DNA of 32,606 nucleotides from contig JAOPZP010000376.1 of the NCBI GenBank assembly GCA_025964055.1, positions 1 to 32,606 of the forward strand, read 5' to 3'. Under the pieces are notes generated by a model. The model had not been told where the DNA came from and did not search any database. It saw only the letters and a program-made list of their open reading frames with translations. This document shows positions 1-32,606 of this stretch, piece by piece (positions within the stretch are counted from its first letter, which is position 1; each line of letters begins with the position of its first letter). Both the position numbers and the translations under genes were made by a program. The stretch comes from Conexibacter sp. GTDB lineage: Bacteria > Actinomycetota > Thermoleophilia > Solirubrobacterales > Solirubrobacteraceae.

Positions 1-342
1 CAGGTGGTGGCCGCCGCCGATCGCGTAGCCGTTGATCCGGGCGATCGTGGGCTTGAGCGAAGCGCGCATGGCGGCGTAGAGCACCTTCATCTCAAGTTCG
101 CCACCGCGGTCTTCGAGCCAGCCGTCGGCCTCCGCGTTGACGTCACCGCCGGCGCAGAATGAACGATCGCCGGCGCCAGTGAGGATCACGACGCCGACGG
201 TCCGGTCGTCTCGTACCTGGCCGTAGGCGTGGGTCAGCTCGGCGAGCGTCTTGCCTGAGAAGGCGTTGAGCACCTCGGGCCGATTGATCGTGACGCGCGC
301 GACGCCGTCACCGGTCTCGTAGGTGATGTGCTCGTATTCCAT
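1..342 (-). CDS. Crotonase-family protein, MenB/BadI-like (partial, C-terminus beyond left edge)
   Basis: Reverse-strand translation from ATG at 342: MEYEHITYETGDGVARVTINRPEVLNAFSGKTLAELTHAYGQVRDDRTVGVVILTGAGDRSFCAGGDVNAEADGWLEDRGGELEMKVLYAAMRASLKPTIARINGYAIGGGHHL. The GAGDRSFCAGGD and GYAIGGGHxL motifs fit the DHNA-CoA synthase/BadI branch. Confidence 0.8.
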   Translation of the reverse strand, partial: MEYEHITYETGDGVARVTINRPEVLNAFSGKTLAELTHAYGQVRDDRTVGVVILTGAGDRSFCAGGDVNAEADGWLEDRGGELEMKVLYAAMRASLKPTIARINGYAIGGGHHL

Positions 343-407
343 CGTCAGCTCCGTTTCCGACGGGGCGGCCCCGCCTGCTAGCCACTCGTGTGCGCAACGG
401 TGCGCAG

Positions 408-424
408 CTGTTTCAGAGAAACAG
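408..424. promoter_or_regulatory. Perfect 7-bp inverted repeat CTGTTTC-AGA-GAAACAG in the divergent intergenic region
   Basis: Read directly; overlaps the shared motif at 423-437. Confidence 0.6.
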
Positions 425-437
425 TATACTCATTGAC
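423..437. promoter_or_regulatory. Shared motif site A (AGTATACTCATTGAC)
   Basis: Variant of the AGTGTAATnAT motif upstream of the crotonase at 481. Confidence 0.5.
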
Positions 438-480
438 CTCAGCCCTGCGGGGCGCGTCGAAGGCTCTCGGAAGGAGCAGG

Positions 481-1254
481 GTGAGCACGATCACGTTGCG
501 CATGGACGACGGGATTGCGTCGGTGACACTCGCCGACCCCGATCGACGCAACGCCATCAGCCTCGAGATGGTCGACGAGGTCGCTGCGGCGTTTGACGCT
601 ATCGAGGCGCAGGCTGACGTCCGGGCGGTCGTGGTGACCGGCGAGGGTAAGGCCTTCTGCGCGGGAGCCGACCTGGCCACGCTGGCCCGGGGCGACCGCG
701 CGGAGTACGAGCGCCTGTACGAGGCGTTCCTGCGTGTCGCCCGCTGCCCGCTCCCGACGCTCGCGGCGGTCAACGGCCCGGCCACGGGAGCCGGCCTCAA
801 CCTCGCGCTGGCCTGCGACGTGCGCCTGGCAGTGCCGGAGGCGCGCTTCGTGGCCCGGTTCCTCGACGTCGGCCTGCACCCGGGCGGGGGTCACACCTGG
901 ATGCTCCAGCGGGCGGTGGGCCCTCAGCGGGCAGCCGCGATGGTGCTGTTCGGGCAGGAGCTCGACGGCGCCATGGCCGTGGAGTGGGGGCTGGCGCTGC
1001 GGTGCGTCGACCGCGCCGAGCTGTTGCCGGAGGCGCTGGCCCTCGCGCGCCGCGCGGCGCCGATCCCGAGGGCGCTGCTGGAGCGCGTCAAGGAGACGCT
1101 CTCCGTCGTCGGCGTCTCGCCCACCTGCGCCCTCCGGGACGCGGTGGCGATCGAGGGCGCGGCCCAGGCGTGGTCGACCGAGCAGGACTTCTTTCGCCAG
1201 CGCATGGCCGCGGTGCAGGCGGCCGTGGCGTCGCGCACGAGCGTCGCGCCATGA
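481..1254 (+). CDS. Enoyl-CoA hydratase/isomerase family protein with non-canonical active site
   Basis: GTG start at 481 preceded by GGAAGGAG. FCAGADL oxyanion motif and GATGAGLNLALACD; crotonase fold. The longer ORF start at 388 would run through the promoter region. Confidence 0.85.
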   Translation: MSTITLRMDDGIASVTLADPDRRNAISLEMVDEVAAAFDAIEAQADVRAVVVTGEGKAFCAGADLATLARGDRAEYERLYEAFLRVARCPLPTLAAVNGPATGAGLNLALACDVRLAVPEARFVARFLDVGLHPGGGHTWMLQRAVGPQRAAAMVLFGQELDGAMAVEWGLALRCVDRAELLPEALALARRAAPIPRALLERVKETLSVVGVSPTCALRDAVAIEGAAQAWSTEQDFFRQRMAAVQAAVASRTSVAP

Positions 1255-2423
1255 CCGCCGGCGTCGAGACCCCAGCGCTCTTGCTGGCCGTCCCGGAGTT
1301 CGGCGCGGCGGCGCAGGAGCTTCGCCAGGACGTCCGGCGGTTCATCGACGAGGCGCGCGCGGCGGGCGACTTCGTGCCGCGCTGCGACGCCTGGTTGGCC
1401 GGCTTCTCGGCCGACTTCAGTCGCGAGCTCGGGCGCCGCGGCTGGATCGGGATGACCTGGCCTGCGCGCTACGGCGGCCACGAGCGCACGGCGCTCGAGC
1501 GCTTCGTCGTCGCGGAGGAGCTGCTCGCCGCCGGCGCGCCGGTGGCCGCGCACTGGATCGCCGACCGGCAGTCGGGTCCGCAGATCTACCGGCACGGCAC
1601 CGACGCCCAGCGGGAGCGCTTCCTCCCCGACATCGCCCGCGGCGTGTCGTACTTCTCGCTCGGCATGAGCGAGCCCGACAGCGGTTCGGACCTCGCGTCG
1701 GTGCGGACCACCGCGCGCCGCGTGAGCGGAGGATGGCGGCTCAACGGCACGAAGGTCTGGACGAGCCACGCCCATCACGCCCACTACGTCACGGTCCTCT
1801 GCCGCACCGCCGACAGCGAGCCGGGGAACCGTCACAGCGGCCTCAGCATCGTGATCGTGGATCTCGCCGCGCAAGGCGTCACGGTGCGACCGATCCAGCT
1901 CATCACGGGTGAGCACCACTTCAACGAGGTGACGTTCCAGGACGTCCTCGTCCCCGACGACATGCTGCTGGGAGAGGAGGGCGCGGGCTGGCGCCTGGTC
2001 ACGGCCGAGCTCTCGCTCGAGCGCTCGGGTCCGGAGCGCTTCCTGAGCACGTTCGCCCTGTTGCCGGAGCTGATGCGAATGCTCGGCCCGGAGGTCGGGG
2101 ACCGCGCCGCGGCCGAGATCGGGCGGTTGATCGCTGAGCTCTGCACGCTGCGCCAGATGTCGGCGTCGGTGGCCGCGATGATCGACGCCGGGCAGGATCC
2201 GGTCGCCGAAGCGGCGCTGGTGAAGGACCTCGGCACGCGGTTCGAGCAGCAGGTGCCGGAGGTCGTCCGCCTCGTGGCGCGCGCCGATGCCTCTGGCGAG
2301 GCGGGCGCGACGTTCGCAAGGCTGTTGTCCGAGGCGGTGCTCGCGGCTCCAGGGTTCACGCTGCGGGGCGGCACCACCGAGATTCTGCGCGGCATCACCG
2401 CGCGCGCCCTGGGGGTCCGATGA
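1251..2423 (+). CDS. Acyl-CoA dehydrogenase, subunit 1 of a tandem pair
   Basis: ATGA overlap with the preceding stop. Translation MTAGVETPALLLAVPEF...FSLGMSEPDSGSDLASVRTTARR...GGTTEILRGITARALGVR is typical of ACADs. Confidence 0.9.
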   Translation: MTAGVETPALLLAVPEFGAAAQELRQDVRRFIDEARAAGDFVPRCDAWLAGFSADFSRELGRRGWIGMTWPARYGGHERTALERFVVAEELLAAGAPVAAHWIADRQSGPQIYRHGTDAQRERFLPDIARGVSYFSLGMSEPDSGSDLASVRTTARRVSGGWRLNGTKVWTSHAHHAHYVTVLCRTADSEPGNRHSGLSIVIVDLAAQGVTVRPIQLITGEHHFNEVTFQDVLVPDDMLLGEEGAGWRLVTAELSLERSGPERFLSTFALLPELMRMLGPEVGDRAAAEIGRLIAELCTLRQMSASVAAMIDAGQDPVAEAALVKDLGTRFEQQVPEVVRLVARADASGEAGATFARLLSEAVLAAPGFTLRGGTTEILRGITARALGVR

Positions 2424-3481
2424 GTTACGAGCGGCGACTGTTGATCGAATCCGCGGCCGGGGTCATCGCACGCCACCGGCCGCCGCAGGAAGAGGACGCG
2501 TCGTGGAGTGCGCCGTTGTGGGATGCGCTTGAGGAACACGGGTTCACCCGGGTCTCGCTGCCCGAGGAGCTCGGAGGCACCGGCGGTGACCTGGCGGATG
2601 CGGCGGCGGTCGCGCGGCTGATCGGCCAGACCGCCGCCCCGGTGCCCCTCGCTGACACGGTGCTGGTCGGCGGCTGGCTCCTCGCCGAGGCGGGACTGCC
2701 GGTCGGCGACGGGCCGTGCCCGGCGGCGCCGTCGACGGACGGTGCGCGGCTCGAGCGTCGGCCGGGAGGCTGGCGGTTGACGGGAAGCCTTCCCCGCGTG
2801 CCGTGGGGCCGGTTCGCTGAGACGGTGGCCGTGCTGGCGGCGACCCCGGACGGGTGGGCGGTGGTGGCCGTCGACGCCGCTGACCTGACCGCCGCGGAGG
2901 CCGTCAACCTGGCAGGTGAGCCTCGCGACGACCTGATGGTGGACGCCGAGATCGACGCGGCTCGCGTCGCTCTGGCGCCGCCACACGTCGATGCCGCGGC
3001 GCTGCGTCGCCGCGGCGCGCTGGCCCGGGCACTGACCATCGCGGGATCACTCGACCAGGTCCTCGCTCTGACGGTGGCCTACGTGCGCGAGCGCGAGCAG
3101 TTCGGTCGCCCGATCGCCAAGTTCCAGGCCGTGCAGCAGCAGATCGCCGTGCTGGCGGGCGAGGTGGCCTCGGCCTCGGCCGCGGTCGATGCCGCGGTGT
3201 TGGCGGAGGCGCGGGGTGCCGCGCCATGGCCGGTCGCCGTGGCCAAGGCGGAGGCCAGCAGTGCCGCGGGGCGCGCGGCGGCCATCGCCCATCAGCTCCA
3301 CGGCGCGATGGGCTTCACCGACGAGTACGCGCTCCACCACCTGACCCGCAGGCTGTGGGCGTGGCGGGACGAGTTCGGCGACGAGAGCGAGTGGTGGATC
3401 GCGCTGGGCCGCGAGGCTGCCGCGGCAGGGCCCGAGCGGCTGTGGCACGTGGTGAGCGGCGCGGTCTCCCCAGCGGCCTGA
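2420..3481 (+). CDS. Acyl-CoA dehydrogenase, subunit 2 of a tandem pair
   Basis: ATGA overlap with the upstream ACAD. Contains YVREREQFGRPIAKFQAVQQQIAVLAGEVASA and HQLHGAMGFTDEYALHHLTRRLWAWRDEFG. Confidence 0.88.
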   Translation: MSYERRLLIESAAGVIARHRPPQEEDASWSAPLWDALEEHGFTRVSLPEELGGTGGDLADAAAVARLIGQTAAPVPLADTVLVGGWLLAEAGLPVGDGPCPAAPSTDGARLERRPGGWRLTGSLPRVPWGRFAETVAVLAATPDGWAVVAVDAADLTAAEAVNLAGEPRDDLMVDAEIDAARVALAPPHVDAAALRRRGALARALTIAGSLDQVLALTVAYVREREQFGRPIAKFQAVQQQIAVLAGEVASASAAVDAAVLAEARGAAPWPVAVAKAEASSAAGRAAAIAHQLHGAMGFTDEYALHHLTRRLWAWRDEFGDESEWWIALGREAAAAGPERLWHVVSGAVSPAA

Positions 3482-3500
3482 ACGCCGCTCGGGAACCCCG

Positions 3501-4544
3501 CTAGCCCGCCGCGGTCGGGACCACGACGTCGACGAGGCGCTCCACGTTCTGGGACGCACGCTCGGCAGCCAGCCCGAGGGCAGGTGCGTAGAGGATCACG
3601 TGGTCCAGCACCCCGTCGTACCGCTTGAGCGCTGCTCGGACCTGTCGAGGGGTGCCGGCGACCGCGATCGCGTCGATCATCGCGTCGGGCACCGCGGCGG
3701 ACATGGCCTTCAGGTCCCGTCGTGCGAAGGCCTCTCGGATCACCTCGGCCTCAGCGGCGAACCCCGCGGCCGCCAGCGGCCTGTCGTAGGTCTTGACCGA
3801 GGCGTAGAACGCGATCTGGGCCGCGGCGTCGCGGCGCGCCTGCTCCTCGTCGTCGTCGACGGCACAGATGACCATGCTGACGAGCTTCACGTCCTCGACG
3901 CGGCGTCCGGCGTGCTGGGTGCCCCTGGCGATCGCAGGGCGGACCACGTCGTCGACGTAGCGCGTGGTGAACAGCGGATGGCCCACGAGGCCGTCGGCGA
4001 CGCGCCCTGCCACCTCGATCATCCGTGGGTTGACCCCCGCCGTGTACACCGGGATGTGCGTGCGGATGGGCGGCGCGACGTCCCCGGTGGGCGACACGTC
4101 CACGTGGTAGAACCGGCCATCGTGCCGGACGCGGCCCTCGTGGATGCGCCACAGCTTGCGCAGGACCGTAACGAGCTCCTCCATGCGCACCGCGGGGGCG
4201 CTCGGATCCGCGCCGTGCCAGTCGCGGAGCATCCGCACCGTGCCATTGCCCAAGCCCAGCACCAGCCGGCCGCCGGAGAGGCTGTCGAGGCTGCGCGCGT
4301 CGGCCGCCAGGACGAGCGGCGTCCGTCCTACGCCGTAGAGGATCGAGCTGCCAAGACGGCACCGCGCCGTGCCGGTCGCCATCGCCGCCAGTGACACCGT
4401 CGCCGACATCGAGTACAGCTCGCTCGCCCAGACGGCCTCGACGCCGGCCGCGTCGGCCCTCGTAGCAAGCCGAACCGCCGCGGCGAGCTCGAGGCCGACC
4501 GTAGAGATGCCGTAGGTGGTCGTCCGTCGAAGTGGTCTGTTCAT
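3501..4544 (-). CDS. LLM-class (luciferase-like) flavin-dependent oxidoreductase
   Basis: 347 aa; GRLVLGLGNGTVRMLRDWHG, TRADAAGVEAVWASELYSM, HIPVYTAGVNPRMIEVAGRVADGLVGHPLFT. Confidence 0.85.
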   Translation of the reverse strand: MNRPLRRTTTYGISTVGLELAAAVRLATRADAAGVEAVWASELYSMSATVSLAAMATGTARCRLGSSILYGVGRTPLVLAADARSLDSLSGGRLVLGLGNGTVRMLRDWHGADPSAPAVRMEELVTVLRKLWRIHEGRVRHDGRFYHVDVSPTGDVAPPIRTHIPVYTAGVNPRMIEVAGRVADGLVGHPLFTTRYVDDVVRPAIARGTQHAGRRVEDVKLVSMVICAVDDDEEQARRDAAAQIAFYASVKTYDRPLAAAGFAAEAEVIREAFARRDLKAMSAAVPDAMIDAIAVAGTPRQVRAALKRYDGVLDHVILYAPALGLAAERASQNVERLVDVVVPTAAG

Positions 4545-4547
4545 GCA

Positions 4548-4562
4548 GGATAATGATACAAC
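4548..4562. promoter_or_regulatory. Shared motif site B (GGATAATGATACAAC)
   Basis: Between the divergent LLM gene (-) and the SDR (+). Confidence 0.5.
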
Positions 4563-4631
4563 TAGTTAGGCCTGTCGGACGCTCCGCGCGTTGACGATGA
4601 ACATCGGTGTCTCGGAAGGACTTCACCAAGC

Positions 4632-5396
4632 ATGAACCCCACAGGAAGCTCGGCGGTGGTCACCGGCGGGGCATCCGGCCTCGGGCTCGCCACGGTCCGC
4701 CGGTTGCTCGCCCAAGGAACGCGCGTCGTCATCGCCGACCTGCCGAGCTCCGCGGGCGCCGAGGTCGCGCGCGACCTCGGCGATCAGGCGCGCTTCGTCG
4801 CGGCCGACGTCCGCAGCGAGGCGCAGATGGAAGGTGTGTTCGACGTCGCCGAGAGCCAAGCACCTCTCCGGGTCCTGGTGCACTGCGCCGGGCGCGGGGG
4901 CCCCGTCCGCCTCGTCGACAAGGACGGCCGGCCGGGGTCGCTCGAGAAGTACGAGGAGCTCGTGCAGATCAACCTCGTCGGCACCTTCAACGCCCTGCGG
5001 CTCGCGGCTGCGCGCATGGCCCGCAACGATCCCGAGGACGGTGACCGGGGCGTCTGCGTCCTCACCGCGTCGGTCGCGGCCTGGGAGGGGCAGATCGGTC
5101 AGATCCCTTACGCGTCGGCGAAGGCCGGTGTGGTCGGGATGACCATCGTCGCGGCGCGCGACCTGGCGAGCAAGGCGATCCGCGTCTGCACGATCGCGCC
5201 CGGGACCTTCGACACGCCCATCCTCGCCCGGTTGTCGGAGGACGTGCGCGCGTCGCTGGCGACGAGCGTCCCGCACCCGAAGCGGCTGGGCGCGCCGGAC
5301 GAGTACGCGTCGCTCGCGCTGCACATCATCGACAACCCCATGCTCAACGGCGAGACGATCCGGCTCGACGGCGCCATTCGCATGGCGCCCCGCTGA
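4632..5396 (+). CDS. SDR-family oxidoreductase, HSD10-like (3-hydroxyacyl-CoA dehydrogenase type)
   Basis: VVTGGASGLG, YASAKAG, IAPGTFDTPI, and C-terminal NGETIRLDGAIRMAPR. Confidence 0.85.
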   Translation: MNPTGSSAVVTGGASGLGLATVRRLLAQGTRVVIADLPSSAGAEVARDLGDQARFVAADVRSEAQMEGVFDVAESQAPLRVLVHCAGRGGPVRLVDKDGRPGSLEKYEELVQINLVGTFNALRLAAARMARNDPEDGDRGVCVLTASVAAWEGQIGQIPYASAKAGVVGMTIVAARDLASKAIRVCTIAPGTFDTPILARLSEDVRASLATSVPHPKRLGAPDEYASLALHIIDNPMLNGETIRLDGAIRMAPR

Positions 5397-5421
5397 GCGT
5401 CGGCCGAGGCACGGGTACCGC

Positions 5422-6189
5422 ATGTCCGCGAACGTCCTCTTCGAAGCCGCTGACGGCATCGCCATCGTCACGCTCAACCGCCCGTCGGCCTACAACGCCG
5501 TCGACTTGGCGACCGCCGAGGCGATCTCTGCCGCGCTCGACGAGCTCGACGGCCGCGACGACCTCAAGGCGGGCGTCATCACCGGCGCCGGCGGCAACTT
5601 CTGCGCCGGCATGGACCTCAAGGCGCTGGCGTCGACCGGCGAACGGCCGATCGTGGCGCCCCGCGGCGGGTTCGGCATCGTCGAGCAGCCGCCCGTCAAG
5701 CCGCTGATCGCCGCGGTGGAGGGCTACGCCCTGGGCGGCGGGTTCGAGATCGCGCTGGCCTGCGACCTCATCGTCGCGGCCTCCGACGCGCGGTTCGGCC
5801 TGCCCGAGGTCAAGCGCGGGCAGGCCGCGGCGGCCGGCGGCCTGGTCCGCCTGCCGCGTCGCATCCCCTACCACGTCGCCATGGAGGTCCTGCTCACCGG
5901 GGAGGCGCTCCCGCCCGAGCGGGCCCACCAGGTCGGGCTGGTCAATCGCCTGGTCGAGCCGGGGCAGGCCCTGGACGTGGCCGTGGAGCTGGCGGCGACG
6001 ATCGCCGCGAACGGGCCCGTGGCGGTCCGCGTCGCAAAACGCGTGGTCGTCGAGTCGCAGGACTGGCCGACCGACGAGGCATTTGATCGGCAGCGGCCGC
6101 TGGTGGATGCCGTGCGGTCCTCGGAGGACGCCCGCGAAGGCGCCCTGGCGTTCGTGGAGCGGCGCCTTCCCACGTGGAAGAACGCCTGA
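5422..6189 (+). CDS. Enoyl-CoA hydratase with canonical catalytic Glu pair
   Basis: GNFCAGMDLKAL; GYALGGGFEIALACD and FGLPEVKRG retain both hydratase glutamates. Confidence 0.88.
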   Translation: MSANVLFEAADGIAIVTLNRPSAYNAVDLATAEAISAALDELDGRDDLKAGVITGAGGNFCAGMDLKALASTGERPIVAPRGGFGIVEQPPVKPLIAAVEGYALGGGFEIALACDLIVAASDARFGLPEVKRGQAAAAGGLVRLPRRIPYHVAMEVLLTGEALPPERAHQVGLVNRLVEPGQALDVAVELAATIAANGPVAVRVAKRVVVESQDWPTDEAFDRQRPLVDAVRSSEDAREGALAFVERRLPTWKNA

Positions 6190-6198
6190 GGACATATT

Positions 6199-6212
6199 AG
6201 TGTAATCTTAAT
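6199..6212. promoter_or_regulatory. Shared motif site C (AGTGTAATCTTAAT)
   Basis: Upstream of the P450 gene. Confidence 0.6.
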
Positions 6213-6279
6213 CCCGCTTTGCTCCTCGGTCCCGCCGAGGCTTGGTCCAGTCGCAAACACGCACGCGCGAAGGAGTCTC

Positions 6280-7527
6280 ATGAAAGACCGATACCTACTT
6301 TCGCCGGAGCTCATCTCCGATCCGTATCCGTACTTCGCGCAGCTCCGCAGCAGCGAGCCCGTGCACTGGAACGAGCGCCACCGGGCCTGGTTCCTGTCGC
6401 GCTACGACGACGTGGTCGGCGCCTTCCGGAGCCCGGATCTGACCGCGGACCGCATCACGCTGGTCTACGAGAAGCAGGCAGCGTCCAAGAAGGAGGAGCT
6501 GCAGCGCACCTTCGACATCATCCGAAGCAAGTGGTTCGGCTACATGGACCCGCCGGATCACACCCGGCTGCGCAAGCTCGTCCAGAAGTCGTTCTCGCCG
6601 GGGATGGTGCGCCGGCTCGAGGAGCACATCAACGAGTCGTGCGGGGAGCTGGCCGAGGGCCTGCAGAGCGCGCTCAGCACGGGCGAGTACATCGACTTCA
6701 TGGAGGTCTTCGCCCGGCCGCTGCCCGCCTTCGTGATCGCCGACATGCTCGGCGTTCCCCGCGCCGACCGGGAGCAGTTCGAGCGCTGGTCCTCCGAGCT
6801 CGTGCTGATGCTGTTCGGCGCCATGAACGCGCCCGACCGCGTCCAGCGCGCACATGTCGCGATGATGCAGCTCGAGGAGTACTTCCAGGGCCTCGTGAAG
6901 CTCTACGAGGGACGCGAGGCCGACAACGTCATCAGCCTGCTGCTGCGCGCCGAGGAGGAGGGCCGCGTCCTCAATCGGGACGAGATCACCGCCACCTGCA
7001 TCATGCTGCTCACGGCCGGCGACCATACGACGGCCAGCCTCCTGGGCAACACCGTGCTGGCCCTCTCCAGGAACCCGGAGCAGTACGACGAGCTGCGCGC
7101 GCGCCCGGAGCTGGTTCCGGCGGCAGTCGAGGAGTTCGTCCGCTTCGAAGGGCCCTTGAAGGTCACCGTCCGCGTGGCCAAGCGCCAGCACGAGATCCGC
7201 GGGACGACCATCTCGGAGGGCGACCGGATCTTCCTGCTGCAGGGCGCCGCCAACAGGGATCCCGAGCAGTTCCCCGATCCCGACACGCTCGACATCCATC
7301 GACACGCGCGGACGCACATCGGCTTCGGGCACGGCATCCACTTCTGCCTCGGAGCCGCCGTCGCGCGCCTGACCGCGGGGATCGCGGTCACCGCGCTCAT
7401 GACGCGCATGCCCAAGCTCGAGGTCGCCCCGGACGGCGTCGAGTGGGAGCCGTACCTGATCACGCGCAGCCTGCAGTCGCTGCGCGTTCGGGCGGTGCAG
7501 CAGGCGCAGCAGGGGCTCGCCGCATGA
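6280..7527 (+). CDS. Cytochrome P450
   Basis: Heme loop HIGFGHGIHFCLGAAVARL, I-helix LLTAGDHTTASLLGN, ExxR in EEFVRFEGP. Confidence 0.95.
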   Translation: MKDRYLLSPELISDPYPYFAQLRSSEPVHWNERHRAWFLSRYDDVVGAFRSPDLTADRITLVYEKQAASKKEELQRTFDIIRSKWFGYMDPPDHTRLRKLVQKSFSPGMVRRLEEHINESCGELAEGLQSALSTGEYIDFMEVFARPLPAFVIADMLGVPRADREQFERWSSELVLMLFGAMNAPDRVQRAHVAMMQLEEYFQGLVKLYEGREADNVISLLLRAEEEGRVLNRDEITATCIMLLTAGDHTTASLLGNTVLALSRNPEQYDELRARPELVPAAVEEFVRFEGPLKVTVRVAKRQHEIRGTTISEGDRIFLLQGAANRDPEQFPDPDTLDIHRHARTHIGFGHGIHFCLGAAVARLTAGIAVTALMTRMPKLEVAPDGVEWEPYLITRSLQSLRVRAVQQAQQGLAA

Positions 7528-7787
7528 CCGAGGCTGCGCCGGCCTCCCGGCGGCCCGTATGGGTCGATCCCGCGGCGTGCGTGGGGTCGGGGTCGTGCGC
7601 GAACGTCGCCCCTGGCGTGTTTCGCATCGACGAGGAGTCGGGTGTTGCCGTCGTCGTCTCGCAGGACGGCGCGCCGGTCGCCGACGTCGAGGAGGCCATC
7701 GCCATCTGCCCGGTCGAGGCGATCGCCTACCTGGCCGCCGGCGCGGCTGACGCGCCGCCGTCGTCGCCGCAGGCCCGCGGGATTTGA
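7524..7787 (+). CDS. [3Fe-4S]-type ferredoxin
   Basis: ATGA overlap with the P450. CVGSGSC...AICPVEAI gives a three-cysteine cluster motif. Confidence 0.9.
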   Translation: MTEAAPASRRPVWVDPAACVGSGSCANVAPGVFRIDEESGVAVVVSQDGAPVADVEEAIAICPVEAIAYLAAGAADAPPSSPQARGI

Positions 7788-7812
7788 CACCCGGCTGCAA
7801 ATAGAATAATAA
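7784..7812 (+). promoter_or_regulatory. Sigma70-like promoter TTGACA-N17-TAATAA
   Basis: -35 at 7784-7789 overlaps the ferredoxin stop codon; -10 at 7807-7812, upstream of HyuA. Confidence 0.6.
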
Positions 7813-7821
7813 TTACACTTA
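7809..7821. promoter_or_regulatory. Shared motif site D (ATAATTACACTTA)
   Basis: Overlaps the -10 region upstream of HyuA. Confidence 0.6.
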
Positions 7822-7847
7822 GCGTGTTTGCGACGGAGGAGAGCCAC

Positions 7848-10025
7848 ATGGAGTTCGTCTGCGGGATCGATATCGGGGGAACGTTCACGGACCTCGTCGT
7901 GCGGTCGCTCGACGACCCCGACGACGTGCGTCAGTACAAGGTCTTCACCGAGAAGGACCTGACGAAGAGCACCCTGAGCGCGATCGACGCCGCAAGCGCC
8001 GACTTCGGCCTGACGACGGAAAGCTTCCTCGACGGGGTCGAGCACTTCTTCCTCGGGTCGACGGTCGCGCTGAACACCCTCCTGACACGGTCCGGGTCCA
8101 AGGTCGGCATCGTCACGACGAAGGGGCACGCCGACACCTACCACCTGGCACAGATGGCGCGCGGCGGCGTGCGCGACCTGCGCGAGGCGGTGCTCCAGAA
8201 CTTCCAGCCGCTCGTCCCGCGGTCGTGCATCAAGGAGGTCGAGGAGCGCGTCGACTGCTTCGGCAACGTGCTGGTGGCCATCGACGAGGACCAGGTCTCC
8301 TCGGTCGTGCGGCAGCTGGTCGAGGAGCGGGGCTGTGACGCCCTCGTGGTCTGCCTGCTGTGGTCCTCCGCGTATCCAAGTCACGAGCAGCGGGTCAAGG
8401 AGCTGGCGCACGAGCTCTATCCCGACCTGTTCGTCACTGCCTCCAGCGACCTGACCCGGCTGCTGGACGAGTTCAGCCGCACCGCCACCAGCGTGGTCAA
8501 CGCCTACGTCGGGCAGCGCGTTCAGACCTACTGCCGCGAGCTGTCGACCAAGCTGGCCGACGCGGGGCTGCGGACCCCGCTGCTGATCATGCAGTCGACC
8601 GGCGGCGTGGCGCCAGTCGAGGACGTCGCCGACAAGGCGGTCACGCTCATCGGCTCCGGCCCCGCGGGCGGCGTCATGGCAGCGCGGGACGTGTGGATGG
8701 CGCGCGACGGCAACGGCGGGTCGCCGGCGGATCGGCCGTCACGCGGCGCGGTCGCCGTCGACATGGGCGGCACGAGCTTCGACGTGGCCCTGCTGCCGCA
8801 GGGCGAGATCCAGCTCACGACCGACATGCGCATCGCGCGGCACCCGCTGCTGATCCCTGCGATCGACGTCAACTCGGTCGGGGCGGGCGGCGGCAGCATC
8901 GCGTCGGTCGAGACGACGGCGGCGGGCTCGATCCTGCGCGTCGGCCCCGAGAGCGCCGGCGCCGTCCCGGGACCGGCCTGCTACGGCCGCGGCGGCACGG
9001 CGCCCACGGTCACCGACGCCAACGTCGTGCTGGGACTCATCAACCCCAACTACTTCGCCGGCGGGTACGTGACCCTCGACCGCGACGCCGCCGCCGAGGC
9101 GATGCGCAGCGTCGCCGAGCCGCTCGGCATGTCGATCGAGGACGCGGCGCGCGGGATCGTCAGCGTCGTCGACGCCGTGATGGGCGACGCCATCAAGGAT
9201 GTGAGCATCCGCCGCGGCTACGACGCACGCGACTTCTCGGTGATCGCCTACGGCGGCGCCGGGGGCCTCCACGCCGCGAACATCGCCCGCAACCTCGGCA
9301 TCTCGGACCTCGTCGTGCCGAACCTCGCCGGCACGCTCTCGGCCTACGGCCTCACGACCGCCGACATCCTCTACACCTACCAGCTCACCGACCAGTCGGT
9401 GACCGTCGCCCCGCCGCCGCCATGGGGCACGGGGAGCCCCGGCCAGCTCTTCTCCGCGTCCTCCGTCGAGCACATCGAGCAGCTCTTCACGGGCATCGAG
9501 GAGGACCTCGACGCGTCACTGGCCGGGCAGGACGTCCCGCCGGAGCGTCGCGTGTTCCAGCGCAGCGTCGACATCCGCTACCAGGGGCAGACCCTGCGCC
9601 TGCCGGTCGCGGTGCCGGGCGGGTCGCTCTCCTCCGCGATCCTCGAGGACGCCGTGGCGCAGTGGGAGGAGAAGTTCTGCGACATCTACGGCGCGGGTGC
9701 TGCATGGCCGCAGGGCGGCATGGAGCTCATGAACTACTACGTGACCGCCAGCGGGAAGATCGGTCAGGACAACGGCTCGGCGCCCACGGCGGGAGCGCCG
9801 GCGAGCAGGGACCAGACCACCGATCCGGTCATGACGCGCACGATCTACCTCGAGGAGTGGACCGAGGTGCCGGTGTTCCGGTCCAAGAAGCTGCCGGTCG
9901 GCGCAGAGGTCATCGGCCCGGCGATCGTCGAGGACCCGATGACGACGGTCCTCCTCAGCAAGGGCGATCGGGCGGCGATCAGCGACTCCGGTGCGCTGGT
10001 CATCGCGGTGGCTGAGAAGTCATAG
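7848..10025 (+). CDS. Hydantoinase/oxoprolinase A-like (HyuA) protein; candidate ketone carboxylase beta subunit
   Basis: GIDIGGTFTDLVV, GSTVALNTLLTRSG, GSGPAGGVMAA, VDMGGTSFDVALL; GGAGG nucleotide-binding motifs. RBS GGAGGAG before ATG 7848. Confidence 0.9.
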   Translation: MEFVCGIDIGGTFTDLVVRSLDDPDDVRQYKVFTEKDLTKSTLSAIDAASADFGLTTESFLDGVEHFFLGSTVALNTLLTRSGSKVGIVTTKGHADTYHLAQMARGGVRDLREAVLQNFQPLVPRSCIKEVEERVDCFGNVLVAIDEDQVSSVVRQLVEERGCDALVVCLLWSSAYPSHEQRVKELAHELYPDLFVTASSDLTRLLDEFSRTATSVVNAYVGQRVQTYCRELSTKLADAGLRTPLLIMQSTGGVAPVEDVADKAVTLIGSGPAGGVMAARDVWMARDGNGGSPADRPSRGAVAVDMGGTSFDVALLPQGEIQLTTDMRIARHPLLIPAIDVNSVGAGGGSIASVETTAAGSILRVGPESAGAVPGPACYGRGGTAPTVTDANVVLGLINPNYFAGGYVTLDRDAAAEAMRSVAEPLGMSIEDAARGIVSVVDAVMGDAIKDVSIRRGYDARDFSVIAYGGAGGLHAANIARNLGISDLVVPNLAGTLSAYGLTTADILYTYQLTDQSVTVAPPPPWGTGSPGQLFSASSVEHIEQLFTGIEEDLDASLAGQDVPPERRVFQRSVDIRYQGQTLRLPVAVPGGSLSSAILEDAVAQWEEKFCDIYGAGAAWPQGGMELMNYYVTASGKIGQDNGSAPTAGAPASRDQTTDPVMTRTIYLEEWTEVPVFRSKKLPVGAEVIGPAIVEDPMTTVLLSKGDRAAISDSGALVIAVAEKS

Positions 10026-10059
10026 GCATCGGGACCCAAGGTCGGAAGGAGCACAGAGC

Positions 10060-11967
10060 ATGTCAGTGACGTCTGCGCCAACGGCGCACATCCAGACGGA
10101 CCCGGTGACGCTGGAGGTCTTCAGCAACCGGATCCAGAACCTCATGAAGCTCATGACGAGCACCCTCGAGAACCTTGCGGGGACGCTCGTGGGCCGCGAG
10201 TCGGGGGACTACTCGACCGCCCTGCTGGACCGCGACGGCAACACGATCGCCTTCGGCAGCATGGTGGGCTTCCATCTCGGCCATATGACGTCGGTCGTGC
10301 CGTGGATCTACGAGAACTACGGACGCGACTCGTTGCGGCCCGGGGACATGTTCCTCAGCAACGACCCGTACTCGGGTGGCGCGGTGCACAGCAACGACGT
10401 CGGCGTCTTTGCGCCCATCTTCGTCGACGACGAGCTGGTGGGCTGGACCGGCTGCGACATGCACTGCATGGACGTTGGCGGCGCGCTGCCCGGCAGCTTC
10501 GTCCCGAACGCGATCGACGTCGTCGCCGAGGCCTGCCGGTTCTCGCCGGTGCGAATCTACGGTGGCGGCGAGTACCGGCCCGACGTCGTGCGGGCGTTCC
10601 TCGTCAACACCCGGCTCCCGGAGCGGGTGGGCCAGGACATCTCCGCGGAGGTGGGAGCCAACCACTACGCGCTGAAGATCGTCGAGGAGACGGTCCGCGA
10701 GTTCGGCGTGGAGGGCTACCTCCAGCTCGTCGAGGACGTCAAGGCGTTCTCGGAGGCTCGCACGCGGCAGCGGATCGAGGAGGAGCTCGTCGACGGCGTC
10801 TACGAGTACACCGACTACGAAGAGCACGACTTCGTCAGCCACACGCTCTATCCGATTCGCGTGCGCCTCACGGTCTCGGGGTCGGAGCTCTTCTTCGACT
10901 TCTCCGGCACCGCCGCGCAGGCGCCGAGCCTCATCAACTGCGCCCGCTCCGGTCTCAAAGGCGCGGTGATGGCGGCGCTGCTCATGCAGCTCGTGCCGGA
11001 CATCCCGTTCAACTCCGGGGTGATGCGGCCGGTGCGCGTCTTCAGCGAGGGCGGGACGATCAACGATTGCACCGCGCCCGCACCCGTGTCGTTGGCGACC
11101 GCCATGGCGGCCTGGCGCACGGTCGACGTCGTCAGCGGTGTGCTGACCCGGGCCGTCGACGCATCGCCCTCGCAGTTCCTGCGCGAGCGTGCCACGGCGT
11201 GCTGGGGCGGCACGTGGCCCGTCTACGTGTTGAGCTCGACCAGCGACCAATACGGGCAGTACAGCGTGTTCCTCAACATGGACGGCAGCGGGGAGGGCTC
11301 CGGAGCGCTGCGCGGGGTCGACGGCGCCCGGGGGAGCTCGGTGCTGCTGGCGGGACGCGTCCCCAGCGTCGAGGCCCACGAGCTGACCGAGCCGAACCTC
11401 TACATCGCCCGTCGGATCTGGGCGGATTCCGCGGGTGCAGGTCGCTGGCGCGGCGGGTGGAGCTTCCAGGAGATCGTCACGCCGTGGGGTGAGAAGGCCG
11501 CCGATCAGTCGGGGACCTTCTGCACGTCGCGAAACGCCGTCCCGACGCCCGGGGCGTTCGGCGGCTATCCCGGGTCGGGCGTCTTCTACGGGGTCATCGA
11601 GGGAGCGGACATCACCGGCGCGGTGGCGGACGGACGCCTCCCCAGCTGGGACGACCTGGACGTCGACGGCACCATCGAGATCCTCGAGGCCAAGGAGGTC
11701 TGGGAGGGGCGGCGCCACCTGCGCAAGGGGCACGACGCCTTCGTCATGACCTTCGCCGCGGGCGGCGGCTTCGGCGACCCGCTCGAGCGCGACCCCGACA
11801 GCGTCCGCGCCGACGCCGACGAGGGGATCATCTCCGTCGAGGCTGCACGGCAGGCCTACGGCGTGGAGCTGACGCCGACGGCCGACGGGACGTTCGAGGT
11901 GGATCTCGAGCGCGTCGAGGAGCACCGCGCCGCGGTGCGCGCCGCGCGCCTGCGCGACGCCGGCTGA
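10060..11967 (+). CDS. Hydantoinase B-like (HyuB) protein; candidate ketone carboxylase alpha subunit
   Basis: TLEVFSNRIQNLMKLM, GDMFLSNDPYSGGAVHSNDVGVFAPIF, GGGFGDPLERDPDSV; RBS GGAAGGAG. Confidence 0.9.
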   Translation: MSVTSAPTAHIQTDPVTLEVFSNRIQNLMKLMTSTLENLAGTLVGRESGDYSTALLDRDGNTIAFGSMVGFHLGHMTSVVPWIYENYGRDSLRPGDMFLSNDPYSGGAVHSNDVGVFAPIFVDDELVGWTGCDMHCMDVGGALPGSFVPNAIDVVAEACRFSPVRIYGGGEYRPDVVRAFLVNTRLPERVGQDISAEVGANHYALKIVEETVREFGVEGYLQLVEDVKAFSEARTRQRIEEELVDGVYEYTDYEEHDFVSHTLYPIRVRLTVSGSELFFDFSGTAAQAPSLINCARSGLKGAVMAALLMQLVPDIPFNSGVMRPVRVFSEGGTINDCTAPAPVSLATAMAAWRTVDVVSGVLTRAVDASPSQFLRERATACWGGTWPVYVLSSTSDQYGQYSVFLNMDGSGEGSGALRGVDGARGSSVLLAGRVPSVEAHELTEPNLYIARRIWADSAGAGRWRGGWSFQEIVTPWGEKAADQSGTFCTSRNAVPTPGAFGGYPGSGVFYGVIEGADITGAVADGRLPSWDDLDVDGTIEILEAKEVWEGRRHLRKGHDAFVMTFAAGGGFGDPLERDPDSVRADADEGIISVEAARQAYGVELTPTADGTFEVDLERVEEHRAAVRAARLRDAG

Positions 11968-12040
11968 CAAGCCCTACCAAGCGACGCTGCGCGCAGCCGC
12001 GCGCCGGTCGCCCTGAGTGTCGACAGAAGGAGGGAAGGCG

Positions 12041-12406
12041 ATGGACGGTTTCACGATCGGATCGGTGAAGTACGACCATGCAGCGCGAGAGCTGACCTGC
12101 GAGAAGTGCGCGGGCCGGTTGTGCGCGTGGGGCGAGAACTACAAGGAGTCGGTCGCGTCGCGCACCGTGCGGGCGGCGGAGATGCGCGAGCGCCTCTCGT
12201 CGTCGTACTACCTCAAGGAGCACGACGAGGTGGAGCTGCGGGAGTTCATCTGCCCGCACTGCGGGCTGCTGCTGGACTTCGAGGTCTACCAGGCCGGCGA
12301 ACCGGCCCGTCTTGACTACGAGCCCCTCGAGGCGGCGCAAGCCCGCGGCTACGACGCACGGTCGCTCTACCAGGCAGCACCAGAAGGTTGGATCACATTC
12401 TCGTAA
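12041..12406 (+). CDS. Acetone carboxylase gamma subunit-like small protein with two Cys pairs
   Basis: MDGFTIGSVKYDHAARELTCEKCAGRL...LREFICPHCGLLLDFEV; directly follows HyuA/HyuB. AAGGAGGG RBS before ATG 12041. An alternative GTG start lies at 12017. Confidence 0.75.
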   Translation: MDGFTIGSVKYDHAARELTCEKCAGRLCAWGENYKESVASRTVRAAEMRERLSSSYYLKEHDEVELREFICPHCGLLLDFEVYQAGEPARLDYEPLEAAQARGYDARSLYQAAPEGWITFS

Positions 12407-12462
12407 CAGCAGACACCGGGCTGATGACGCACGTCGCGGCCGCACCTGGAGGAAGGTTTTAG

Positions 12463-13206
12463 ATGGCAGCGAGAGCGGCGCTTATCACGGGCGCGGCCGG
12501 GGGAATCGGCCGCGAGATCGCACGCAAGCTCGGTGAGCAGGGGTTCACGGCTCTGATCAACGACGTCGACCACAGCCGCGTTGCCGAGGTCGTCGAGGAG
12601 CTGCGCGCGGACGGCCTGCAGGCCGACGCGGCGCACTTCGACGTCCGGTCCACGGCGGAGGCCGACGCTGCGCTGGAAGAGCTCGGAGGACGGTACGACG
12701 TGGCAGCGCTCGTGAACAACGCGGGCGGGTGGGTCGTCAAGCCGTTCCATGAGTCCGAGCGCGCGGACTGGGAACAGGACATCGAGCTCAACCTCTACGG
12801 CGTTCTGACAGTGACCCGCGCGGTCATCGGCGGAATGCGCGCCCGGGGCGGGGGCTCGATCGTCTCGATCGTCTCCGACGCGGCCCGCGTCGGCGATCCG
12901 TCGGCGCCGCCGTACGCGGCCTCCAAGGGCGGCGTGATCTCGTTCAGCAAGTCGCTGGCCCAGGCCTACGGCCGCGATGGGCTGCGCGTCAACTGCGTCT
13001 CGCTGGGCGTCATCGAGACACCGCGGACGCGGGAGATGCTGGCCGACGAGAAGATCCACAAGGCCCTGGTGAAGCGCTATCCCGCGGGGCGGCTGGGCAT
13101 GCCGAGCGACGTCGCGGCGGGCGTCGCGTTCCTGCTCTCCGACGATGCTGAGTGGGTGACCGGACAGGTGCTGCCGGTCAACGGCGGCTACAGCATGATC
13201 GGCTAG
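12463..13206 (+). CDS. SDR-family oxidoreductase
   Basis: LITGAAGGIG, NNAGG, SDAARVGDPSAPPYAASKGG, GQVLPVNGGYSMIG. Confidence 0.88.
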   Translation: MAARAALITGAAGGIGREIARKLGEQGFTALINDVDHSRVAEVVEELRADGLQADAAHFDVRSTAEADAALEELGGRYDVAALVNNAGGWVVKPFHESERADWEQDIELNLYGVLTVTRAVIGGMRARGGGSIVSIVSDAARVGDPSAPPYAASKGGVISFSKSLAQAYGRDGLRVNCVSLGVIETPRTREMLADEKIHKALVKRYPAGRLGMPSDVAAGVAFLLSDDAEWVTGQVLPVNGGYSMIG

Positions 13207-13210
13207 CACG

Positions 13211-14167
13211 ATGGCCACCGACCACCTCCCCGACGAGCGCAGCCACGTCCCCTCGACCAACCCCGAGTGGCGCGAGAGCTTCTTCTTCGGATTCTTCGAC
13301 GAGGCATCCGGCGTCGGGACGTACAGCAGCCTCGGCGAGAAGCCCGCGTCCGGGCGCTCAGGCTACATCTGCACGGTCTGGCGCGACGACGTGATCGCCG
13401 AGACGCGGATCGCGCCGATGGAGCGCACCGAGACCGAGCACGCCTGTGGCGGGCTGCGGTACCGCCTCGACGAGGCGGATGGGTCGTGGACCATCGCGTA
13501 CGACGCCACGATGCCCGTCCTGGGCCCCGTGGGCGAGGCGTACGCCGGCAGCCTCCGCGTGGACGAATCGCTGCCGTCGGTCGCCGTCTCCATGGATCTG
13601 CGGTTCGAGCCGCTGACGCCCGCGTACGCGTACGGCGGCGATCCCGCGTGGGCCCGGCTGTTCGACGGCCACGTCGATCAGTCCGGGCGGTTCACGGGGG
13701 TGGTCACGATCGGCGGCTCGCCCTACCGGATCGACGCGCTCGGCTCTCGGGACCACTCCTGGGGCACGCGCGACTGGAGCCACCCGCGCGGCTGGACGTT
13801 CTTCACGGCGAGCTTCGGCCGCGGCCCCGCGTTCGTCTCCCTGTGGGGGGCGGACACGGCGGAGGGCAGCGTGATCGACGGCTACGTGGGGCATGGCGGC
13901 GAGCCCGCGAAGGTGACGGGCCTCCACGTCGACCTCGGCGGCGAGCGGCCGACGCTCGGCGTGCCGTTCGGCATGACGGTCGTGGCCGAGTCCGGTGAGG
14001 CGACGGAGCTCGTCTGCCGCGCCCATTCGTCGATGCGTCACCAGGTCGGCGGCGGCAAGAGCGGCCCCGCCTCGCATGTCGACCGCTGGCTGGTCGAGAT
14101 CGAGTCGCCGGTTCACGGCGTCGGTCACGGCGAGTTCGAGATGCTCGCCCCCGCGGCGACCGCCTAA
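13211..14167 (+). CDS. AttH/CrtC-like beta-barrel (DUF7064/7065-type) protein of unknown function
   Basis: Contains YRIDALGSRDHSWGTRDWSHPRGWTFFTASF, reminiscent of the hydroxyneurosporene hydratase/AttH-like group. Family assignment is by motif only. Confidence 0.55.
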   Translation: MATDHLPDERSHVPSTNPEWRESFFFGFFDEASGVGTYSSLGEKPASGRSGYICTVWRDDVIAETRIAPMERTETEHACGGLRYRLDEADGSWTIAYDATMPVLGPVGEAYAGSLRVDESLPSVAVSMDLRFEPLTPAYAYGGDPAWARLFDGHVDQSGRFTGVVTIGGSPYRIDALGSRDHSWGTRDWSHPRGWTFFTASFGRGPAFVSLWGADTAEGSVIDGYVGHGGEPAKVTGLHVDLGGERPTLGVPFGMTVVAESGEATELVCRAHSSMRHQVGGGKSGPASHVDRWLVEIESPVHGVGHGEFEMLAPAATA

Positions 14168-14185
14168 CCCAGACACAGAGGAGCA

Positions 14186-15664
14186 ATGCCGATGAACACC
14201 GCACCGCAGGCGACCGCCGTGGCGGAGGACACCCCGCTGCTCGTAGGCGGCAAGGAGTACTGGTCGACGTCGTTCCACGAGGTCTTCAACCCGGCCGACC
14301 CCAGCCAGTGCGTCGGGCGCATCGTCCAGGGCGGCGAGGAGACCGCGATCGCCGCCGTGGAGGCCGCCGGCGCCGCGCTGCCCGGGTGGGCGGCGACGCC
14401 TCCGGCGCAACGGCTGGAGCTTGTCAGGCAGGCGCTGGCCGCGCTCGAGGCCATGGGCGAGGAGCTCGCTCCGCTCATCACCCGCGAGATGGGCAAGATC
14501 TTCCGCGAGGCCAGGGCCGAGGTCGGACTCCCGGGTCAGATGCTGGGCAAGTTCGAGCCGCACTTCGAGCAGATCCAGCACGAGCGCATCGAGGACGAGC
14601 GCGGCGAGGTCATCCTCTCCTACCTGCCGCGCGGCGTCGTCAGCCTGATCGTCCCCTTCAACTGGCCGATCGCCCAGCTCGCCCTCAAGCTGTGGCCCGC
14701 GCTGCTGATGGGCAACACCGTGGTCATCAAGCCGTCGCCGCTGGCGCCGCTGGCCGTCACCAAGGCGCTGCATGCCATGGCCGGCGTGCTGCCGCCCGGG
14801 GTCATCAACGTCGTCTTCGGCCCGGACAGCTCCGTGGCCCCGGTGCTCACCACCCATCCCGCGGTCCGGATGGTGTCGTTCACCGGCAGCATCGAGACGG
14901 GGCGCAAGGTGATGGCCGCGGCCGCCGGCACCATCAAGCACGTGGTGCTCGAGCTCGGCGGCAACGATCCCGCGCTCATCCTCGAGGACGCGGCGCTGGA
15001 CGAGAAGCAGTGCGTGAAGATCCTGCAGTCGATCTTCTCGACCTCTGGTCAGGGCTGCCAGCTCATCAAGCGCATCTACGTCCATCGCTCACGCCACGAC
15101 GAGCTCGTGGAGAAGCTCATCGCCGGCACCGACGGCTACTACGTCGTCGGCGACGGGATGGAGCGGGAGTCCACGCTGGGACCGGTGGTCTCCAAGGCGC
15201 AGCGCGACCGGATCGCCGGGCTGATCGACGCCAGCCGGCAGGCCGGCACGACCGTCGCCGAGGCCGGCCGCGTCCTGGACGAGGAGACCTTCCAGCGCGG
15301 GTGGTTCGTGCGCCCGGCGTTCATCCACGGGGTCGCCGCCGATGCCCCGATCGTGGCCGAGGAGCAGTTCGGTCCGGTCGTGCCGATCGTCCCGTTCGAC
15401 GACGAGGACCAGGCGGTGGAGCTGGCCAACGCCAGCGAGTTCGGGCTGGCCGCCTCGGTCTGGACCCAGGACGTCGAGCGTGGCATGGCGCTCGCGGGCT
15501 CGATCGAGGCCGGGACGACCTTCGTCAACAACCACAACACGTTCGCCATCTTCGACATCGGCGGCGTCGGCGGGGTGAAGCAGAGCGGTAACGGCCGTGA
15601 GCTCGGCCCGTGGGGCCTCATGGAGTTCGCCGACCTGCGGATCCGCAGCACGCGCGCCCGCTAG
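14186..15664 (+). CDS. Aldehyde dehydrogenase (NAD(P)-dependent)
   Basis: FTGSIETGRKV, LELGGNDPALIL, STSGQGCQLIKRIYV catalytic Cys, VAEEQFGPVVPIVPF. RBS GAGGAG. Confidence 0.93.
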   Translation: MPMNTAPQATAVAEDTPLLVGGKEYWSTSFHEVFNPADPSQCVGRIVQGGEETAIAAVEAAGAALPGWAATPPAQRLELVRQALAALEAMGEELAPLITREMGKIFREARAEVGLPGQMLGKFEPHFEQIQHERIEDERGEVILSYLPRGVVSLIVPFNWPIAQLALKLWPALLMGNTVVIKPSPLAPLAVTKALHAMAGVLPPGVINVVFGPDSSVAPVLTTHPAVRMVSFTGSIETGRKVMAAAAGTIKHVVLELGGNDPALILEDAALDEKQCVKILQSIFSTSGQGCQLIKRIYVHRSRHDELVEKLIAGTDGYYVVGDGMERESTLGPVVSKAQRDRIAGLIDASRQAGTTVAEAGRVLDEETFQRGWFVRPAFIHGVAADAPIVAEEQFGPVVPIVPFDDEDQAVELANASEFGLAASVWTQDVERGMALAGSIEAGTTFVNNHNTFAIFDIGGVGGVKQSGNGRELGPWGLMEFADLRIRSTRAR

Positions 15665-15690
15665 GGCCGCAGCGGAGCCGCGCCGAGACG

Positions 15691-16431
15691 ATGCTCGACC
15701 GTCGGATGCAAGCCCCGGGCGTCGCGGTGGCCACGCTCAACCAGCCGGAGCGCGGCAACTGCCTGTCCGACGAGATGATCGCCGCGCTGCTCGGCTGGAT
15801 CGACGAGATGGAGCAGCGCGAGGACGTGAGCGTCCTCGTCATCGAGGGGCAGCCGCGCGTCTTCTGCGGCGGCGGCAACGTCAAGGTGTTCCGCAACTGG
15901 GGCGCGTGGACCGCCACCGAGCGGCAGCGGTACGTGGCGACGGTGATCCAGCCGCTGTTCCGCCGGCTGGTCCACACGCCGTTGCTGACGGTCGCGTGCG
16001 TGCAGGGGGCGGTCGTCGGCGCCGGCCTCGACCTCCTGCTCGCGTGCGACCTGCGGTTCGCCGCCGCCTCGGCCAGCGTGCGCACCGGGTACCTGGACGT
16101 GGGGCTCGTGCCCGGCGCCGGGTCGCCCTGGCACCTGTCGCGCCTGCTCGGGACGAGCCGCGCGCTGGAGCTCCTGTTCTCCAGCGAGCGGCGGACGGCG
16201 GCCGAGCTCGCGGAGTGGGGGCTGTTCAACGGCGTCTTCGCCGACGAGGAGCTGCAACCGGCCGTCGCCCGGACGTGCACGGCGATCGCGGCGCACGGAC
16301 GCGACCGCGTCGGTCCGTTGAAGGGCCTCGTGCGGACGGCCGCCGAGGAGTCGCTGGACACGCACCTGGACCGCTCGGCGACCCTGCTCGCCTTGCTGGG
16401 CGAGGCGCGGGCCGAGGGCGAGCAGACCTGA
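15691..16431 (+). CDS. Enoyl-CoA hydratase/isomerase family protein with non-canonical active site
   Basis: PRVFCGGGNVKVF, GAVVGAGLDLLLACD, YLDVGLVPGAGSPWHLSR; lacks both hydratase Glu residues. Confidence 0.82.
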   Translation: MLDRRMQAPGVAVATLNQPERGNCLSDEMIAALLGWIDEMEQREDVSVLVIEGQPRVFCGGGNVKVFRNWGAWTATERQRYVATVIQPLFRRLVHTPLLTVACVQGAVVGAGLDLLLACDLRFAAASASVRTGYLDVGLVPGAGSPWHLSRLLGTSRALELLFSSERRTAAELAEWGLFNGVFADEELQPAVARTCTAIAAHGRDRVGPLKGLVRTAAEESLDTHLDRSATLLALLGEARAEGEQT

Positions 16432-16446
16432 CGCCGGACCAAGTAC

Positions 16447-16463
16447 GGTGATATCATTACACC
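16447..16463. promoter_or_regulatory. Shared motif site E (GGTGATATCATTACACC, imperfect palindrome)
   Basis: Upstream of the acyl-CoA synthetase. Confidence 0.6.
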
Positions 16464-16513
16464 GAACGCAGTTGTTCGGGGCTTACTGAGGCATTCTTGG
16501 AGGGCGGCGACCG

Positions 16514-18103
16514 ATGGGCGATCGTGGTTCGGCGTGGGACTGGGTGGCGGCGCAGGCGGAGCGATCTCCAGACCGTCGGTTCATCTTCTTCGAAGGCGAG
16601 TGGCTGACGTACGGCGACGTGGTGGCCCGGGCCGACGGTGTGGCCCGCGGCCTCAGCGTCGTGGGCGTCTCCAAGGGCGACCGCGTCGCCTTCCTCGCGG
16701 GCAACTCCCCGGACTACTTCGTCACCTTCCTGGCGGTCGTCCGCCTCGGAGCGCTGTTCGTGCCGATCATCGACGGCTCCAAGCTGCCCGAGATCGAGTA
16801 CGTCATCAACCACTCCTCCTCGTCCTACCTGGTCACCGACGAGGCGCACCTGGGCGAGATGGGCCTGGCGTCGGCGGACCTGATGGCTGACCTACGGCAC
16901 GTGTTCCTCCTTCCTCAGCCCGAAGGGGACGCCGCCGCGGAGAGCGGGCTCCCGGACGCCGGCCCCGAGCGCCTGACGCTGGACGACCTGCGCGCCATCG
17001 AGGCGCCGTCGCCGTCGGTGCACGTGTCGGGCGACGACGACCTCGGGATCTTCTACACGTCGGGGACGACCGGCAAGCCGAAGGGCGCGGTGCTGCCGCA
17101 TCGGGGGCTGGCCGAGGCCGGGCACCTGATGGCCGAGCGCCTGCAGTACGGACCGGATGACGTCGTGCTGTGCGCGCTGCCGCTGTTCCACGTCGGCGGC
17201 CTGCACTACTGCATGGCGCCGGCCATCGCGGCGCGCAGCGGCGTGATGCTCCAGCGCCGGTTCAGCGTGAGCCGCTTCTGGGCCGACGTCGAGAAGTCCG
17301 GTGCGACGGCGGGCCTGCTGATGCCGGCCATGATGGCCATGCTGCTCACGTTGCCCGAGGCGCCCGACGATCGCGACCATTCCCTCAAGCTCGTGTGCTC
17401 CCACTCCCGCGACCAGAAGTTCTCCGGGCGCTTCGGCGTCGACATCGCGACCACCTGGGCGCTCAGCGAGGGCAGCGGGATCGGCACCTTCACCGCTCCG
17501 GGCTACGAGCGCCACGAGGAGAACCTCATCGGATGGCCGCTGGGCAACGGCGAGCTGAAGATCGTCGACGAGTTCGGCGCGGCGTTGCCCGCCGGCGGCG
17601 TGGGCGAGATCTGCATCCGTCACGACTCGCTGATGCGGGGCTACTGGAACGACTCGGTCCAGACCCGGTTCACGCTGCGGGACGGGTGGCTGCACACCGG
17701 CGACGTCGGCCGCCTGGACGACGAGGGACGGCTCTTCTTCGAGGGGCGCGTCAAGAACATGATCAAGCGCGCCGGCGAGAACGTCGCGGCAGAGGAGGTC
17801 CAGGCCGTCATCACGCAGCACCCGGACGTCGTCGAGTGCGCGGTCATCGGCGTGTCGGACCCGATCCGGACCGAGGAGGTCAAGGCGTTCGTCGTCTGCA
17901 CGGACGGCGCGTCGCTGTCCGGCGAGCAGCTGGTCGAGTGGTGCGAGGAGCGCCTGTCGAGCTTCAAGGTGCCGCGGTACGTCGACTTCACGACGGACCT
18001 GCCCAAGAGCACGACCGGGAAGATCCAGCTGTTCAAGCTCCGCGCGCTGCCCGAGCAGACGGGCTGCTGGGACCGCGCCGCGGCCGAGGGAACCGGACGA
18101 TGA
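16514..18103 (+). CDS. AMP-binding acyl-CoA synthetase/CoA ligase
   Basis: FYTSGTTGKPKGAVLPH, GYWNDSVQTRFTLRDGWLHTGDVGRLD, KNMIKRAGENVAAEEVQ, KSTTGKIQLFKLR. Confidence 0.95.
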   Translation: MGDRGSAWDWVAAQAERSPDRRFIFFEGEWLTYGDVVARADGVARGLSVVGVSKGDRVAFLAGNSPDYFVTFLAVVRLGALFVPIIDGSKLPEIEYVINHSSSSYLVTDEAHLGEMGLASADLMADLRHVFLLPQPEGDAAAESGLPDAGPERLTLDDLRAIEAPSPSVHVSGDDDLGIFYTSGTTGKPKGAVLPHRGLAEAGHLMAERLQYGPDDVVLCALPLFHVGGLHYCMAPAIAARSGVMLQRRFSVSRFWADVEKSGATAGLLMPAMMAMLLTLPEAPDDRDHSLKLVCSHSRDQKFSGRFGVDIATTWALSEGSGIGTFTAPGYERHEENLIGWPLGNGELKIVDEFGAALPAGGVGEICIRHDSLMRGYWNDSVQTRFTLRDGWLHTGDVGRLDDEGRLFFEGRVKNMIKRAGENVAAEEVQAVITQHPDVVECAVIGVSDPIRTEEVKAFVVCTDGASLSGEQLVEWCEERLSSFKVPRYVDFTTDLPKSTTGKIQLFKLRALPEQTGCWDRAAAEGTGR

Positions 18104-18138
18104 CCCTGCCACGGGCCGCCGAGGCGTCGCGACCGTGA
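18100..18138 (+). other. 12-codon mini-ORF bridging the CoA ligase and the APH-like kinase
   Basis: ATGACCCTGCCACGGGCCGCCGAGGCGTCGCGACCGTGA. Its start overlaps the ligase stop (ATGA) and its stop overlaps the next start (GTGA). Confidence 0.4.
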
Positions 18139-19178
18139 CGACCGGGTCGCCGGCCGCCGCAGACGCGGCGGAGCTGGTCGAGCGCCTTCGGCCGTTCGTC
18201 GCCGAGGCCCTGCCCGAGCTGTCCTCGCTCTCCTCGGCGCGGCGGCTGACCGGCGGCCTGTCCTGCCTGACCTACCTGGTCGGCGGCGACGGCTGGGAGG
18301 CGATCCTCCGCCGTCCGCCGCGGGGCGCGCCGCCACAGCACGACTTCGCCCGTGAGTTCCGCGTCCTCGAGCGTATGTCGAGCGCCACGTCGATCCCGGT
18401 GCCGCGGCCGCTGCTGCTCTGGGAGGACCCGTCGGTCATCGGCGCCCCGTTCTTCCTCATGGACCGGGTGGAGGGCGTCGTCCTGGGCCGAGACACCGCG
18501 CCGGCGCTTCGCGCCCAGCTCGACGGTGCCCAGGTCGGGACGCTGCTCGTCGAGGTGCTCGCCGACCTGGCACGGGTGCCGCCCGAGGTCCTGCCCAGCC
18601 GCAAGGCAGAGAGCGGCTACCTCGAGCGGCAGCTGGGCTTGTTCCGGAGGCTGTGGGATGCGAACAAGACGCGCGAGGTGCCCGAGGTCGAGGAGCTCGC
18701 CGCGTGGCTGGAGTCCCACCGTCCGACGACGCAACGCCTGTCGGCCGTGCACGGTGACTTCAAGATCGACAACGTCATGTTCGTGCCGGGCGGCGAGCCC
18801 GGTATCGCCGCCATCCTCGACTGGGAGCTGGCCGCCGCGGGCGATCCGCTCGTCGACCTGGGCTGGCTGCTGTTCTTCCTGACCCTCGACGCCCAGGACG
18901 AGCTCGAGCTCGGCGACCACGCGATCCGGGCCGGCACCGCGTTCCCGGCGCGTGGCGAGCTGGCCGACCGCTATGCCTCGCGCACCGGGCTGGACCTCGC
19001 CGAGCTCCCCTGGTACGTGGCGCTGTCGGGCTTCAAGCTCGCCGCGATCATGGAGGGCTCGTACCGCCGGTACCTCGAGGGCGACCGCGACTACCCGCAG
19101 TTCGCCGCGCTCGAACACGCCGTCGTGCGCTGGGCGCGGCGCGGCCTGCGGGCCGCTCGGTCCGAGCTGGCGCTCTAG
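18135..19178 (+). CDS. APH-family phosphotransferase (ACAD10/11 N-domain- or LvaA-like)
   Basis: LSAVHGDFKIDNVMF and AAILDWELAAAGDPLVDLGWLLFF are the APH catalytic and metal motifs. Confidence 0.85.
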   Translation: MTTGSPAAADAAELVERLRPFVAEALPELSSLSSARRLTGGLSCLTYLVGGDGWEAILRRPPRGAPPQHDFAREFRVLERMSSATSIPVPRPLLLWEDPSVIGAPFFLMDRVEGVVLGRDTAPALRAQLDGAQVGTLLVEVLADLARVPPEVLPSRKAESGYLERQLGLFRRLWDANKTREVPEVEELAAWLESHRPTTQRLSAVHGDFKIDNVMFVPGGEPGIAAILDWELAAAGDPLVDLGWLLFFLTLDAQDELELGDHAIRAGTAFPARGELADRYASRTGLDLAELPWYVALSGFKLAAIMEGSYRRYLEGDRDYPQFAALEHAVVRWARRGLRAARSELAL

Positions 19179-19199
19179 CCGCGTTGGACCGACATAGGT

Positions 19200-19213
19200 G
19201 TATCATTACGCTA
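19200..19213. promoter_or_regulatory. Shared motif site F (GTATCATTACGCTA)
   Basis: Upstream of the BadH-like SDR. Confidence 0.55.
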
Positions 19214-19256
19214 AATGCGAAGCGCCCGGCTTCCGGGCACGCTGAAAGGGGAGTCG

Positions 19257-20012
19257 ATGTCGTCACGAGTTGCGCTGGTCACGGGCGGTGCCAGGGGAAT
19301 TGGGCGTGCTATCGCCCTGCGCCTCGGTGAGGAGGGCCATCCCGTCGCCGTCGCCGACCTGTCCGCGGACGGGGCCGCCGACGTCGCTCGCGAGATCAAC
19401 GACGCAGGCGGACGCGCGATCGCCCTGCCTGTCGACATCACCGACTCGGCGGGGGTCCGGGACGCCGTCGCCATCGCCAACGAGGAGCTGGGGCCGATCG
19501 AGGTCCTGGTCAACAACGCCGGCTGGGACGACCTCATGCCGTTCGTCGAGACCGACGAGCCGTTCTGGGACCGCGTGATCGACATCAACTACAAGGGCGT
19601 GCTGCGCCTGACCTCGGCCCTGCTGCCGGGCATGCTCGAGCGGCGCTGGGGGCGCATCGTCAACATCGGCTCCGACGCGGCGCGAGTCGGCTCCTCCCAC
19701 GAGGCGGTCTACGCCGGCGCGAAGGGCGCGGTCATCGCGTTCACGAAGACCATCGCCCGCGAGAGCGCCCGGGCCGGCGTCACGGCCAACGTCGTCTGCC
19801 CAGGCCCGACCGACACGCCGCTGCTGGGCGAGATCGTCGGCGCCGCGGAGGACTCCGCCAAGGTCATCTCGCGCATGACCTCGGCCGTGCCGATGAAGCG
19901 CGTCGGCCAGCCGTCCGAGATCGCCGCCGCGGTGGCGTTCCTGGCTGGGGAGGACGCCGGGTTCATCACAGGCCAGACGCTGTCCGTCAGCGGCGGCCTC
20001 ACCATGGCCTGA
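19257..20012 (+). CDS. SDR-family oxidoreductase resembling 2-hydroxycyclohexanecarboxyl-CoA dehydrogenase (BadH)
   Basis: RIVNIGSDAARVGSSHEAVYAGAKGAVIAFTKTIARESARAGVTANVVCPGPTDTPLL...GFITGQTLSVSGGLTMA; these segments match my recollection of BadH. Confidence 0.8.
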   Translation: MSSRVALVTGGARGIGRAIALRLGEEGHPVAVADLSADGAADVAREINDAGGRAIALPVDITDSAGVRDAVAIANEELGPIEVLVNNAGWDDLMPFVETDEPFWDRVIDINYKGVLRLTSALLPGMLERRWGRIVNIGSDAARVGSSHEAVYAGAKGAVIAFTKTIARESARAGVTANVVCPGPTDTPLLGEIVGAAEDSAKVISRMTSAVPMKRVGQPSEIAAAVAFLAGEDAGFITGQTLSVSGGLTMA

Positions 20013-20013
20013 G

Positions 20014-21177
20014 ATGAGGATGCCCGAACCGCTCATCGTCGCCGCCGCTCGCACGCCGATCGGGCGCGCGCACAAAGGCTCGCTCGTCGATGTCCGGCCG
20101 GAGGACCTGGCCGCGCTGGCCATCGACTCGGCGCTCTGCCAGGTCCCGGCGCTCGAGCGTGATGCGATCGAGGACGTCATCGTCGGCTGCGCGTTTCCCC
20201 AGCAGCAGCAGGGGATGAACGTCGGCCGGCGCGTTGCCTTGCTGGCGGGGCTCCCCCCGAGCGTGCCGGGGACGACCGTCAACCGCTTCTGCGCGTCGAG
20301 TCTCCAGGCCATCCGGATGGCGGCGCACGCCATCCGCGCCGGGGAGGGCGACGTATTCGTCGCTGCGGGGGTCGAGTCCGTCTCGCGCGTCAACGGGTAC
20401 CCCACCGGCGACGATCGCCATCCGCGCCTCCATGGCGACGACGCGGTGGCCAATGCGTACGTGCCCATGGGGATCACCGCGGAGAACGTCGCACGGCGAT
20501 TCGGTGTCGAGCGCGACGAGATGGATCGGTTCGCCCAGCGGTCGCACGAACGCGCCGTCGCCGCCCAGGACGCCGGGTTCTTCGAGCGCGAGATCGTCCC
20601 CTGCGTCCGGCCCGACGGCTCGGTCGTGCGGGACGACGACGGGCCCCGACGCAACTCGTCGCTCGAGCGGCTCGGCCAGCTCGATCCCGCCTTCCTCCCG
20701 GAGGGCACGGTGACCGGCGGCAACTCCTGCCCGCTGAACGACGGCGCGGCGGCGGTGGTGCTCATGAGCGACGCGGCCGCCGAGCGGTTCGGCGTCCGGC
20801 CCGTCGCGCGGATCCTGGCGTCGGCCGTCAGCGGCATCGAGCCCGAGCTCATGGGGATGGGCCCCGTGGTGGCGGCGCGCCGCGCCCTGGAGCGCGCGGC
20901 GCTGAAGGTCGCCGACCTCGACGTCATCGAGCTCAACGAGGCCTTCGCGGCCCAGGTGCTGCCCGTGTGCCGCGAGCTGGGGATCGACCCGTTCGGTGAC
21001 ACGCTGAACCCTCACGGCGGCGCGATCGCCCTCGGCCATCCGTTCGGCATGTCTGGCGCCCGGATCATGGGCACGCTTCTCAAGGGTCTCGGCTCGCGCG
21101 ACGTCGAGCTTGTCCTGGAGATGATGTGCGTGGGCGGCGGACAGGGCATGGCGATGGTCGTCGAGCGCGTGGCATGA
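20014..21177 (+). CDS. Thiolase (acetyl-CoA C-acyltransferase)
   Basis: VNRFCASSLQAIRMAAHAI, NEAFAAQVL, GGAIALGHPFGMSGAR, MMCVGGGQGMAMVVE; all catalytic motifs present. Confidence 0.95.
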   Translation: MRMPEPLIVAAARTPIGRAHKGSLVDVRPEDLAALAIDSALCQVPALERDAIEDVIVGCAFPQQQQGMNVGRRVALLAGLPPSVPGTTVNRFCASSLQAIRMAAHAIRAGEGDVFVAAGVESVSRVNGYPTGDDRHPRLHGDDAVANAYVPMGITAENVARRFGVERDEMDRFAQRSHERAVAAQDAGFFEREIVPCVRPDGSVVRDDDGPRRNSSLERLGQLDPAFLPEGTVTGGNSCPLNDGAAAVVLMSDAAAERFGVRPVARILASAVSGIEPELMGMGPVVAARRALERAALKVADLDVIELNEAFAAQVLPVCRELGIDPFGDTLNPHGGAIALGHPFGMSGARIMGTLLKGLGSRDVELVLEMMCVGGGQGMAMVVERVA

Positions 21178-22001
21178 CCCCGAGCGACGCGCGCTCCGGC
21201 GGCCCGTCGGCGACCGTGGACCTGCAGTGCTCGGGCTCGATCGCGACGATCCGCCTGGACCGCCCCGAGGCCCTGAACGCCTTCGACCGCCGGCTGGGCG
21301 AGGACCTGCTCGCCGCGCTGCGCCGCGTCGCCGCCGACGACGCGATCCGCGCGGTGGTGCTCACCGGCGCCGGGCGTGCGTTCTCCTCCGGCTTCGATCT
21401 CACCACCGTTCGCAACGGCGACTTCGTCGCACCCGACGGGCGCCCGGACCTCTACCGGATCCTCGTCGAGCGCTTCCACCCGTCGATCGCCTGCATCCGC
21501 CAGATGCCCAAGCCCGTCGTGGCGGCGGTGCGCGGACCAGCGGTCGGGATCGGCGTCTCGCTCGCATTGTGCTGCGACCTTGTCGTGGCGTCCGAGAACG
21601 CGTACTTCCTGCTGGCCTTCATCAACCTCGGCCTCGTCCCCGACGGGGGCGCGTCGCTGTTCGTGCCCAGTCGCGTGGGCATGACGCGCGCGACGCGGAT
21701 GGCCATGTTCGGCGAGCCCGTGCCCGCGCACCAGGCTGCGGAATGGGGGCTGATCGACGACGCGTATGCCGATGACGAGTTCGACGCACGGTTGGATGCG
21801 CTGCTCGAACGGCTCGGTGCCGGCCCGACGCGGGCCTACGCCGGAATCAAGCGCCAGCTGAACTACTGGCTCTCCGCGCGCATGCGCGAGCACCTGGAGC
21901 TCGAGGCGTCGATCCAGCAGGAGCTGACCGCCACCTCCGACTTCCGCGAGGGCATCAGCGCCTTCGTCGAGAAGCGAGGGGCGAGCTTCACCGGTTCCTG
22001 A
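21174..22001 (+). CDS. Enoyl-CoA hydratase/isomerase family protein, PaaG/ECI-like
   Basis: ATGA overlap with the thiolase. GRAFSSGFDL, GPAVGIGVSLALCCD, INLGLVPDGGASLFVPSRVG (Asp in the PaaG-like position). Confidence 0.83.
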   Translation: MTPSDARSGGPSATVDLQCSGSIATIRLDRPEALNAFDRRLGEDLLAALRRVAADDAIRAVVLTGAGRAFSSGFDLTTVRNGDFVAPDGRPDLYRILVERFHPSIACIRQMPKPVVAAVRGPAVGIGVSLALCCDLVVASENAYFLLAFINLGLVPDGGASLFVPSRVGMTRATRMAMFGEPVPAHQAAEWGLIDDAYADDEFDARLDALLERLGAGPTRAYAGIKRQLNYWLSARMREHLELEASIQQELTATSDFREGISAFVEKRGASFTGS

Positions 22002-22035
22002 CGCCTCGTCGCGCGCGTCGCCGCGCGACGACCGA

Positions 22036-22064
22036 TTGACTTCGGGGATAATCCTCTGTTAGAT
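22036..22064 (+). promoter_or_regulatory. Promoter-like TTGACT-N17-TTAGAT
   Basis: Upstream of the substrate-binding protein; the -10 overlaps site G. Confidence 0.5.
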
Positions 22065-22073
22065 TACACTTAT
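22059..22073. promoter_or_regulatory. Shared motif site G (TTAGATTACACTTAT)
   Basis: Upstream of the ABC transporter operon. Confidence 0.6.
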
Positions 22074-22093
22074 CATCCGGATATCCCCGGATG
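22074..22093. promoter_or_regulatory. Inverted repeat CATCCGG-ATATCC-CCGGATG
   Basis: Perfect 7-bp arms directly after site G and before the SBP start. Confidence 0.55.
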
Positions 22094-22115
22094 TCTGTCT
22101 GAGGAGAGAGCGTTA

Positions 22116-23276
22116 ATGGTCGATCGTCGTATGACCTTGAGTCGACGTGCGCGGTGTTTGGTGGTGGTCGCCGCCGTCGCGGGGATGGGAACCGCGGTCG
22201 CGGGTTGTGGTGACAGCAGCACGGGTCAGAAGACTGCCGCGGCGGCCCCGTCGGCCGCAAGCAGCGGGCTTCAGGAGGCCGAGAAGTTCGTCGCGGCGCA
22301 CAAGTCCGCCCCCACGAGCGTCGGCGCGCTCGAGCCGCTCTCGAAGCGGCCGCCGCAGGGCAAGAAGCTCGTGTACCTCTCATGTGGCGTCCCGCTGTGC
22401 ACGCTGATCGGGCAGGGAGTCCAGGAGGCCGCGCAGCAGTTGGGGTGGAAGGTCCAGCAGCTGACGGCGGGCGCCCTGCCCGAGACCGTCTCCAACGCCT
22501 GGAACCAGGCTCTTCGCCTCAAGCCCGACGGCGTCCTCTCCGTCACCGGCTCCAGGGCGCTCTACAAGCGCCAGCAGGCCGAGTTCGCCAGCAGGGGCGT
22601 CCCGCACGTGGCGCAGGCGGTCCTCGACCCGACCAACGACGGCCTTATCGCGGTGTTGTCGGGTCCGAAGAACTACGTCGAGCGCGGGAAGTGGATGGCC
22701 AACTGGGTCGTCGCCGACACCAAGGCCAAGGCCAACGTCCTGTACTTCACGACGCCTGACTTCCCGATCGTCAACTCGACGCTCGACGGCTTCAAGGCCG
22801 AGATCAAGCGGCTCTGCGACACCTGCGCGGTGGAGAGCCACGACGTCCCGACGTCGTCGATCGGCAAGGAGCTGCCCAGCCAAGTCGTGAACGCGGCACA
22901 GCGCAACCCGAAGGCCAACTACGTCGTCGTGCCCTACGGCGACGTGACCATCGGCATCCCGCAGGCGCTGCAGGCCGCCGGGCTCGCCAACCGCGTCAAG
23001 GTCATCGCCGCCAACCCAGCGTTGACGAACCTCGCGAACATCAAGTCCGGCACCGCCGAGGTCGCATCGGTGGCCGAGGGCAACAAGATGTCGGGCTGGA
23101 TGATGGTCGACGCCATCGCCCGCAAGCTGGTCGGCGACAAGCTGCCGCTGGACACCTACGCGCGGTTGCCGCCGCACCAGTACCTGACGGCGGACAGCAT
23201 CGAGGACCCCAAGCAGCCGTACGTCGGCGTCGCGGGCTACCAGGACGAGTTCGAGCGTTTGTGGCAGCTCCGGTGA
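22116..23276 (+). CDS. ABC transporter substrate-binding lipoprotein (sugar/CUT2-like fold)
   Basis: N-terminal signal with lipobox VAGC (GTAVAGCGDSSTG). Periplasmic-binding features: LVYLSCGVPLCTLIGQGVQEAAQQLGWKV, VVVPYGDVTIGIPQALQAAGL. Confidence 0.85.
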   Translation: MVDRRMTLSRRARCLVVVAAVAGMGTAVAGCGDSSTGQKTAAAAPSAASSGLQEAEKFVAAHKSAPTSVGALEPLSKRPPQGKKLVYLSCGVPLCTLIGQGVQEAAQQLGWKVQQLTAGALPETVSNAWNQALRLKPDGVLSVTGSRALYKRQQAEFASRGVPHVAQAVLDPTNDGLIAVLSGPKNYVERGKWMANWVVADTKAKANVLYFTTPDFPIVNSTLDGFKAEIKRLCDTCAVESHDVPTSSIGKELPSQVVNAAQRNPKANYVVVPYGDVTIGIPQALQAAGLANRVKVIAANPALTNLANIKSGTAEVASVAEGNKMSGWMMVDAIARKLVGDKLPLDTYARLPPHQYLTADSIEDPKQPYVGVAGYQDEFERLWQLR

Positions 23277-24817
23277 CCACCGAGGTGCCGGCGGGCGAGC
23301 GTGGCGGCGATGCCGTCACGCTCGCGCTCCGCGACGTGACGAAGACCTTCCCAGGGCAGGTCGCCGTCAACCGCGTCGACCTCGACCTCCGACCGGGTCA
23401 GATCCACGGGCTCGTCGGCCAGAACGGGTGCGGGAAGTCCACGCTCATCAAGATCATGGCCGGCTTCCACGCGCCTGACCCCGGAGCGGGCGCGTGGTTC
23501 GACGGCGAGCCGTTCGAGCTCGGGTCGGCGAGCGCCGCCGAGCAGGCAGGCATGCGGTTCATCCACCAGGATCTCGGCCTCGTCCCCACGCTCAACACCG
23601 TGGACAACCTGGCGCTGGGCCACGGGTACGAGTCGCGGCGGTTCGTGCGGCTGGGCGGCGAGGCGCGGCGCGCACGAGCCCTGCTCGCTGAGTTCGGCTT
23701 CGAGTTCGACGTCGGGATCCCCATGGCGCAGCTCACGCCGGTGCAACGCACCGGGGTGGCGATCGCCCGGGCCATGAGCGAGCAGCACGGTCGCCGGCTG
23801 CGGGTCCTGGTGCTGGACGAGCCGACCGCATCGTTCGACTCGGCCGACGTCGCGCAGCTCTTCGCCGTGCTGCGGCACGCCAGCAGCCGCGGGGTCGCCA
23901 TCTTGTACGTCTCCCACCGGCTTGACGAGATCCTCGAGATCACCCACGAGACGACCGTGCTGCGCGACGGCCGGCTGATCTCCACCGTGCCCACGGAGGA
24001 GCTCAGCCACGAGTCCCTGATCGAGCTCATCCTCGGCCAGGCCCCCGAACCGCACTCCGGCGGCGCCCACGTGCACAGCAGCGAGGTCCGGCTCAGCGTC
24101 GAGCACCTCCGCGGCGGCCCCGTCCGGGACGTCTCGTTCGTCGTGCACGCGGGGGAGATCGTCGGCCTGGCCGGCATCGTCGGATCCGGGCGTGACCTGG
24201 TCCCGTACCTGGTCGGCGGCGCGCAGCGGCCGTCCGGGGGCAGCGTCCTGGTCGACGGCGAGCCGGTCGCGCGCCTCACCCCGCGCGGGGCCCTGCGCCG
24301 CGGCCTCGTCTTCGTCCCCGGCGACCGTCAGGGCAAGAGCGCGATCGCCTCGCTCGCCGTTCGGGAGAACCTCACGCTGCCGCGCCTGCCCACCCGCGGG
24401 CCGGCCCGGTGGCTCGGCGTCCGCCACGAGCGGCGCGAGGCGAGCACATGGCTGGAGCGCTTCGACGTGCGCCCTCGCCAGCCCGATCGGCCGCTCGCGA
24501 CGCTCAGCGGCGGCAACCAGCAGAAGGTCGTGCTCGCGCGCGCCATGCGCTGCGATCCGCGCGTGCTCGTCATCGACGAGCCGGTCCACGGCGTGGACGT
24601 GGGCGCCAAGCGCGCCATCTACGAGCTCCTGCGCGAGGCCACCAGGCAGGGCGTCGGCGCCCTCCTCGCCTCCGGCGACGTCGACGACCTGGCGGCGGTC
24701 TGCGACCGGGTCGTCGTCCTGCGCGACGGGATCGTGGTCGCCGAGCTCCACGGGCGCGACAACACCGTGGACCGCATCACCCGGGAAACCCTGGCTCGAC
24801 AGAACGAGGCGACGTGA
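23273..24817 (+). CDS. Two-domain ABC transporter ATP-binding protein (RbsA/MglA-like)
   Basis: GTGA overlap with the SBP. Walker A GQNGCGKSTLIK, Walker B VLVLDEPTASFD; second domain LSGGNQQKVVLARAM...VLVIDEPVHGVDVGAK. Confidence 0.92.
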   Translation: MTTEVPAGERGGDAVTLALRDVTKTFPGQVAVNRVDLDLRPGQIHGLVGQNGCGKSTLIKIMAGFHAPDPGAGAWFDGEPFELGSASAAEQAGMRFIHQDLGLVPTLNTVDNLALGHGYESRRFVRLGGEARRARALLAEFGFEFDVGIPMAQLTPVQRTGVAIARAMSEQHGRRLRVLVLDEPTASFDSADVAQLFAVLRHASSRGVAILYVSHRLDEILEITHETTVLRDGRLISTVPTEELSHESLIELILGQAPEPHSGGAHVHSSEVRLSVEHLRGGPVRDVSFVVHAGEIVGLAGIVGSGRDLVPYLVGGAQRPSGGSVLVDGEPVARLTPRGALRRGLVFVPGDRQGKSAIASLAVRENLTLPRLPTRGPARWLGVRHERREASTWLERFDVRPRQPDRPLATLSGGNQQKVVLARAMRCDPRVLVIDEPVHGVDVGAKRAIYELLREATRQGVGALLASGDVDDLAAVCDRVVVLRDGIVVAELHGRDNTVDRITRETLARQNEAT

Positions 24818-25869
24818 CTAGCACCGGCAACACCGCTCCCATGCCGCGAGCGGGACGATGGGCGAAGGCGCGACACGACGCGACGAGGTTCCTGGGCCCG
24901 TCGAGGGTGAGCGCCCTCTACACGTGGGTCGTGATCATCATCGTCTTCAGCATCTGGATCCCCGAGACGTTCCTCACCACGCTGACGTGGGAGAACATCG
25001 CCGCGTCGCAGGCGATCACCGCCATGCTGACGCTCGGCCTGCTGTTCCCGCTGGCCGCCGGGGTGTACGACCTCGCGGTGGGCCAGACGCTCGGCTTCGC
25101 CGCGGTGCTGTCGGCCTACCTGGTCAACCACGGGTTCGGCACGGCGTCGGCCATCGCGGTGACGCTCCTCGCCGGGCTCTGCGTCGGCGTGGTCAACGGC
25201 GTGCTGATCGTCGGGGTCCGCATCAACTCGTTCATCGCGACCCTGGGCGTCAGCTCGGTGCTGCTCGCGATCGTGGGCGCCATGTCGAACAACATCCAGA
25301 TCACCGGCCTGCCGTCGTCGTTCGAGCGCTTGGCGGGAGCGCAGCCGCTCGGGATCCCGATCGCGGTGATGTACCTCGTCGTCCTGGCGGTCGTGGCGTG
25401 GTACGCCTTGGAGCGCTCGCCCTTCGGTCGCTACCTGTTCGCCATCGGCGGGGCGGAGGAGGCGGCGCGCCTGGCGGGCGTCCCGACGCGGCGCCTCATG
25501 TTCGCCGCGCTGTTGATCAGCTCCACCACGGCGGCGCTCGCCGGCGTCGTGCTGACGGCCAAGCTCACGGCGGGTGACCCGGCTGCAGGCCCCAGCTACC
25601 TCCTGCCCGCGTACGCGGCGGCGTTCCTGGGGGCCACCCAGTTCACCCCCGGCCGGTTCAACGTGATCGGGGCGCTCACCGCGACCTATCTCCTGGCCAC
25701 CGGCGTCGCCGGGCTGCAGCTCACCGGCGCGAAGTTCTGGGTCACCGACCTCTTCAACGGCGTTGTGCTGCTGATCGCGCTGTCGCTTCCCATGGTGCAG
25801 GGGCGTCTGCGCCGCCGCAGTGCGGACATCGCCGCCCGCGAGGCGTCGAGCGCTCCGAGCGGATCATGA
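24814..25869 (+). CDS. ABC transporter permease (RbsC-like)
   Basis: GTGA overlap with the ATPase. Multiple hydrophobic helices; GVVNGVLIVGVRINSFIATLGVSSVLLAI, LERSPFGRYLFAIGGAEEAARLAGVPTRR. Confidence 0.92.
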   Translation: MTSTGNTAPMPRAGRWAKARHDATRFLGPSRVSALYTWVVIIIVFSIWIPETFLTTLTWENIAASQAITAMLTLGLLFPLAAGVYDLAVGQTLGFAAVLSAYLVNHGFGTASAIAVTLLAGLCVGVVNGVLIVGVRINSFIATLGVSSVLLAIVGAMSNNIQITGLPSSFERLAGAQPLGIPIAVMYLVVLAVVAWYALERSPFGRYLFAIGGAEEAARLAGVPTRRLMFAALLISSTTAALAGVVLTAKLTAGDPAAGPSYLLPAYAAAFLGATQFTPGRFNVIGALTATYLLATGVAGLQLTGAKFWVTDLFNGVVLLIALSLPMVQGRLRRRSADIAAREASSAPSGS

Positions 25870-25909
25870 TGCACAACGACGGGGGACATGCATCGATGAG
25901 GTGCCATCA

Positions 25910-25930
25910 ACGGGCAGCTACGTTGCCCGT
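25910..25930 (+). terminator. Hairpin ACGGGCA-N7-TGCCCGT after the ABC permease (possible terminator without a T-tract)
   Basis: Perfect 7-bp arms; no downstream T run, so a terminator role is uncertain. Confidence 0.3.
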
Positions 25931-26003
25931 GCCGGCCTGTGCCCGTCGTCGTCGCGCATCCGATCAGTCCACCCGGAAAGGTAGTCCGGCACGGTCCCCG
26001 TGC

Positions 26004-26017
26004 TAGAGTGTGATTAT
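26004..26017. promoter_or_regulatory. Shared motif site J (TAGAGTGTGATTAT) overlapping the GntR start
   Basis: TAGAGT-N6-ATG geometry; a variant of the shared motif. Confidence 0.45.
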
Positions 26018-26795
26018 GTGCAGGAGTCCGTCCTCGGGCATGCCGAGCTTCGTCGTTCCCGCCTACGGGACCCCTCGCAAGGCCGGCGAGCTGCTCGCCG
26101 ACGAGATCCGGGCGAGCATCATCGGCAGCGGCCTGGCCGCCGGCTCCAGGCTCCTGTCCGAAGGCGAGCTGATCGAGCAGCGCGGCCTCAGTCGGGCAAC
26201 CGTGCGCGAGGCGCTGCGCCTGCTCGAGGCCGAAGGGCTGATCACCGTCAAGCGCGGGCCGCGCGGCGGGATCACGGTTCGCCATCCGGATCCGTCGCAC
26301 ATCAGCCGGGCCCTCGCCACGATGGTCGCGCTGCGCGACGTCTCCCTGCGCCAGCTGTTCGACTTCCGGCTCTCGATCGAGCCGGATGCGGCAGGGGCGG
26401 CGGCGGCGGAGATCAGCGACGAATGGCGCGCGGCGTTGCTCGCCTCGACCGAGCCGTCGGAGTCCCACGTCCCCGAGAGCGTCGACTTCCATGTCCTCGT
26501 CGCCCAGGCCTCCGGCAACGCCCTGAACCACATCGTGCTCGCCGCGCTGCACGAGGTGCTCGAGCTCCACGTGCGCCTCGAGGCGCTCTCCGAGGAGACG
26601 TGGGAGCAGACTCGGTCGGCGCACGAGAAGATCGCCCGAGCGATCGCTTCCGGGAACAGCGCGAAGGCGCACAACGCCATGCGGCGGCACCTCGAGCAGT
26701 TCCGGGACGACATGGAGACCGCCGGCCGGCTCGACGAGCCGGTCATCCCGCGCTCGGCGTGGCGCCGCCCGGGCAGCACGGCGCCGTTTCGCTGA
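26016..26795 (+). CDS. GntR-family transcriptional regulator, FadR/FCD subfamily
   Basis: wHTH LLSEGELIEQRGLSRATVREALRLLEAEGLITVKRGPRGGITV. FCD domain with VDFHVLVAQASGN, AHEKIARAI, RRHLEQF. An alternative GTG start lies at 26010. Confidence 0.92.
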   Translation: MCRSPSSGMPSFVVPAYGTPRKAGELLADEIRASIIGSGLAAGSRLLSEGELIEQRGLSRATVREALRLLEAEGLITVKRGPRGGITVRHPDPSHISRALATMVALRDVSLRQLFDFRLSIEPDAAGAAAAEISDEWRAALLASTEPSESHVPESVDFHVLVAQASGNALNHIVLAALHEVLELHVRLEALSEETWEQTRSAHEKIARAIASGNSAKAHNAMRRHLEQFRDDMETAGRLDEPVIPRSAWRRPGSTAPFR

Positions 26796-26829
26796 GCCGG
26801 GGCAGGCCCGGCCCGGGCAACTCCCGGGA

Positions 26830-27627
26830 CTATGCGTGTGGGCCCGAAGGCGCCCGAGCGTCGTTTCGGTCGAAGAACCGCCGGATGCGCTCACGCGTGT
26901 CGCCGCCCGCGAACAGCGCGACGATCTCCTCGAGCTCATGCGCCATGCCTTGCTCGGGCTGCGACTGCGCCATGTCGACGCATCGGACGATCGCGGCGCC
27001 CGCGCGCGTTGAGCCCTGGCAGTAGCGGGTGGCCCAGTCCAGCGCGGCGGCGTCCGGCGCGTCGTCGACCCGCGTGACGAGGCCCAGGGCGACGGCCTCT
27101 TCGGCGTCGGCCTGGCGACCGGAGAGCATCAGCTCGAGCGCCGCGGCGCGCCCGATCATGCGGGTCAGGCGCTGCGTCCCGCCGGCCCCGGGCAGCAGGC
27201 CGAGCCGAACCTCGGGGAGGCCCAGCCGGGCACGCGGGCTGGCGAAGCGCAGATCGCAGGCGAGCGCGAGCTCGAGACCTCCTCCCAGGGCCACCCCGTC
27301 GATCGCGGCCAGCGTGATCGCCGGGAGGTCGGCGACGGCCTCGACCGCCTCGCGGACCGCCATCACGTATGCGCGAAACTCATCGGGCTCCGCGCCGCGG
27401 ACCACCGTCAGGTCCGCGCCCGCGCCGAAGTAACCGTCGACGCCGGACCGCAGGACGACCGCCTCGATCGGCGCGGAGCGCAGCTGCGCCATCGTCTCGG
27501 CGAGCGCGCGCACGAGCTCGACGGAGAAGGCGCCGACGGGCGGGTTGCGCAGCGTGACGACGGCGACGGCGCCCTGATGCGACACCTCGACGGCGGGGCC
27601 GGCCGGCTCCTGGCGATCGGCGCTCAC
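26830..27627 (-). CDS. Enoyl-CoA hydratase with canonical catalytic Glu pair
   Basis: GTG start 27627 overlapping the upstream stop (GTGA). GVALGGGLELALACD, LGLPEVRLGLLPGAGGTQRLTRMIG. Confidence 0.88.
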   Translation of the reverse strand: MSADRQEPAGPAVEVSHQGAVAVVTLRNPPVGAFSVELVRALAETMAQLRSAPIEAVVLRSGVDGYFGAGADLTVVRGAEPDEFRAYVMAVREAVEAVADLPAITLAAIDGVALGGGLELALACDLRFASPRARLGLPEVRLGLLPGAGGTQRLTRMIGRAAALELMLSGRQADAEEAVALGLVTRVDDAPDAAALDWATRYCQGSTRAGAAIVRCVDMAQSQPEQGMAHELEEIVALFAGGDTRERIRRFFDRNDARAPSGPHA

Positions 27628-30002
27628 CGCTGCGGCTCCGTCTCCGCGCGCCGGAGCCCGCACGACGCCGCGTGCGTCAGCGCGTGTGGCGGGAAGGGAT
27701 GGTTGCGCTGCTCCAGCGCGGCGCGGTACCAGAAGTGGAGCTCCTGCTCCCAGGTGAACCCAGCGCCTCCGTGCGCCTGGATGCAGCGCTCGACGACCAA
27801 CGGGTACATACGGCCGCACGCGCTCCGGCTACAGGCCAAGCCGAGGTCGTCGGCCGCCGCGTCGTCGCCGAGGTTCACGGCGACGTCGTAGGCGTGCCCG
27901 CGAGCGAGCTCCAGATCGACGTAGGCGTCGGCCAGCATGTGCTTGACCGCTTGGAAGGACCCGACGGGCACGCCGAACTGCTCGCGCTGGCTGACGTACT
28001 TGATCGTCCGGCGCAGCATCTCCTCCGCGCCGCCCAGGGCCTCCCCGTCGAGGCAGATCATGTAGGCCATGAGGCGCGTCACGACGAGCGAGTTCAGATC
28101 GCAGGGCCATCCGCCGAGGAACCCGGCGGAGTCGATGGCGACACCCTGCAGGACGAGGTCGGCCGCAGGCCGTGCGGGATCGACGGTCGGTCGCGGGGCG
28201 ACGGCCACGCCGGGGTGGTCGCGCGACACCACGGCGACGACCACGCGCTCTCCCAGCTCGATCGGGACGAGGAAGTGGTCCACCAGCTGGCCGAAGGGCA
28301 CGGCCTCCGCCCGTCCCGACAGGCGCAGTCCGCCGTCGGGCTCATAGCTGGGCTGGATGCTCGTCCACCGCGGGGATGCGGGCGTCCCGCCGTCGGGCAT
28401 GACCACCGTGGCCAGCGTCCGCCCGGTGAGCACGTCGTCGAGATTCACGCCGCCGGTCGCGTCGGGATGGGCGCTGAGCAAGGGCACGACCATCGCGGTG
28501 GTCATGGAGAACGGACCCGGGAGCAGATGGGCTCCGACGCTCTCGCTGAGGTGCAGCAGCGTGACGTTGTCGGCGGCGTCGTCGGCGTCGGCTCCGAGGC
28601 CGAACCAGCCCGCCTCCGCGACGGCGCTCCAGATCGCGGGCGAGAAGCCGTCGGTCTCCCGGGCCGCGTCCAGCGAGTCCTTCGAGAGGACGCTGTGGAG
28701 CATCGACTCGAAGCCGTCGCGCAGCAGGTCCTGCTCGTCGCTGACCGCCAGGCCTCCGGCGCGCACGCGAGGCGACGAGTCGGCGCGAGCGCTCCCCGAG
28801 CTCGACGGCAGGCCGATGCCGCGGGCGATCTGGTTGCGCTGGATCTCCGAGGTGCCGCCGTAGATGGTCTCGCCGCGCGAGAACATGAACGCGCGCAACC
28901 ACTCGGCCCCCTCGCCGGCGGCGCGGGTCTCGAGCGCCGCGACCACAAGGCCGAGCAGTTCCTGATGGGACTCGCTCCAATGCAGCTTCGTCAGCGCGGC
29001 GAGCGTCCCCACGCGGTCGGGCTCGTGGATCAGCCGCAGCACGCGCCCGACCGCGCTCGTCAGCAGCCTGCTGTCGATGTAGCAGTCGAGCAGCTGCGCG
29101 GACAGGCCGGGATCGCTGGAGGCGCAGCCACTCGGGGAGTCGAAGGGACGCACCAGGCGGATCGCGGTGCTGACCTCGCGCCGGAACCGCAGCGCACGCT
29201 CGGCGAAGGACAGGCCGCGCTCGAGCGAGAGGGCCTCCATGGCCAGGTCCCAACCCTGGTGGAGCTCGCCGATGACCTGGGACCGCGGGACGACGGCGTC
29301 GTCCAGGAACACCTCGGCGAACTCCGCCCCGCCCGCGATGTTCTGCAGGGAGCGGACCGAGACGCCGGGCTGGCGCATGTCGAGGATGACCAGGCTGATG
29401 CCCGCGTGCTTCGGCCCGGTGGCGTCGGTGCGCACGAGGGCGTAGCAGAACTGCGCGCGCTCGGCGAATGACGTCCAGATCTTCTGCCCGCTCAGGATCA
29501 GGCTGTCGTCCTCGAGCCGCGCGCGGGTCTGCAGGTTGGCGAGGTCCGATCCTGCGTTGGGCTCGGAAAAGCCCTGACACCACAACTCGGAGTGGTCCAG
29601 CATGGGCAGCAGGAACCGGTCGATCTGCTCCTGCGTGCCGTAGCGGATGAGCAGCGGGCCCACGATCGCGATCCCATTGGAGTTCAACGCTTCGGGGGCT
29701 CCCGCCCGCACCAGCTCCTCCAGGACGACGAGCTCAGCCTCGATCGGCAGGTCGCGCCCGCCGTAGGCCTCGGGCCAGCCGGGCGCCGCCCAGCGGCCGG
29801 CGGCCAGGCGCTCGCCCCAGCCGCGTCGGATCGGCACTGCGCGCTCGTCCGGTGTTCCGCGTGTGATGTCGCGCCACTCCGGGGGGAGGTTCTCATCCAG
29901 CCAGGCGCGGAACTCCTCGCGCAGGAGCCTCAAGCGATCGGCATCCCAACCGTGGGCGCGGTCACCGTCCATTGAAGGCTGACGCGTATGGAGAGAAGGC
30001 AT
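27624..30002 (-). CDS. Fused two-domain acyl-CoA dehydrogenase
   Basis: About 790 aa. First ACAD domain: GFSEPNAGSDLANLQTRARLED...GGTSEIQRNQIARGIGLP. Second: KYVSQREQFGVPVGSFQAVKHMLADAYVDLELA...CIQAHGGAGFTWEQELHFWYR. Start chosen at 30002 from the promoter geometry. Confidence 0.88.
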   Translation of the reverse strand: MPSLHTRQPSMDGDRAHGWDADRLRLLREEFRAWLDENLPPEWRDITRGTPDERAVPIRRGWGERLAAGRWAAPGWPEAYGGRDLPIEAELVVLEELVRAGAPEALNSNGIAIVGPLLIRYGTQEQIDRFLLPMLDHSELWCQGFSEPNAGSDLANLQTRARLEDDSLILSGQKIWTSFAERAQFCYALVRTDATGPKHAGISLVILDMRQPGVSVRSLQNIAGGAEFAEVFLDDAVVPRSQVIGELHQGWDLAMEALSLERGLSFAERALRFRREVSTAIRLVRPFDSPSGCASSDPGLSAQLLDCYIDSRLLTSAVGRVLRLIHEPDRVGTLAALTKLHWSESHQELLGLVVAALETRAAGEGAEWLRAFMFSRGETIYGGTSEIQRNQIARGIGLPSSSGSARADSSPRVRAGGLAVSDEQDLLRDGFESMLHSVLSKDSLDAARETDGFSPAIWSAVAEAGWFGLGADADDAADNVTLLHLSESVGAHLLPGPFSMTTAMVVPLLSAHPDATGGVNLDDVLTGRTLATVVMPDGGTPASPRWTSIQPSYEPDGGLRLSGRAEAVPFGQLVDHFLVPIELGERVVVAVVSRDHPGVAVAPRPTVDPARPAADLVLQGVAIDSAGFLGGWPCDLNSLVVTRLMAYMICLDGEALGGAEEMLRRTIKYVSQREQFGVPVGSFQAVKHMLADAYVDLELARGHAYDVAVNLGDDAAADDLGLACSRSACGRMYPLVVERCIQAHGGAGFTWEQELHFWYRAALEQRNHPFPPHALTHAASCGLRRAETEPQR

Positions 30003-30005
30003 ATC

Positions 30006-30017
30006 AGTATAATAATA
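30006..30017. promoter_or_regulatory. Shared motif site H (AGTATAATAATA)
   Basis: Immediately upstream of the fused ACAD start; TATTAT-N6-ATG on the minus strand. Confidence 0.5.
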
Positions 30018-30027
30018 GATCGGAACT

Positions 30028-30062
30028 GCCACGCCAAGTCCGACCTTGGAGCGGGGCGTGGC
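30028..30062. promoter_or_regulatory. Nested inverted repeat GCCACGCC...GGCGTGGC in the divergent ACAD/FprA region
   Basis: Perfect 8-bp outer arms with an inner CCAAG/CTTGG pair. Confidence 0.5.
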
Positions 30063-30090
30063 GACGGACCGTCAGCGATCGCGTGATATG

Positions 30091-30105
30091 AGTGTACTTA
30101 TTGAC
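30091..30105. promoter_or_regulatory. Shared motif site I (AGTGTACTTATTGAC)
   Basis: Upstream of FprA; long match to site A. Confidence 0.5.
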
Positions 30106-30170
30106 CCGAGCCCAAGGAGCGCCGCCTTGAACGTCCTTCCCGTCACTCCGGCCTCGTACCGCCAGGGCCG

Positions 30171-31577
30171 ATGGGCGTGACGGCGAAGCCCGGCGGCGCG
30201 GGCTCTCCGTTGCGGGTCGCGATCGTCGGCTCGGGCCCCGCTGGGTTCTATGGCGCCGGTCAGCTGCTGAACGCGCCCGATCTCGCCGTCGAGGTCGAGA
30301 TGTTCGACGGCCTGCCGACGCCGTGGGGGCTCGTCCGTGCCGGCGTGGCGCCCGACCACCCGAAGATCAAGTCGGTGAGCCGGGTGTTCGAGGGCATCGC
30401 CGGCAAGCCCGGCTTCCGTTTCCATGGCAACGTCGAGGTCGGCGTCGACGTCTCGCACGAAGAGCTCGCCAGCGCTCATCACGCAGTGATCTACGCGACC
30501 GGCGCACCGACGGACCGGCGGCTGGGCATCCCGGGCGAGGACCTCCTCGGCAGCCATGCCGCGACCGAGTTCGTCGCCTGGTACAACGGCCACCCCGACC
30601 ATGCCGGCCACGAGTTCGACCTCAGCGCGCCGCGCGCGGTCGTCATCGGCAACGGCAACGTCGCGCTCGTCGTGGCCCGGATGCTGGCGCTCACGCCCGC
30701 GGAGCTCGCCAGGACGGATACGGCCGACCACGCCCTCGAGGCGCTCGCGCGGTCAGGCGTCGAGGAGATCGTCGTGCTGGGCCGGCGCGGGCCGGCGCAG
30801 GCGGCGTACACCAATCGCGAGCTGTTGGAGCTCGCCGAGGTCGCGGACGCAGACGTGGTCGTCGACCCGGCCGAAGCGGCGCTCGACGAGCACAGCCGGG
30901 CCTTCCTGGAGTCCGACGCGTCGAGCCTGACCGAGCAGCGCAACGTCGAGATCGTGGCCGACTACGCGCAGCGCCGTCCCGCCGGCAAGCGCAAGCGGAT
31001 CGTCCTTCGGTTCCTGGCCTCGCCGACGGAGATCCTGGGATCGGAGCACGTCGAGGGGGTCCGCGTGGCGCGCAACGAGCTGACCACGGAGCTGCTTGCC
31101 CGCCCGACCGGGGTGACCGAGATCATCGAGGCCGGGCTGGTCCTGCGTTCCATCGGATACCGCGGGACCCGCATCCCCGGCGTCCCCTTCGACGACCGCC
31201 GCGCGACGATCCACAACCACCGCGGCCGCGTCACCGTCGAGGGCACGAGCGAGCCGCTGCCGGGGATCTACACCGCTGGGTGGATCAAGCGCGGACCCTC
31301 GGGCGTGATCGGCACGAACAAGAAGTGCGCGCACGAGACGGTCGGCCTGCTCCTCGAGGACCTCTCCGCGGGCCGCCTGCCCGAGCCCACGGCGGACCCC
31401 GACCAGGTGCTGTCGGCGATCGCCGAGCGCGGCGTGGACTTCGTCGACTACGTCGGTTGGGAGGCGGTGGACGCACACGAGCGAGCCATCGGCGAGCTCC
31501 AAGGCCGCCCCCGGGTCAAGCTCGTTCGCCGAGCGGAGCTTCTGGAGCACGCCAAGGCGGGGCCGGTTGCATCCTGA
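30171..31577 (+). CDS. Ferredoxin-NADP+ reductase (FprA/adrenodoxin reductase-like)
   Basis: RVAIVGSGPAGFYGAGQLL, DGLPTPWGLVRAGVAPDHPKIKSV, VVIGNGNVALVVARML, AGWIKRGPSGVIGTNKKCA. Confidence 0.93.
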   Translation: MGVTAKPGGAGSPLRVAIVGSGPAGFYGAGQLLNAPDLAVEVEMFDGLPTPWGLVRAGVAPDHPKIKSVSRVFEGIAGKPGFRFHGNVEVGVDVSHEELASAHHAVIYATGAPTDRRLGIPGEDLLGSHAATEFVAWYNGHPDHAGHEFDLSAPRAVVIGNGNVALVVARMLALTPAELARTDTADHALEALARSGVEEIVVLGRRGPAQAAYTNRELLELAEVADADVVVDPAEAALDEHSRAFLESDASSLTEQRNVEIVADYAQRRPAGKRKRIVLRFLASPTEILGSEHVEGVRVARNELTTELLARPTGVTEIIEAGLVLRSIGYRGTRIPGVPFDDRRATIHNHRGRVTVEGTSEPLPGIYTAGWIKRGPSGVIGTNKKCAHETVGLLLEDLSAGRLPEPTADPDQVLSAIAERGVDFVDYVGWEAVDAHERAIGELQGRPRVKLVRRAELLEHAKAGPVAS

Positions 31578-31605
31578 CGCCGGCGGGGACGGCACAGCGG
31601 GCCTG

Positions 31606-32196
31606 ATGCGGGTGCTGCGCACCTTCGCGTTCCTGGACCTGTCGGGCTTCACCGCGTTCACCGAGACCTACGGCGACATCGACGCCGTGGAGGTGATCGC
31701 CCACTTGCGGAGCACCATCCGCTCGGCAGCGCAGTCGAGCGGCGTGCGCGTCACCAGATGGCTTGGCGACGGCGCGATGCTCTCGGGCATCGGCGCTCCC
31801 GCAGTCCTCGGTTGTGCAGCGTCGATCTGCGACGTGATCAGCGAGCAGGGGCGCCTGCCGATCCGCGGTGGGATCTGCGAGGGCCGCGTGATCATGTTCG
31901 AGGGCGCCGACTACGTCGGCGCCGCGGTCAACGTCGCCGCCGGCCTGTGCGCGTCGGCCGAAGCCGGACAGCTGCTGACCACCGCGCGGACCGCGAGCCG
32001 CGCGAGGGCGGGCCTTCTGGCGGTCGAGGTGGGGCGGACGCCGATCCCGGGCCTGGTGGCCGATGTCAACGTCGTCGCGCTCGAGCGCTTCTGCGCGGCT
32101 CGATCGAGCGCGGGGGTCGCCTCCATGGGGTCGAGTTCAAGGTCCGGATCGAGCAGCTCGCCTGCCGGCCGACCTCGGGCGCGCGCGGCCCGATGA
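31606..32196 (+). CDS. Class III adenylate/guanylate cyclase-domain-like protein (possibly inactive)
   Basis: TFAFLDLSGFTAFTETYGD, TRWLGDGAMLSG, GADYVGAAVNVAAGLCASAEAGQLL. ATG 31606 preferred over TTG 31567. Confidence 0.75.
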   Translation: MRVLRTFAFLDLSGFTAFTETYGDIDAVEVIAHLRSTIRSAAQSSGVRVTRWLGDGAMLSGIGAPAVLGCAASICDVISEQGRLPIRGGICEGRVIMFEGADYVGAAVNVAAGLCASAEAGQLLTTARTASRARAGLLAVEVGRTPIPGLVADVNVVALERFCAARSSAGVASMGSSSRSGSSSSPAGRPRARAAR

Positions 32197-32205
32197 CTCG
32201 GCCGC

Positions 32206-32606
32206 TCAGTCCAGCTGCTCGTACGCCGGCAGCGTCAGGCACTCCTCGAGAGCGGGCGATCTCGGCGGCGGCCGCGTCTTCCATCATCCCGTAGATCCCC
32301 GCGGCGCCGTTGCCGCGCAGCCACGAGGAGATGTACTGGATGCCGACGTTGACGTCGTTTCGCAGGCCCGCTTCGGTGATGTCGGGCCCGAGCCCTGGTC
32401 CAGCAGCCTGCGGGTGTTGTGGTACAGGAACAGGCCCGCGTCGACGAGCGCCCCGGTCTCGCCGGCGGCGATCCGCGCGCGACGCTCGCGGCGGGCGGCC
32501 AGCAGCTCCTGCCGGCGCGGCTCGAAGCGCTCGTGCAACCGGCCGACGAAGGCCAGCGCCTCGTCGTCGAGCACCTCGGCCGTGCGGCCCTGGGGCGGAT
32601 CGGCGA
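32206..32606 (-). pseudogene. Malate synthase A-like remnant with multiple internal deletions and frameshifts (5' end beyond window)
   Basis: Reverse strand carries an N-terminal block ([40 protein letters not shown]), an internal block ([24 protein letters not shown]), a C-terminal block in another frame ([45 protein letters not shown]) and the terminus in a third frame (LEECLTLPAYEQLD*). Confidence 0.75.

What the first reader, a model, noticed from the sequence alone, without database searches (positions are those of the whole stretch)
32206..32606. Malate synthase reduced to four colinear fragments in three reading frames
The reverse strand contains the recognisable N-terminus, a short internal piece, a C-terminal piece and the very last residues of malate synthase A, in order but with the catalytic barrel segments missing. 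Junctions are near 32455-32460, 32383-32390 and 32248-32251, and reading frames change at the last two. The last junction shares CTC on both sides. This is either an unusual multi-deletion pseudogene or a sequencing/assembly artefact. If real, the glyoxylate shunt must rely on another malate synthase or a different acetyl-CoA assimilation route.
Basis: partly seen in the sequence, partly recalled or inferred. Interest (0 to 1): 0.6.

Follow-up and report, generated by a model that had tools for sequence, protein, structure and literature searches.

The report
Broken spare malate synthase gene remnant
The last 400 bases of this contig hold the leftovers of a malate synthase gene that has lost three internal pieces; it is either a recently broken spare copy or a contig-end assembly error, and it has little metabolic meaning because the same genome bin carries an intact malate synthase elsewhere.

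Summary
On the minus strand, window 32606-32206 carries four colinear pieces of a malate synthase A gene (Pfam MS_N E=3e-12, MS_C E=4e-14). Against the closest intact gene found (Conexibacter sp. MAG, G107; 86.6% aa over the retained parts) three sharply bounded segments are absent: 366, 613 and 197 bp, at window 32456|32455, 32383|32382 and 32250|32249. About 24% of the codons remain. The barrel metal-ligand segments are gone, so no enzyme can be made. Differences from G107 fall mainly at third codon positions (34 of 55), with no extra stops or indels inside blocks, so the loss is recent or is not biological.

The window is the whole contig, so the defect occupies its terminal 1%. The contig shows no synteny with congeneric genomes, unlike two control contigs, so it may be an island or mis-binned.

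I cannot separate a natural multi-deletion pseudogene (favoured slightly: no second case among 72 gene-sized loci, 23 near contig ends) from a contig-end assembly/library error without reads. Either way it is ordinary. Low interest.

The parts
32456..32606 (-). Block 1: N-terminal part of malate synthase A, from about codon 6 to 54 (homology 32456-32598); start codon lies beyond the contig end
   Evidence: 121/143 nt columns (85%) and 40/47 aa to G107:C120; Pfam MS_N E=3.4e-12
32383..32455 (-). Block 2: internal piece ([24 protein letters not shown]), G107 codons about 177-201, same frame as block 1
   Evidence: 59/73 nt, 20/24 aa to G107
32250..32382 (-). Block 3: C-terminal-domain piece with the [12 protein letters not shown] motif, G107 codons about 406-449, shifted frame
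   Evidence: 117/133 nt (88%), 39/43 aa to G107; Pfam MS_C E=3.6e-14, profile positions 2-45 of 118
32206..32249 (-). Block 4: last residues (LEECLTLPAYEQLD) and stop codon TGA (32208-32206)
   Evidence: 43/46 nt (94%, counted to 32204) to G107 codons 516 to stop
32455..32456 (-). Junction 1: 366 bp absent relative to G107 (about codons 55-176), in frame
   Evidence: gapped alignment allowing long deletions; 348-372 bp with nine other orthologues
32382..32383 (-). Junction 2: 613 bp absent (about codons 202-405, the core of the TIM barrel), frame +1
   Evidence: 610-619 bp with nine other orthologues
32249..32250 (-). Junction 3: 197 bp absent (about codons 450-515), frame +2, restoring the first frame
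   Evidence: 123-203 bp with nine other orthologues, eight of them 176-203
31567..32196 (+). Convergent neighbour: guanylate/adenylate-cyclase-like domain protein, apparently intact; its stop is 9 bp from the malate synthase stop
   Evidence: 57-62% aa identity to same-genus homologues; PF00211 E=0.004, below Pfam's cut-off

Best explanation
This is the remnant of a second malate synthase A gene, of the lineage found in a Conexibacter-like relative, inactivated by three internal deletions (366, 613 and 197 bp) so recently that the retained 24% still looks like a gene under selection. Shown: four blocks, three sharp junctions, frame changes, loss of the barrel segments, a codon-position-3 bias of differences, an intact malate synthase A of another lineage on a different contig. 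Inferred: that the deletions are real genomic events, by end joining or template slippage with about 1 nt of overlap, tolerated because another malate synthase gene is present or the gene was not needed. It makes no functional enzyme: the frame breaks before block 3, and the metal-binding barrel segments are gone.
For: Block structure and junctions reproduced against nine orthologues and G107. Retained 395 nt differ from G107 at 55 positions, 11/10/34 by codon position, without internal stops or indels in the native frame of each block. G107 is best or co-best for all four blocks among about 95 malate synthase loci and is the sister in a block-only tree (support 0.96), so one gene explains all pieces. 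Intact malate synthase A on C49, other lineage. Other genes of the contig tested with Pfam match their families over most of their length. No comparable multi-deletion gene among 72 gene-sized loci in 540 kb of the assembly, 23 of them within 300 nt of a contig end; two automatic flags were explained as natural gene arrangements. The bin encodes Ku, so end joining is available if the contig belongs to it.
Against: All three junctions lie in the last 357 bases of a 32606-bp contig, where assembly errors are commonest. No stop or small indel accompanies the large deletions, which is unusual for natural decay. No second genome was seen with the same deletion allele. The contig's membership of this genome is doubtful.
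Confidence: 0.5

Rival explanations
1. Contig-end assembly or library artefact: the organism has an intact gene here and the terminal 400 bases were assembled from chimeric or collapsed fragments of it.
For: Position in the terminal 1% of the contig; fragmented assembly of 618 contigs, typically 3-10 kb; blocks otherwise free of damage; deletion endpoints with about 1 nt overlap, as in random chimeras.
Against: A k-mer assembler needs reads that contain each junction, and there is no long shared word at the junctions; three colinear joins within 208 bp need a multiply chimeric molecule. No similar case at 23 other loci near contig ends. No other contig of the bin carries the missing barrel segments of this lineage.
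Confidence: 0.44
2. A short functional protein made from the malate synthase N-terminal region (for example the 96-aa ORF 32574-32284, minus strand).
For: An open frame with a GTG start runs through blocks 1 and 2.
Against: After block 2 it runs out of frame through block 3 and stops; the barrel is absent; no other genome among 232 of the order was seen with this form; Pfam sees only a partial MS_N domain.
Confidence: 0.02
3. The blocks belong to a different short protein family, not malate synthase.
For: None found.
Against: Each block aligns to its proper place in intact malate synthase A genes of many genomes, at 80-94% DNA identity to G107, and that gene aligns to solved malate synthases 3cux and 3cuz over its full length.
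Confidence: 0.01

Closest known systems
Malate synthase A (AceB type; Pfam PF20656 + PF01274 + PF20659), as in Conexibacter sp. RYN_242 (JAOPZA010000209.1)
   Same: All four blocks match in order; 86.6% aa identity over 127 aligned residues; sister in a block-only tree
   Different: Three internal segments of 366, 613 and 197 bp missing, frame broken, metal-site barrel segments absent
Deletion pseudogenes of bacteria
   Same: Gene recognisable but truncated internally, reading frame broken
   Different: Three large deletions without accompanying small damage, and at a contig end, so an artefact is not excluded

Membership tests
Malate synthase A (functional enzyme) | N-terminal domain MS_N (PF20656) | tested here: met
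   46.1 bits over cut-off 23.5, profile 13-55 of 64
Malate synthase A (functional enzyme) | TIM-barrel domain PF01274 with the metal ligands (the LIETLP and GRWDY segments) | tested here: not met
   No over-cut-off barrel match in C187; both segments lie in the 613-bp gap by alignment to 3cuz through G107; their role as Mg ligands is from general knowledge
Malate synthase A (functional enzyme) | C-terminal domain MS_C (PF20659) | tested here: inconclusive
   Only profile positions 2-45 of 118 present, in a shifted frame
Malate synthase A (functional enzyme) | One continuous reading frame of about 530 codons | tested here: not met
   Frame shifts at 32383 and 32250; about 128 of 529 codons remain
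Natural deletion pseudogene | Deletions present in the genomic DNA of the organism | not testable with these tools
   No reads are available; feature is at a contig end
Natural deletion pseudogene | Homologous to an intact gene in relatives | tested here: met
   G107, G092, G009, G076 and others

The most novel reading that the evidence does not exclude
A single complex deletion event (serial template switching) removed three separate segments of one gene at once and left the rest untouched, giving an unusually clean record of such a mutation in an uncultivated actinobacterium.
Probability: 0.12. Interest if true: 0.3.

Novelty: new member of a known kind. Interest (0 to 1): 0.12.

Why it matters
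It matters mainly as a caution: annotation pipelines could call this organism deficient in malate synthase, or call a truncated enzyme, whereas the bin has an intact copy of another lineage. If the deletions are real, the locus would be a clean example of clustered deletion in one gene.

Tried and rejected
Shared CTC microhomology at the last junction: rejected from the junction sequence. Frequent artefact in this assembly: 72 gene-sized loci tested, only this one held up; the flags on C195 and C201 were an antisense-frame effect and, most likely, a natural lipoyl-Lpd fusion. Missing barrel pieces on another contig of the bin: not found. A relative with the same gene order or the same deletion allele: not found in family or order searches. 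A genome-contig search with the neighbouring cyclase-like protein found no relative. A paper search on pseudogenes and chimeric contig ends in metagenome-assembled genomes gave nothing specific.

Full report
What is there. The minus strand of window 32606-32206 holds four pieces of a malate synthase A gene, in order. Pfam recognises the N-terminal domain (PF20656, E=3.4e-12) and the start of the C-terminal domain (PF20659, E=3.6e-14) in two different frames. Alignment with nine intact orthologues, allowing long deletions, always gives the same three breaks, with about 365, 613 and 200 bp missing in most comparisons. The closest intact gene found is in G107, contig C120, which is the record JAOPZA010000209.1, Conexibacter sp. 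isolate RYN_242. Against it the blocks are 121/143, 59/73, 117/133 and 43/46 nt identical, and the missing segments are 366, 613 and 197 bp at window 32456|32455, 32383|32382 and 32250|32249. The reading frame changes at the second and third junctions; the three losses sum to 1176 bp, a multiple of three.

State of the retained sequence. The 395 retained bases differ from G107 at 55 positions: 11 at codon position 1, 10 at position 2 and 34 at position 3, and no block has an internal stop or indel in its own frame. So the sequence diverged under selection on the protein, and the deletions are recent or not biological. Only about 128 of 529 codons remain. The segments LIETLP and GRWDY, which by general knowledge of the E. 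coli enzyme contain the magnesium ligands, lie in the 613-bp gap by alignment with 3cuz; the MEDAATAEI motif of the C-terminal region is kept. No active enzyme can come from this locus. The contig ends about 5-7 codons inside the gene, so the start codon is not seen.

One source gene. Among about 95 malate synthase loci, G107 is best or equal best for blocks 1, 2 and 4 and within noise of the best for block 3, and the concatenated blocks are sister to G107 with support 0.96. So the pieces need not come from different organisms.

The metabolic inference. The same bin has an intact malate synthase A on contig C49: TIM barrel 356 bits, MS_C 122 bits, 531 aa from its likely start. It belongs to a different branch, near G002 of the same genus and a Solirubrobacter. 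Isocitrate lyase (PF00463) was not found, but the bin is only 68% complete, so absence means little.

Does the contig belong to the genome? Two control contigs of the bin (C118, C185) align to same-genus genomes in blocks of 3-10 kb at about 80-86% identity. Contig C187 from 13000 on gives only single-gene or shorter matches, nearly all at 78% or less outside the malate synthase, no closer to the genus than to other genera. It carries a catabolic gene set (cytochrome P450, hydantoinase/acetone-carboxylase-type subunits, SDRs, enoyl-CoA hydratases, acyl-CoA ligase, thiolase). It is either an accessory island or a mis-binned contig of another family member. In the second case the remnant says nothing about this organism.

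Real or artefact? The window is the whole contig, and all junctions lie within 357 bases of its end. That favours an artefact. Against it, I found no other gene with colinear large deletions in 540 kb of this assembly: 72 gene-sized loci had usable relatives, 23 within 300 nt of a contig end, and the only two further flags (C195, C201) are explained by reading-frame effects and a probable natural lipoyl-dihydrolipoyl-dehydrogenase fusion. This control is small and would miss an error rate of several per cent per contig end. Junction overlaps are about 1 nt, so no k-mer-sized repeat would lead an assembler to make these joins, and three joins within 208 bp need reads that contain them. The bin encodes Ku proteins, so end-joining deletions are possible there. 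I place a natural pseudogene at 0.50 and an artefact at 0.44. Reads would settle it at once.

Verdict. What it marks is a dead second copy of a common gene, or a flawed contig end. It is ordinary.

Noticed in passing
window 13000-32606 (contig C187): No multi-gene synteny with six same-genus genomes, unlike control contigs C118 and C185 (80-86% identity over several kb); the contig is an accessory island or mis-binned.
   Followed up: partly
window 27624-30032, minus: One 802-aa open frame contains two acyl-CoA dehydrogenase units (N and middle domain matches in the first half, C-terminal match in the second).
   Followed up: no
window 7788-12406, plus: Hydantoinase A-like, hydantoinase B-like and acetone-carboxylase-gamma-like genes in a row, next to P450, SDR and aldehyde dehydrogenase genes: looks like a ketone or aromatic-ketone carboxylase catabolic cluster.
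   Followed up: no
G000 (whole bin): Malate synthase A present on C49 but no isocitrate lyase (PF00463) hit; bin 68% complete.
   Followed up: partly
G000:C226:3460-4721 (L173, L174): Two Ku-domain matches side by side on one contig and a third on C439.
   Followed up: no
L294 (G000:C201) 9736-11652, minus: Dihydrolipoyl dehydrogenase with its own N-terminal lipoyl domain, apparently following an E2 gene end; same-genus G005 is arranged differently.
   Followed up: partly
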